A program made the position numbers and the translations under genes. A DNA stretch of 64,000 nucleotides from Nothopassalora personata. Taxonomy: Eukaryota; Ascomycota; Dothideomycetes; Mycosphaerellales; Mycosphaerellaceae. This document shows, piece by piece, positions 1-64,000 of this stretch (positions are counted from its first letter, which is position 1; the number at the start of each line of letters is the position of its first letter). The notes below the pieces were generated by a model that did not search any database, was not told where the DNA came from, and saw only the letters and a program-made list of their open reading frames with translations. The stretch lies in assembly GCA_033816765.1 (NCBI GenBank), contig CM066292.1, positions 2,108,001-2,172,000 on the forward strand, written 5' to 3'.

Positions 1-2150
1 GAGGATTCTCGATAAAGCTACTAGCATCGTAGATAGTAAGGAGGGATAGAAAGCTATATATATAGATTTCCCTCTTACTTTACCTTAGCTATACCGCTTA
101 GTCGTAAAGTAAATGCCGCGCCTTAAGCCTAAGATTAACACGCTTAAGAAGGCCACTTCTAGGACTGTTGTTAATAATAACCTAATCTAGAAGGTAGCTA
201 AAATGAGTATACGTATATACTAGCGCGGTCGCGTCGCGGACGCGGATGCCTTCTACCCGAGCGAGAATTAACGCTCTATGTAACCGGAAAGGCACGACCT
301 AGACACTAAACTGTAGGTTTACGTAATGTAGCGTCCCCTATCGCAGAATCGCGAACAGTCTAAAGCGATAGATAGTTGTTACTACAACTGTAGTAGTTCG
401 AAGTACTAGGCTAGCAATTATAGGGCGATAAGGTCCTTAATATCCCGGGGCTACGTATACCTCGCTCCGAACAACTAGTAGTATTTAGGGAAAGAAGGCA
501 ACCCACGTCCTACTAAGTTCAGCTTTCGGAGGGACTATAGTAAACCGAAACTGCTCTATATGCTCCCTCTACTCGAAGAACATTATAGGCCGATCGAGTT
601 TAACAACTAGTATAAGATTCCCGCACTACGTAAGTAATAGATAGGTAGGGACTACACTAGGGTAATAAAGGTTACGCCTCCTAATTATTCTAAGCCCCCT
701 CCTAACTTTAGGCATTTAATAGAGTATAGCCCTTAGGACGCACGGTCTAGCTAAACGGAGAAGGCTACTAGTATATATTAGGTCTTATTCGGAGAAAGTG
801 AAGTAGAGTAGGTGGTCGACTTAGGTAAACTTAACGAGGTATCTACCTATCCTATGCAGTCTAACAAAGTAAAAGCGAAGGCACCCGTAGGCATTCTAAA
901 GAATCCGCACCCGAGGACCCGGTCCTTAGCCTAGGATCTACGAGCCCGAGCTAAGGCTACTAAGAAAGTTCGCCTACAATTGGAATAGGAGATCCGGTAA
1001 GCTAAGATTAACTAGTAGGAGGTTAAAATGATTAACGAAGTTAGTGCTTAAATAAGCGAAACTTAATCATTAGCTAAATCTAGGGTAACCCTAGGAAGGG
1101 GAAATAATGCCTAAGTAAATAGATTAGGGAACGATACTAATAAAGGACTGCCTAAGGATATGCCTATTAGTCCCGTAAACGCTCCCTTCGCATAAAGGAA
1201 GCGTATGTAGAATACTAAGACTATAAGGATTAATAACTACGTCCGATAATATAGTTTAGCTAATAATAGTCCGGTTATAAAGGAAGAGGGTATTATCTAC
1301 TAGATTAATTAGATCCTCTAGATAACGTTTCCTAACGTAAACGCCTAAGATTAGTTTCGATATAGTCGCTAGTTCGAGGCTGCCCTCTTCGGTCGCGTTG
1401 CTAACACCCCCGCTCTTTAGGAGAAGCTCGCTATAGTGCGACGTCTTATAGGAAAGGACCCTAAGGTTCGTACTAGACAAGTAGTCACTTGTAAAGATGA
1501 ACCTAAGTATAATAAGGAGGTCTTCCGCGAAGATAGTTAGGTCTAGTATGTTAGAGTATATTTAACTATGCTTTACTCTAAGGGTGCGGTCCCTACTACT
1601 AAGCTATATAAGGACGTTAAGAAAATCGGGCTCTCTAGTGTTCTTAACAACTTTGCTATAGTCCCTAGTCCTTAGGTAGTAGCGGAGTTTAGGAAAAATA
1701 AGAACTAGATTAGGTGCCTAATTAACGAGGGTTCCGAGGTAAATATTATCGGCTAGAGGAACGCTTATAGATTTAGGTTACCGGTAATGTCGAGTACTTA
1801 GCTTACCTTTCGAGATGCTAGAGGGCGGGCCTAGTTTAAAGGTGTTATAGGCAATTTAGATGTTTAGGTATTTAGGGTTTACTACTAAATAGACATGTTT
1901 ATCTCCTTAGATCTAAACTCACTAACAATCCTAGGACGTCCGTAGGCCCGTAAGGTGCGACTTACTGCCCGTAACTGCGATAATGGTTTATAGGAGGGGA
2001 CTATTACTAGCCGCAAAGGTGAAAGTGTTATGTTTACTACCCTAGTTAGCTCGGATAGGTATAAGACCCTTTAAGAACTATTAAAAGCATCGGGAAATAG
2101 AAGGGTAGGTTAAGTTACGGCGCTTAACCTACCGACTTACTAAAGCCGGA
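1..2150 (+). pseudogene. R1a gag C-terminal part and aspartic protease, RIP-inactivated
   Basis: The frame resembles a Gag that ends in a zinc knuckle near 375-420. In copy b the same knuckle reads C-x2-C-x4-H-x4-[Tyr for Cys] at about 29892-29933. Near 1727 a GSEVNII stretch matches the active-site neighbourhood of retroviral-type aspartic proteases (usual form D-[ST]-G), and an ILGRP-like motif follows about 65 codons later, as expected for that fold. Many TAG codons interrupt it. Gag builds the particle and protease would cut the polyprotein; neither can be made intact here. Confidence 0.75.
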
Positions 2151-2203
2151 TTTAATAAAATTGGTAAGGTTCTCGTACTATCTCGGAGAAACCTCGGACT
2201 TTA

Positions 2204-2229
2204 ATTTACCGGTCCCGGGACCGGTAAAT
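2204..2229. repeat. 26-bp perfect palindrome between protease and RT of R1a
   Basis: The half-site ATTTACCGGTCCC is followed immediately by its exact reverse complement. The identical sequence recurs at 6042, 31716 and 35907, and a less perfect form lies in every R1 LTR. Confidence 0.95.
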
Positions 2230-2532
2230 AGCTATAGTGAGGAAAACGGATACGACTACGACACGACGTATCTATAGGAAGACACGACGTATCTGTAGGA
2301 ACCCGGCAAGGCTCTAACGCCTAGCAACCATTTAGCTCACTTATTAGGATTGCTTAGGACTACTAGAATAAAGGAACGAGTTGCAGAAATTGGAATAGGC
2401 GCGTTTGAGGGAGATTCTATTACTAACGTTCATTTAGTTTAAGGGGATTAGCCCTCCGAGATCCTAAGGCAGTCTACATTAAATGCTTAGGCACGAAAGT
2501 AATAAGTAGGCTAACATATAGCTAATATTAGG

Positions 2533-5500
2533 ATGCCGCAGGTCTTTACGATGTACAAGCGTAAGGCGGATAAGAAGAAGCTAGTGGACGCGAGCGTTTA
2601 CGAACGCCTAGAATTACAAGTTAAGGGAGATATAGAATGGAAGCGTAGGGCACTGTACCTAGAATCTAAGATGCCTAAAGGATAAGGACCGTTCGATAGG
2701 AAGTACTTAACTAAGAAATTCTCAAGTATTAAGCGAGGTAGCCGGATTACGCTAGAACGACTTACCTTAATTAAGGTTAGTATTAAGCTATTACCAATAG
2801 AGCGGGCCTTATTCGATGAGATGCTCTACAACCGGGGGGCGGTCCTCGCTTAGGATTTTAGTTACATAAGGCAAATTAGGCACGACGTTATGCCACCTTA
2901 GAAGATTAACACGGTCCCTTATAGGCTATAGTAGGCACGCCCTATCCGGTTGCACCTAAGTCTTAGGGCAATTGTTAAACGCATAATTAGAGCCCGGATT
3001 AAGAACAACATCCTAGAATACTCACAAGGGGCATATTCCAATAGCTAGTTCCTAGTCGTAAAGAAGGTTAATACCTCTAGAAGCGATGTGCTATATCGGT
3101 TAATTAACTTAGCTATGCTCCTAAATAAGGTTACTATACGCAATACTAACATTCCACCGGACACGGATAGCTTCTTAGAGGATTTTACCGGGTGCCGAGT
3201 CGCTTCGCTTATAGACCTATTTTTAGGTTATAATTAGATTACTTTAGATAAGTCCTACCGGGACTCAATAGCCTTTATAACCCCTCTTAGTCTAGTACGT
3301 AACACGACTCTACCTTAAGGAGCTACTAATTCAGTTGCTTAGTTCGTGCGTACGGTAATAAAGATTCTACTTAATTATATCTCGCATCGAGCGAAGCCGT
3401 TTCTCGATAACATCGGTATTAAGGGACTAACTAAGGACTATAGGAATGCCGAGGTAGAGCCTAGGTTAAGGAAATAGGTCGTTAAGCACATCGTTTCCCT
3501 AGATCTAGTTCTTACTAACCTAGAAAGAGCTAGTGCGGTAGTTGCTAGAGGCAAATCCTAATAGTTATACGAAAAGCTTAAGATTGTTAGGTACGTTACT
3601 AGCCCGGATAGTCGCTATCCTAACCTAAAGGTTGTAGCTAAGATCCTAGATTAGCCTACGCCTACCTATATTAAGGAGGTCCGCACCTATGTGGGGCTAT
3701 GTGTGTACTTCCGGATATAGATTCCCTAGTTCGTTATTATCGCTCGACTAATGTATAAACTGCTAAAGAAGGACGCCGAGTTTACCTAGATAGAAAATGA
3801 GCAGTTCTTAAAAGAGGAGGTTACTAGATATCTTATGTAGGCTCTAGCCTTAGTTACCCTCTACTACTCACTTAGTGCTAGGTCCATCTTTATCTTAGTT
3901 AATACTAGCGGCACTAGATAGGGATGTATCGTTTCTTAAGAATTAATAGACAGTACCCGACGGCGTTACCCGGTGCGGTATAAGAGCGGAATCTAGAACG
4001 CGTTAGAATCTAGATATAATGCTAGTAAGCGGGAATGCCTTAGGGTCCTTAAGGGGCTTAAGAAGATCTAGAGATATATTACTAGCGTTAATTTTGTCCT
4101 TAAGGTTAATGCTAAGACACTTATATAGCAGCTTAACCGGCCGGCTTCGGACCTGCCGAACTCGGCAATAGCCCGGTGGGTCGTATAGATTAGGTTATTC
4201 ACGTTCGAGGTAAAGCACGTTACGGGGACTAGATACACTAGCCTAGATGCCCTGTCTCGTAGGCCCTCTACACCTTAGGAACCTAGGGAAGCTAATAAAG
4301 ACGAAGTCGACTAGATAATTAATAATAAGCTATTCGGGTACCCGGAGCCGGTCGACACCTATCTAGTTAAAATCTAGAAAACACACATCTCGGAGACTAA
4401 TATTCTAAGGGCTCTTAGTAGCTTACTTAGGTTATAGAAACCAGGACCCGGCCTAATAGTATTACCCGTGCTAAGTACCGGCGGCTAGTAAAGAAAAGCG
4501 TTAACTTCTTTATCCGAGACTAATTGCTATTCTTCTAGAAGCGCCGAGGAGCACCGTTACAACTTGTAATTAACGATAATAAGGCTTAGAAGGAGATCGT
4601 TATAGAGTGCTATAAGAGACACGGTTACCGTAGCGCTAAGGTCGTATATAACCTTATTTCCAATCGGTATTACTAGGACGGGGGCTTCGCCGATGTCTCT
4701 ACGTAGGTTCGAAGTTATGCTCCTTATAGGTTTCGCGAAGGCAACTAGCGCGCTAGTAAGCTTTACTTATCGAGCCCTTAGGTTATTAGTGAGAAGTGGT
4801 ACTCGGACCCCGTCTAGGTACATAAAAATAGGTACCTCCTAGTTGCGCGCGAAGCACTTAGCAACTAGATCGAGGCTAGAGTAATAAGGGCACCTCCTAG
4901 CTCTAAGACGGTTACTAAGTTTCTATACGAAGATGTCTTCTATAGGCACGGCTACTGTACTGAAATTGTGCTTAATAACGCTACGGTTCATACGGCTAAG
5001 GTTAAGCGGTTACTCGTGGGACTTAGTATCCGAAGGATCCGAATATTACCGTACTATCCGCAGTCTAATGCTCTAGTCGAGGTTAGGTACCGTCCGATTC
5101 TTATAGCGTTAGTAAAGCTTATAAGGAACACATACCGCGGATGGGAGTAATAGGTACCCGCTGTATTATAGGCTAATAGGACCACGACCTGTCGTACTAC
5201 TAAAATGACGCTAGCTTAGGTCCTATATAGCCATCGCACGATTCTACCAATTGAGGTTAAGCACCCGACGTAGGCGAATTACTAATGGGGATCGGTAAGA
5301 ACGACTAAGGACCTACTTACTATACGTGCGCGTTAACTCTAGGCTCGAGACCTTAGTTTAGAAGAGCTACATGCTCGAAGGAAGCGACTAAGAGAACTTA
5401 GTAAGGACTACTTTAAGTCTCACCGGAATATTAACTCTATTAGTTTCTAGAAGGGCGACCTTATTATAAGATTCGATAAGCTATATAAGGATGACTTCTT

Positions 5501-5880
5501 ACGTAAGATCGGTTACCGATAGTAAGGTCTATATCGGGTATCTAGTGTCTCTAGGGAATTTAGTACCTATATTCTTAAGGAACTTAATAGTACGCTAATA
5601 AAGGGTGTTTAGGTACGGGAAAACCTTAAGCTAGTTCTAGAGCTTCGCCCGGATAACATAGGAGTACTAAACTTAGATAATGGGACCGATCTCGTAATAG
5701 GGGAGGGAGAAGTCGCTAATAGCGAAGACAGTAGTAATTCGAACGAGATCGAGCCTATCGCCGACGAAGACGTGCTACCTATAGGAGTTAACGAAAGGGG
5801 ATCGTATCCTAAACCGGAATCTAAGAAGCTATGGGTTAGGCCTTATAACCTTTCTACAGCCGGAATTTCATAGTTTAGTA
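2533..5880 (+). pseudogene. R1a pol: reverse transcriptase, RNase H, integrase (RIP-inactivated)
   Basis: Read with TAG as Gln, the region gives a Ty3-type pol. The RT palm is at about 2950-3500: a LIDLFLGYN segment, a LPQGATNS segment, and FLDNIG at the place of the YxDD box, where the second Asp has become Asn. RNase H lies at about 3880-4270, with RYNASKRECLRVLKGLKK and then KHVTGTRYTSLDALSRRP. Integrase core at about 4560-5240 includes LNNATVHT and PYYPQSNALVEV, around the second catalytic Asp and the Glu. The clean 60-codon stretch 4968-5150 is part of the integrase. A 26-bp palindrome lies on each side of this module. I know the lineage from fungal Ty3 polyproteins; the name is not certain. 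Confidence 0.85.
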
Positions 5881-6041
5881 GGATCGAGGCTAAGAACTAA
5901 TTAGTTAGCAATAGCGTACGGAGTTTACTTCCCTTAGGCATGTGTTGCACATGCCCTTCAGTTTGTTAAGTCGATTCGGTTATCTAGACTTCACTTTATA
6001 GGGTGTTCTTACCTTAGTTAGACCTTAGTTAGTAGAGCTAC

Positions 6042-6067
6042 ATTTACCGGTCCCGGGACCGGTAAAT
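6042..6067. repeat. 26-bp perfect palindrome downstream of R1a pol
   Basis: Same 26 bases as at 2204-2229, so pol is bracketed by two identical palindromes 3.8 kb apart. It contains no CpA or TpG, so RIP could not erode it. Confidence 0.95.
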
Positions 6068-6479
6068 CGGATTACGTAATAGCGTAGCATGCCTCTACCA
6101 AATGCTTACCTAGGTGGTTACTAGCACTAGTTTTCGGTTACATGTAGGGTTATCGGACCTTTAGTGTAACCTTAATAGTACTGCTCTTACTACTTATAAG
6201 ACCGGTCTCGGCGCTACTACCTTATAACGGTTATAGGGACATACGCTAAGAGGCATACTTAAGCGTAGCTCTCTACCTACTACTTCCTCTCTTTTTCTTT
6301 AAACACTAACACTATTACTAGAGCTACTAACACATCTATCTACTACTACTATATACATTAGACGGTTCTTTAGCCTCTCTCTCTTTACGACCTTAACCTT
6401 CTTTAAAGCCCCTACCCCGACACTAAGCTTTTAAAGCTTACTAATACTCTAGAGTAGTACTACGAGATAGCTAGCTCTT

Positions 6480-9400
6480 ACGATCTTACTACTAGCAAAT
6501 CCTAGTTATTATAGCTTTAGCTAGTCTATCGTTACGCCCGGCTAGCTCGAGTATAGCGCTTACTAGTACTATTACTAGGCTCACCCGCCTACCTTAGACC
6601 TTATTCGAGTCCCTTCGCCTACCGGACAACGTTAAGCATGTCCTTACTAACACAAACACGCCGAAGTCCGCCGCTAATGTTATGTTCCGAGAGGTTAGTC
6701 CTTAGAAGCGAGTTAAGGCATTAAAGGACTTCTATAAGGGCTTTAAGAAGGTGTTTAAAGACTACTCCGTCTAGGTTAACCTGTTTTTCGAGGAAGTTAA
6801 GAGCGGTATAGGTAAGAGCTACTAGGATGAATTCCTTAGTAATAAGAAGCTCGATGTCTTATTTCCTATCGTCGGTAAGATTCGTAAGACCGGTTTAGAG
6901 ATTCGTAACCGAGAGAAGACTCTTCGAGCTACGCTTACTCGCTACTAGCTAGAGTAGATAGACAATAAGATTCTTAATCGACGCGTTATCTCCGAGCTTT
7001 GTAGTACTAATAGCGGGCGCCGCTAGCTTATAGCCTTCATTAATAAGTACCTAGACTATAGTAGGGCTATTAGTAGAATTTAGAGGGCATTAATCTAGCG
7101 TATAAGGATCGGCCGTAAGGGCATAGATCGTAAGCGAATTCTAAAGCCTAGTAATCTTACCCGGTGCAATAGGGAGGCTAAAGTACGTAGTATTAATCCG
7201 CAGTCGGCTAAGAGTAGGGAGATCATTAGAAGACACCGCCTAGCCGTCTATAAGGATGGCCTTCTATACTTTATAGAGGGTACTATTACTAAGAAGTCCG
7301 CGTCCCTAGAGGACAGTATAGATTAACCTAGACCATCTAGCTAGCAATAGCCTTAGCTACGTTAGCTACCGGGTAGTAAAGGTAAAGGACGTGTAAAGAG
7401 TACTATACTAACTCTACTAGCCTCTACCTAGCCTATAGTCCTATCGAGAGGCGGTCGTAAGTCGAGTCGACTTAAGTAGCTCCGTATAGGCGAGAGCATA
7501 GGTAAGGGCATAACTGCGCCTACTTAATCCTCGCCTAACCGAACGCTAGACGGCGCACCTATACGCGAAGGCAGTCCGCTAGGTACACCGGTTAGTACCC
7601 TACGATCTACTCTAGCCCTAACTAAGAATAGTAATCCGATACTTACTATGTTACCTTCGGCTATAATTAGGGATGTATTAGTCTTTAAGGATTAGATCCT
7701 ATAAGAAGACGAGGCCCTCCGGATTAAGCGCGCCGACTGTACCTATAATAAGCGGTACTGTAGCATTAAGTTTAGAAACTCGATTAATGTAGATAGCATT
7801 AACTAGCTACCTAAGTACCGGATAGCGGGCCTTAAGATGCTCGAATATGCTATCTCGGAGGTTCTTAAGAGGGATGGTAAGGTTAGCGCTATAATGTGCG
7901 ATTAGTATGTTCGAGATTTCTACTATAAGGCCCTCTACTTCGTTACGAATCCCGGTATTACCGCTAATACCCTATGTGAGCGCGCGCTTAAGGTCTAAGA
8001 CTAGCTCTTTAAAGGTAAGAGTTTTTTAGCTATTAAGGTGAAGAATAGGTTGTGGTTTCGCCCTAATAAGCGTAGTTAGAAGACTATTAACCCGCTTAGC
8101 TGCCTCCGCGTTCGAGGCAAAGTCGGTACTACGAGTAGTATCGTTACGTATACTAACTATAACTAGATCCTCGATAAATTTAGCATTAATGAAGCCGACT
8201 AAGCCGATCTTAATAGTACCGGTACCTACATTAATAGTAACATGCTATACTAGTATAATGACGCTAAACTAGCGCCGCGGGTTAAAATAGTTAGAGAGAT
8301 AATAAGTCGAGAATTCGACGTGTACCGATAGTACCTACGAGAATTAAATAAGGTTAGTAACGGCGGCGTCTACTAGAACATATAGTATTCTCTAAGCTAA
8401 TAGATTATGCGACAAGACCCCGGGCTATAGCTCTTATAAGTGGCGCTATACCCTTAACACTGTACTCGGTTCATCTCCTTCCCTAGGCCTACGATTTTTA
8501 GCTTTAATAGGGCTTATTAGGGGGGTAACGCGAACACTATAGTGCAGTATGCTAGGGTCGACTTAAACCTCGAAATTGAAAACTACTAGACTAGTAACCG
8601 GCTCAATATGCTATACTCTCTTAACTTAGAGGGCACTAGTAGGCCGGAGTTTTTACACGGTTTTTATAAGTAAGAGAATGCTAGAGAGTTTATCCAGTAG
8701 TACTAGACTAACGACTACATAGAAGACGGCCGATTTAAGCGTTTCTTCTCGGTTAGGGTCTAGAATTACCTAAGTAAGAATAGCATTAGCTGGTTTAGAG
8801 AGGACCTAAGCGCTAGGCAAATGCGGGTGACTACTGTAGGCGTTCTAATGAGGTAGGCCGTACATAAGAGGACACTGCGTTAGATTAACCCTTACTTTAT
8901 CGAGATCCGCGACGATAACTATCTTAAACTCTAGAGAAGCTAGAGCATACACTAGGTAATAGACCTCTATCGTGACTTTAAGACGCTAAGTAAGAGCGCT
9001 ATAGGGTTTAAGTATCGACGCCTAGTACCCGGCTATCCTTTTCCTACGGCCGTATACCTTAGTAGCATTAGCCCTCTATCCGATGCCCTAGCGGGTTTAA
9101 AGTCTTAGAACGATAACGAAGTTATCCTTAATGCTAGAAGGTGGGTTAATGCTACGGTCCGCCTAGACTCGGAGCTCTTCTATAAGAAGATGTATAATTA
9201 GCGCGTCCGAGCTATGAAATTGATAGATAAGCAGCTTAGCTTAGTTACTACTCTCGAGCAGATGTGCTTTATAAGCGAAGGGCGTGATAAGAGCTTCTTC
9301 CGTAACTACTATAGGAACTTTACTAGCTAGCTACTTAGGGACGCGTCTAGTGAGACTAATGTTAGCTACGACAACGAGTGGGTCTAGATAAAGGAGTTAT

Positions 9401-9675
9401 GTAAGAATAAGTAGAACTAAGTAGTTAGTGCGGGTTTATAGGCTCCTAGTTTCTAGTTAATTTCCGGCTACAGCTATAGCCTATAGGATTCTAGTTCTAG
9501 TTCTAGTTCTAATTCTAGTTCTAATTCTAGTTCTAATTCTAGTTCTAATGCTTCGGGTATAGGTGCTTCTAGTCCTTAGATCTTACTTGTTTCTTATAGT
9601 TACTTATCTTCCCTTAACTTACTTTCTAGTTACGCGGTAGACTCGTCTTTAGATTTATTAGGTTACTAGTACTGA
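6480..9675 (+). pseudogene. R1a ORF3: long unrecognised sense ORF after pol
   Basis: From about 6480 to a TGA at 9673-9675 one frame runs about 1,060 codons, broken almost only by TAG, the expected product of CAG under RIP. I recognise no domain. The N-terminal third is rich in Lys/Arg and Ser. The middle has regular hydrophobic/aromatic spacing typical of a folded protein, and the C-terminus has a Ser/Asn hexanucleotide-encoded tract (9482-9550) followed by a Ser/Leu-rich tail. The same frame is kept in copy b, split by E3 (about 36320-38118 and 44812-46238). It is not gag, pol or an obvious membrane envelope protein: no signal peptide or long transmembrane segment is evident. The true start codon is uncertain. 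Confidence 0.65.
9482..9550 (+). repeat. (TTCTAG/TTCTAA)n hexanucleotide tract in ORF3
   Basis: About eleven 6-bp units encode alternating Ser and Asn (or Ser, before RIP). Copy b at 46028-46112 has more units and the inverted fragment near 21010-21045 fewer, so the tract length varies between copies. Confidence 0.85.
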
Positions 9676-10038
9676 CGCTTACTTGTCTTATGAATAGCGT
9701 TCACGTTATTCGACTATCTAGCCCGCTCGATTAATGCTAACATAGCTGTCCATTCCCTCGCTAGTTTCGTAGCATACGACAACGTAGTACGACGGGCGCG
9801 AGTCGCGGATTATCGACGTTACTATTACGGTCTCTATTAAAGAAATCCTTTCGACCTTTATAAACTGTCGCTAGTAGGCCCTAGGATTACCTAACATCTT
9901 ATATGTTAAGCTAAATAGTAGGGTAAGCTACTATACTACTATAAGACTACCTTAGCTTATAGCGACTAACTATACTACCTGTGTTACCCGGGCTCACTAC
10001 TTTAGAACCTAAGGACAGGTTCGTAATGGGGGAGGATA

Positions 10039-10411
10039 TATCAACGACTAATAGGTTATGTTAACCTTAGGTTTAGAGGGGGTCCCTTAGGTCTAACTTG
10101 CCCTAATTTCATTTAGGTTTAATTGGACATTTAGGTAAGCTAGTAGGACCTAGTATAGCTATTAAAGATATATACTGCGTAGCTAAGTATTGTAAGCGTA
10201 GCATTAAGGCAACAATTCAATTTATACCTCTCGAGTAGAGGGTATAGGGGTTTAGGGTCCGCCAATCCTCTTGTTTTATCTAGCTACAACGCTACTCGTC
10301 ACGTAACCTAATTTCCCGGTCCCGGGACCGTTAAATACTCCTGCTTACGTAAGCACCGCTCTATACCACCACAACTCGGACAGGCCTACATAGGGTAGTT
10401 AGTAGACATTA
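10039..10411 (+). repeat. R1a 3' LTR (about 373 bp)
   Basis: Begins TATCAACGAC (TATTAACGAC in other copies) and ends GTAGACATTA. Other copies: 20151-20520 (minus), 21102-21471, 28096-28465, 34438-34808, 46602-46972. It contains the palindrome core CGGTCCCGGGACCG at 10317-10330 and a CTCGAGTAGAGG segment. Confidence 0.9.
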
Positions 10412-12407
10412 GTAGATACCGCCGAGAGAGATCAAAGGCGCTAAGAATAGCTCTACTTCCGCTACGGAGCGAGCGGACATTAAGTAAAGGAATACCCGTA
10501 CGCCGTAGTAGTTAATCCTACTAGGATTAATACGGCGTTAGTCGCGCTAATCCTAGAGGACGAGGGTTTTAAGTCGGATCCCGGAGATATAGGAAAAGAC
10601 TAGCTCCTAGGTAAAAGCTAGTACTAAGAGATAAAGAAGCACTAGTAAAGGGTTAGAATATAGTTAAGAGTTCTATAAACGGGAACCTTATATATACTAA
10701 TATACTCCTAAACAAAAGTTACGGAATGTTTACTCTTATCGATAAAGGATATATATACTATACCGTAATTAACGGAGACCTAGTAAAAGGCCTCGGTCTT
10801 ACGTATATTCGTAACGAGAGCTATAAGGCTATAGGGTTTACGAAGGCGATACGAAACTCGATCGAAGGAGTAGTCGCCTTCTATATAGAAATTTCCGGGA
10901 TCTAATAGGTTATTTACGCCTACGTCGTACCTTATCTAGATTTCCCTATAATCCTAGGGAACCTCTAGAAGGCGTATAATTAGATTCGGACTACGCCTAA
11001 AAAGCGCCGGTACTACTATAGCTTAGTAAAGAAATAGGTACCTAAAGGGCGTAACTACGAAGAACGTAAGTTAGGTAAGCGCTTCGCTACGATTACTACG
11101 GTAACTATAGAAGATATTAAGAAGGCCCTTAGTAAGAAGGATCCGCCTATACGAGAGGAGCTTAAGAAGAGCCTACCTCTAGAACTTTAGGATATACTTC
11201 CGTTATTTTCTACTAAGGAATTAGATAAACTTACACCGTACCGCGGTAGTCTCGACTATAAGATTAAGATCCGGACGAAAGCCGACGGAAGCCCGGAACT
11301 ATTACTCTAGGGACCGCTCTATAGTATATCTAAAGACGAGCTACTTATCCTCCGAAAGTTACTAATAGAACTATAGCGTAAGGGTTATATTCGCCCTTCT
11401 ACCTTAGAAGCGGCGGCCCCCGTCTTATTTATAAAGAAGCCCGGAGGAGGACTTAGATTCTACTATAACTATAGAGCGCTAAACTTAATTACTAAGTAGG
11501 ATCGTTACCTGCTACCCTTAATTACTAAGACTATTTAAAACTTAACGGGCGCTAGATAGATTACGAAGGTTAACGTTATAGCCGTATTCTATTACCTACG
11601 GATAGCTCGAGGGGAAGAGTATAAGACGGCTTTTTAAACTAGATTCGGCCTATAGAAGTAGCTAGTATACCCGTTTAGTTTTTCCGGCGCCCTAGCGATA
11701 TTCTAGCGGTATATTAATAGTTTATTATAGGACTACTTTAACGACTTTACCTTAGCCTATACTAATAACGTCGTTATTTACTCTAATAGAACGAAGGAGG
11801 ATTACTTCTAGAAGGTTTAAGTCGTACTCTAGAAGCTTTAGGACGGAGGCCTATTCCTAGATCCGGGGAAGTATAAGTTTACGTAGAAGAAGGTTAAGTA
11901 TCTTAGGTTTATTATATATACCGACGGGAAAGCAGTAGGACCCGACCCTAAAAAGATAGCGGTAGTAAAGGACTAGAGGGTACCTATTACCTAGAAGGAG
12001 GTACGATGTTTCTTAGGATTCGTAAACTACTACCGGATGTTTATTCTAAACTATTTAAAGCTAGCCGAACCCTTAATATCGCTAACCGGTAAGAACACGG
12101 TATTCTCCTAGGGGGAACGGTAGACTAACGCATTTAAGGCCCTAAAGGATAAGTACTATAAAGTACTAGTTCTAGCCTACTAGAACCCGAAGCTCCCTGC
12201 TTTTTTAGAGACGGACTATAGCGGTTTTACTCTAGGAGGCGCCCTCCTATAAGAAAAGGACGGAGTCGTAAAACTAGTAGGATTCTACTCAAAGAGGCTA
12301 AGATTAACTATAATATTTATAATAAGAAGATACTTACGGTAGTTTTATATCTTAAAGAGTAGGCTCCCGAGTTAAAAACGTATAAACCCTTTATAATCTA
12401 GACGGAT
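10412..12407 (+). pseudogene. G1 Ty3 element, first part: gag end, protease, RT, RNase H start
   Basis: A second Ty3 family. Reading TAG as Gln gives an RT at about 11340-11830: [27 protein letters not shown], an AFQTRFGL-like segment, and YTNNVVIYS in place of YxDD with both Asp now Asn. The RNase H start is at about 12170-12300 (FLETDYSGFTLGGALLQ). It is interrupted inside RNase H by the copia element at 12408 and resumes at 19018. No 5' LTR is visible because R1a abuts it on the left. Confidence 0.8.
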
Positions 12408-12653
12408 TGTTAAGTTAAGACCTTATAGGATACGTAGTTAGTAGCGGAGTAGAGTAAGAGATTAATCTTCAACTGGCTAATAGCTATAGAGCATGCAGCA
12501 ATATATTAGGAACTAATGCGTTGATTGTGTTAGATGTCTATCTAAGCTAAAGGGGAGAGAAGGTGTCCACGATAAGCTAAGTTATCGTGGATGCCTTAGG
12601 CTATTAGATTATAACCTAACTGTTAGCTCCCCTTAAGATGCTACATCTTAACA
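12408..12653 (-). repeat. copia LTR, left (3' LTR of the minus-strand element)
   Basis: 246 bp, nearly identical to 18772-19017. Differences are mostly C/T or G/A, consistent with RIP. It carries a strong stem (CACGATAAGCTAAG and its complement) near 12568-12592. Confidence 0.95.
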
Positions 12654-15018
12654 CTCCTACTTATCTTACAAGGGAGGTTACAGTCTACTCTTCTCCTGTC
12701 AGTAGTATTTAGACCTCTACAATAGGTTAAGCTAGCTTACAAACCTCTAGAAGTGTGGACTAGTCTTTAGCTTTATAAACCTATCTATAACTATCTTAGA
12801 TGTTAGGGTGTACTTAACAGTAATAAGCCTTCTCTACTAAAGTTTCCTAATAGTATTATAGGCAATGTTAATATGCTTTAACTTGTTATAAACATGTGCA
12901 TCCCTTACTAGGGTAAGGGCAGCTTAGTTATTACCTCTTAATTAGACTAGTCTTAAGCTTAACATAGTCTCCTAGTTTCTAGTAATCCTTAGTTAATAGG
13001 AACAGTCTCCTACTAACTCTAGACAGTCTATCTCCCTTAGTAGTGAAGCTAGGAATTAGGATTGCTTTACATATGCATTTATAGCTATGTATTTAGCTTC
13101 TATTGTAGATGTTGCTATAGACTTTTACTTGTTGCTTATCTAGGAGACTAGTACCCTATAGAGGAAGAAGACATACCTAAGGATAGAGACTCTATCTGCT
13201 TTGTCTATTGCATAATTAGAGTTATAGTATCTAACTAGGCATCCTTCTCTATGCCTAGAGAAGACAAGGCTAAGATTAGGATATAACCTCAGATATCTTG
13301 TAATCTTCTTTAAAGCCTTTATATAGTAGGTAGATAGGTTACTCACAAATGAGCTTATCCTTCCTAGGGTAAAAGCAATGTCTAGCCTTATAATTGTTAC
13401 TAGCTACATCTATGTACTATTAATACTCTAGTACTCTACCTTATTACACCTCTCATCTATATAGCTTAAAGGTTTAAGAGCCTTATAGCTGTCTATAGGT
13501 GAGTGTATAGGTGCTGCCTTCTTATAGTTTATCCCTATCTTAGTAAGGTTGTCCCTAATAAAGTGTCCCTAGTTAAGTTTTAGGATTCCTCTCCTCCTAT
13601 CCCTTGTGACTCTTATGCTAAGGATCTTTTTAGGTTTACTAAGATCTTTAATCTTAAAGACTTTACTAAGTTCTCTTTTAAACTAGAGAACATCTGTTAA
13701 CTTTAGTGTAGCAATTAGAAGGTTATCTACATGTGTGAGAATTATAATCTCTTTTTCCTTATAAATAAGTAGGCATGGATCCACCTCTAACTATGTAAAT
13801 CTAATCTCTCTAAGCTTTAACACATAGAGTTAATTCTAATCTCTAGCTGCTTACTTAAGTCTATACAAGCTTTTAAGAATATTGAACACTATGTTTAGTA
13901 GAAGCTTAACTCCTAGTAGTAGTAACATAAAGATGTCTTTATAGAGGGTACTTTCTATAAACGCATTGTTCACATCTACTTAGTAAAGATGGAGATCCTT
14001 CTTGCACACAATAGCTATGAACACCCTAAGGGTGTCCTGTCTAACTGTAGGCGTAAATGTCTCTATAAAGTTAATACTAAACTTCTATAAAAAGCCCCTT
14101 GTAACTAGCCTAGCCTTAAACTTTTTAATGGCTCCACTAATGCTTCTTTTAACATTAAAGACCTATCTTAACGTAACCAAGTTTGCTCCTTTTAGTAGAA
14201 CAGTATTCTCCTAGGTGTTGTTACTCTATAGAGTATCTAGCTCCTTCTAGATTGCTTCCTTCTAAAGGTGTCCCTATTTCTTGTCATTTATAGCATCCTT
14301 ATAGGACTTTGGAATTAGGATCTCTTACTTATATGTAATGACTTCTATAGTTGCTATAAAGGCTATCTCCTTAACTTCTTCTAGGAATTCACTATCCCAT
14401 AGTACTGAATCATCTACTAATTGTATAGCTGTAAAGAAAGCTTAGTAGTAAGCAGCAAGGTTCTCTAAGAGGTCTATTGCTTCTCCCACTTTAGTAGCTA
14501 GTTTAGGTATAGGGACTATAGATCTTAGGGCTTTCTATTTCCATTTATAGCCCTTAACATTATAGTCAGCCCTCCTCTTACTAAGGGATGATCTAAGAGT
14601 AGTTACTTGTGTCCTAGTAACATTCTTTTTATTCTTTAGAGGCTAGGGAAGTTGCATAAACAGCTTTCTTAGCTAGGCTGTTACTAGGCTACTCTACTAA
14701 ATAATTAAATGGTAAATAGGTTGCTCTAAGGATATGTCCTTCCTTAGCCTCCCTAAGGGTCTCCTAGCTAGTGCATTGCTTAATAGATTCAATTTTGTAA
14801 CATTAAGATCTATATTACCTCTAGGTTAGTCCTTAAAGAAGTCTATATGTGTGTGTTATTTAATAGCTTTTATGTCTAGTTCCTAAAAGAGCTAGGCCTT
14901 AGCTGTGTTTTTAACGTATCTAACAAACACTACTTCTTTACCTCTATTTATTAGTTTATCACTTCTTACCTATTAAGACTAGGATCTTATGTCTATGTAG
15001 ACAATAGCTTTGCATCCC

Positions 15019-15179
15019 TGTCACGGTTTACCTTTGCACAGACGCACTTCGGTGTCACGTGACCTCGGGCCCGATCTTATCACGCGCTTCTCGCGACTTC
15101 TTACTTCTCTTCTTCGTAGAACTTACTCGATACTAAGGCTAATACACGTTTGCGCCCTGTTGCTGTCTTGTCCGTGTCA
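15019..15179 (+). repeat. TRIM 5' LTR (161 bp)
   Basis: Identical over its length to 15908-16068. It contains GTAGAACTTA (15116-15125), complementary to the site just after the LTR. Confidence 0.95.
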
Positions 15180-15180
15180 T

Positions 15181-15190
15181 TAAGTTCTAC
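15181..15190 (+). promoter_or_regulatory. Self-primer binding site of the TRIM
   Basis: TAAGTTCTAC, one base after the LTR, is the exact reverse complement of GTAGAACTTA inside the LTR (15116-15125). This is the arrangement of Tf1/sushi-group elements, where the mRNA 5' end folds back to prime reverse transcription. No tRNA-type TGG start is present. Confidence 0.8.
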
Positions 15191-15547
15191 CGCGCTCGAT
15201 CGCCGCAAGCGATCACCCCGACCACGTGTGCACAGAAACGCGCGTGCGACACCGAGTCCGAATGGCCGCAAACCAGACGACACTCGGAGCAGACGAATCC
15301 TAATTCATTCCCAACCTGAACCTTAACCTACTCACGAAGAAGTTCCTCCGCGACGCGCGCCAACGACAGAACGGCACACTAACCGAAGGACAACGTGAGG
15401 TGGAAGACGAGTCAGAGTGGAATCCGGATTTCGACGACACCCAGGGTGTAGAACGACTGCGCAAGATGGCGCAAGAGACACAAGACGAGACTCAGGGCCG
15501 AGATGGTGCTGAGCAGGCTCGTCAGCAAGAGGAGCACCGGCGGAGCG

Positions 15548-15784
15548 CAGATACAACTTGAGGCAAGCTGAGGCTTGATATACAGTTGGTGGACACAAGG
15601 CACACTGCGGTGTGATACTGTCTTCGCAGATACAACTTGAGGCAAGCTGAGGCTTGATATACAGTTGGTGGACACAAGGCACACTGCGGTGTGATACTGT
15701 CTTCGCAGATACAACTTGAGGCAAGCTGAGGCTTGATATACAGTTGGTGGACACAAGGCACACTGCGGTGTGATACTGTCTTCG
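15548..15784 (+). repeat. Three perfect 79-bp tandem repeats in the TRIM
   Basis: Units begin CAGATACAACTTGAGG at 15548, 15627 and 15706. A fourth, divergent fragment (TTAAGGCTTGCTGCGGCAAG) follows. The 79-bp period is not a multiple of three, so open frames across it are artefacts of repetition. Confidence 0.95.
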
Positions 15785-15907
15785 CTTAAGGCTTGCTGCG
15801 GCAAGATATACATTGGATTGGATTGAATTGGGTAATGGCGATGGATATACCCCATTGCGATTGATTCACGCGTACGAGGGCGTACGGCGGTTTGAGAGGG
15901 GGGGTGG

Positions 15908-16068
15908 TGTCACGGTTTACCTTTGCACAGACGCACTTCGGTGTCACGTGACCTCGGGCCCGATCTTATCACGCGCTTCTCGCGACTTCTTACTTCTCTT
16001 CTTCGTAGAACTTACTCGATACTAAGGCTAATACACGTTTGCGCCCTGTTGCTGTCTTGTCCGTGTCA
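15908..16068 (+). repeat. TRIM 3' LTR (161 bp)
   Basis: Identical to the left LTR. It is preceded by a G-rich purine run suitable as a polypurine tract. Confidence 0.95.
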
Positions 16069-18759
16069 ATCCCTAAACCTTCAAATAGTTAATAGTTAGC
16101 TTAATACCATTAAAGGCTTTATCTAGTGAAACCTTAAACCTATTATAGTCTAGACCATTTAGTAGTTTGTTCCTTATGTAGGTTTAGGCTTCTAGTGCTT
16201 TAGGCTAGAATTCAATTGGCATCTTAGCCTCTTTAAGCATTGCCCTTATAGAGTCTTCTAAGGTTTATATTAACCTTTTAACTAGTCCATTTTAGAGCGA
16301 GTTGTATGCCTTAGTATGCTCTAGCCTAATTCCTAAATCCTTCTCCTACTGCTTAACTAATGTAATAAGTTCCCTTGCATTATTAAGCCTAACTGCTTTT
16401 AACTATGCTAATGATTTCCACTCTACCTTAATCTTCTAGTTCTAGAGAGCAACTAGAGCATCTTCTCTTTTCTTAAGAGGACAGGTCCACTTTTTTCTAG
16501 AGAAGTTGTTAACAATTTTAAGCTAGTATTTGAACCCTAGCCTTAATGTTAGCAGTAGACTATATATGTTAATAGATATAAGGGCAAGTCTTTTAGGTCT
16601 TCTCTTAGTAACTTTGCCTTTATACTTCTTTATCTTTACTATTAAACACACTCTACACTAGTAGAAGCTATCCCTAGGAACAGGAATAGGTTCTTTTAAG
16701 TCTATTACCTTATAAAGATTCTAGAGCAAGTTCTTCCTAAAGTGTGCAAATCTTCTATGCTAAAGCTCCTACTGTTTTAGGTTAGTCTCTAATTCAGCAG
16801 TTATAAAGGCATTCTCTATTAGTAGTGCACATAATAAGTGATATGCCCTTTCTTATAGTAGAGGAGAAATCTTATTAATAAATGGAACCCCCCTAAGGAG
16901 CCTTGTCTAGACAACAGTTTAGCTAGAGGGTGATATAAGAGAAAATAAAGGAGGTTAGACACTAAACTGCTTGCTAAACTAGTTCTAAGAAACTAGGTTC
17001 ACCCCTAGCTTAGGTATAAGTAGAACATCTTCTAAAACAACTCTCCTACTAGATCTCCTACTTATCTCTACAGTCCTAATATAAGTGGCTAACAAATGCC
17101 TACCTCCTACTTTAATCTATTTCTTCTTTGTTAAGGGAGTTATGGATCTAAAGAGGTAGTTCTAGTTAGTTATATAGGATAAAGTATAAGAATCAAGTAA
17201 CTACTCTAATAAGGGGAACTTGCCTTAGACTTCTATAGTTAAGTAAGCTACTTTATTATACTTATTATTATTAGACATTGTCTTCTAGGATAAGTCGTAT
17301 AAGTTAGGTGGCTCTTAGGTAGAGAAACCTTTCCTAGTCTTCCTTGTTTTAGAGGAAGGAGACTAGGCCTAGTTCTTCTAGAGTAACAGCATGTTAGAGC
17401 TAAGTTTCTTCACTATTTTCTTAAGTTCCTCTATAGAGGACTTCTCTCTTAGTGTTCTTCTTAAAGATAGTAGTAGAGATCTTCTCTTCTTAACATATGT
17501 TGCATTCTAGGAGGATAGTGCTTAGGAATAAGATCTAAGGACCTTCTTTGCCTTAGAGAGACTAGGGTAGTCCTTAATAAGATAGTCCTTCTTATAGAGA
17601 AGGCAGGAAAGTGATCTTGCCTAACCTAAGGGCCTAACCTAGGTAGCTACTATACTATACTTAGCCTTAGAGGGATTTAATCTAGCCTCTTAAGCCTTAA
17701 GGATCTTTAAGGTCCTTTTATAATCCATCTTTAGCTAAGCTATAATAGTATCCCTAGCTACATAGTAGTTAGGTAGCAGTGAGCTTAAAAGCTAGGTTAT
17801 TCTTACATTAGCTTTCCTATAGTGCTAGCCCTCTAGGTCAACATTAGCAATCCTCCTTCTAAGAGACACTAGGTGTGCCTATACAGATCTAATAGTGAAC
17901 TCTTTACTTATCTCAAAGTTCATAAACTGTTTTGTAAGCTTATGTGTATAGGTTAGTAACACCTAGCTATACTTGTTCTAGAGATGCACCTATATCTTAG
18001 TAGCTTTTCTAGATTCGCAAGAGCCCTTAAGCTTAAATTCATCTTCTTCTGTAATCCTACTTAGGATACTGAAGCTACAAGCTGCATTTTGTTTTGTCTA
18101 TGTTAGTGCATTAAGAATCTCTTTGATCTTAGTCTCTTCCTAGAGTTTTAGGTTCTTGCCCTTAATGTTGTTAAATAACACTTCTAACAGGTTATTAATT
18201 GCAAAGAATGCTAACTAGCTCTCTATCTTGTATCTCTAAAGGTTAAACCATCTCTTCTAATTGTCTCTCCTAAGAATTGGGATTTTAGTTCCCTTCTCTT
18301 CTCCTTTCTCTTAGTGTGAATCTATAATAAATTGAATATAATAAAACAAGGTGTATATGCTTTAAAGTCGTGGCTTAGGTCCTACTAAGGCTTTTAGTAT
18401 AGAATAGTAAGGTTCGTAGGTGTAGATACTAAGGCCTACTTAGTAGGGTAAAGAAAGAGCGGTGTAGTCTCGGAGCTAGGACACAGGTCTGTCTCTCCTA
18501 GTAGAGTTCTAAATGACTTACTTAAAGTCCTTCTTAATAGTATCTCGATGCAGTTCTGCCTATAGAGTGTCTTTAAGGTATTAGCTTATAGTAAGCCGTA
18601 TAGAGTCCTTTTCTAGATTACCTATTACTTAGTATTAAACTAAGCTCCTTAATAGGATAGATAGGGTAGACTTCTGCTTCCTAGATGTTTTCTGCTATAA
18701 TAGCAAGGGATACAAGTAACCTGTACTAATATAGGTTGCTCTTACTCCTACACAAACCC

Positions 18760-18771
18760 GGGCTTATAACC
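18760..18771 (-). promoter_or_regulatory. copia primer binding site matching the tRNA-iMet anticodon arm
   Basis: Directly inside the 5' LTR the minus strand reads GGTTATAAGCCC. The complement of the eukaryotic initiator-Met tRNA anticodon arm is GGTTATGAGCCC. The one difference is a TpG-to-TpA change as made by RIP. Copia-group elements are known to prime from an internal half of this tRNA. Confidence 0.75.
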
Positions 18772-19017
18772 TATTAAGTTAAGACCTTACAGGATACGTA
18801 GTTAGCAGCGGAGTGGAGTAAGAGATCAATCTTCAACTAGCTAATAGCCACAGAGCATGCAGCAATATATCAGGAACCAATGCGTTAATTGTGTTAGATG
18901 TCTATCTAAGCTAAAGGGGAGAGAAGGTATCTACGATAAGCTAAGTTATCGTAGATGCCTTAGGCTATTAGATTACAACCTAACTGTTAGCTCCCCTTAA
19001 GATGCTACATCTTAACA
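18772..19017 (-). repeat. copia LTR, right (5' LTR)
   Basis: 246 bp, partner of 12408-12653. The first two bases are TA instead of TG, a RIP-type change. Confidence 0.95.
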
Positions 19018-20150
19018 CGGATTATAAAAACCTAGAATACTTTATAATAAAGAGATAGCTATCCGAGCGGTAAATCCGGTAGGTAGAGGAGGTTAGGAAA
19101 TTCTAGTTTTTACTAGTATATAGGCCGGGTACCGAAGCTATTATACCGGACGCCCTTTCGTAAAGGGAGTAGGATATACTTAGGTAGGATAATAAGTTAT
19201 CGCGGTATCGTAGGTTTCTTAAACCGGATAGTATTAGGAAATAGCCGGGCCTAAAGGGAGGAAGTAAGGTAGTAGTAGACGACACCTCTACTATAATAAT
19301 TTCTTTAGTACAAATCCTAGCTACGTAGTTCGAAAAACTATCCGCTATAGAAGAGGCGGATTTACCGGGCGTATTACCGGGATCCTTCTAAGACTAGGAG
19401 CTAAACGACCTTTAGGAAAGAACTATCGAGGGAGATAGTATATTCTAGGTAGTACTCTATACGATTAAAGTAGGAGCGCGCTTACTTCCTAGCGAGGTAA
19501 AACTTAAGGTATAAGTAGGTAACTATATTATTAACCGTAACGGGTATCTTTACTACCGAGGTAGGATTTAGGTACCTAGAGCTCCTAATACTACGGAGGC
19601 TAACTATAAGGAGACGGACATAGAGACCCTATAGAACGACACCCTTCGAACTAAGCTAATTTAGTCCGTATATAATTTACCGGTATACGGCTACCCTAGC
19701 CGGGACTCTATAGTATTAATACTAGGTTATAACTTCTACTAGCCCCTATAGTCTAAGCACGTAAGACAGTTTCTATTTCTAAGAAACTATAACTACTACG
19801 GTAGGAATAAGGTATAGAGGGAATAAAAGCACGGCCTCCGATAACTACTACCGATTCCCGACTAATTCTTCTAAGAAATCTTAATAGATTTTATAACGGA
19901 TATACCTAAGTCGTAAGGGAACACTTACCTCTAGGTAATTAAGGATCGACTAAGTAAGACCGTCGTTTTAGAGGCGATACCTACTATAAAGGCCGAGGAC
20001 TACGCCGAAAGATTCTTAGACTACTAGGTAAGATACTATAGCCTACCCTAAGCTATTACGAGTAACAAAGGTACTAACTAGACGAGTACCTTCTAGAAGA
20101 CCTTCTATCGCTTAACTAGTATAAAATAGAGACTTAGCTCCGCTTACTAC
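19018..20150 (+). pseudogene. G1 Ty3 element, second part: RNase H end and integrase
   Basis: The frame continues directly from 12407: TDYKNLEYF, then EYRPGTE-like VYRPGTEAIIPDALS, the end of RNase H. Integrase follows: the region before the core (about 19560-19800), the first catalytic Asp in LIDFITDIPKS (about 19870), and the second in AITSNKGTN, where Asp has become Asn (about 20050). It stops at SSAYY, just before the expected PQTDG with the catalytic Glu, where an R1 LTR in reverse orientation begins. Confidence 0.8.
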
Positions 20151-20520
20151 TAATGTCTACTAACTACCCTATGTAGGCCTGTCCGAGTTATAGTGGTATA
20201 GAGCGGCGCTTATGTAAGTAGGGGTATTTGCCGGTCCCGGGACCGTGAAATTAGGTTACGTAACGAGTAGCGCAGTAGCTAGATAAACAAGAGGATTGGC
20301 GGACCTAAACCCCTATGCCCTCTACTCGAGAGGTATAAACTGAATTGTTTCCTTAATGCTACACTTACAATGCTTAACTACGTAGTATATATCTTAGCAG
20401 CTATACTAGGTCCTACTAGCTTACCTAAATGTCTAATTAAACTAAAATGAAATTAGGGCAAGTTAGACCTAAGGAACCCCCTCTAAACCTAAGGTTAACA
20501 TAACCTATTAGTCGTTAATA
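20151..20520 (-). repeat. R1 LTR, minus orientation
   Basis: Starts TAATGTCTAC and ends CGTTAATA, the reverse complement of the R1 LTR. Confidence 0.9.
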
Positions 20521-21101
20521 TATCCTCCCCTATTACGAACCTGTCCTTAGGTTCTAAAGCAGTAAGCCCGGGTACTATAGGTAGCGTAGTTAGTCGCTAT
20601 AAGCTAAGGTGGTCTTATAGTAGCATAATAGCTTACCCTATTATTTAGCTTAACATATAAGATGTTAGACAATCCTAGGGCCTACTAGCGATAGTTTATG
20701 AAGATCGAAAGGATTCTTCTAATAGAGACCGTAATAGTAACGTTAATAACCGCGACTCGCGCCCGTCGTACTACGTTAACGTATACTACGAAACTAGCGA
20801 GGGAATGGGCAGCTATGTTAGCGTTAATCGAACGGGCTAGATAGTCAAATAATGCGAACGCCATTCATAAAACAAGTAAGTGTTAGTACTAGTAACCTAA
20901 TAAATCTAAAGACGAGTCTATCGCGTAGCTAGAAAGTTAGTTAAGGGAAGATAAGTAACTATAAGAACTAAGTAAGATCTAAGGACTAGAAGCACCCGTA
21001 CCCGAAGCATTAACTAGAACTAGAACTAGAATTAGAACTAGAAACTAGTACCTATAGGCTATAGCTATAGCCGGAAAATTAACTAGAAACTAGGAGCCTA
21101 T

Positions 21102-21471
21102 TATTAACGACTGATAGGTTGTGTTAACCTTAGGTTTAGAGGGGGTCCCTTAGGTCTAACTTGCCCTAATTTCATTTTAGTTTAATTAGACATTTAGGTA
21201 AGCTAGTAGGACCTAGTATAGCTATTAAGATATATACTACGCAGTTAAGCATTATAAGCGTAGCATTAAGGAAACAATTCAATTCATACCTCTCGAGTAG
21301 AGGGCATAGGGGTTTAGGTCCGCCAATCCTCTTGTTTATCTAGCTACTGCGCTACTCGTTACGTAACCTAATTTCACGGTCCCGGGATCGGCAAATACCC
21401 CTACTTACATAAGCGCCGCTCTATACCACTATAACTTGGACAGGCCTACATAGGGTAGTTAGTAGACATTA
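21102..21471 (+). repeat. R1 LTR, plus orientation
   Basis: Starts TATTAACGAC and ends GACATTA. One step of its palindrome is changed (CCCGGGATCGG). Confidence 0.9.
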
Positions 21472-22250
21472 CTATTTACATTAAATTACTAGAAAACGCT
21501 TATAGGGACAATCGGAATTAAGTATAAACTGTTAATAGTATACTATCTAGAAATAGACGGATAAACTAAGAGAATAAACTAGACGCTTGAATAATACCTA
21601 CGACACTACATTAACTACGTATAGGAGATCTTTTTCTACTACCAATAGCGTAGATCGCACTAAATAACTACAAATTAGAGATAACTTCGACGACACTATT
21701 TTATACGAACTTTAGGAAAGATCCTAACCTATTTAGAACACCTAGATCCTACCTACAAGCTAAAAGAGCGATCGTAACGACGGACACTCTTAAGGAAGTG
21801 CATAAAGAAGCACGTAAGGCGATTAAAGATGTATAATAAAAACTGTCTTAATAACGGTAAGACATAAGAAAAATAGCGCCTCTACTAAAAGAGGGGGATA
21901 AGGTCTATCTCCTTACAAAAAACCTAAGAACAAGGAGAAAGATTAAGAAACTAGATTACGTTAAGGTCGGACTATTTTTTATTAATAAAGTTATAGGACC
22001 GGTTAACTACCGTCTATAGCTACTATACGACGTAAAAATCCACCTAGTCTTCTATATCTCTAAATTAGAACCCGTAGACGCTAAAACACCTTACTAAGAA
22101 AGCTTCTATTTTAGGCTAGAAGAAAAAAACGAATTTAAAGTCGAAAGGATCCTAGATAAGAAAGGTTAGTAATAACTTATTAAATAGAAAGAATACGACG
22201 AATTAGAAAATACCTAAGAACTAGAAAGGAACCTACGAAGTTATTAATAA
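21472..22250 (+). pseudogene. G2b pol 3' end: integrase C-terminal part and chromodomain
   Basis: Begins inside the integrase core and aligns with 49690-50460 of G2a at high identity. A chromodomain is visible at about 22130-22235: EFKVERILDKKG, an LIK-K-EYDELENT block and a terminal ELERNLR, with the usual Trp codons lost to RIP. Chromodomains on such integrases guide insertion to marked chromatin. The 5' part of this copy is absent here; a G2b 5' half lies reversed at 51851-55193. Confidence 0.8.
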
Positions 22251-22289
22251 AGGATTTAGGAGTACTAGAGAAGGGAAGGAACCTATAAG

Positions 22290-22847
22290 TTAACCCGTAG
22301 GTAGTAGCTCTAGTACCTCCTAGAACTCGTCGCTAAAGCCCTTAATAGCATCCTACGTGCCCGGTAATAAGTTAAGGGCTAGACCCTTAGGTAGGATATC
22401 CGAAGGAAGTAGAGAGGCCTCTTCCGCCTCCTACTCCTTAATCTCCCTCTCCTCGATAGAGATCGCCTCCTTAGCGTAACGATCTACTAAATCTATCTAC
22501 TAGCGTAAACGCTCCTCGCGCGCGCGAGTAATCTTTAGATCCTCGAGAGCCTTCTCGTATACCCGTATTACCTCCTCCTAAGCGGACCGAGACTCCTAGA
22601 TTTTCTAGTAAAGAAGAGCCTTCTTCTCCGCTAACCTCTTAAACTCTAACTAAGTTACCCTTACGTCGTACCTTTAGCCGCGACGAAGACACTTACTACA
22701 CTTCCCGGAATAAATATACACTTTATATACACGACTATGCTTTTTATACGTCGAGTATTTCTTAACTATAACTTCTCCCGCGGATTTAATAAACTCGTAG
22801 AGACGGCGGCGACGGATAGTACTAGAAGAGCGCTAATAGGTAGGCAT
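22290..22847 (-). pseudogene. G2b antisense ORF: Zn2Cys6-like, coiled-coil protein (185 codons)
   Basis: On the strand opposite gag-pol, an ATG at 22847 opens a frame to TAA at 22290, broken only by TAG and one TAA at likely former Gln codons. Residues 31, 34, 41, 50, 53 and 60 are Tyr, Tyr, Tyr, Cys, Cys, Tyr; TGY-to-TAY is the RIP change for Cys. The spacing x2, x6, x8, x2, x6 is that of fungal Zn2Cys6 DNA-binding clusters, with basic residues between (KKHSR, LRRGQR). A long Glu/Lys/Arg-rich, probably coiled-coil segment follows (residues 65-140). It starts 91 bp from the 3' LTR. Homologous position and second Cys pair as in G2a (50618-51172). The function is inferred from spacing only. Confidence 0.65.
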
Positions 22848-22938
22848 CGTAAGAGGAAGGAGCTATACGCAAATATATAAGAGATACCGTTTTTTATAAG
22901 TAAGCTTAAGGGACTAAGCTAGGCTAGAAGGGGGATAG

Positions 22939-23367
22939 TGTTACGGTTTAGTCTAGATAGCGATATCGACTAGATACACGTAATACTAATTACTTAGACA
23001 TACGTAACGCTAATTACTTAGATATACGTAACACTAATTACTCTACGAACTAATTAGTATAATTAGTATACTTAGTAGGACTAATAAAGGTAATTATACT
23101 AAGTAGTAGGCTCTACGCCGTAAATCTCCTTTATATTTAGGAACGCTAAGAAACCCTTATAGTCTCGAGGCGTTTAACTTACTGTTTAATATTACTATTT
23201 AGAATACACCAAAACCTAACCTCTACTATATTGTTTCTTAAGCCTTTATAAGACTAAGATAACTACTACTTTATTACTCTCCCTCGACTTCTTATTAGCC
23301 CGAGAATAAACCCAATTAAGCTTATCTTCTTAACTTATAATATTATTAGGTTATACTAAACCTAACA
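22939..23367 (+). repeat. G2b LTR (429 bp), 3' end of the 21472 fragment
   Basis: TGTTACGGTTTAG...AAACCTAACA, preceded by the purine tract GAAGGGGGATAG. The same type and length occurs reversed at 54765-55193. The right half is shared with the G2a LTRs; the left (U3) half is not. Confidence 0.9.
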
Positions 23368-24603
23368 CGGTAAAGGGTACGCGCCTACGAGTAAGTATAT
23401 ATATATTAACTTCTATATATAGAGACCGTATCTATAAGATCGCTCGCGAGATCTATACTATACTATTCCGTATACGACGACTATATAAGCTATACTTCTA
23501 GCTACACTATAGTAGGCTAAAGGTAATAGGCCTAAACTATATCTAGTTAATTAATGCCTATTATAAGATAGAGCCGTTCTTTAGAGTATAGATCTATTAT
23601 TACGGGTAAACGACGTATATACTAAAGTTCTATGTAGTAAGAAGTCGAACGTTATCCGAAGTAAAGGTACCGGGCGCTAATCCGGACGTACGGACGCATA
23701 GGCGTAGCCTATACTAAGAAATAGGGGCCCGCCCCTTATATTACCCCCCTCCCCCCTTTCGCCGCCTTTAGCCCTAGCTCCGCGTAATCGGTACCGTCCG
23801 TATATGTATTTACGCCGGGGTTCGCTATTATTCACCCGGAGCCTATTGTCCTAGCTATTTTTACGGCTTAGCGCTACTTTCTAATATTACTCCGTATTAT
23901 CGTAACCTATTAACAGCGATACCTATTATTAGGCTACTAATAGGAAGCGCTCGATGCCCTCTTCCTTATTATTTAGGTCCCCTACGGAGTATTATTACCT
24001 ACGCGAGTATAAGGTTTACTATTATCTACTAAGTAATAATAGCTATTATTATAGGTAAATAATAGGAATGTAGAATATATTCTCCGGCTCTCGCTCTCTT
24101 TTTCTTTCTTTCTTTTCCTTATTACCCGTCGTAAGCGTAAGTGGCCTCCTTTCTAGCTTAGCGTCCTTAGCCTTAGGGGGCCTACGGTTCCGTATTTCTT
24201 ACCTACTATTTAGGGATGCGACGTTTTTCCTACGGCTTTCAATAGATACTAATAGTATACCGGAGGTAGAAATAACTACTACTACTACTATATCTCCTAT
24301 TAATACTATTAAGTAAGCCCGAATAAATCCTAACGGGTTCCGATATCTTCTAACTAGGACGTAGTATAAAATAGCCTAATACCGTATCTACTACGTTCCC
24401 TACGCTAGTACTAGCGTAGACTATGTCTCCTAGTATATAAGTACCGGCTTCCGCTATATTCTTATTAGGGTCCGTTAATTATCCGTAGGGCGCTATAGCT
24501 CGCGCCTACTAAGCCTACTATACTAATTGTAAGTATTACGAGGATATGTATATATGTTAGGACCGCGAGGGTTATAAGGAGATGTCGTAATATATAGCAC
24601 GCC
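23368..24603. other. Unassigned RIP-degraded DNA between G2 LTRs
   Basis: No gene seen. It holds TA-rich stretches, a C-run near 23745-23757, a pyrimidine tract near 24100-24120 and short ACT repeats near 24270. I could not match it to the other elements in the window. Confidence 0.5.
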
Positions 24604-24983
24604 TATTACGGAATGATTCCTATAGACCCTAGAATTACGATAATAAGACGAGTACATAACTTATCCTACCTAAGCGCTTAGACTTAGGGCGATTAGACTG
24701 CTTATGCTTAGACTAATTAGACTAATTACCGAGATCTACGAATCTCCTTTATATTTAGGAACGCTAAAAATCCCTTATGGTTTCGATGCGTTTAACTTAC
24801 TGTTTAATATTACTATTTAGAATATACTATAACATAACCTCTACCTTATAGCTACTTAGTCTCTACGAGACAAGACAGCTACTACTTTATTACTCTCCCT
24901 TAACTTCCTATCGGCCTAAGAATAAACCCGATTAAGCTTATTTTCTTAACTTATAATATTATTAGGTTATACTAAACCTAATA
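24604..24983 (+). repeat. G2a 5' LTR (380 bp)
   Basis: TATTACGGAATG...AAACCTAATA (TG/CA ends after RIP). It matches the 3' LTR at 51246-51850 apart from a short tandem repeat and a nested solo LTR there. TTAAACGC at 24987-24994, four bases after the LTR, is the reverse complement of GCGTTTAA at 24788-24795 within it, a possible self-primer. Confidence 0.85.
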
Positions 24984-26413
24984 GCTTTAAACGCCCTCTA
25001 CGATAGGAGACCGATAGAGTAAACGGGGAACACCCGCCCCTAGTAAAGTAAGTAGAGCCCGACGACCTTAGACCGCGAACGATACTATTAACGCCTTAGC
25101 TACTTATATAGGTAACGACACCCTTAAGGTTAGTAAGCTAGAATACTACTATAGCGACCGAGATAAGTTCAACACTTAGGTTTCTTAGATAGATATATAC
25201 TTCTTATTTAACTCTATGCCTAAGAACCTTAAGCCTATCTTTACTACTACCTTCTTAAGAGGACGAGCATAGCATTACGTTAAACTATTCCTTAGGAAAT
25301 ACCTAGATAGTAACGGAGAAGACAATACCGACGGAATCTTTAGGTTATATAACTATCTTAAGTATGCTATAAAGAGCGTCTTTAGTGTCTCTAATAAGAT
25401 TACTACTACCGTTCGTATTATTTAGTATTTAACCTAGAAGACATCTACTACCGAATATGCTACTAAATTCTAGGAATACGCGTAACTTACCGATTAGGAC
25501 GACGAAGCACTTTAAGTTATGTACCGAAGGGGACTAAAGGAGTATATTAAGGATAAGTTAATAAGGGACGGTCGGAAGATCAATAGCTTAGGCGACCTCG
25601 TTAGAGTTACGATTAATCTTAACGATAAGCTCTATAAGAGAGCTATAGAACGACGATACGACTCTAAGGTATCCGGAAAGACTAGATATACACTAGGCTA
25701 CGATAACCGTAATAGAGGCTTCTACGACAACTATAATAATAAGCCTAGGGACAAACCGTACTACGGACTACAGCTAATAGAACTCGACGTTACCGAGAAA
25801 GGTCGTAAGATTAAGAATAGTAACGGGAATAGAGCATCCCGGAGTTCGAAAGAAACACGAACTTACTACGGATATAGTAAACCTAGCTACCTAGTAAGGG
25901 ACTGCCGCGGTAAGAATATAGTACGCCGCGAACAGTTTACCATAATGTAACCCCGAACTAGTAAATCTAAGAGTAGCGTTAGATCTTAAGGAGATACCGA
26001 CTATACTCGGAGAGTAGGGGAGAGAGCTAGTAATAGAAGCACGACGCCTCTCCTAGACCCCTTAGAAGGACGAGGAGGATACTATAGGTAGTAAATAGTA
26101 GTCATTCTATTTAATACGAAGAACTAACTACGACAGTTTAATATAATAATACGAAGAGTCGACTACGAGATTAAATCCGAGTCTCGAAATAGTTATAGAA
26201 GCCTTTATTAGCGATTCTATTACTAAGACTCGTATTAAGTTTACTACGCCGTAAAGTTAGGCGTAGGATATTAGCCTTAGTAACTAAGAGGAACCCTAGG
26301 AGTAACGTATAGGTAAAGCGCTACGCTACGCTCCGAGAAGTAGACATCGACGAATCCTACTTTAACGATAATAGAAGCGATAAAAAAAACTAAGACCTAG
26401 GATAGAACGGATC
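24984..26413 (+). pseudogene. G2a gag (capsid and zinc knuckle)
   Basis: A Gag frame runs from about 25030, typical of Ty3 capsids (KLEYYYSDRDKFNT, LRGRAQHYVK), then a clean stretch 25519-25950 ending in a zinc knuckle read as TYYGYSKPSYLVRDC. The expected form is C-x2-C-x4-H-x4-C, with Tyr replacing two Cys and the His. Few stops are present and most are TAG. It is followed by a spacer region and a short retroposon-like insertion at 26425. Confidence 0.8.
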
Positions 26414-26424
26414 GTAGTTACCGG

Positions 26425-27187
26425 ATTGATTGATTATTCCATTAACGTGCTATTTGAGTCAAAGACTATGCAACACGGGTCTCGAGAACGAGACCAAAAT
26501 TTGAGAGAAGGAGAAAAGCCCCGTCGTACCCCGGACGTAAAAACTCCTTAAAAGATGCGAGCAACGCTCGCTATTCGAACCGTAAATCGAATATATTGCG
26601 GCGTAGTACGCGCGTACCCGGTAGTCGTGTCTTGTCGAGAATTGCGGTTTGTCGCCTTGCCCCGGGCGAGACAAGTTTTGCGCCCGTGTCTCGTTCTTGT
26701 TTTAAAAAGCCAAGCCGGCCGTACCCGTACGCACCGAGCAAAATCCCAAGAAACACCCGTTGCCTCTGTTTCAATCCAGTCGCGTTCTCCGGTCTCGAGT
26801 GTAGCTCCTCGGTCGCAGTGGCCTCGCTGTCGTCCCCCCCTCGGCCTCTCTTGGTTCCAGCCGTGCAGTATACGTGGTTTGCGCCCCTAAACGCCTCTCT
26901 TGGTTCCAGCCGGCAGTTTACGTGGTTTGCCGGGACGACAGGTAGACAGCGCCTTCGTTGTTCGAGCGACGTGTACGCTATGTACGTCGCTTTCCCTTCT
27001 CGCAGTTCCGGAGTTCTTGTTTGTAGATTTTGAGCGTATCTCGTTCGTTCGGTTCGTCCGACCTGTCTTTTCTTGTTTCGAGTCGAGTAGGCTTGTATTT
27101 TTCGAGAGAGAGAGTCTTAGTTTCTCTTCGTCGTAACGAAGATACTTACGTCGTCCGCCGCGTGAAGGCGCTCTCTATAGGACCACC
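26425..27187 (-). mobile_element. 763-bp unmutated insertion with long target duplication (SINE-like)
   Basis: Flanked by direct copies of GTAGTTACCGG (26414-26424 and 27188-27198; one more matching base on each side). The empty site is present in the reversed G2b copy near 53050. On the minus strand the insert ends in a short CAAT repeat, as retroposed elements often do. It has normal CpA/TpG content in a RIP-heavy host element and an internal 49-bp-period duplication (26844 and 26893). No convincing coding region: overlapping open frames on both strands follow from high GC. No clear pol III A/B boxes were found. Confidence 0.7.
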
Positions 27188-27198
27188 GTAGTTACCGG

Positions 27199-28095
27199 AA
27201 CTATAGGAAGAAAGTTAAGAAACTACCGGGCTAGATACTATCGAGGAAGACTAGGATCCGGAAGAATTAAGCAAAGAGGATTCCTCTAAAGGAGAAGAGA
27301 GCGACACTAACGACGACAATAAATAACTAACCTTTACGATTAATGCACCTAAGAAGCTATATAATATAATCGTACACCTATAAAGAAGGTACGAAGAATT
27401 CCTACCTAAGATAGGCGGACGAAGAATGCTATACTCTGTTAAGTTTAATAAGAAACTTAATACCCTACGAGGTATAGCCTAGGGATACCTACTTATAGAA
27501 ATAACCGAGAATTTAGTAACCGCTATTATAGAACGACTACTAATAGGGAGTCGAATAATAGGAACTGGATACCTTATACCGTTAGGAACATTTATATCGA
27601 ATAAATTACGTAACGTAGTATAATACGTACGCGCACTCTACTTAGAAACGTAGAAGATCTAGGAACGTTACCGAATGTAGGTACGGATATAGAAAGGCTC
27701 GCGCTAGGTTTAAGCGGAGGCCTCGAGACACGAAGTACGACGTTCTATATACGAATAGGGAAAAGGATTAACTCCCTAGGAATAAGCGACCGAAGGGAGT
27801 TATGCGATATAGAAAAGGCTTAAGCATTACTAACGATAACAGTGTTTTAAACTAAGATTATCGTTAACGGGCATAAGATAGATGCTATAATAGATTCCGG
27901 AGTAAGCGGGAACTTTACCGCCGAATTATTTATTATAAGACATAGGATCGCTACCTATAAGAAGAAAGAGGGTTATAAATTAATCGCGGTAGACGGATTA
28001 TCCTTACCTAGTATAGAGCGCGAGACGATACCGCTACTACTTACTATCTAACGGTACTACGAGGAGATTATCTTAGATGTTACTAATATAGCTAG
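27199..28095 (+). pseudogene. G2a gag-protease linker and aspartic protease (left copy)
   Basis: Continues G2a after the insertion. The protease is at about 27855-28070, with AIIDSGVSGNF (the DSG active site kept) and, further on, DGLSLPSIERETIPLLL. Positions 27687-28095 are duplicated at 46973-47381 on the other side of R1b. Confidence 0.8.
27687..28095 (+). repeat. 409-bp direct duplication flanking R1b, left copy
   Basis: Same length and about 97% identical to 46973-47381. The two copies abut the outer edges of the R1b LTRs. Confidence 0.95.
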
Positions 28096-28465
28096 TATTA
28101 ACGACTAATAGGTTGTGTTAACCTTAGGTTTAGAGGGGTTCCCTTAGGTCTAACTTGCCCTAATTTCATTTTAGTTTAATTAGACATTTAGGTAAGCTAG
28201 TAGGACCTAGTATAGCTATTAAGATATATACTACGCAGTTAAGCATTGTAAGCGTAGCATTAAGGCAACAATTTCAATTTATACCTCTCGAGTAGAGGGC
28301 ATAGGGGTTTAGGTCCGCTAATCCTCTTGTTTATCTAGCTACTACGCTACTCGTTACGTAACCTAATTTCACGGTCCCGGGACCGGCAAATACCCCTACT
28401 TACATAAGGCCGCTCTATACTACCACAACTCGGACAGGCCTATATAGGGTAGTTAGTAGACATTA
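28096..28465 (+). repeat. R1b 5' LTR
   Basis: TATTAACGAC...GACATTA, with the palindrome core at about 28374-28387. Confidence 0.9.
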
Positions 28466-28717
28466 TTTTAGTAGTTAATAAGGGGGGTATTAAGTGTACA
28501 CCCGGTAGCGTATTAGCATCTAGTTTATAAGGTTAAAATTACGGTTTAAGGTCTAAGGTTCACGGTTAAGGTTATTACTTAAGGTTAAGGTTTACGGTTA
28601 AGGTCGACTAAGGTCGAAAACACTTAAGGTCCAAGGTATTTAGTAACAATTACGGTCATAAGGTCCTATTAAGTAACAACTAGTATTAGTACATTCTAAA
28701 GTAAGCACTACGTAACA
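28466..28717 (+). other. R1b untranslated leader
   Basis: No coding. It is rich in loosely repeated GGTTAA/AAGGTC motifs (about 28525-28655). A primer binding site should lie just after 28465, but I recognise neither a tRNA match nor a self-primer. Confidence 0.6.
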
Positions 28718-31660
28718 ATGGATACGGCTGCATTACTAGAAAAACTTAGCACCTTTACCGATATAGGTAGAGGCTACGAATAGCCTATAAACCCTACGAA
28801 AATAGAAGGGGTCTATAGGGATTCTATCCCTTATAAGGGGATAGAGGAATCGGAGGAAGGGGAAACACCTAAATCTAGTAAAGAAGGGAGAAGCGGAACT
28901 AGCGCCGCTAAATTAGGTATAGGTGTAGGAACGAACAGCATAATTGGAATAGATACTATAACTGCCTCTTTAGACGATTAGTAGTAGTAATAGAAAACGC
29001 TAGCCCTCGCTTTCTACCTCTAGGAGGTGCTAAGAATCCGTTCTTTAATAGCACTAATGCTACTAAGTTCTAGGAGCGGTTTAGCGACCTAATAGACTAG
29101 TATCCGCCTCGGGCATCTGTTAAGAAGGATAATTTCTAGGGTAGGTTTAAGCGTAATTACAAAACTACTATCCGGCGCATAGTTATAAGACTGCCTAGGT
29201 AGCTTACTTAGAAGGCACGTTTTAGGAGGGCGTTCTTATTAGCGTTCTTAAGGTTTAACGCCTACTCGATATTAGGTAGGAATATCTTAAGGAGATTGTT
29301 AGGGCGTAGTAAGGTAAGAGGCCCGAAGAATAGGATGTAAAGGAATTCATCCGCCTATTTGTATCCTTAAGTAACCTAATTGAACCTAAGGATTTAGATA
29401 ATAGCTCCCGGAGTCGCCTCCTCCTTTAGGGATTGCTAGAGGCAGTCGCGAAAGCGGTCTATAAGGCTTACGGGCTTTACCTAAAGTAGCCTAAGAAGTT
29501 TAGGGACTTTTAGAGAATCCTCGATAAAGCTACTAGTATCGTAGATAGTAAGGAGGGATAGAAAGCTATATATATAGATTTCCCTCTTACTTTACCTTAG
29601 CTATACCGCTTAGTTGTAAAGTAAATGCCGCGCCTTAAGCCTAAGATTAACACGCTTAAGAAGGCTACCTCTAGGACTATTATTAATAATAACCTAATCT
29701 AGAAGGTAGCTAAAATGAGCATACGTGTATACTAGCGCGGTCGCGTCGCGGACGCGGGTGCCTTCTACCCGAGCGAGAATTAACGCTCTATACAACCGGA
29801 GAGGTACGACCTAGATACTAAACTGTAGGTTTACGTAATGTAGCGTCCCCTATCGTAGAATCGCGAACAGTCTAAAGCGATAGATAGTTATTGCTATAAC
29901 TGTAGCAGCTCGAAGCACTAGGCTAGTAATTATAGGGCGATAAGGTCCTTAATATCCCGGGGCTACGTATACCTCGCCCCGAACAACTAGTAGTATCTAG
30001 GGAAAGAAGGCGATCCGCGTCCTACTAAGTTCAACTTTCGGAGAGACTATAGTAAACCGAAACTGCTCTACATGCTCCCTCTACTCGAAGAACATTATAG
30101 ACCGATCGAGTTTAATAACTAGTATAAGATTCCCGCACTACGTAAGTAATAGATAGGTAGGGACTATACTAGGGTGACTAAGGTTACGCCTCCTAATCGT
30201 TCTAAGCCCCCTCCTAACTTTAGGCATTTAATAGAGTATAGCCCTTAGGACGCACGGTCTAGCTAAACGGAGAAGGCTACTAGTATATATTAGGTCTTAT
30301 TCGGAGAAAGTGAAGCGGAGTAGGCGATCGACTTAGGCGAGCTTAACGAGGTATCTACCTATCCTATGCAGTCTAATAAAGTGAAAGGGAAGGTACCCGT
30401 AGGTATTCTAAAGAATCCGCACCTAAGGACCCGGTCCTTAGCCTAGGATCTACGAGCCCGAGCTAAGGCTACTAAGAAAGTTCGCCTTTAATTAAAATAG
30501 GAGATCCGGTAAGCTAAGATTAACTAGTAGGAGGTTAAAATAATTGACGAAGTTAGTGCTTAAATAAGCAAAACTCAATTATTAGCTAAATCCGGGGTAA
30601 CCCTAGGAAGGGGAAATAATACCTAAGTAAATAAACTAGGGAACGATACTAATAAAGGACTGCCTAAGGATATACCTATTAGTCCCGTAAACGCCCCCTT
30701 CGCATAAAGGAAGCGTATATAGAATACTAAGACTATAAGAATTAATAACTACGTCCGATAATATAGTTTAGCTAGTAATAGCCCGGTTATAAAGAAAGAG
30801 GGTATTATCTACTAGATTAATTAGATCCTCTAGATAACGTTTCCTAATATAAACGCCTAAGATTAGTTTCGACATAGTTACTAGTTTAAGGCTACCCTCT
30901 TCGGTCGCGTTACTAACACCCCCGCTCTTTAGGAGAAGCTCGCTATAGTACGACGTCTTATAGGAAAGGACCCTAAGGTTCGCACTAGATAAGTAGTTAC
31001 CTATAAAGATGAACCTAAGTATAATAAGGAGGTCTTCCGCGAAGATAGTTAGGCCTATTATATCGGAGTGTATTTAACTATGCTTTACTCTAAGGATGCG
31101 GTCCCTACTACTAAGCTATATAAGGACGTTAAGAAGATCGGGCTCTCTAGTGTCCTTAATAACTTTACTATAGTCCCTAGTCCTTAGGTAGTAGTAGAGT
31201 TTAGGATGAATAAGAACTAGATTAGGTGCCTAATTAATAAGGGTTCCGAGATAAATATTATCGGCTAGAGGAACGCTTATAGGTTTAGGTTACTAGTAAT
31301 GTCGAGTGCTTAGCTTACCTTTCAAGGTACTAGAGGGCGGGTCTAGTTTAAAGGTGTTATAGGCAATTTAGATATTTAGGTATTTAGGGTTTACTACTAG
31401 GTAGATATGTTTATCTCCTCGGATCTAAACTTACTAATAATCCTAGGACGTCCGTAGGCCCGTAAGGTGCGGCTTACTGCCCGTAACTACGATAATAGTT
31501 TATAGGAGGGGACTATTACTAGCCGCAAAGGTGAAAGTGTTATGTTTACTACCCTAGTTAGCTCGGACAGGTATAAGACCCTTTAAGAACTATTAAAAGC
31601 GTCGGGAAATAGAAGGGTAGGTTAAGTTACGGCGCTTAACCTACCGACTTACTAAAGCCG
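28718..31660 (+). pseudogene. R1b gag and aspartic protease
   Basis: ATG at 28718 begins a clean stretch (MDTAALLEKLSTFTDIGRG...) of about 85 codons, then RIP stops. A basic capsid-like region follows (29090-29330), the zinc knuckle at about 29892-29933 (CYNCSSSKHQASNY), and the protease near 31240. The start is well supported because the frame is continuous from that ATG and no gag-like sequence lies upstream. Confidence 0.75.
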
Positions 31661-31715
31661 GATTTGATAAAATCGGTAAGGTTCTCGCACTATCTCGGAG
31701 AAACCTCGGACTTTA

Positions 31716-31741
31716 ATTTACCGGTCCCGGGACCGGTAAAT
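31716..31741. repeat. 26-bp palindrome, R1b, before pol
   Basis: Identical to 2204-2229. Confidence 0.95.
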
Positions 31742-32034
31742 AGCTATAGTAAGGAAAACGGATACGACTACGACACGACGCATCTATAGGAACCCGGCAA
31801 GGCTCTAACGCCTAGCAACTATTTAGCTCACTTATTAGGATTGCTTAGGACTACTAGAGTAAAGGAACGAGTTATAGAAATTAGAATAGGCGCGTTTAAG
31901 GGAGATTCTATTACTAACGTTTATTTAGTTTAAGGGGATTAGCCCTCCGAGATCCTAAGGCAATCTACATTAAATACTTAGGCACGGAAGCAATAAGTAG
32001 GCTAACATATAGCTAACATTAGGATACCGTAGGT

Positions 32035-35000
32035 CTTTACGATGTATAAGCGTAAGGCGGATAAGAAGAAGCTAGTAGACGCGAGCGTTCACGAACGCCT
32101 AGAATCACGAGTTAAGGGAGATATAGAATAGAAGCGTAGGGCACTATACCTAGAATCTAAGATGCCTAAAGGACAAGGTCCGTTCGATAGGAAGTACTTA
32201 ACTAAGAAATTCTTAAGTATTAAGCGAGGTAGCCGTATTACTCTAGAACGACTTACCTTAATTAAGGTTAGCATTAAGCTATTACTAATAGAAAGGGCCT
32301 TATTCAATAAGATGCTCTATAACCGGGAGGCAGTCCTCGCTTAGGATTTTAGTTACATAAGGCAAATTAGGCACGACGTTATGCTACCTTAGAAGATTAA
32401 CACGGTCCCTTATAGGCTATAGTAGGCACGCCCTATCCGGTTGTACCTAAGTCTTAGGGCAATTGTTAAGCGTATAATTAGAGCCCGGATTAAGAATAAC
32501 ATCCTAGAATACTTATAAGGGGCATATTCTAATAACTAGTTCCTAGTCGTAAAGAAGGTTAATACCTCTAGAAGCGATGTGCTATATCGGTTAATTAACT
32601 TAGCTATGCTCCTAAATAAGGTTACTATACGCGATACTAACATTCCACCGGACACGGATAGCTTCTTAGAGGATTTTCACGGGTGCCGAGTCGCTTTACT
32701 TATAGACCTGTTTTTAGGTTATAATTAGATTACTTTAGATAAGTTCTACCGGGACTTAACAGCCTTTATAACCCCTCTTAGCCTAGTACGCAACACGACT
32801 CTACCTTAAGGAGCTACTAATTTAGTTACTTAGTTCGTGCGTGCGGTAATAAAGATCCTACTTAATTATATCTCGTATCGAGCGAAGCCGTTTCTCGATA
32901 ACATCGGTATTAAGGGACTAACTAAGGACTATAGGAATACCGAAGTAGAGCCTAGGTTAAGGAAATAGGTCGTTAAGCATATCGTTTCCCTAGATCTAGT
33001 TCTTACTAACCTAGAAAGAGCTAGTGCGGTAGTTACTAGAGGCAAATCCTAATAGTTATACGAAAAGCTTAAAATTGTTAGGTACGTTACTAGCCCGGAT
33101 AGTCGCTATCCTAACCTAAAGGTTATAGCTAAGATCCTAGATTAGCCTACGCCTACCTATATTAAGGAGGTCCGCACCTATGTAGGGCTGTGTGTGTACT
33201 TCCGGATATAGATTCCCTAGTTCGTTATTATCGCTCGACTAATGTATAAGCTACTAAAGAAGGACGCCGAGTTTACCTAGATAGAAAATGAGCAGTTCTT
33301 AAAAGAAGAGATTACTAGATATCTTATGTAGGCTCTAGCCTTAGTTACCCTCTACTACTTACCTAGTACTAGGTCCATCTTTATCTTAGTTAATGCTAGC
33401 GGCACTAGATAGGGATGTATCGTTTCTTAAGAATTAATAGACAGTACCTGACGGCGTTACCCGATGCGGTATAAGAGCGGAATCTAGAACGCGTTAGAAT
33501 CTAGATATAATGCTAGCAAGCGGGAATGCCTTAGGGTCCTTAAGGGGCTTAAGAAGATCTAGAGATATATTACTAGCGTTAATTTTATCCTTAAGGTTAA
33601 TACTAAGACACTTATATAGTAGCTTAACCGGCCGGCTTCGGACCTGCCAAACTCGGCAATGGCCCGGTAGGTCGTATAGATTAGGTTATTTACGTTCGAG
33701 GTAAAGCACGTTACGGGGACTAGATACACTAGCCTAGATGCCCTGTCTCGTAGGCCCTCTATACCTTAGGAACCTAGGGAAGCTAACGAAGACGAAGTCG
33801 ACTAGATAATTGATAATAAGCTATTCGGGTACCCGGAGCCGGTCGATACCTATCTAGTTAAAATCTAGAAAACACGACATCTCGGGGACTAATATTCTAA
33901 GGGCTCTTAGTAGCTTACTTAGGTTATAGAAACTAGGACCCGGCCCGATAGTGTTACCCGTACTAAGTACCGGCGGCTAGTAAAGAAGAGCGTCAATTTC
34001 TTTATCCGGGACCAATTACTGTTCTTCTAGAAGTGCCGAGGAGCACTATTATAACTTATAATTAACGATAATAAGGCTTAGAAGGAGATCGTTATAGAAT
34101 GCTATAAGAGACACGGTTACCGTAGCGCTAAGGTCGTATATAACCTTATTTCCGATCGGTATTACTAGGACGGGTGCTTCGCCGATGTCTCTACGTAGGT
34201 TCGAAGTTATGCTCCTTATAGGTTTCGCGAAGGCAACTAGCGCGCTAGTAAGCTTCACTTATCGAGCCCTTAGGTCATTAGTAAGAAGTGGTACTCGGAC
34301 CCCGTCTAGGTGCATAAAAATAGATACCTCCTAGTTACGCGCGAAGTACTTAGTAACTAGATCGAGGCTAGAGTAACGAGGGCACCTCCTAGCTCTAAGA
34401 CGGTTACTAAGTTTCTATACGAAGATGTCTTCTATAGTATTAACGACTAATAGGTTATGTTAACCTTAGGTTTAGAGGGGGTCCCTTAGATCTAACTTGC
34501 CCTAATTTCATTTTGGTTTAATTAGACATTTAGGTAAGCTAGTAGGACCTAGTGTAGCTATTAAGATATATACTGCGCAGTTAAGCATTGTAAGCGTAGC
34601 ATTAAGGAAACAATTTCAATTTATACCTCTCGAGTAGAGGGTATAGGGGTTTAGGTGCGCTAATCTTCTTATTTATCTAGCTACTACGCTACTCGTCACG
34701 TGACCTAATTTCCCGGTCCCGGGACCGGCAAATACCCCTGCTTACGTAAGCACCGCTCTATACTACTATAACTCGGACAGGCCTATATAGGGTAGTTAGT
34801 AGACATTAATAGGTACGGCTACTATGCTAAAATTGTGCTTAATAACGCTACGGTTCATACGGGTAAGGTTAAGCGGTTGCTCGTAGGGCTTAGTGTTCGA
34901 AGGATTCGAATATTACCGTACCATCCGTAGTCTAATACTCCGGTCGAGGCTAGACACCGTCCGATTCTTATAGCGTTAGTAAAGCTTATAAGGAACACAT

Positions 35001-35745
35001 ACCGCGGATAGGAGTAATAGGTACCCGCTGTATTATAGGCTAATAGGACTACGACCTGTCGTACTACTAGAATGACGCTAGCTTAGGTCCTATATAGCTA
35101 TCGCACGATTCTACCAATTGAGGTTAAGTACCCGACGTAGGCAAATTACTAATGGGGATCGGTAAGAACGACTAAGGACCTACTTACTATACGTGCGCGT
35201 TAACTCTAGGCTCGAGACCTTAGTTTAGAAGAGCTACATGCTCGAAGGAAGCGACTAAGAGAACTTAGTAAGGACTACTTTAATTCTTACCGGAATGTTA
35301 ACTTTATTAGTTTCTAGAAGGGCGACCTTATTATAAGATTCGATAAGCTATATAAGGATAACTTCTCACGCAAAATCGGTTACCGATAGTAAGGTCTATA
35401 TCGGGTGTCTAGTGTCTCTAGGGAGTTTAGTACCTATATTCTTAAGGAACTTAATAGCACGCTAATAAAGGGTGTTTAGGTACGAGAAAACCTTAAGCTA
35501 GTTCTAGAGCTTCGCCCGGATAACATAGGAGTACTAGGCCTAGACAATAGGATCGATCTCGTAATAGGGGAGGGAGAAGTCGCTAATAGCGTCGCTAATG
35601 GCGAAGACAGCAGTAATTCGAACGAGATCGAGCCTATCGCCGACGAAGACGTACTACCTATAGGAGTTAACGAAAGGGGATCGTATCCTAAACCGGAATC
35701 TAAGAAGCTATAGGTTAGGCCTTATAACCTTTCTATAGCTAAGTA
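32035..35745 (+). pseudogene. R1b pol, interrupted by a solo LTR at 34438
   Basis: Same RT, RNase H and integrase order as R1a. The clean block 32162-32344 lies just before the RT palm. The integrase is cut at 34437 by an R1 LTR and resumes at 34809-34812 (target duplication ATAG). All domains carry RIP stops. Confidence 0.85.
34438..34808 (+). mobile_element. Solo R1 LTR inside R1b integrase
   Basis: TATTAACGAC...GACATTA, 371 bp, with direct ATAG on both sides (34434-34437, 34809-34812). The uninterrupted R1a sequence (near 4950) is the empty site, so this 4-bp duplication is well supported. Full insertion followed by LTR-LTR recombination is the usual origin. Confidence 0.9.
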
Positions 35746-35906
35746 GGATCGAGGCTAAGAACTAATTAGTTAGCAATAGCGTACGGAGTTCACTTCCCTT
35801 AGGCATGTGTTACGCATGCCCTTTAGTTTATTAAGCCGATTCGGTTATCTAGACTTCACTTTATAGGGTGTTCTTACCTTAGTTAGACCTTAGTTAGTAG
35901 AGTTAC

Positions 35907-35932
35907 ATTTACCGGTCCCGGGACCGGTAAAT
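35907..35932. repeat. 26-bp palindrome, R1b, after pol
   Basis: Identical to 6042-6067. Confidence 0.95.
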
Positions 35933-36319
35933 CGGATTACGCGATAGCGTAGCATGCCCTACCGAATGCTTACCTAGGTGGTCACTAGTACTGGTTTTTG
36001 GTCACATGTAGGGTTATCGGACCTTTAGTGTAACCTTAATAGTACTACTCTTACTACTTATAAGACCGGTCTCGGCGCTACTGCCTTATAACGGTTATAG
36101 GAATATACGCTAAGAGGCATACTTAAGCGCAGCTCTCTACCTACTACTTCCTCTCCTTTTCTTTAAACACTAACATATCTATCTACTACCACTATACACA
36201 TTAGACGGTTCTTTAGCCTCTCTCTCTTTACGACCTTAACCTTCTTTAAAGCCCCTACCCTAACACTAAGCTTTTAAAGCTTACTAACACTCTAGAGTAG
36301 TACTACGAGATAGCTAGCT

Positions 36320-38118
36320 CTTACGATCTTACTACTAGCGAATCCTAGTTATTATAGCTTTAGCTAGTCTATCGTTACGCCCGGCTAGCTCGAGTATAGC
36401 GCTTACTAGTACTGTTACTAGGCTCACCCGCCTACCTTAGACCTTATTCGAGTCCCTTCGCCTACCGGATAACGTTAAGCATGTCCTTACTAACACGAAC
36501 ACGCCGAAGTCCGCCGCTAATGTTATGTTCCGAGAGCTTAGTCCTTAGAAGCGGGTTAAGGTGTTAAAGAACTTCTATAAGGGCTTCGAGAAGGTGTTCG
36601 AAGACTACTCCGTCTAGGTTAACCTATTTTTCGAGGAAGTTAAGGGCGGTATAGGTAAGAGCTACTAGGATGAATTCCTTAGTAATAAGAAGCTCGATGT
36701 CTTATTTCCTATCGTCGGTAAGATTCGCAAGACCGGTTTAGAGATTCGTAACCGAGAGAAGACTCTTCGAGCTACGCTTACCCGCTACTAGCTATAGTAG
36801 ATAGACAATAAGATTCTTAATCGACGCGTTATCTCCGAGCTTTATAGTACTAACAGCGGGCGCCGCTAGTTCATAGCCTTCATTAATAAGTACCTAGACT
36901 ATAGTAGGGCTATTAGTAGAATTTAGAGGGTATTAATCTAGCGTATAAGGATCGGCCGTAAGGGTATACATCGTAAGCGAATTCTAGAGCCTAGTAATCT
37001 TACCCGGTACGATAGGGAGGCTAAAGCACGTAGTATTAATCCGTAGTCGGCTAAGAGTAGGGAGATTATTAGAAGATACCGCCTAGCCGTCTATAAGGAT
37101 AGCCTTCTATACTTTATAGAGGGTACTATTACTAAGAAATCCGCGTCCCTAGAGGACAGTATAGATTAACCTAGACTATCTAGCTAGTAACAGCCTTAGC
37201 TACGTTAGCTACTACCGGGTAGTAAAGGTAAAGGACGTGTAAAGAGTACTACGCTAACTCCACTAGCCTCTACCTAGCCTATAGTCCTATCGAGAGGCGG
37301 TCGTAAGTTGAGTTGACTTAAGTAGCTCCGTATAGGCGAGAGTATAGGTAAGGGCATAACTACGCCTACTTAATCCTCGCCTAACCGAACGCTAGACGGC
37401 GCACCTATACGCGAAGGCAGTCCGCTAGGTACACCGGTTAGTACCCTACGATCTACTCTAGCCCTAACTAAGAATAGTAATCCGATACTTACTATGTTAC
37501 CTTCGGCTATAATTAGGGATGTATTAGTCTTTAAGGATTAGATCCTATAAGAAGACGAGGCCCTCCGGATTAAGCGCGCTAACTGCACCTATAATAAGCG
37601 GTACTATAGCATTAAGTTTAGAAACTCGATTAATATAGATAGCATTAACTAGCTACCTAAGTACCGGATGGCGGGCCTTAAGATGCTCGAATATGCTGTC
37701 TCGGACGTTCTTAAGAGGGATAGTAAGGTTAGCGCTATAATGTACGATTAGTATGTTCGAGATTTCTACTATAAGGCCCTCCACTTCGTTACGAATCCTG
37801 GTATTACCGCTAATACCCTATGTAAGCGCGCGCTTAAGGTCTAAGACTAGCTCTTTAAAGGTAAGAGTTTTTTAGCTATTAAGGTAAAGAATAGGTCGTG
37901 GTCTCGCCCTAATAAGCGTAGTTAGAAGACTATTAACCCGCTTAGCTACCTCCGTGTTCGAGGTAAAGTCGGTACTACGAGTAGCATCGTTACGTATACT
38001 AACTATAACTAGATCCTCGATAAATTTAGCATCGATAAAGCTAACTAAGCCGATCTTAATAGTACCGGTACCTACATTAATAGTAACATACTATACTAGT
38101 ATAATGACGCTAAACTAG
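36320..38118 (+). pseudogene. R1b ORF3, first part
   Basis: Same unrecognised long frame as in R1a, with mostly RIP-type differences. It is cut at 38118 by E3 (target duplication ACTAG) and continues from 44812 to a TAA at 46236-46238. Confidence 0.65.
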
Positions 38119-38313
38119 TGTAAGGGGCAGCCTAGTAGCTAACCCCTACATGTAGCCTTGTATATAACATGTGGTCGCGACCGGCTACTAAGCCGCACGT
38201 GACACGCATGAGTACACCTTACGACGCGCGATACGTCTTAAAAAAGGCAAGAATTAGTTCATCTACGACTAGTAGGTCGTAGGCGTGCTATACATTGCGA
38301 CATCCCTTTAACA
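38119..38313 (+). repeat. E3 5' LTR (195 bp)
   Basis: It includes AAGAATTAG (38249-38257), the exact complement of CTAATTCTT at 38317-38325, three bases after the LTR: a probable self-primer. Confidence 0.9.
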
Positions 38314-38316
38314 GTT

Positions 38317-38325
38317 CTAATTCTT
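38317..38325 (+). promoter_or_regulatory. Probable E3 self-primer binding site
   Basis: CTAATTCTT pairs with AAGAATTAG in the LTR (9 of 9). This fits the Tf1/sushi group, to which the chromodomain also points. Confidence 0.6.
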
Positions 38326-38350
38326 CTCTTCGTTATAATCTATACACGCT

Positions 38351-39470
38351 ATAGAGTCCGAACGCGACGATAGTAGCGCTACGCCTACGGCTCCCCTAAG
38401 CCCTAGGGCCTAGCAACAAGCGAGGCGTGCAGCCTTAGTCGTAAGGAGGGATGCCCTTCGGGTAGAGGTTAAGGAGAAGGAGATATAGAGGGAGATTAAA
38501 CAGTTAGAGATCTTACGGGACGTAAGCGTACCGCCGGCGGACCCTTAGGGCGAATCCGGCGGAGAACTATCCCCTACTCCCCCTCCCCCTCCTCTATCTA
38601 TAGTAACTAACGATAATATCGTAGCTCGAGGCGCGGTCGCATCGCATACGACACGTTTACGTCTTAAAGAACCTACGCCTTTTAGAGGGGACTCGATTAA
38701 GAAAGCACGGGTATTCCTAAGGGAGCTCTCTCTTATCTTTACCCTCTTAGGCGGCACGTATGCGACGAACGAGTTAAAGGTCCTATATAGGGTTATATAC
38801 CTAAGCGGAGAGGTAAGTAAGCGATAGCACGCTAACTATAGCGTCCTTAACCTTAAAGAGTATATATACTAGGACTTTAAGGAGTTCTATCGAGACGCAT
38901 ACGGTAATCCTATAAACCGCGTGCTTAACGTAATGTTAGAGTATAAGGCGGTAAAATAGAAGGATAACTAGACAGTACGTTAGTTTACGACTAAGCTAGA
39001 TGTTATAGAGGATTAGTTAGGGGACTATACGGAGGCGTAACGCGTGCGACATATGCTCGCTAAGCTTACGCCTAGCCTACGGTCCGCAATCGTTAAGTTT
39101 CATAACATCCTAATAACTAGAGAGGAACTAGTAATCCTAGCTTCGCGCATTAAAAGCACGGAGCGTAGTAGCGGAGGGCACGACCGCGGGTAGCATAGTT
39201 GCCGTAGGCGAGAGACTAAGGGCGACTAAGGGCGAAGCGATCGTAGCTCGAAGTAGTAGAAGCATAGTTAGGCGTCGCGCGACCCGGGTACGAGTTACTA
39301 GCGGGACGCCGGCGGATCGTCTATAACCTTCGATAGGACTAAAGCGGAGTACTATAGATGCTATAAGAAGGGTCACATTAAGACGGATTGCCCGAATAGG
39401 CACCTATAGAAGGACCGTAGCGCGTAAGCGGTTCGTAGGGTAGATGCTACGAAGGCTCTAACTAAGAAGG
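38351..39470 (+). pseudogene. E3 gag
   Basis: The frame starts at ATA 38351 (ATG before a TpG-to-TpA change). It has a Ser/Pro/Gln-rich head, a charged helix (VEVKEKEIQREIKQLEIL), a retrotransposon capsid region (FRGDSIKKARVFLREL, LEYKAVKQKDNQTVRQF) and a zinc knuckle at about 39350-39390. The knuckle reads YYRCYKKGHIKTDC, with Tyr for the first Cys. Few TAG stops are present. Pol continues in the -1 frame relative to gag. Confidence 0.8.
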
Positions 39471-39668
39471 GTAGCGACTAGGGAAAAGATAGAGGACTAG
39501 AAGTAGGTCGCTCCTAAGTCCGAGTTTTCCTAAAGTCGACCCCTTAAGGCGAGTAGATATATGTCTATCGTAGCGACTAGGGAAAAGGTAGAGGACTATA
39601 AGTGGGTCGCTCCTAAGTCCGAGTTTTCCTAAAGTCGACCCCTTAAGGCGAGTAGATGCGTGTCTAGC
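39471..39668 (+). repeat. 99-bp tandem duplication at the E3 gag-pol junction
   Basis: Units 39471-39569 and 39570-39668 are near-identical and exactly 33 codons long, so the duplication keeps the frame. It lies in the gag-pol overlap where the frame changes. Confidence 0.9.
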
Positions 39669-42600
39669 GCGTTACTTACGAGGCGCAGTCGAGACTCGTA
39701 AGGGCTTTCGCGAGGCTACGTTTCTCCTAGATAACTGTACGGATCTTAGCCTAGTGTCGTATAAGTATGTACTCCGACATTAAATATAACCTATTAATAG
39801 GGTAAGGCTACCGAAGTTAGAGTCGTATGCGCATAACCTAGGGTATTACTACGGCGCCTTTACGGTTCGGCTGCGACTCGCTAATAACGCGGGAGTAGAG
39901 CGCGTAAGTAACGCTATCTACTACGCGGTGCCTATAGGTAGGCCATTAGTGATTTTAGGTAGACCCTAGCGGCATCGTAATCGGATAGTAAAGGCCGATA
40001 AGGATAACTAGTAGTACTACGGTGTAGAGACGCCTACGGTTTAGTAGCGTGACGCACGCGAGTTCCTTAAGGATCTCGAGAGCTTAAAGCAGGTTTATGC
40101 GATAAGTGTTCGGGCTATTACTATAGCAGTACCTAAAGGAGAGGGCCCCTCGTAGCCTAAAGAATTTGTAGACTTCCGAGATATATACGCACCTAATAAG
40201 TAGGCGAAGCGCAAGATGCCCGACGGGGTTAAGTATACGATTAATCTCGTTAAAGGAAAGAAACCCCCTTTTAAGCCGCTATACCACTAGTCCTTAACTA
40301 AGTTAGAGGCCTTAAAGGAGTACCTTACGTAAGTAATAGAGAAGGGGTAGATTAGGCGGTCCGTAAGCGAGGCGGGTGCGCCTATCCTATTCGTACTAAA
40401 GAAGAATAGTACTCTTAGGCTCTATGTTAATTATAGAGGCCTAAATGAGATTATAGTAAAGAACTGATACCCCCTGCCCCTAATTAGCGAGACGCTAGAT
40501 AGGCTATTAGGTTCTAGGTTCTTTACTACAATCAATTTAAAGGACGCCTACTATCGTATCCCTATTAAGCGAGGCGATAAGTAGAAGACTATGTTTTGCA
40601 CGCGATACGGACACTACGAGTACCTAGTAATACCGTTCGGGTTAACTAACGCACCGGTAACCTTTTAAGGGTATATTAACAAGGCGCTAACCGGCTTAGT
40701 TAATAACATTTACGTAGTCTACCTAGATAATATCCTTATCTATAGCGAGACGCGTAAGGCACCCGTGCGAGCCGTACGCGCGGTACTAGAGAGGCTACGA
40801 AAGTTTACCCTGTTCGCAAACCCTAAGAAGTGTCACTTCTTCTAGGAGAGTATAGAGTTCCTTAGGTTTGTCGTAAGCGCCGTAGGCGTGTCGATAGATA
40901 GGAGTAGGGTAGCCGCTATCGAGGAATAGCCTACACCTACGACCTTTTACAAGGTCTAGTCCTTCCTTAGGTTTTGCAACTTCTACCGGCGTTTTATAGA
41001 AGGATACTTAAGGGTCTATAAGCCCCTAACGGACCTACTAAAGGGATCTAAGGACGGTAAGAAGCACGGCCCTCTTACGTGGACCTTAAGCGAAGAGTAG
41101 GCGTTTCGATAGCTTAAGGCCGGATTCTTAGGTGTACTAATACTTAGGTACTTCGATCCTACGCTACGCACGCGAGTCGAGACGGATGCCTTAGGTTTCG
41201 CGATCGTAGGTATTATATCCCAATTGTTTAGTACTAAGTAGCATCCTATCGCGTTCTATTTACGTAAGATAATACTAGCTAAGTGCAACTACGAGACGTA
41301 CGATTAGGAGCTACTTACAGTAGTTAAGGCTTTTAAGCATTAGAGGCTATACTTAGAGGGCGCTACGCATGCGGTACGAGTACTAGTCGACTACGCTAAC
41401 CTATAGAGCTTTATAATAGTAAAGCAGCTAAATAGGCGGTAAGCTCGATAGGCTACGTTCCTACAGTCTTTTAATTTTATAGTAGAGCATCGGCCGGGTA
41501 AGACTAACCTAGCCGACGCGCCTTTAAGACGTAGTAACTACGTAGCCATAACGTAATAAACTTCGAACTTGCTACCTACCTTATAAAGTAAGCTATCTTT
41601 CTAGAAGGAGTCTCTAGAAGGGACAAGCGAGCCGACGGTAAAGCGCGTACTTACTACCTACGAGGCGATATAGGGCGACATAGGCGCGGCGATAGTAGTA
41701 CGGAGAGGTAACCTTCCCTATTAAGATAAGCCGTCTTTACTAGTATTAGTATGCGCTATAGTAATATAGGGTTAAGCTTATAGCTCGACGGGTAAGTTAA
41801 TCCTACTCTTAATAAAGATCGCGTAGTAGTAAGACAACTAGTGTATCGTATACTTAGCGTAGGCGCTAAGCGCGAGGGACGCTAAGGGATGGCATATAAA
41901 GGATAACCTTATGTACTACGGAGACGCGATCGTAGTACCTAGGGATTACGCAATTAGGTCGCATCTAATTCGCATGCACTACGACGACGTCCTCGCGGGT
42001 TACTTTAGAAGGACTAAGACTAAAGAGCTATTACGACGTAATTATTAGTAGGACTCACTTAGCACGGACGTAAAACAATACGTCTAAGCCTATAGAACCT
42101 ACTAGGGTTCGAAGGCGAGGCGCCATCGACCCTACGGCGAGCTATAACCGCTTCCTAGACTAGAGCGACCGTAGTAGGAAATTACTATAGATTTCATTAC
42201 GGACCTACCTCTAAGTACGCGAGCCGGTTACGTGTATAATGCGATCCTAGTAATAGTCGATCGCTACTTAAAAATAAGCTTATACATCCCGACGACGAAG
42301 ACTTGCATAGCCGTAGAGCTTACGAGGCTCCTACGAGACGAAGTCGTGCGACACTATAGTATCCCGTTAGGTATAGTAAGCGACCGAGGTCCGGTCTTTA
42401 CTAGTTAGTTTTAGAGTGACTTCTACTTCGAGGCGCGTATAAAGCGTAAGCTATCTACGGCCTTTCACCCTTAGACTAACGGCTAAACTAAGAGGGTAAA
42501 CTAAACCCTCGAACAATACCTTCGTTATTACTACAGTAACAATTAAACTAAGTGGGCTAAGTAGCTTACAGTTACTAAATTCATAGCTAATAACAGCATC

Positions 42601-43238
42601 TACCTAACACTACGGATAAGTCCGTTTAAAATAGCGTACGGTTAGCGACCTAAGATTGCCCCTATACTAACTAGATCTCGAGATGAGACCTAGGGGGGGA
42701 AGTACTAGCAGCGGTAATAGCTACGAGTCGTATACGAAAACTACGCGCTACACTCGAGGAGCGATAGAAGGCTGTAGTAGAAAGCTAGGCTCGCTACTAT
42801 AATAAGACCTACTAAGCTAAGACCTACCGCGTAGGTAACTTAGTCCTATTATTAACGAAGAACCTTAAGTTAGTAGTGCTAAAGAAGAAGATAGGTCCGA
42901 AGTTCATCGGCCTATACCGTATTACGGACGCTGTCGGTTCGTAGGCGTACCGCCTAGCGCTACTAGCCGACTTAAGGCTCTATAACGTCTTCTATGTCTC
43001 TCTCCTCGAGCCGTATATCGGTAGCGATAAGGATAGACCCGTACCCCCTCTAGCTAATAAGGACGGAGAGTATAAGGTAGAGGTAGTACTAGATAGGCGT
43101 AAGCGTAAGGGTAAGCTACAGTATCTAGTCTAGTAGAAGGACTAGCTAGAGGAGTATAATAGCTAGGAACCGGCGGAGGGCCTCGCGAATGCGGATCGCA
43201 TAGTAGCCGACTATAAGGCGTTAAGGAGAAGTAAATAA
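39540..43238 (+). pseudogene. E3 pol: protease, RT, RNase H, integrase, chromodomain
   Basis: Protease near 39720 (LLDNCTDLSLVS). RT at about 40350-40900: [42 protein letters not shown], and YLDNILIYS as a damaged YxDD box. RNase H at about 41150-41540: ETDALGFAIVGII, KCNYETYD, EHRPGKTNLAD. Integrase at about 41880-42660: MHYDDVLAGYFRRTKT, ITIDFITDLP, IVSDRGPVFTS, STAFHP-TNG. Seven G at 42693-42699 mark a one-base frameshift. The chromodomain lies at about 43060-43160 (YKVEVVLDRRKRKGKLQYLV). Otherwise only RIP-type stops interrupt; this is the best-preserved pol in the window. Confidence 0.9.
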
Positions 43239-43372
43239 GACTAGTACTAGAGCATAAATAAAACTTTTCTTAACTATAAATAAAACAAAAGCTAAAGAGT
43301 AGCGCGCCTACTAGGGGCTACGTAGAGTAGTAGTAGGCGAGGAGCCCGCGAGCAGCGTATAAGGCGAGCGCC

Positions 43373-44310
43373 TTAGTTGTCGTTACGTAGTAACTTAGGT
43401 AAGAATGCCTAGTCGGCGGCGGTAGTGTCGATGTTCTACGCCTATAGGAACTGGGACTACGGTTAGTAGGGTACACGTAGGCGAGGAACATGCGACTTAC
43501 GGCGCGGCCGAGTTCAAACAGCCCATTAAGGGCGCGGTTCTACTCCTACTAGAGCGCGAGGGCTTTAGCGGCGGGGGCGGCGGCAGTAGTAGCGGCGGCG
43601 GCGGAGGTACGCATACGGGTCTCCCCGGCACGCTTGTACTTATAGGCATTAAACTGCCTAATAGCCTATAGGAAGGGTTAGCCGAAGCATAGGGGACGCA
43701 CTAGAGCCCTCCCCCGCGAGTAGCAGTCGACTCGCACGAGCGAAGTAGCGACTTACCTCCTTAATGTCGTTACCTAGCTAGGCACATAGGCGGATCTACT
43801 CTACTAGCTCCTACTACTAGAGGTCTATAGGCGCCTAGCCCATTATAGTCGTAAGGAAGTCGCGCTAGGACCGCGCGGCGCGTAGGCGGCTTACTAGCGA
43901 GGCGATGGCGTGGCTAGTATTAGGCACGTAGCTATGTTTACTACGCCTATAGCGGCTACACTTCTTTAGGAGCTCGCCGGTAGTGACACTATTACAGTTA
44001 TCGGCCTCGTCTAGCAAGTGGTTAGTATGCGAATCGTAGGCGACGCGCGTAGAGACTTACCCCTAACGAAGTACGGGAGGCACCGTATATACATGTTAAT
44101 TCTCTACGAGAGCTTAGTAGCTAGCGAGGGCGTTAGTGGCTACGAGGGTAATGCTAGTCGCTTGCGACTACTAGGCGTTCTAGGGGCGTCGCGTACTAGA
44201 GCCGCCTAGCGGCGCTCGTCTTCTACGGCGCTAGTAGTACTATCGCTACTAGTGCTACTAGAGGAGGCAGAGCGGCTAGAGAATAGCGGCGAGGAGGGCA
44301 CGGTAGACAT
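43373..44310 (-). pseudogene. E3 antisense spliced gene: Cys-rich accessory protein, 4 exons, 248 codons
   Basis: Opposite to gag-pol, ATG at 44310. Exons (minus): 44310-44061, 44010-43757, 43665-43501, 43450-43373, ending TAA. All three introns (50, 91 and 50 bp) start GTAAGT and end CTAG, CTATAG and CCCAG. Introns 1 and 3 contain TACTAAC and intron 2 has GCTAAC, each 8-14 bases before the end. The joined frame is exactly 747 bases; only TAG codons, presumed former CAG, interrupt it. The protein has a Ser-rich head, a Cys/Tyr cluster at 77, 80, 89, 101, 104 and 111 (Tyr at 80, 104, 111), then a Gln/Ala-rich helical tail. It is convergent with pol (135 bp apart) and starts 301 bp from the 3' LTR. 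It is comparable to the antisense ORFs of G2a and G2b. Function unknown. Confidence 0.75.
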
Positions 44311-44611
44311 GATGATGATAATAATGCTAGCGAGGCGCTTACGATAATGGTACGGTGCGGGTGCGTAGTAGTAGTGTAGCGAAGGTAATAAGCTAGGGAG
44401 CGTACTAAGAAAGGGCTAGGTTAGGCTAGAGTTTTATGCCCCTAACTAGCTACGTCGGCATAGTAACTAAGCCTCACTTACCTATACCTACATAACGACA
44501 CGCACGTAACCCGCATGTGGGCCGTATAGTAACTATAGTTCTAGAAGTACATAGGAGCCTCTACGTAGCAACTAGCGAGCTGAGGACAGCTCGCACGGGA
44601 GGGGAGGCAAT

Positions 44612-44806
44612 TGTAAGGGGCAGCCTAGTAGCTAACCCCTACATGTAGCCTTGTATGTAACATGCGGTTGCGACCGGCTACTAAGCCGCACGTAACACGC
44701 ATGAGTACACCTTACGACGCGCGATGCGTCTTGAAAAAGGTAAGAATTAGTTCATCTACGACTAGTAGGTCGTGGGCGTGCTATACATTACGACATCCCT
44801 TTAATA
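44612..44806 (+). repeat. E3 3' LTR (195 bp)
   Basis: Partner of 38119-38313, preceded by the purine tract GGGAGGGGAGG. Differences between the LTRs are transitions of RIP type. Confidence 0.95.
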
Positions 44807-44811
44807 ACTAG

Positions 44812-46238
44812 CGCCGCGGGTTAAAATAGTTAGAGAGATAATAAGTCGAGAATTCGACGTGTACCGATAGTACCTACGAGAATTAAACAAGGTTAGTAAC
44901 GGCGGCGTCTACTAGAACATGTAGTATTCTCTAAGCTAATAGATTATGCGATAAGACCCCGGGCTATAGCTCTTATAAGTAGCGCTACACCCTTAACACT
45001 ATACTCGGTTCATCTCCTTCCCTAGGCCTACGATTTTTAGCTTTAATAGGGCTTATTAGGGAGGTGACGCGAACACTATAGTATAGTATGCTAGGGTCGA
45101 CTTAAACCTCGAAATTGAAAACTACTAGACTAGTAACCGGCTTAACATACTATACTCTCTTAACTTAGAGGGCACTAGTAGGACGGAGTTTTTACACGGT
45201 TTTTATAAGTAAGGGAATGCTAGAGAGTTCATCTAGTAGTGCCGGATTAACGACTATATAGAAGACGGCCGATTCAAGCGTTTCTTTTCGGTTAGGGTGT
45301 AGAATTACCTAAGTAAGAATAGCATTAGCTGGTTTAGAGAGGACCTAAGCGCTAGGTAAATGCGGGTAACTACTATAGGCGTTCTAATAAGGTAGGCCGT
45401 ATATAAGAGGACACTACGTTAGATTAACCCTTACTTTATCGAGATCCGTAACGATAACTATCTTAAACTCTAGAGAAGCTAGAGCATGCACTAGGTAATG
45501 GACCTCTATCGTAACTTCAAGACGCTAAGTAAGAGTGCTATAGGGTTTAAGTATCGACGCCTAGTACCCGGCTATCCTTTTCCTACGGCCGTACACCTTA
45601 GTAGTATTAGCCCTCTATCCGATGCCCTAGCGGGTTTAAAGTCTTAGAACGACAATAAAGTCATCCTTAATGCTAGAAGGTAGCTTAATGGTACGGTCCG
45701 CCTAGACTCGGAGCTCTTCTATAAGAAGATGCATAATTGGCGCGTCCGAGCTATAAAATTGATAGATAAGTAGCTTAGCTTAGTCACTACTCTCGAGTAG
45801 ATGTGCTTTATAAGCGAAGGGCGTAATAAGAGCTTCTTCCGCAACTACTATAGGAACTTCACTAGCTAGCTACTTAGGGACGCGTCTAGTAAGACTAGTG
45901 TTAGCTACGACAACGAGTAGGTCTAGATAAAGGAGTTATGTAAGAATGAGTGGAACTAAGTAGTTAGTGCGGGTTTATAGGCTCCTAGTTTCTAGTTGAT
46001 TTCCGGCTACAGCTATAGCCTATAGGATTCTAGTTCTAATTCTAGTTCTAATTCTAGTTCTAATTCTAGTTCTAATTCTAGTTCTAATCCTAGTTCTAAT
46101 TCTAGTTCTAATGCTTCGGGTACAGGTGCTTCTAGTCCTTAGATCTTACTTGTTTCTTATAGTTACTTATCTTCCCTTAACTCACTTTCTAGCTACGCGG
46201 TAGACTCGTCTTTAGATTTATTAGGTTACTAGTCCTAA
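44812..46238 (+). pseudogene. R1b ORF3, second part
   Basis: Continues from 38118 after E3. It ends at TAA 46236-46238 and includes an expanded Ser/Asn hexanucleotide tract (46028-46112). 46239-46601 is non-coding R1 3' sequence. Confidence 0.65.
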
Positions 46239-46601
46239 CGCTCACTTATCGTATAAATGGCGTTTACGTTATTCGACTATCTAGCCCGCTCGATTAATAC
46301 TAACATAGCTATCTATTCCCTCGCTAGTTTCGTAACTTACGTTAGTATAGTGTAACGGGTACGAGTCGCGGATTATCGACGTTACTATTACGGTCTCTAT
46401 TAAAGAAATCCTTTCGACCTTTATAAACTGTCGCTAGTAGGCCCTAGGATTGCCTAACATCTTATATGTTAAGCTAAATGGTAGGGTGAGCTACTATACT
46501 ACTATAAGACTACCTTAGCTTATAGCGACTAACTAAGCTACCTATAGTGCCCGGGCTTACTGCTTTGGAACCTAAGGACAGGTTCGTAATAGGGGAGGAT
46601 A

Positions 46602-46972
46602 TATTAACGACTAATGGGTTGTATTAACCTTAGGTTTAGAGGGGGTCCCTTAGGTCTAACTTGCCCTAATTTCATTTAGGTTTAATTGGACATTTAGGTA
46701 AGCTAGTAGGACCTAGTATAGCTATTAAGATATATACTACGTAGCTAAGTATTGTAAGCGTAGCATTAAGGCAACAATTCAATTTATACCTCTCGAGTAG
46801 AGGGTATAGGGGTTTAGGGTCCGCCAATCCTCTTGTTTATCTAGCTACTGCGCTACTCGTCACGTAACCTAATTTCCCGGTCCCGGGACCGTTAAATACT
46901 CCTGCTTACGTAAGCACCGCTCTATACCACCACAACTCGGACAGGCCTACATAGGGTGGTTAGTAGACATTA
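46602..46972 (+). repeat. R1b 3' LTR
   Basis: 371 bp, TATTAACGAC...GACATTA, with the palindrome core at about 46880-46893. Confidence 0.9.
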
Positions 46973-47381
46973 ATATAGAAAGGCTCGCGCTAGGTTTAAG
47001 CGGAGGCCTCGAGACACGAAGTACGACGTTCTATATACGAATAGGGAAAAGGATTAACTCCCTAGGAATAAGCGACCGAAGGGAGTTATATAATATAGAA
47101 AAGGCTTAAGCATTACTAATGATAATAGTGTTTCGAACTAAGATTATCGTTAACGGGCATAAGATAGATGCTATAATAGATTCCGGAGTAAGCGGGAATT
47201 TTACCTCCGAATTATTCGTTATAAGACATAGGATCGCTACCTATAAGAAGAAAGAGGGTTATAAATTAATCGCGGTAGACGGATTATCCTTACCTAGTAT
47301 AGAGCGCGAGACGATACCGCTACTACTTGCTATCTAACGGTACTACGAGGAGATTATCTTAGATGTTACTAACATAGCTAG
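46973..47381 (+). repeat. 409-bp direct duplication flanking R1b, right copy
   Basis: Partner of 27687-28095. It contains the G2a protease, here as a clean 72-codon frame (47119-47337) with AIIDSGVSGNF. Confidence 0.95.
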
Positions 47382-50300
47382 TTATAACATCGTACTAGGT
47401 ATACCTTAGTTAAGAAAGCATAATCTAGTAATTGACTAGAGAAGAGGAGTACTTACATTTAGGGAATACGACTGCGTTATCGACATTTAGCCTACGTAGC
47501 GGTAGCGTTCGCTAGTAGATAAGGTAAAGAGACAGCTAAATAGGATATAGCTTACGCCGAATAGAAGGATAGAAGAACCAACTTCGGCCGGGATAGACAC
47601 TAGCGTAGGGCCGCCGGGTTACGAAGTTACTAGTAGTAATAGAAGTAACGTACTATCGAAGGATACTAACATCTTAGAGTTAAGTATTCCTAAAGAGTAT
47701 CGCAAGTAGTCGCGACTCTTTAAAGAGGAAAGAGGTAAGGATACCTTACCTAAGTACTAACTATAGGATTATAAGATAAACATTTAGCTAGGGAAAGAGC
47801 CTCTATAGGGACCCCTATATTAAATGTCTAAGAAAGAGCTATAGACCCTACGAGAATAGCTAAAGGAGAAGCTAGCTAAAGGATAGATAAGAAGATCCAC
47901 CTTAAGTGTAGGAACTCTATATATGTTCGTTCTAAAAGTAAACGGGAAGTTACGACTCGTATAAGACTATAGGAAGTTAAACGAGATTACGATTAAGAAC
48001 CGATACCCGCTACCTAATATCGAAGAAGCATAAGATAGATTAACCGGATTAGACTAGTATACGAAGATTAACCTACGAGATGCCTTCTACGCTATACGGA
48101 TAGTAGAAGGAGAAGAATAGAAAACCGCTTTTAGAACAAGATACGGACTTTATAAATTCTTAGTTATACTAATAGAATTAACTAACGTACCCGCATCCTA
48201 TTAGGACCTTGTTAACGAAACACTTGGAGACCTACTCGACATATACGTTATCGCTTATATAGACGACATATTAGTCTATACGAAAGGATCCCTTTAGAAT
48301 TACATAAAGTAAGTCTAGGACGTATTCGAACGACTTACGCGTTTAGGATTTAAGACAGTACCCGAGAAATGCGAATTCTATAAGAAAGAAGTTAAATTCT
48401 TAGGCTTTATTATTAGTACTATAGGTATAACAATCGACCCTACGAAGACATAGTTAATTAGAGAATAGCTAGAACTAAAAACAGTCAAGGACGTACAATT
48501 ATTCCTTAGACTAGCGAACTACAACCGGAAATTCATTAAGGACTACGTAAAGATAACAGCACTAATAACGATGCTTACGAGAAAAGACGTTACCTAGAAA
48601 TAGGGAAAGGAACAGATTAAAGCATTTAAGAAACTTAAGGAACAATGCGCTTTAGTCCCTACGCTTCGACTATTCGATAGTAGTAAGGAAGTCTACATCG
48701 AGACCGATACGTCTAATATAGCAATAGACGCGTGTCTAACATAGACGCACGATAGGTAGAGACACCTAGTAGCCTATTATTCCCGGAAAATAACTACAGC
48801 GGAACAGAACTACGACATCTATAACAAAGAGCTTCTAGCTATTATTACTACTATGTAACATTAGAGAGTATATGTCGAGGGCCTACCGAAGTTAACGATT
48901 CTTTCTAACTATAAGAATCTTACGTACTTTACGACGACGAAAGAACTTACCCGAAGGCAAGCCCGCTAGTCGGAGCTACTAGGACAGTATAAGTTCGAAA
49001 TTAAATATACTCTAGGACGAGAGAATAGCCGCGCCGACGCGCTAAGCCGAAGAAGCGACTACATAGAAGGAAAAGAACTAGTGTAGCATAAGGTACTAAA
49101 GACAAACCCCGACGGAAGTCTTAGCGCTAACATAAGGGAATTTAACAATATCGTACGGATATTAGGCGACAAGGACGAACAATTCCCTATATCGCAAGAA
49201 AAATACTAGGTACTAAAGAATCAAGAAGAAGAATACATACGATAACATTACGACGGACTAACATATAGGTACCCTAGAACTTTAAAAACAATGGACCTAA
49301 TATAACGTAGCTTCTTATTCCTATAGATAAGACTTAAAGTATTACGCTATATTAAACAATACGTACACTACTAACGAAATAAGGCTACGAGACATGCGAA
49401 ATACGGTTACCTACAGTTTAGGACACCTCCGACGAAACCATAGGACGAAGTTATAATAGACTTTATTACGAAACTCCTACCGTTAAGAGATTAAGTTACG
49501 AAACAACCATACGACATAATACTAGTTATAGTTAATAGACTTATAAAGTACGTACACTTCATTCCTACATCGGAGACATATAATATAGAGTAGCTCGGAT
49601 ACCTCGTACTAGATAGACTTATCCGGTACTACGGATTCCCTTAAGCGTTTATAACGGATAGAGATAAGCTATTTACGTCGAACTACTAGAAGACACTTAT
49701 AGGAACGATCGGAATTAAACATAAGCTATTAATAGCATATTATCCGGAGATAGACGGATAGACCGAAAGGATAAATTAAACGCTAGAACAATACCTACGA
49801 CACTATATTAACTACGTATAAGACAACTAGGTTTTATTACTGCTAATAGCGTAGATTGCACTAAACAACTACAAATCGGAGATAACTTTAACGACACTAT
49901 TCTATACAAACTTTAGTAAAGATCCTAACCTATTTAGAACACCTAGATCTTACCTATAAGCCGAAAGAGCGATCGTAACGACGGACACTCTTAAGGAAGT
50001 GCATAAAGAAACACGTAAGGCGATCGAAGATGCACAATATAAACTGTCTTAATAACGGTAGGACACGAGAAAAATAGCACCTCTACTAAAAGAGGGGGAT
50101 AAGGTCTATCTCCTTATAAAAAACTTAAGAACAAGAAGATAGACTAAGAAACTAGATTATGTTAAGGTCGGACCATTTTTCATTGATAAAGTTATAGGAC
50201 TAGTTAACTACCGTCTACGGCTACTACCTAACGTAAAAATCTACCTAGTCTTCTACATCTCTAAGTTAGAACCCGTAGACGCCGAAACACCCTACTAGGA

Positions 50301-50440
50301 GAGCTTCCATTTCGAACCAGAAGTAGAAAACGAATTTAAAGTCGAAAAAATCCTAGATAAGAAAGGTTAGCGATACCTTATTAAGTAGAAAGGATACGAC
50401 GAATTAGAAAATACCTAGGAACTGAAATAAAACCTATAAA
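47382..50440 (+). pseudogene. G2a pol: RT, RNase H, integrase, chromodomain
   Basis: RT at about 47900-48420, with the catalytic box YIDDILVYT intact near 48257-48283. RNase H at about 48690-49060 (YIETDTSNIAIDACL; YDIYNKELLAI; LGRENSRADALSRR). Integrase at about 49300-49810 (VIIDFITKLLPL, ITDRDKLFTSNYQKTLIGT, YYPEIDGQTERIN). Chromodomain at about 50335-50425 (EFKVEKILDKKG, LIK-KGYDELENT). Only scattered stops, mostly TAG. It is separated from its gag (24984-28095) by R1b. Confidence 0.85.
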
Positions 50441-50520
50441 ACTATTAGTAAAAGATCCGACAATACTAAAAATGGGTCCGCCGAGATAACTAACGACAAT
50501 CGATCTTACGGCCGACGAGC

Positions 50521-50593
50521 GACTAGGGTAGGAATCGAACCTACGACCTTAAGAGTGTAGACAGCTTACGCTCTACTACTAAGCTACCTAGCC
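50521..50593 (-). tRNA. tRNA-like sequence (73 nt), probably degenerate
   Basis: On the minus strand GGCTAGG pairs with CCTAGTC (six Watson-Crick pairs and one G-U). The D arm is GCTT/GAGC, where C-to-T explains one mismatch. The T arm GTAGG-TTCGATT-CCTAC is perfect and holds an intact B box, and AGGTC fills the variable loop. The anticodon arm pairs only four of five bases with a 9-base loop, so the identity is unclear and the gene is likely dead. It lies between the G2a chromodomain and the antisense ORF; G2b has nothing comparable. Confidence 0.5.
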
Positions 50594-50617
50594 GATTAAT
50601 AAGAATAGGGACACAAC

Positions 50618-51172
50618 TTATAAATAAGTACCCTAATAAGTCTCTACCCCTAGGGACTCGCCCTAAGGCTCCGCTCTAGAAAGCGCCGCCTAGTCGTTTA
50701 CGGGCATCTCTAGGATATCCGAGAAAGAAACTAGCGAAGGCGACACCTCTACCCCCGACGCCCGCTTAAGAGACGCTAGCTCCTCGCGCGCCTCTTCCTC
50801 CTCGAGCTCCTCTAACTCCTTAGCGACGGCATCGTCGGTGCGACGCTTAGCTAATCGTAGCTGTTTCCGAAGACGGATCTTACGCATCTTTAGCCGTACC
50901 TCCTCCTCTTTAATCCTCTTAAGCTCTAGCTTAAGATTATCGCGCGAATCGCGAAGACGTTCCTACTCCGGACGAGAAAGACGCACATCGTAATCTTTAT
51001 AGCCTTTTCGAATATAGGCCGAACATTTTCTAGACCGAGAACCTACGATACACTTTACTACTGCGCCCGAGGATCGAGACTTCTAACAATTCGTGCATAG
51101 AGCTATTTTAATACTAGAAATTTTAGTATCCTAAGTAAGTCGTTAACGGCGTTTATAGGAGGAAGAAGACAT
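50618..51172 (-). pseudogene. G2a antisense ORF: Cys-rich, coiled-coil protein (184 codons)
   Basis: ATG at 51172 to TAA at 50618, with six codons read as former Gln (TAG, one TAA), the last stretch before 50690 being the cleanest. Residues 26, 29, 41 and 50 are Cys, with Tyr at 53 and 61; the second pair (50, 53) sits at the same residue numbers as in G2b. A strongly charged Arg/Lys/Glu helix follows (about residues 68-150: LKLELKRIKEEEVRLK and a Glu run), probably coiled coil. It starts 73 bp from the 3' LTR. Total length is 184 against 185 codons in G2b although the sequences differ greatly. No introns seen. Function unknown; a DNA-binding or regulatory role is inference. Confidence 0.65.
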
Positions 51173-51245
51173 AGTTAACCATTACTATAAGAAACGATAA
51201 CGGCTTAAGAAGCTTCGGGACGAAGCTAGGCTAAGAAGGGGATAG

Positions 51246-51850
51246 TGTTACGGAATGATTCCTATAGACCCTAGAATTATAACGATAAGACGAATACGTG
51301 ACTTATCCTACCTAAGCGCTTAGACTTAGAGCGATTAGACTGCTTATGCTTAGACTAATTAGACTGCTTATACTTAGACTAATTAGACTAATTACCGAGA
51401 TCTACGAATCTCCTTTATATTTAGGAACGCTAAGAAACCCTTATAGTTTTAATACGTTTAACTTACTGTTCAATATTACTGTGTCACGAGACAGCACTTT
51501 CACTCACTGCCCCGCGACACGTCATCGGTCGCAGCCCCGCGCGCTAGCGGCCGCTAGCGCCCGCTAGCTTACTTCGCGTTCCCTTATCTTCTCGCGCGTA
51601 CCTTCGACCTCTTAGATAGCTCGCGTAACTACATATGTCTCTACCCGTACCTATAGTAGTCCCTCTCGCCCGTGACATACTGTTTAGAATATACCATAAC
51701 CTAACCTCTACCTTACTGCTACTTCGTCTTTATAAGACAAGACAGCTACTACTTTATTACTCTCCCTCGACTTCCTATCGGCCCGAGAACAAACCCGATT
51801 AAGCTTGTCTTCTTAACTTGTAATATCATTAGGTTATACTAAACCTAATA
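51246..51850 (+). repeat. G2a 3' LTR, interrupted by a solo LTR
   Basis: TGTTACGGAATG...AAACCTAATA, preceded by AAGAAGGGGATAG. Without the insert it is about 404 bp; it is longer than the 5' LTR because a 24-27-bp TTAGACTAATTAGACTGC-type unit is repeated near 51340-51380. Confidence 0.9.
51482..51677 (+). mobile_element. Solo LTR (196 bp) nested in the G2a 3' LTR
   Basis: TGTCACGAGACAG...CGCCCGTGACA with direct TACTG at 51477-51481 and 51678-51682. It is GC-rich with little RIP. Its ends resemble those of the TRIM (TGTCACGG) but the body differs. Confidence 0.9.
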
Positions 51851-54764
51851 GCTAGTATCCTTCGATAGTACGTTACTTCTATTACTACTAGTAACTTCGT
51901 AACCCGGCGCCCCTACGCTAGTGTCTATCCCGGTCGAAGGTAGCTCTTCTATCCTTCTAGTCGGCGTAAGCTATATCTCGTTTAGCTATTTCTTTACCTT
52001 ATCTACTAGTAAACGCTACTACTACGTAGGCTAAATGTTAATAATATAATCGTATTCCCTAAATATAAGTACTCCTCTCTTCTAGTTAACTATTAGATTA
52101 TACTTTCTTAACTAAGGTATACCTAATACAATATTATAACTAGCTATATTAGTAATATCTAAGATAATCTCCTCGTAGTGCTATTAGATTACTAATAGTA
52201 GCGGTATCGTTTCTCGCTCTATACTAGGTAAGGATAATCCGTCTACCGCGATTAATTTATACCCTTCGTCTTTCTTTTAGGTTACGATCCCTTTAGTCCT
52301 TATAAATGTTTCGGAGGTAAAGTTCCCGCTTACTCCGGAATTAATTATAACCTTAGTCCTATAACTATTAACGATTACTTATATTTAGAAGACTGCTTCT
52401 ACTATCGGTAATGCTTAAGCCTTTCTTATATTATATAACTCCTTTTAGTCGCTTATTCCCAAGGAGTTAATCCTTTTCCCGATTATTGGGTAGAACGTTA
52501 TATTTCGTACCGTAAGGCTTCGGCTTAAACCTATAGCGAAGCGCTTAGTCTCTATACATTTTCTCGGTTACGTTCCTAGATCTTACGTTTCTAAGTAGAG
52601 TGCGCGTACGTATTATACTATATTACGTAATTTATTTAATATAAATGTTTCTAACGGTATAAGGTATCCGGTACCTATTATTCTACTTCCTAGAGGTAGT
52701 CGCTCGGTAACTACTATCGCGAGATTCTCTATAATACTTATAATTAGATATGTCTAAGCTATTACTCGTAATATATTAAGGGTTTTATTAAATTCGTTTA
52801 GGTATAGTACTCGTCGTCCCGATATTTTTAGTAGGAATTCTTTATGCCTTCTTTATAGATAAACAATTATGTCGTATAGCTTCTTAGGTATATCGATCGT
52901 AAAGGTTAGTTGTTCGTTATCGTCGTTAGTATCGCTCTCTTCTCCTTCGGAGGAATCTTCTTCGCTCGATTTGTCCGGATCCTAATCCTCTTCGATAGTA
53001 TCTAGCCCGGTAGTTTCTTAACTTTATTCCTATAGTCCCGGTAACTACAATCTATTCTATCCTAGGTCCTAGTTTTCCTTGTTACTTCTATTGTTATCAA
53101 AGTAGGATTTATCTATATCTACTTCTTAGAGCGTAGCATTTTATTAATACATCGCTCCTAGGGTTCCTCGCGGTTACTAAGGCTAATACCCTACTCCTAA
53201 TTTTACGGAGTAGTAAACCTAACACGAGTCTTAGTAATAGAATCGCTAATAAAGGCTTCTATAACTATTTCGAGATTTAGATTTAATCTCGTAGTCGACT
53301 CTTTGTGCTATTATCCTAAACGTCCGGTTCTATCTCTCGTAAATGTCGATTTAGCTAGTAATATTCTACTATCGTGTATTTAACTAGTCGCGCATATTCC
53401 CTAGGCTTCTTTTGCTATTCTCTTTATAGATCATTTTAAGCTCGTCGAGCTTATTAAGGGTATTCTTAATATAGTCTTTAATTTGTTAAAGCCTCCCTAG
53501 GACACTATTATCCTAGGTGCGTAATATATCGTATTCTAGTTCTTTAAGAATTTCGTCGCGCTACGCTTATATTTTCTTTTCCTCGTTATAGGCTCGTTTT
53601 AGTAGTCCGGTCCGTTAGATATTATTAAACTGTCGTAGGTAGTTCTCGTAACTATAGTATCCTCCTCGTCCTTATAAGGGGTCTAGGAGAGGTATATTAC
53701 TTCCGTTACTAACTCTCTCCGCTACTCCTCGAGTATAGTCGGGGTTACCCGGTAATCTAATACTACTCTTAAGTTTACTAGTTTCTAATTATATTATATT
53801 AAACTACTTACGGCGTACTATATTCCTTTTACCGTAGTAGTCCCTTGCTATATAGCCTTCTTTACTATAGGTATAGTAGGTAATACTTTCTTTTAAACTC
53901 TTAGGCTTAAACTTGCCCCTATTCTTAATCTTACGACCCTTTTAGGTAACGTCGAGCTCTATTAGTTATAATCTATAGTATAGCGTATAGTTCTTAGGCT
54001 TGTTATTATCGTAAACGTTATTAAAGCCTCTATTATTTCAATTATCGTAACCTAGTATATATCCGGCCTTTCTAGATACCTTAGAGTCGTATCGTCGCTC
54101 TAGAGCTCTCTCGTAGAGTTTGTCGTTAAGATCGATCGTAACTTTAACTAAGTTGCCTAAGTCTTTAATCTTCCTTCCGTCCCTTATTAACTTATCCTTA
54201 ACTTACTCCTTTAGTCCTCTTCGGTATATAACTTAAAGTGCTTCGTTGTCCTAATTAGTAATCTAGGCGTACTCCTAGAATTTTGTAGCGTAGTCGGTAG
54301 TAGATGTCTACTATATTAAGTACTAAATAACGCGTAATATAGTAGAAACCTCGGTCGAGATTCTAAAGACGCTCTTTATAGCATACTTAAGATAATTGTA
54401 AGACTTAAAGACTCTATTACTATTGTCTTCTCCGTTGCTATCTAGGTATTTCCTAAGGAATAGTTTAATCTAATACTATACTCGTACTCTTAAGAAGGTA
54501 GTAGTAAAGATAGGCTTATAGTTCTTAGTTATAGGATTAAATAGGAAGTATATATCTATCTAATTAACCTAAGTATCGAACTTGTCTCGGTCGCTATAGT
54601 AGAACTCTAGCTTACTAACCTTAAGGGTGTCGTTACCTATATAAGTAGCTAAGGCGTTAATAGTATCGTTCGCGGTCTAAGGTCGTCGGGCTCTACTTAC
54701 TTTACTAGGGGCGGGTGTCCCCCGTTTACTCTATCGGTCTCCTATCGTAGAGGGCGTTTAAAGC
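51851..54764 (-). pseudogene. G2b-type 5' half: gag and protease, reversed
   Basis: Reverse complement of the G2a region from the PBS to just after protease. It starts abruptly at 51851 against the G2a LTR end, at a point equivalent to about 47665. Protease lies near 52300-52350 and the gag zinc knuckle near 53860-53900. It lacks the 763-bp insertion of G2a, giving the empty site near 53050. Confidence 0.85.
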
Positions 54765-55193
54765 TATTAGGTTAAGTATAACCTAATAATATTATAAGTT
54801 AAGAAGATAAGTTTAATCGGGTTTGTTCTTAGGCTAATAAGAAGTCGAGGGAGAGAAATAAAGCAGTAGTTATCTTAGTCTTATAAAGGCTTAAGAAACA
54901 ATATAGTAGAGGTTAGGTTTCGGTGTATTCTAAATAGTAATATTAAACAGTAAGTTAAACGCCTCGAGACTATAAGGGTTTCTTAGCGTTCCTAAATATA
55001 AAGGAGATTCGCGGCGTAGAGCCTACTACTTAGTATAATTACCTTTATTAGTCCTACTAAGTACACTAATTATACTAATTAGTTCATAGAGTAATTAGTG
55101 TTACGTATGTCTAAGTAATTAGCGTTCCGTATATCTAAGTAATTAGTGTTACGTGTGTCTAGTTAACGTCGCTATCTAGACTAAATCGTAACA
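54765..55193 (-). repeat. G2b 5' LTR (429 bp), reversed
   Basis: Reads TGTTACGATTTAG...CCTAATA on the minus strand. Same type and exactly the same length as 22939-23367. GCTTTAAACGCC follows it inside the element. Confidence 0.9.
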
Positions 55194-55379
55194 CGCCGCT
55201 ATAAGTAAGTACGCGTAAGTAAAGAGAATAGCTAGTACTAACTATCTCGTACGTAGCCTATACGCATTACTAGATTACGAGTAATAGGAGTAGCTACGCT
55301 AGCCCCTACGAGGAAGTACTCGATAGCTCTATACTCTATATACTATTATATATAAGAGTCTCGTAGCCTAATTAGGATA

Positions 55380-55735
55380 GAGTCTAGTATATAATAGTAT
55401 ACGGAGTATATACTCGTAGTAGCGGTATAGTAGTATATACTCGTAGTAGTATATACTTATAGCAGTATAGTAGTATATACTCGTAGTAGTATATACTCGT
55501 ATCGGTATAGTAGTATATACTCGTAGCAGTGTATATACTTATAGTAGTATATATACTCGTAGCGGTATATATACTCGTAGCGGTATAGTAGTATATACTT
55601 GTCGCGGAGGTATATTAGTATATACTTACGGAGGTATAGGAGTATATACTCGTAGCTACGGTATAGTAGTATATACTCGTAGCCGCGGTATAGGAGTATA
55701 TACTCGTAGCCGCGGTATAGTATACTCGGAGCGGT
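55380..55735. repeat. Degenerate TATACTCGTAG tandem repeats
   Basis: A TATACTCGTAG core alternates with GTATAGTAG or GCGGTATAG spacers, about twenty irregular units. Confidence 0.8.
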
Positions 55736-56456
55736 TAAAGAAGTAGATATATACGTACCTACTAATAAAGCAATTCTTCCTACGTAGATAGTTAGTAATA
55801 GTACAATAGCTACTATTATACGTAACATTAGAAGCTATTATAACCGATAAGACTTTACGAATAGCCTACATAATCTCTTCCTCGTTCTCTAGTAGTATAA
55901 GTCTTAGAAGACCAATTAATCTTCGTAGATTGTAGTATTAGGTTAATAATAACTTAAAGCTATCTTTTTTAGTATCTGAACTATATACTTATTACCTAAT
56001 ACTAAAAGTTATATTTAATCTTCCGTCGTAGACAGTCCTCTTACTATAGATTAAACTTAGTACGTATATTAGCCTTAGTTAATCCCTACTATTTAAGCCT
56101 ACGCTCTAAAGTAGGTAGTATAAGATAGACTCTATAGTCCTAGCAAAGACGCTAAAGGATGTCTCGATACGTAGTCTTACTTATAATAAGCTAGGCAATT
56201 GTCTTACGATATAGCTCGACATTAATAGCTTAGCCGCTACGGCGGCAATTTGTAACAATAGGTATAACGAGGGCGGAGGGCGTGTACGTATACGCGTAGC
56301 GATCGGTGTAGTATAGCGTAGTATAGTATTAAGGTTAATACTTAGAATCTTAGATGTAACCGTAGATTACGTAGCCTCTATATACTATGTACTTACTCGT
56401 AGTAGCTAATAGATAGCCCCTACGAGTAAGTGTATAGTATATAAGCATATAGGCAC

Positions 56457-56600
56457 ATAGATAAATAGGCACATAGGCAAATCGGCACATAGGTAAATAG
56501 CTAAACAGCTAAATAGGCATATAGGCATATAGGCATATAGGCATATAGGCATATAGGCATATAGGCATATAGGCAAATAGACATATAGGCAAATAGGCGA
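56457..56600. repeat. 9-bp minisatellite CATATAGGC
   Basis: Seven or eight perfect tandem units at 56519-56575, with variant units (CAAATAGGC, CACATAGGC) on both sides. Confidence 0.85.
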
Positions 56601-56850
56601 AAAGGAAAAACCCCGGATTCGAGAGAAACTATGTTAACTAGGCTACGAGGGGTTGTTTAGTTAGGCGTTAGGTGTCAGTCTATGCTATCGATAGCTGTAT
56701 AAACGAAGACTTCTTAGCCGCGTATCGTGTCTTAACATACTCTCCTTTTATTTACCTACTCCCCTTATATCTAACCTACCTCTACTTATTATTGACCTAC
56801 TCTTATAGAATACCTACGACTTGTATTGCCGTTAACGAGGATTATACTAT

Positions 56851-58296
56851 ATAAGCGCCAGATTTATCAACTGTCGACCTCTCGCTTCTGATTTCTGACA
56901 CAACCACCAAGAGCTTGTAGCCAGCCGAGCTCTAGCATTTGCTGAACATTGGTTGATGCATCTTTTGCACCAACTCGCTAGCTATAACACTTGATGTGTG
57001 ATGCGTGTCTTGATTGTCGTGTGTCTATGAAGGTGGAAGGAAGACCGCTCTATAACCAGCTTGTGCACGGGCACAGACTCATGATCTATTCACACTTCAA
57101 GTATAACTTGGCGTGGAAGATTTTCTTGTGCTCCTGAAGCTGGTCGTTCGCTTTAAGAGCCTTATCCCGGCCCTCGAGAATTTAACCGCAGTTGCTAGCC
57201 AGACGAACAGCACTGTTCGATATCTGTCCTGCCCAATGCAATCGCTTTTCTCCGATGGACTGGAATGTCAGTGGTCCCGACTGCATCGCTGAGGTGTTAC
57301 CCGTAAGCACCTAAGCCACGTCATGCTTGATAGGAAGATCAAAGCTCATATCGTGTAGAAATATGATGGCGCGGCAGGTGGGGAGAATAGATGGAATCAA
57401 GACCCGGACTGTTGCTCGGTCGTCTTGAAAGGTTTGCGGCTGGGTTATGTTCTTTGCGCCACCGCTCTTCTAACACGTCACGCAGACTAAGGCGTCCTTT
57501 GACGAGGCTTACCAGATTCTCTAGTGGTGTGTTTGTGGGAAAGCAGACTGCCTGATAGAGGAATCTGCCTCCTAGTAGGGGGGCTCAGTGCCCCGTTGAG
57601 CTCAATGCTTGAACAGTTCACGACGCAAGCATCTATTGTAGCTTGCCAAGTTCGATAATGCGGCTGCGGCTGCGCTTAGCGGTCGCGGTCTGTAAAGGAA
57701 GACTGTCTTGTTGTATAATCTACGCCAGTCCTTGGAGGAAAGATCATCGTTGATGCAGCCAACGTGGGGGCAGCGTCCAAGCATCTCACCCTTGAAGTGT
57801 GCCATGGTGGCGTCTAGAGATCGCTGCACAGCCATCATTTGTGGAGCTCCAGGAGTGCTGACAGCATGCAAGCCCTTCGAAAGTTGATTGTAGTTCCTGC
57901 AGTTCTGGGAAGCCAGCGAGGGGAGAAACCGTCAGTCACGTCGCAGTTCTCAAGAGTATTCACCAATCAAGGAAGGAAAGGGCCGAATCGTGCTAGGATG
58001 GGAGTTGTCAGATATCAGCATTAATACGCAACCACTGTCATGATACCTGTCGTTGCCAGGCACTGAGATAGAGCCTCCTTCCTGCCGACCACTAGCAACT
58101 TCTCCAAATCTGCTCAAGCCTACATGAAGTTAAGAAAATCATGTCTCATAGAGCGACGTGCAAAGAGTTGTATCGTCCAACAGAACTTCCGGACGCATAG
58201 ACCTTGTCGTTGTAGTGGAGAGGACCATTGCTTTACTGCAGCTGGGCCTGCACTCACCCAGAGCAGCGTGCTTTTCCAAATTATCGCACTCCATCT
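56851..58296. other. Non-RIP intergenic region
   Basis: Normal base composition, with no gene I can support. A minus-strand frame at 57602-57871 (89 codons) and a plus-strand one at 57839-58024 have no recognisable motif. It may hold the 3' UTR of the tubby-like gene and remains of older genes. Confidence 0.5.
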
Positions 58297-59208
58297 CTAC
58301 GCCCCTCCCGAAAGCTCAGCATGTATACTCTGCCAAACTCTCACAAACGTCGCCACAGCCATAACCGACCACTTCTCCCCCAACTGTCCCGTAGCACCAC
58401 TCCCCACAAAAGCGAACTTGGCACACTTATTCCTCGTAGCCTTGACGCGATCCGCCCAGACCGCGACGACTTCTTTCCCATCGCTAGTGGTGCCATGTTG
58501 TCTGGCATCTCTACTGGACCCCGGCTGCGCCACTCCTCCGTTGCTGCCAGGTTCCAACCTACCAATGCGCACGAGCTTGTACCCCCAAGATCCTTTGTCG
58601 ATGTCTTGGACTTCCTTCCCATGCGAGAGACGCCATTCGAACTTTTCTTCGTGTGGTTTGTCGTCTTGGCCGAGGACTTCTATAGTGAAGGCGTAGGTGA
58701 CTGTTCCAGAATTCCAGGCGATGTGGGTTTGGAGCTGAGACCGAAGTGGGTCACCATTTGCGCTGGTATGGCCAGGCAAAGTTATGGTAGCATTTTTGGA
58801 CCATGTTGACTCTCGTGTCCCCAGCGCAATGGCTGGCGAGTCCTTATCTGGGCCTTGATGTAATGACATGTTGCTGCCTTTCCAGCCGGTCGTGAAGATG
58901 ACTGCATTTGTCGGTTGGTCGGCGTGCTCTCCTAGGTGGAAGCGTCTTGTTGTCCATGCTCTCCAACTGTTGATAGAATATAGATTGAAGCATACTGGGA
59001 ATGGCCGGCTCGAAGATGGTGCTTTGATGTAGGCGCTTGTGTAATCAGGAAGACTTGCACCGCTGAAAAGACTTGATGGTGGTCGAGATATGTCGCCGAA
59101 AGTAGTGGACGGTGGCCGTGATAAATCTTCGTAGGCGGGGGGCGCATCCTCGTTGTTTCTGGGTACAGACATCTCCGCATCATCGGCGTTGCCTGAGCGC
59201 CCCGCCAT
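58297..59208 (-). CDS. Tubby C-terminal-like domain protein with N-terminal PPxY motif
   Basis: 303 codons from the ATG at 59208 (MAGRSGNADDAEM) to TAG at 58297. The frame is open 37 codons further upstream, but that part looks untranslated. The first 60 residues are Pro/Ser-rich and acidic with PPAY at 23-26, a WW-domain ligand motif. A single beta-rich domain follows (about 70-290): FNLYSINSWRAW, then paired strand motifs such as NAVIFTTGWKGS, AIALGTRES, WGYKLVRIGR. I recognise this layout from fungal tubby-like/LURP-one-related proteins; lipid binding is known for tubby but not shown here. One exon. It is tandem with the methyltransferase, 226 bp downstream of that gene's stop. Confidence 0.75.
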   Translation of the reverse strand: MAGRSGNADDAEMSVPRNNEDAPPAYEDLSRPPSTTFGDISRPPSSLFSGASLPDYTSAYIKAPSSSRPFPVCFNLYSINSWRAWTTRRFHLGEHADQPTNAVIFTTGWKGSNMSLHQGPDKDSPAIALGTRESTWSKNATITLPGHTSANGDPLRSQLQTHIAWNSGTVTYAFTIEVLGQDDKPHEEKFEWRLSHGKEVQDIDKGSWGYKLVRIGRLEPGSNGGVAQPGSSRDARQHGTTSDGKEVVAVWADRVKATRNKCAKFAFVGSGATGQLGEKWSVMAVATFVRVWQSIHAELSGGA

Positions 59209-59434
59209 CAGTGGTCGTTGATTACCAAAATTGGAGAGATGCCAGACACAGATTGTATATGTATAAGAGACTGTCTGAGGCTTCCGAATACGTATAGGTG
59301 GAACCTGAGCCACAGCCACGGAAGCTGGATGTGGTCGCTGATTGCATATTCGAAAGCGCAGCTAGGAAAGGTGGTTCGCAATTGACCAAGACCCACTGTG
59401 ATTGGCCGGAGTCCATCTATGGAACATCACAATG

Positions 59435-60412
59435 TTAAGCATCATATGGCTTCTGCGCCCACACCCTCCGCCTAGACGTAGTCGATCAGCATCGTCACCA
59501 GAAATCGAACAGTTGTCGGACTTACGTGAAGTGGTAGATATGAAGGCCCTTCTGTTTCATGTCCTGCCGCACCTTCGCAACATATACTCTCACTTCGTCT
59601 GCACTCCATGGCGTCGGTGCTCCGTGCTTTGTTAACAGCCACATGGCCCAACCATCGAGCCCAGACGACCAGTGGTGGAAGTTAACACGGCCGGCTTCCT
59701 TCAGTCTCTTGTCCTTTGGCCATGATCCAAGTGGACACTTGAATAGGTCGTCTTGCAAATTGGTGAAACCTGCATTGGAGATGCGTTCGGCCATCGTTGT
59801 CTGAGTCGACAGTGGCCTACCACTTCTTTCTGCACAGCCTAGAAAGTTCTGGCCCCAACCCGCCAGCAGACTGTCTTTAGGCAGAGATTCGTCATCTGAC
59901 ATGACACGGACATCGAGCTCGACCTGTTCGATCCAGCCGCCGGGGTTCAGGTTCTCGTATATCGTTCGATACACTTGGTCCCATTCGGCATCTGTGAAGG
60001 CTCCCAACAGGAGCCGCATATGAATGAGATCAAATTGATGATTCCACGTCCATTCTTGCAGTACATCCTGGACTTCCAAGAAGCAGTTTGGAGGCACCCA
60101 TGTGTTTGGAGGCGGATAGAGGTCAACACCGCAGACCTTGACTTCTGGAAACTTATCTGCAACGTCGATCGCCCAGGTGCCAGTACCAGTGCCAATGTCG
60201 AGAACGTTCCTCGGAAACCTGAGTGGCGAGCGGAACAAAGGGTTGTCGCGGCCACTCTCCATTAGCAGATATGCGAAATGTCCGGCATCCATGGTCTCGA
60301 ATTGCTGGTCATCCGAAGGTCCCCAATAGTCATCACGTAGAGTCGAGTATCTGAATTCAGATAAGCAACGGGAACTGTGACCAGCAGGTGATGTAGTCTC
60401 ACTTTCGTCCAT
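59435..60412 (-). CDS. LaeA-like SAM-dependent methyltransferase, 307 aa, one intron
   Basis: Exon 1 60412-59526, intron 59525-59472 (54 bp, GTAAGT...CTGATC...CTAG), exon 2 59471-59435 ending TAA. Splicing turns a premature end (HFT-stop) into HFTRRVWAQKP plus three residues, the usual C-terminus of this family. A class I Rossmann fold is clear: motif I VLDIGTGTGTWAID at residues 70-83 binds S-adenosylmethionine, acidic VDLYP at 96-100, FDLIHMRLLLGAF at 127-139 and NPGGWIEQVELD at 156-167. Close relatives include LaeA-type regulators and many uncharacterised fungal enzymes; substrate cannot be told. Length is normal and no damage is seen. It is divergent from the HD-domain gene. Confidence 0.9.
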
Positions 60413-61254
60413 TCTCGATGTGACCTCTCAGAAGTGACGATGCAAGAGAAGTGGTCTCCCTATCATCTTCTCAGCACACGACAGCGGGAGATGATGCCCG
60501 ACTTACGAGCCGGCCTCATCGTCCCCAAAGCCAGAGTCACCGGACGTGTCTATCTCCTACAACACGGATCAGTTGTCGACACACTTGCGTGAGAGTCAAT
60601 CGTCCGCTTCGTGCACTGCAACCGCTTTGCACCTCCAGCTTGCTTCGATGAGGGCATTGCCCTGTTCATCTCGAATATGTTTGCTCGTTCGATGCGCTCG
60701 GCAGGTGGATCACGACGGCAATGCACAAAACGACGCCGACAGTCGGTCTTTGGCTTACCAGTCCAGCGACATGCTCCTCATCTTGTTCTCCACCCACAAC
60801 GTCTCCAGCCGCAGTCGCCTCGTCCTCACTTGCTGGATTTTGACTCGATTCGGTTCGTGGTTCTGCAGTGTTCGGCACTTCTGACATTTCCCGAGGCAGA
60901 CTCTGTACAGATGCTTTTGTGGAGAATAGTATGAATGTTCTCCCGCTGTGGGATGATGGCAGGAAGCTATTCAATTAGTAGTACATCAGCGCGTTACCGC
61001 CCGCAACTGCTGCTGTCCCAGTAGTAGGTTGGCGGAAGCCGTCCCCAAAATGGACAAGCGAACAGCGTCTCTGGCCGTCTCCCCGGCTTCCGGCTCCGAG
61101 GGCTCCTTCCATGCCACCCACGCGCGAGGACCCTTGAATTGAGGGCGCACGATCCAGGATATCCCTGCTGGAGGTATTGAGAGTGCCTTCCAAAGTCTCG
61201 TGAGCATCGACCCGGCACACTGGCACCCTCACCACTGGCACTGGCACCGGCACC
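60413..61254. other. Divergent intergenic region
   Basis: 842 bp between the start codons of the methyltransferase (minus) and the HD-domain gene (plus), so it holds both promoters. Several overlapping open frames of 66-167 codons on both strands lack motifs, Kozak context or splice support. GC-rich; no TATA box stands out. Confidence 0.55.
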
Positions 61255-62063
61255 ATGACGGCCGATAAATCGAACGGCGTCCCAACCGGCGACCTGCCGA
61301 CGAAAGTCCTCTGCGGTGTGACAGTGCCCGATACGCCTCTTATCGATGCTGCTCTGAATTTCGCCAGAGACGTGAGTACCGACGCCACGTACAACCACAT
61401 CGTCCGTTCGTTTCTCTTGGGCTTCATCATTGCCGACAAACTCCCTCACACGAAAGACCGCGACCGCGAGGCTCATGCCATCGCTGCTATTCTCCACGAC
61501 ACTGGCTTTCCGTTAGGCCACCCGCCGCACAGTCATGTCATCAGTAATGACAATCGCTTTGAAGTTGACGGTGCCAATGCGGCGAGGAGTTTCTTGAAAG
61601 AGCATGGCAAGCCAGAGCAATGGGACAAGCACCGTCTGCAGCTTGTGTGGGATGCCATCGCCTTACACACAATCGGAACCGTTGTGTTTCACAAAGAGCC
61701 AGAAGTGCAAGCCTGTTCGTATGGCATCTGGGCAGACTTCCAAGGTCCAGACCGTGTGCCAGGTAATGCATTGACTTGGGAGGAGTATAACGCTACTGTG
61801 CGCGTGAGTGATTGAATATCCCTTCATATGCGGCAGTCGTGCAAGCTGATCTAACGTAGGAGTACCCACGCTGCGGTCTGATGAAAGAGCTGAAGGACAA
61901 TATGCTGCATCTCTGCAAGACCAAGCCCGCAACGACTTACGACAACACCGTGGGCGAATGGGGTGACCGATACCTGGGTGAAGATGAGTACAACCGCAAG
62001 CCAAACCTGACTCAGAACTTGTTGGAGACCTGTGATCTCGACGACAAGGACCCGAACGCGTAG
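61255..62063 (+). CDS. HD-domain hydrolase, cyanamide-hydratase-like, 250 aa
   Basis: Exon 1 61255-61803, intron 61804-61859 (56 bp, GTGAGT...GCTGATCT...GTAG), exon 2 61860-62063. ATG context is CACCATGA. The metal-binding HD signature is present: His48 (YNHIVRS), His81-Asp82 (AILHDTG) and His138 (DAIALHTI). RFEVDGANAARSFL and HKEPEV are blocks typical of fungal proteins related to cyanamide hydratase, which converts cyanamide to urea with zinc. The catalytic pattern is complete and the length normal; the substrate is inferred. It shares a divergent promoter region with the methyltransferase. Confidence 0.88.
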
Positions 62064-62521
62064 CTGTGGTCGAATTGGTTGGGTTCGAGGTCGGTCGAGA
62101 AGCGAAAATGACCCAAGGATCAAAGATGACACCAAAGTCTGAAGATAATGCAATGGCCGCATTTCATGCTGCTCTGCTCTGCGTCGTCTGCTGCATCTCT
62201 TGCGTTGTGTTTGCGATGAGAGGTGGTGCTTGTATCTTAGGCCGACGTGGTACCGGTTTGACGCGTCTTGCGTGTTTGTTTATGCTCGTCATCAATTAAT
62301 TGCTGAACCGGGACCCATCAAATTAACCATCGCACAGGCAGGTGCCGAACAGGCATTGCCTTGCTTTGTTCACCAACGACACCTCGACAATACCGTCAAA
62401 GCCCATTTATGGCCTGGTGAAACATGACATGACAATCGACGTTCAGAGATCTTGGACAGCAGGAGCAATAAGAGAATCACGCTTCTTAATTAGCGATCAC
62501 TATCCGTTCATACTCCACTAA
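62064..62521. other. Convergent 3' region
   Basis: 458 bp between the stops of the HD-domain gene (plus) and the SAM-domain gene (minus). It presumably holds both 3' UTRs. Nothing else seen. Confidence 0.6.
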
Positions 62522-63031
62522 TTAGACCCACAGCACCCTACCAGCCTTCTCCTCTATACACGCAGCACAGAAGCAAAGAGGCTGTGTCCAAGCAACGCAT
62601 TCCTGCCGCGCCGCGGAAACCTCTTCGACTGGATCCTGCACCATCTCCTCGACGTCGACCGAAGCCAGACCTTCGCAGAGGTCCTGGAATTCATCCGGTC
62701 GTGTCGGGATGATCATAAGCCTACCTTGGGCCTCTGCTCGTTTGAGTCTGTCAAAAATTTCAAGCAGACATCCTCGGGCTGCGGGATCATTCACACCTCT
62801 GCTTTCGAGCTCAGCATCGTCGAGCATTACAATGCGCTGCCAGGAGAATCCTGAGAAGACAGATTTGTACTGATGCAAATGGACGAGCTTGAGCCAAGAC
62901 TTGACGTCCTCGAGGACTTTACCTTGAAAGTCGATGATGTGGTATTGGCGAAGGTGGGTTCTGTTTCGTCGCCAGTGCCATTGGGTGCGGAAGATGTCGC
63001 CAAGGCGAAGAGGCTTATTTTTGCGAACCAT
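62522..63031 (-). CDS. SAM-domain protein, Vts1/Smaug-like
   Basis: From ATG at 63031 the frame gives 169 residues; it is open to 63409 but the upstream 126 codons look non-coding. Residues about 40-99 form a sterile alpha motif: VKSWLKLVHLHQY, WQRIVMLDDAELESRGV and a last helix LLEIFDRLKRAEAQGRL. The pattern is that of Vts1/Smaug, which bind RNA hairpins. The usual basic GARRKLLK start of the last helix reads AARGCLLE here, so RNA binding may be altered. The protein is far shorter than Vts1 and ends in a Cys-rich CFCAACIEEK segment. It may be a truncated paralogue. A GTACGT donor-like site near 63085 means an upstream exon cannot be excluded. Confidence 0.6.
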   Translation of the reverse strand: MVRKNKPLRLGDIFRTQWHWRRNRTHLRQYHIIDFQGKVLEDVKSWLKLVHLHQYKSVFSGFSWQRIVMLDDAELESRGVNDPAARGCLLEIFDRLKRAEAQGRLMIIPTRPDEFQDLCEGLASVDVEEMVQDPVEEVSAARQECVAWTQPLCFCAACIEEKAGRVLWV

Positions 63032-63372
63032 GACTGAGATCTCCTGGATCTTGGGTGAACTGCTGGTATTGGAATATACGTACCTTTTATGGTGGGCGTT
63101 GAAGCAAAGCACGGAATCGTCCTGGCCTGCAAGACTGCGATACGCGTGCTGATGGTAAACAAGAGCGATAATTATCGAACACGACCGGTTGACGAGGGTT
63201 ATATACATTCCCAAGCGAAGTGACGCTCGCTTTCTCTTGTTCGAAAGGATCTTTATTAGAGCCTTTGTTCTCTCTTTGAGCATTGTCTGCGAACAAGGAG
63301 GCCAATTATAAACCCACCAGCGACATTGTTCTGGAGCACTAATCCACTTTCGTCGCCTGACTATACAGCGAA

Positions 63373-63984
63373 ATGACCATCTCGAGAATAGCGAGTCAAG
63401 CAGAAGCAAAGGCGAGGCTCACTGGACATGTTCGTTCCGTGGCCAATAACAGTCAGCTAGCGATGCTATCCACTGGATTGCAAATCCGAGCAACTAATCA
63501 ACAATTTAACCCTCGCAATTGGCAGCAGTCGACACCAGATGATCACCAGACTGAGGTGAGTGCGAACGATACAGCGGCACAGAACCCCCAACTTAACTTA
63601 TGTACACATCCCGACCAGGCCCAAGGCGAACTGGCCCTCACATCCTGACTTGGTGCTGAGCATGCTATGACTACCGACCTTGCATTCATAATTCATATAG
63701 TATATCTGTGCTATCCGCAGGATCACGCAACAATCGCCGACTCTGCTCGCCATTGGTGCCATGAGGAAGCTGTCGAGTTGAAGCGAAGTGGCCACGCTGC
63801 GTATGGAGAACACGAACAAGGACCGCATAGGGCCAGTTCTCAAAGCGCAGCTGACTTGCCTGACGTCGTTGCGGTTGGCCAAATGCCCAGCCAGATTGAC
63901 CATGAAGGCTTTCCTGAGCCATTAGACCACCGAAGACCAAGCTGGAGGCTCCCTTCCTGCGTGTTGTCTGACATGCGATGGTAG
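63373..63984 (+). CDS. Hypothetical protein, two-exon model (weak)
   Basis: ATG at 63373. Exon 1 to 63555 (61 codons), intron 63556-63720 with GTGAGT and CTATCCGCAG, exon 2 63721-63984 ending TAG; 148 residues if correct. The intron is long for this locus (165 bp against 54-56). No domain or signal is recognised; composition is hydrophilic and Gln/His-rich. A minus-strand frame overlaps it. I include it because the splice sites join two open frames cleanly. Confidence 0.3.
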
Positions 63985-64000
63985 ATATAGCTCTCCACAT

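What the first reader, a model, noticed from the sequence alone, without database searches (positions are those of the whole stretch)
43373..44310. Antisense gene with three introns inside a chromodomain retrotransposon
Seen: opposite to E3 gag-pol, between chromodomain and 3' LTR, four open segments join through three introns, all GTAAGT, two with exact TACTAAC branch sites, to give an exact 249-codon frame whose only internal stops are TAG (RIP of CAG). Known: introns survive retrotransposition only if they are antisense to the genomic RNA. Inference: the element carries its own accessory gene with its own promoter, expressed from the other strand, perhaps to regulate or silence sense transcription, shield the element or target DNA.
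Basis: partly seen in the sequence, partly recalled or inferred. Interest (0 to 1): 0.88.

Follow-up and report, generated by a model that had tools for sequence, protein, structure and literature searches.

The report
Antisense regulator-like gene in fungal retrotransposons
A fungal jumping gene carries, on the strand opposite its own genes, a real protein-coding gene with three apparent introns that looks like a small DNA-binding regulator, and several other jumping-gene families in the same genome carry comparable opposite-strand genes.

Summary
Opposite gag-pol, between chromodomain and 3' LTR, four exons (44310-43373, -) join through introns of 50, 91 and 50 nt into 248 codons plus stop, with 16 internal TAG. 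It is a gene: in 34 RIPed copies all 526 internal stops are TAG; the frame is open in 23 of 24 un-RIPed loci, 22 of them with an in-frame deletion; changes that RIP does not make avoid replacements only in this frame (ratio 0.33, p=4e-5). The protein has six cysteines (CX2CX11CX11CX2CX6C), which I read as Zn2Cys6-like; Pfam does not support that. Other chromovirus families of this genome, two in this window, carry single-exon antisense genes with Zn2Cys6-type cysteines plus a long helix; weak structure matches are Zn2Cys6 factors. Common descent with the spliced gene is not shown. Beside near-identical gags such genes differ strongly (31-60% protein identity). Antisense genes are known from plants and Botrytis (brtn); the introns and the zinc-cluster architecture appear new. 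Control of the element's own LTR is the best mechanism, inferred.

The parts
38114..38118 (+). target-site duplication ACTAG, 5' side
38119..38313 (+). 5' LTR of the host element (TGTAAG...TTAACA)
41686..43238 (+). C-terminal part of the broken pol (integrase, SH3, chromodomain); stop 43236-43238
   Evidence: Pfam domains assigned on the relative L040
44061..44310 (-). antisense gene exon 1: Ser-rich N-terminus and the first CX2C
44011..44060 (-). intron 1, 50 nt, GTAAGT...TACTAAC...TAG
43757..44010 (-). antisense gene exon 2: the remaining cysteines of the six-cysteine cluster, then a stretch I read as helical
43666..43756 (-). intron 2, 91 nt, GTAAGT...GGCTAAC...TATAG
43501..43665 (-). antisense gene exon 3
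43451..43500 (-). intron 3, 50 nt, GTAAGT...TACTAAC...CCCAG
   Evidence: GTGAGT in the un-RIPed copy
43373..43450 (-). antisense gene exon 4 and stop TAA
44432..44438 (-). TATA-like CATAAAA about 125 nt before the antisense ATG, the same in window and un-RIPed copy L040 (promoter role inferred)
44597..44607 (+). purine-rich tract GGGAGGGGAGG just before the 3' LTR (plus-strand primer, inferred)
44612..44806 (+). 3' LTR; target-site duplication ACTAG follows at 44807-44811
44665..44676 (+). CGG-N6-CCG in the 3' LTR, candidate zinc-cluster site (weak lead; chance about 7%)
22293..22940 (-). second antisense gene in this window (broken), 71% aa identical to the L149 gene, convergent with pol pieces at 19635-22163 (+)
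50636..51175 (-). third antisense gene in this window (broken), 83% aa identical to the L148 gene, convergent with pol at 49237-50442 (+)

Best explanation
The element carries an accessory gene on its minus strand, read from the region between the 3' LTR and the ATG and spliced three times. The introns persist through retrotransposition because in the genomic RNA they are only reverse complements. The protein is most likely a nuclear, dimeric DNA-binding regulator: Ser-rich N-terminus, six-cysteine zinc cluster, helical C-terminal half. It probably binds its own element's LTR or control region and tunes sense transcription, as HBZ does for HTLV-1. Comparable antisense genes of other chromoviruses diversify, or are exchanged, as element-specific versions. 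Shown: the gene's frame, constraint on the protein in this family, the place of comparable genes in other families, and the cysteine cluster. Inferred: transcription, splicing, zinc binding, DNA binding, target and sign of regulation; also inferred is that the spliced gene and the single-exon antisense genes are related and not merely alike.
For: Coding: 526 of 526 internal stops are TAG in 34 RIPed copies, while the other two frames of that strand hold 136 and 507 TAA. Of 24 un-RIPed loci 23 are open, and the 167-bp deletion shared by 23 is in frame. Of 67 distinct changes that are neither C>T nor G>A, 57 are exonic, and only this frame avoids replacements (33 of 1404 against 24 of 332 silent opportunities, ratio 0.33, p=4e-5; the five other frames 0.59 to 1.11). 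In 13 family B copies 8 of 8 exonic indel types are multiples of 3 and 0 of 3 intronic ones. Codon-position GC 0.63, 0.55, 0.85. Donor GT in 36 of 37 RIPed copies, acceptor AG in 37 of 37. Place: 24 of 24 un-RIPed loci converge on a chromodomain; of 150 L125-like antisense matches 55 have a listed anchor within 3 kb and 53 of these converge on it. Regulator-like domain: six invariant cysteines in 7 antisense proteins and in 10 with L109's piece; L147, L149 and L150 have exactly CX2CX6CX8CX2CX6C. AlphaFold model of L147: cluster at pLDDT about 92, then one long helix; first Foldseek match Pho7, and all 7 entries shown by the second look are Zn2Cys6 factors (1cld is listed only as DNA-binding protein, LAC9 by recall). 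Precedent: HBZ, a spliced antisense bZIP protein that downregulates HTLV-1 expression through the 5' LTR (PMC10186651, passages).
Confidence: 0.55

Rival explanations
1. The antisense protein is an integration or chromatin cofactor: it binds DNA or chromatin and works with the chromodomain integrase in target choice, or shields the element from silencing, rather than controlling LTR transcription.
For: It lies next to the chromodomain in convergent orientation (24 of 24 un-RIPed loci; 53 of 55 anchored L125-like matches); DNA-binding-like cluster and long helix in the comparable genes.
Against: Elements with a gag instead of a pol beside the gene keep it too, so a link to a neighbouring integrase is not needed; that these elements lack pol altogether is inferred. 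No direct evidence either way.
Confidence: 0.15
2. The antisense RNA is the product: it pairs with the genomic RNA and feeds dsRNA silencing or copy-number control, and the protein is incidental.
For: Convergent transcription would give overlap; a regulatory role of antisense RNAs is discussed for plant elements (PMC7264820, passages).
Against: Constraint follows the protein frame: 526 of 526 stops TAG, ratio 0.33 only there, exonic indels in threes, invariant cysteines across the single-exon families.
Confidence: 0.1
3. A nucleic-acid chaperone or packaging protein, a second nucleocapsid with a zinc cluster, rather than a transcriptional regulator.
For: In L151-L154 gag and this gene are neighbours and the only genes seen on the fetched stretches.
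Against: Those gags already have a zinc knuckle (PF00098 in 4 of 4); the cluster resembles Zn2Cys6 domains; in the Foldseek lists 1 of 2 and 2 of 3 rows, and in the second looks 7 of 7 and 2 of 2 entries, are Zn2Cys6 factors.
Confidence: 0.1
4. A captured host gene carried as a passenger without benefit to the element.
For: The protein search found no relative (none at E <= 0.01 among 6,667 candidates), so no known function ties it to retroelements.
Against: Purifying selection within the family, open frame in 23 of 24 un-RIPed loci, comparable genes at the same place in other chromovirus families and in two contigs from elsewhere.
Confidence: 0.07
5. Chance open frame in a RIP-biased sequence.
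For: RIP removes TGA and gives long frames if TAG is ignored; 7 of 1000 shuffles of the un-RIPed region give a spliced ORF as long as the longest found.
Against: Un-RIPed copies are open with no stop read through; frame-specific selection; no TAA or TGA in frame in 34 RIPed copies.
Confidence: 0.02

Closest known systems
brtn, the antisense gene of Boty-like Ty3/gypsy elements of Botrytis cinerea (Zhao et al. 2011; seen only as cited in passages of PMC7264820, PMC8365987 and PMC4227169; the paper itself is not held)
   Same: A fungal chromodomain Ty3/gypsy element (gag-pol with CHROMO in the passage of PMC4227169) with an additional gene antisense to gag-pol.
   Different: Sequence, introns and domains of brtn could not be seen here; whether it has a six-cysteine cluster is unknown.
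[quoted passage not shown] passages of PMC7264820, and PMC11963269)
   Same: Position and orientation; presence in all or most copies of some families; for some, an own promoter and nuclear localisation are reported there.
   Different: The word 'intron' occurs in neither text, and 'zinc' not in PMC11963269. The present gene has three introns and a six-cysteine cluster, in a fungus.
HTLV-1 HBZ and the APH antisense proteins of other deltaretroviruses (PMC10186651, passages)
   Same: Works-like: spliced antisense transcript from the 3' part of the provirus; HBZ is a transcription-factor-like protein that lowers expression from the 5' LTR.
   Different: HBZ is a bZIP protein of a retrovirus; no sequence relation is claimed; expression and function are unshown here.
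Fungal Zn2Cys6 transcription factors (Pho7, HAP1, PPR1, LEU3, GAL4, PUT3; LAC9 by recall for 1cld)
   Same: Six cysteines in two CX2C-led halves followed by a long helix; exact spacing in L147, L149 and L150; the structure matches are mostly of this kind.
   Different: This element's protein has longer loops (11 and 11) and no Pfam match; the antisense proteins are small (about 200 to 250 codons) and lie in retrotransposons.

Membership tests
Antisense additional ORF (aORF-3R) of LTR retrotransposons | Lies between pol and 3' LTR | tested here: met
   pol stop 43238, gene 43373-44310, 3' LTR 44612-44806
Antisense additional ORF (aORF-3R) of LTR retrotransposons | Antisense to gag-pol and coding | tested here: met
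Antisense additional ORF (aORF-3R) of LTR retrotransposons | Present in many copies of the family | tested here: met
   39 other copies of nearly the whole region at 96-97% among 40 scored candidates; 60 loci fetched because they matched. How many copies lack it was not tested
Antisense additional ORF (aORF-3R) of LTR retrotransposons | Transcribed from its own promoter | not testable with these tools
   no RNA data; only a TATA-like motif
brtn of Boty | Sequence homology to BRTN | not testable with these tools
   paper not held, no BRTN sequence at hand; a protein search that does hold some fungal proteins gave no relative of this protein
Zn2Cys6 binuclear cluster (PF00172), this element's protein | Pfam model over its cut-off | tested here: not met
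   no PF00172 match at E <= 10
Zn2Cys6 binuclear cluster (PF00172), this element's protein | Spacing CX2CX6CX5-12CX2CX6-8C (definition recalled) | tested here: not met
   CX2CX11CX11CX2CX6C (positions); loop 1 is too long, although L148 and L152-L154 have 11 to 13 there too
Zn2Cys6 binuclear cluster (PF00172), antisense genes of other families | Spacing CX2CX6CX5-12CX2CX6-8C (definition recalled) | tested here: inconclusive
   met by 4 of 9 proteins (L147, L149, L150 with 2,6,8,2,6; L151 with 2,6,8,2,7), not by L125 (first loop 7), L148 (11), L152-L154 (13)
Zn2Cys6 binuclear cluster (PF00172), antisense genes of other families | Pfam model over its cut-off | tested here: not met
   6 proteins scanned: only L151, E 0.87, below cut-off; L125 and L109 none
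Zn2Cys6 binuclear cluster (PF00172), antisense genes of other families | Fold | tested here: inconclusive
HBZ-like antisense regulator (works-like) | Represses sense LTR transcription | not testable with these tools
   needs a reporter assay

The most novel reading that the evidence does not exclude
Fungal chromoviruses as a group carry an antisense-coded, transcription-factor-like gene (zinc cluster, coiled coil, acidic tail), in single-exon and multi-intron forms, that acts as an element-specific regulatory code: it diversifies much faster than the rest of the element or is swapped as a cassette between otherwise near-identical elements, so that each element family controls its own LTR and escapes the others and the host.
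Probability: 0.35. Interest if true: 0.9.

Novelty: new variant of a known kind. Interest (0 to 1): 0.78.

Why it matters
Antisense genes of LTR retrotransposons are known but have no assigned role (so PMC7264820 says of the plant ones, passages). This locus gives one with a testable architecture, natural un-RIPed alleles, comparable genes in several families of the same genome, and a contrast of near-identical gag with strongly divergent antisense genes. That turns the question of what antisense genes of retroelements do into direct experiments, and suggests that retrotransposons may carry their own transcription factors, as HTLV-1 does. The three introns are a natural marker: only an antisense mRNA can be spliced there.

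Tried and rejected
Homologue search of the protein database with this protein: none at E <= 0.01, with X at stops (6,651 candidates) and with the natural un-RIPed spliced protein (6,667 candidates). The control with pol found 4,676 proteins at E <= 0.001 among 7,991 scored, some of the 120 listed with fungal names, so fungi are held, but a spliced transposon gene may not be predicted there. Viral contigs: three scans, no confirmed relative. Pfam, NCBIfam and PDB sequence searches of the antisense proteins gave weak hits that I take as unrelated. The strongest was DUF5651 for L150 (E 7.4e-5, two stretches, below its cut-off; also L149 at E 0.55); it was not followed up. LEU3 was the only Zn2Cys6 entry in the PDB sequence lists, at E 0.77 and 2.

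Homology between this spliced gene and the single-exon antisense genes was tested and not shown; L109 against those gave E 3.7e-4 but probability only 36. The L109 antisense protein has no clear relative in this genome (best E 0.283).

Dating by LTR divergence was dropped: the 9 LTR differences of the window copy are all C/T or G/A. CGG-N6-CCG in the LTR: 44 of 45 copies scored (24 of 24 loci L047-L070, 14 of 14 in L071-L086, 6 of 7 in L087-L106; in L086 not a perfect palindrome), present in the window's 3' LTR but not its 5' LTR, without RIP target, and expected in 6.8% of shuffled LTRs; it stays a lead. Of the 39 pol loci from prokaryote assemblies many have little 3' flank. The six-cysteine pattern lies in an antisense frame of 199 or more codons next to pol in 2 of 39 (L109, L125). 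Further hits of the pattern: L119, L120 and L121 downstream of pol on the antisense strand and L123 elsewhere, which I judged by eye to be low-complexity; L116, L117, L132, L133 and L134 on the sense strand, knuckle-like.

Rows dropped before counts: L080, L102 and L103 (exon 1 replaced by unrelated sequence) from the stop and substitution counts; L071 and L084 (closer to family A) from the B set; L106 (partial) from the A set. L065 is the same locus as L040 and served as reference. Genome searches score only the best candidates (150 of 1,259, 150 of 256, 150 of 1,231), so all copy numbers are lower bounds. In one search I entered all 150 chromodomain rows and 33 of the 150 SH3 rows; the 92 rows were not entered. 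95 of 150 L125-like matches had no listed anchor, and 73 of 150 chromodomain anchors no listed antisense gene; three further matches (C4:492669, C9:775669, C10:205954) lie beside such anchors, so absence there cannot be claimed. The 17 rows of the L150 family have E 0.1-0.26 only; they are counted because L150 as query finds the L149 family at E 4.5e-18 and the L147 family at E 1.8e-14. That L151-L154 lack pol is inferred from the gag that ends beside the gene: the pol test was also negative for L148-L150, which do lie beside pol by coordinates, so it says nothing. My early notes give the shared deletion as 153 bp and 197 aa; correct this to 167 bp and 209 aa.

Full report
What is there. The window holds a chromodomain Ty3/gypsy-type element with LTRs 38119-38313 and 44612-44806, target-site duplication ACTAG, and a paralogous segment of the same window that still shows the empty site. 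Its sequence is depleted of CA and TG and rich in TA, as RIP leaves it. Opposite to pol, after its stop at 43238, lies the antisense gene 44310-43373: four exons, introns of 50, 91 and 50 nt, 248 codons and a stop, 16 internal TAG and no other internal stop. The exact GTAAGT of intron 3 and the exact TACTAAC sites are partly RIP products: the un-RIPed relative has GTGAGT and TGCTAAC.

Copies in the same genome. The genome has 54.5 Mb in 40 contigs and no name is given. A DNA search that scored 40 candidates found the window copy, 39 others over nearly the whole region at 96-97%, and one partial match; a protein search found stop-free relatives as well. I fetched 60 loci around matches and aligned them with the window copy to one un-RIPed copy, L040. 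Three groups appear. Group C: 24 loci that are hardly RIPed. One (L065 = L040) has the full gene without internal stop. The other 23 share a 167-bp deletion that removes 117 exonic nt (39 codons) and intron 3 and is in frame; 22 of 23 read 209 aa without a stop, one has a TAG. The four C copies inspected have different sequence after the 3' LTR (L047, L048, L052, L065), so they are separate insertions. Group A (the window's own type, 18 copies): 99-117 RIP-type changes and 5-14 others. Group B (13 copies): 108-123 RIP-type changes and 32-52 others.

Is it coding? Four signs. (1) In 34 RIPed copies the antisense frame has 526 internal stops, all TAG; the other two frames of that strand have 136 TAA and 3 TGA, and 507 TAA and 11 TGA; the sense frames have 90, 4 and 280 TAA. 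(2) Of 67 distinct changes between B and L040 that are neither C>T nor G>A, 57 are exonic: replacements 33 of 1404 opportunities, silent 24 of 332 (ratio 0.33, one-sided Fisher p=4e-5); the two shifted frames give 1.07 and 1.11, the sense frames 0.93, 0.59 and 0.85. At third positions alone 1 replacement against 22 silent, with 213 and 323 opportunities. (3) Indels in B: 8 exonic types, all multiples of three; 3 intronic types of 1 or 2 nt; two of the eight lie one base apart and may be one, and some lie in triplet repeats, which favours threes. (4) GC at codon positions 0.63, 0.55, 0.85 against 0.61 in introns. Against this: introns are about as conserved as replacement sites, and a plain shuffle test gives only 7 of 1000, so length alone would not have settled it. 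The ratio rests on copies of one genome, and distinct changes count as events.

What it encodes. The natural protein (L040) has a Ser-rich N-terminus, six cysteines spaced CX2CX11CX11CX2CX6C (a seventh lies later), then a stretch that I read as helical, and an acidic end. CGRCRRSKHSC reads like a Zn2Cys6 half, but no library supports it: Pfam and NCBIfam give nothing of the kind, nor does the protein search.

Relatives by position. A scan of prokaryote assemblies with an alignment of pol found 39 loci with related pol, which I take for eukaryotic contaminants. Two of them carry an antisense frame with six cysteines next to pol: L109 (431 codons between stops, between pol and an LTR whose other copy at the contig's far end is 100% identical; CX2CX11CX10CX2CX6C) and L125 (199 codons; CX2CX7CX8CX2CX8C). 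L109's spacing is almost that of the present gene.

L125's protein found 150 scored matches in the window's own genome, 133 of them without stops, in many multi-copy groups; 17 rows are weak (E 0.1-0.26). Crossed with 150 chromodomain and 33 SH3 anchors, 55 of 150 have an anchor within 3 kb. Of these 53 lie on the opposite strand with the matched stretch ending 100-200 bp from the anchor; the two others are 2.0 and 2.4 kb away on the same strand. The 53 fall into four families of 15, 16, 5 and 17 copies by their coordinates. The same place holds for 24 of 24 un-RIPed loci of the present family, at 250-500 bp. In the window itself two more such genes lie beside two other pols, at 22293-22940 and 50636-51175.

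Divergent genes beside one gag. L151-L154 have a gag on the other strand (zinc knuckle over cut-off in 4 of 4, gag domain over cut-off in 2 of 4, the other two being partial stretches) that ends 31-118 nt from the antisense gene. I read them as elements without pol; the stretch beyond gag was not fetched. Their gags are 94-98% identical in protein and DNA, but the antisense genes only 31-60% in protein and 44-67% in DNA. On the far side of the gene a stretch of 45-49 nt is again 84-100% identical in 4 of 6 pairs; L151-L152 has 73% over 182 columns there, and L152-L154 align throughout the gene at 67%. Exchange of the gene, or very fast divergence, is needed to explain this.

Mechanism. The simplest reading is a transcription-factor-like protein made from the minus strand, which controls the element's own LTR. 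HBZ of HTLV-1 is the model (passages of PMC10186651). The LTR of the un-RIPed copies has a palindrome CGGTCGCGACCG, and CGG-N6-CCG is found in 44 of 45 copies scored, but about 7% of shuffled LTRs have such a pair and it holds no RIP target. Transcription, splicing, zinc and DNA binding and any effect on the LTR are untested. The link between the present spliced gene and the single-exon genes is by position, orientation, six cysteines and a helical tail; sequence comparison does not show common descent.

Known or new. [quoted passage not shown] In fungi the Botrytis gene brtn is known by title and citation; the paper is not held. My searches listed no paper whose title or abstract start describes an antisense zinc-cluster gene in a fungal retrotransposon; I saw listings only and opened five papers (passages: PMC7264820, PMC8365987, PMC4227169, PMC11963269, PMC9409477) plus PMC10186651 (passages), not the others, such as the Morchella genome paper at the head. 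The library lacks most subscription journals, so this is no proof of novelty. I recall that proteins resembling L125's are common as hypothetical proteins in ascomycete annotations; this comes from no call. I therefore call it a new variant of a known kind: an antisense accessory gene with three introns and a zinc-cluster-like architecture, in a genome where comparable antisense genes sit in several chromovirus families.

Noticed in passing
22293-22940 and 50636-51175 (-): Two further broken antisense genes of the single-exon zinc-cluster kind beside two other pols in the same window.
   Followed up: partly
L151-L154: Elements that share gag at 94-98% carry antisense genes of only 31-60% protein identity next to it; they may lack pol.
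   Followed up: partly
1-10414 and 29513-46975: A 10.4-kb segment is duplicated at about 94%; the second copy carries the element and a 371-bp repeat as insertions, the first shows the empty site near 8267.
   Followed up: partly
10039, 20148, 21098, 28093, 34438, 46602: A 370-385-bp repeat in both orientations, probably LTRs or solo LTRs of another family.
   Followed up: no
G000, un-RIPed copies of this family: Of the 27 top SH3 matches, which by score and coordinates look like this family, 7 sit in a frame of only 195-201 codons and 20 in one of 1220 or more; the antisense frame is open in 23 of 24 un-RIPed loci. For three of the 27 no antisense match was listed, which may be the scoring limit.
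   Followed up: no
L080, L102, L103: Copies in which exon 1 of the antisense gene is replaced by unrelated sequence; possible recombinants.
   Followed up: no
L150 antisense protein: Matches DUF5651 (PF18892) at E 7.4e-5 in two stretches, below its cut-off.
   Followed up: no
39471-39668: Tandem duplication of 99 bp at 93% in the 5' part of the element.
   Followed up: no
L107-L145: Contigs in bacterial and archaeal assemblies that encode Ty3/gypsy-type pol and look like eukaryotic contamination.
   Followed up: partly
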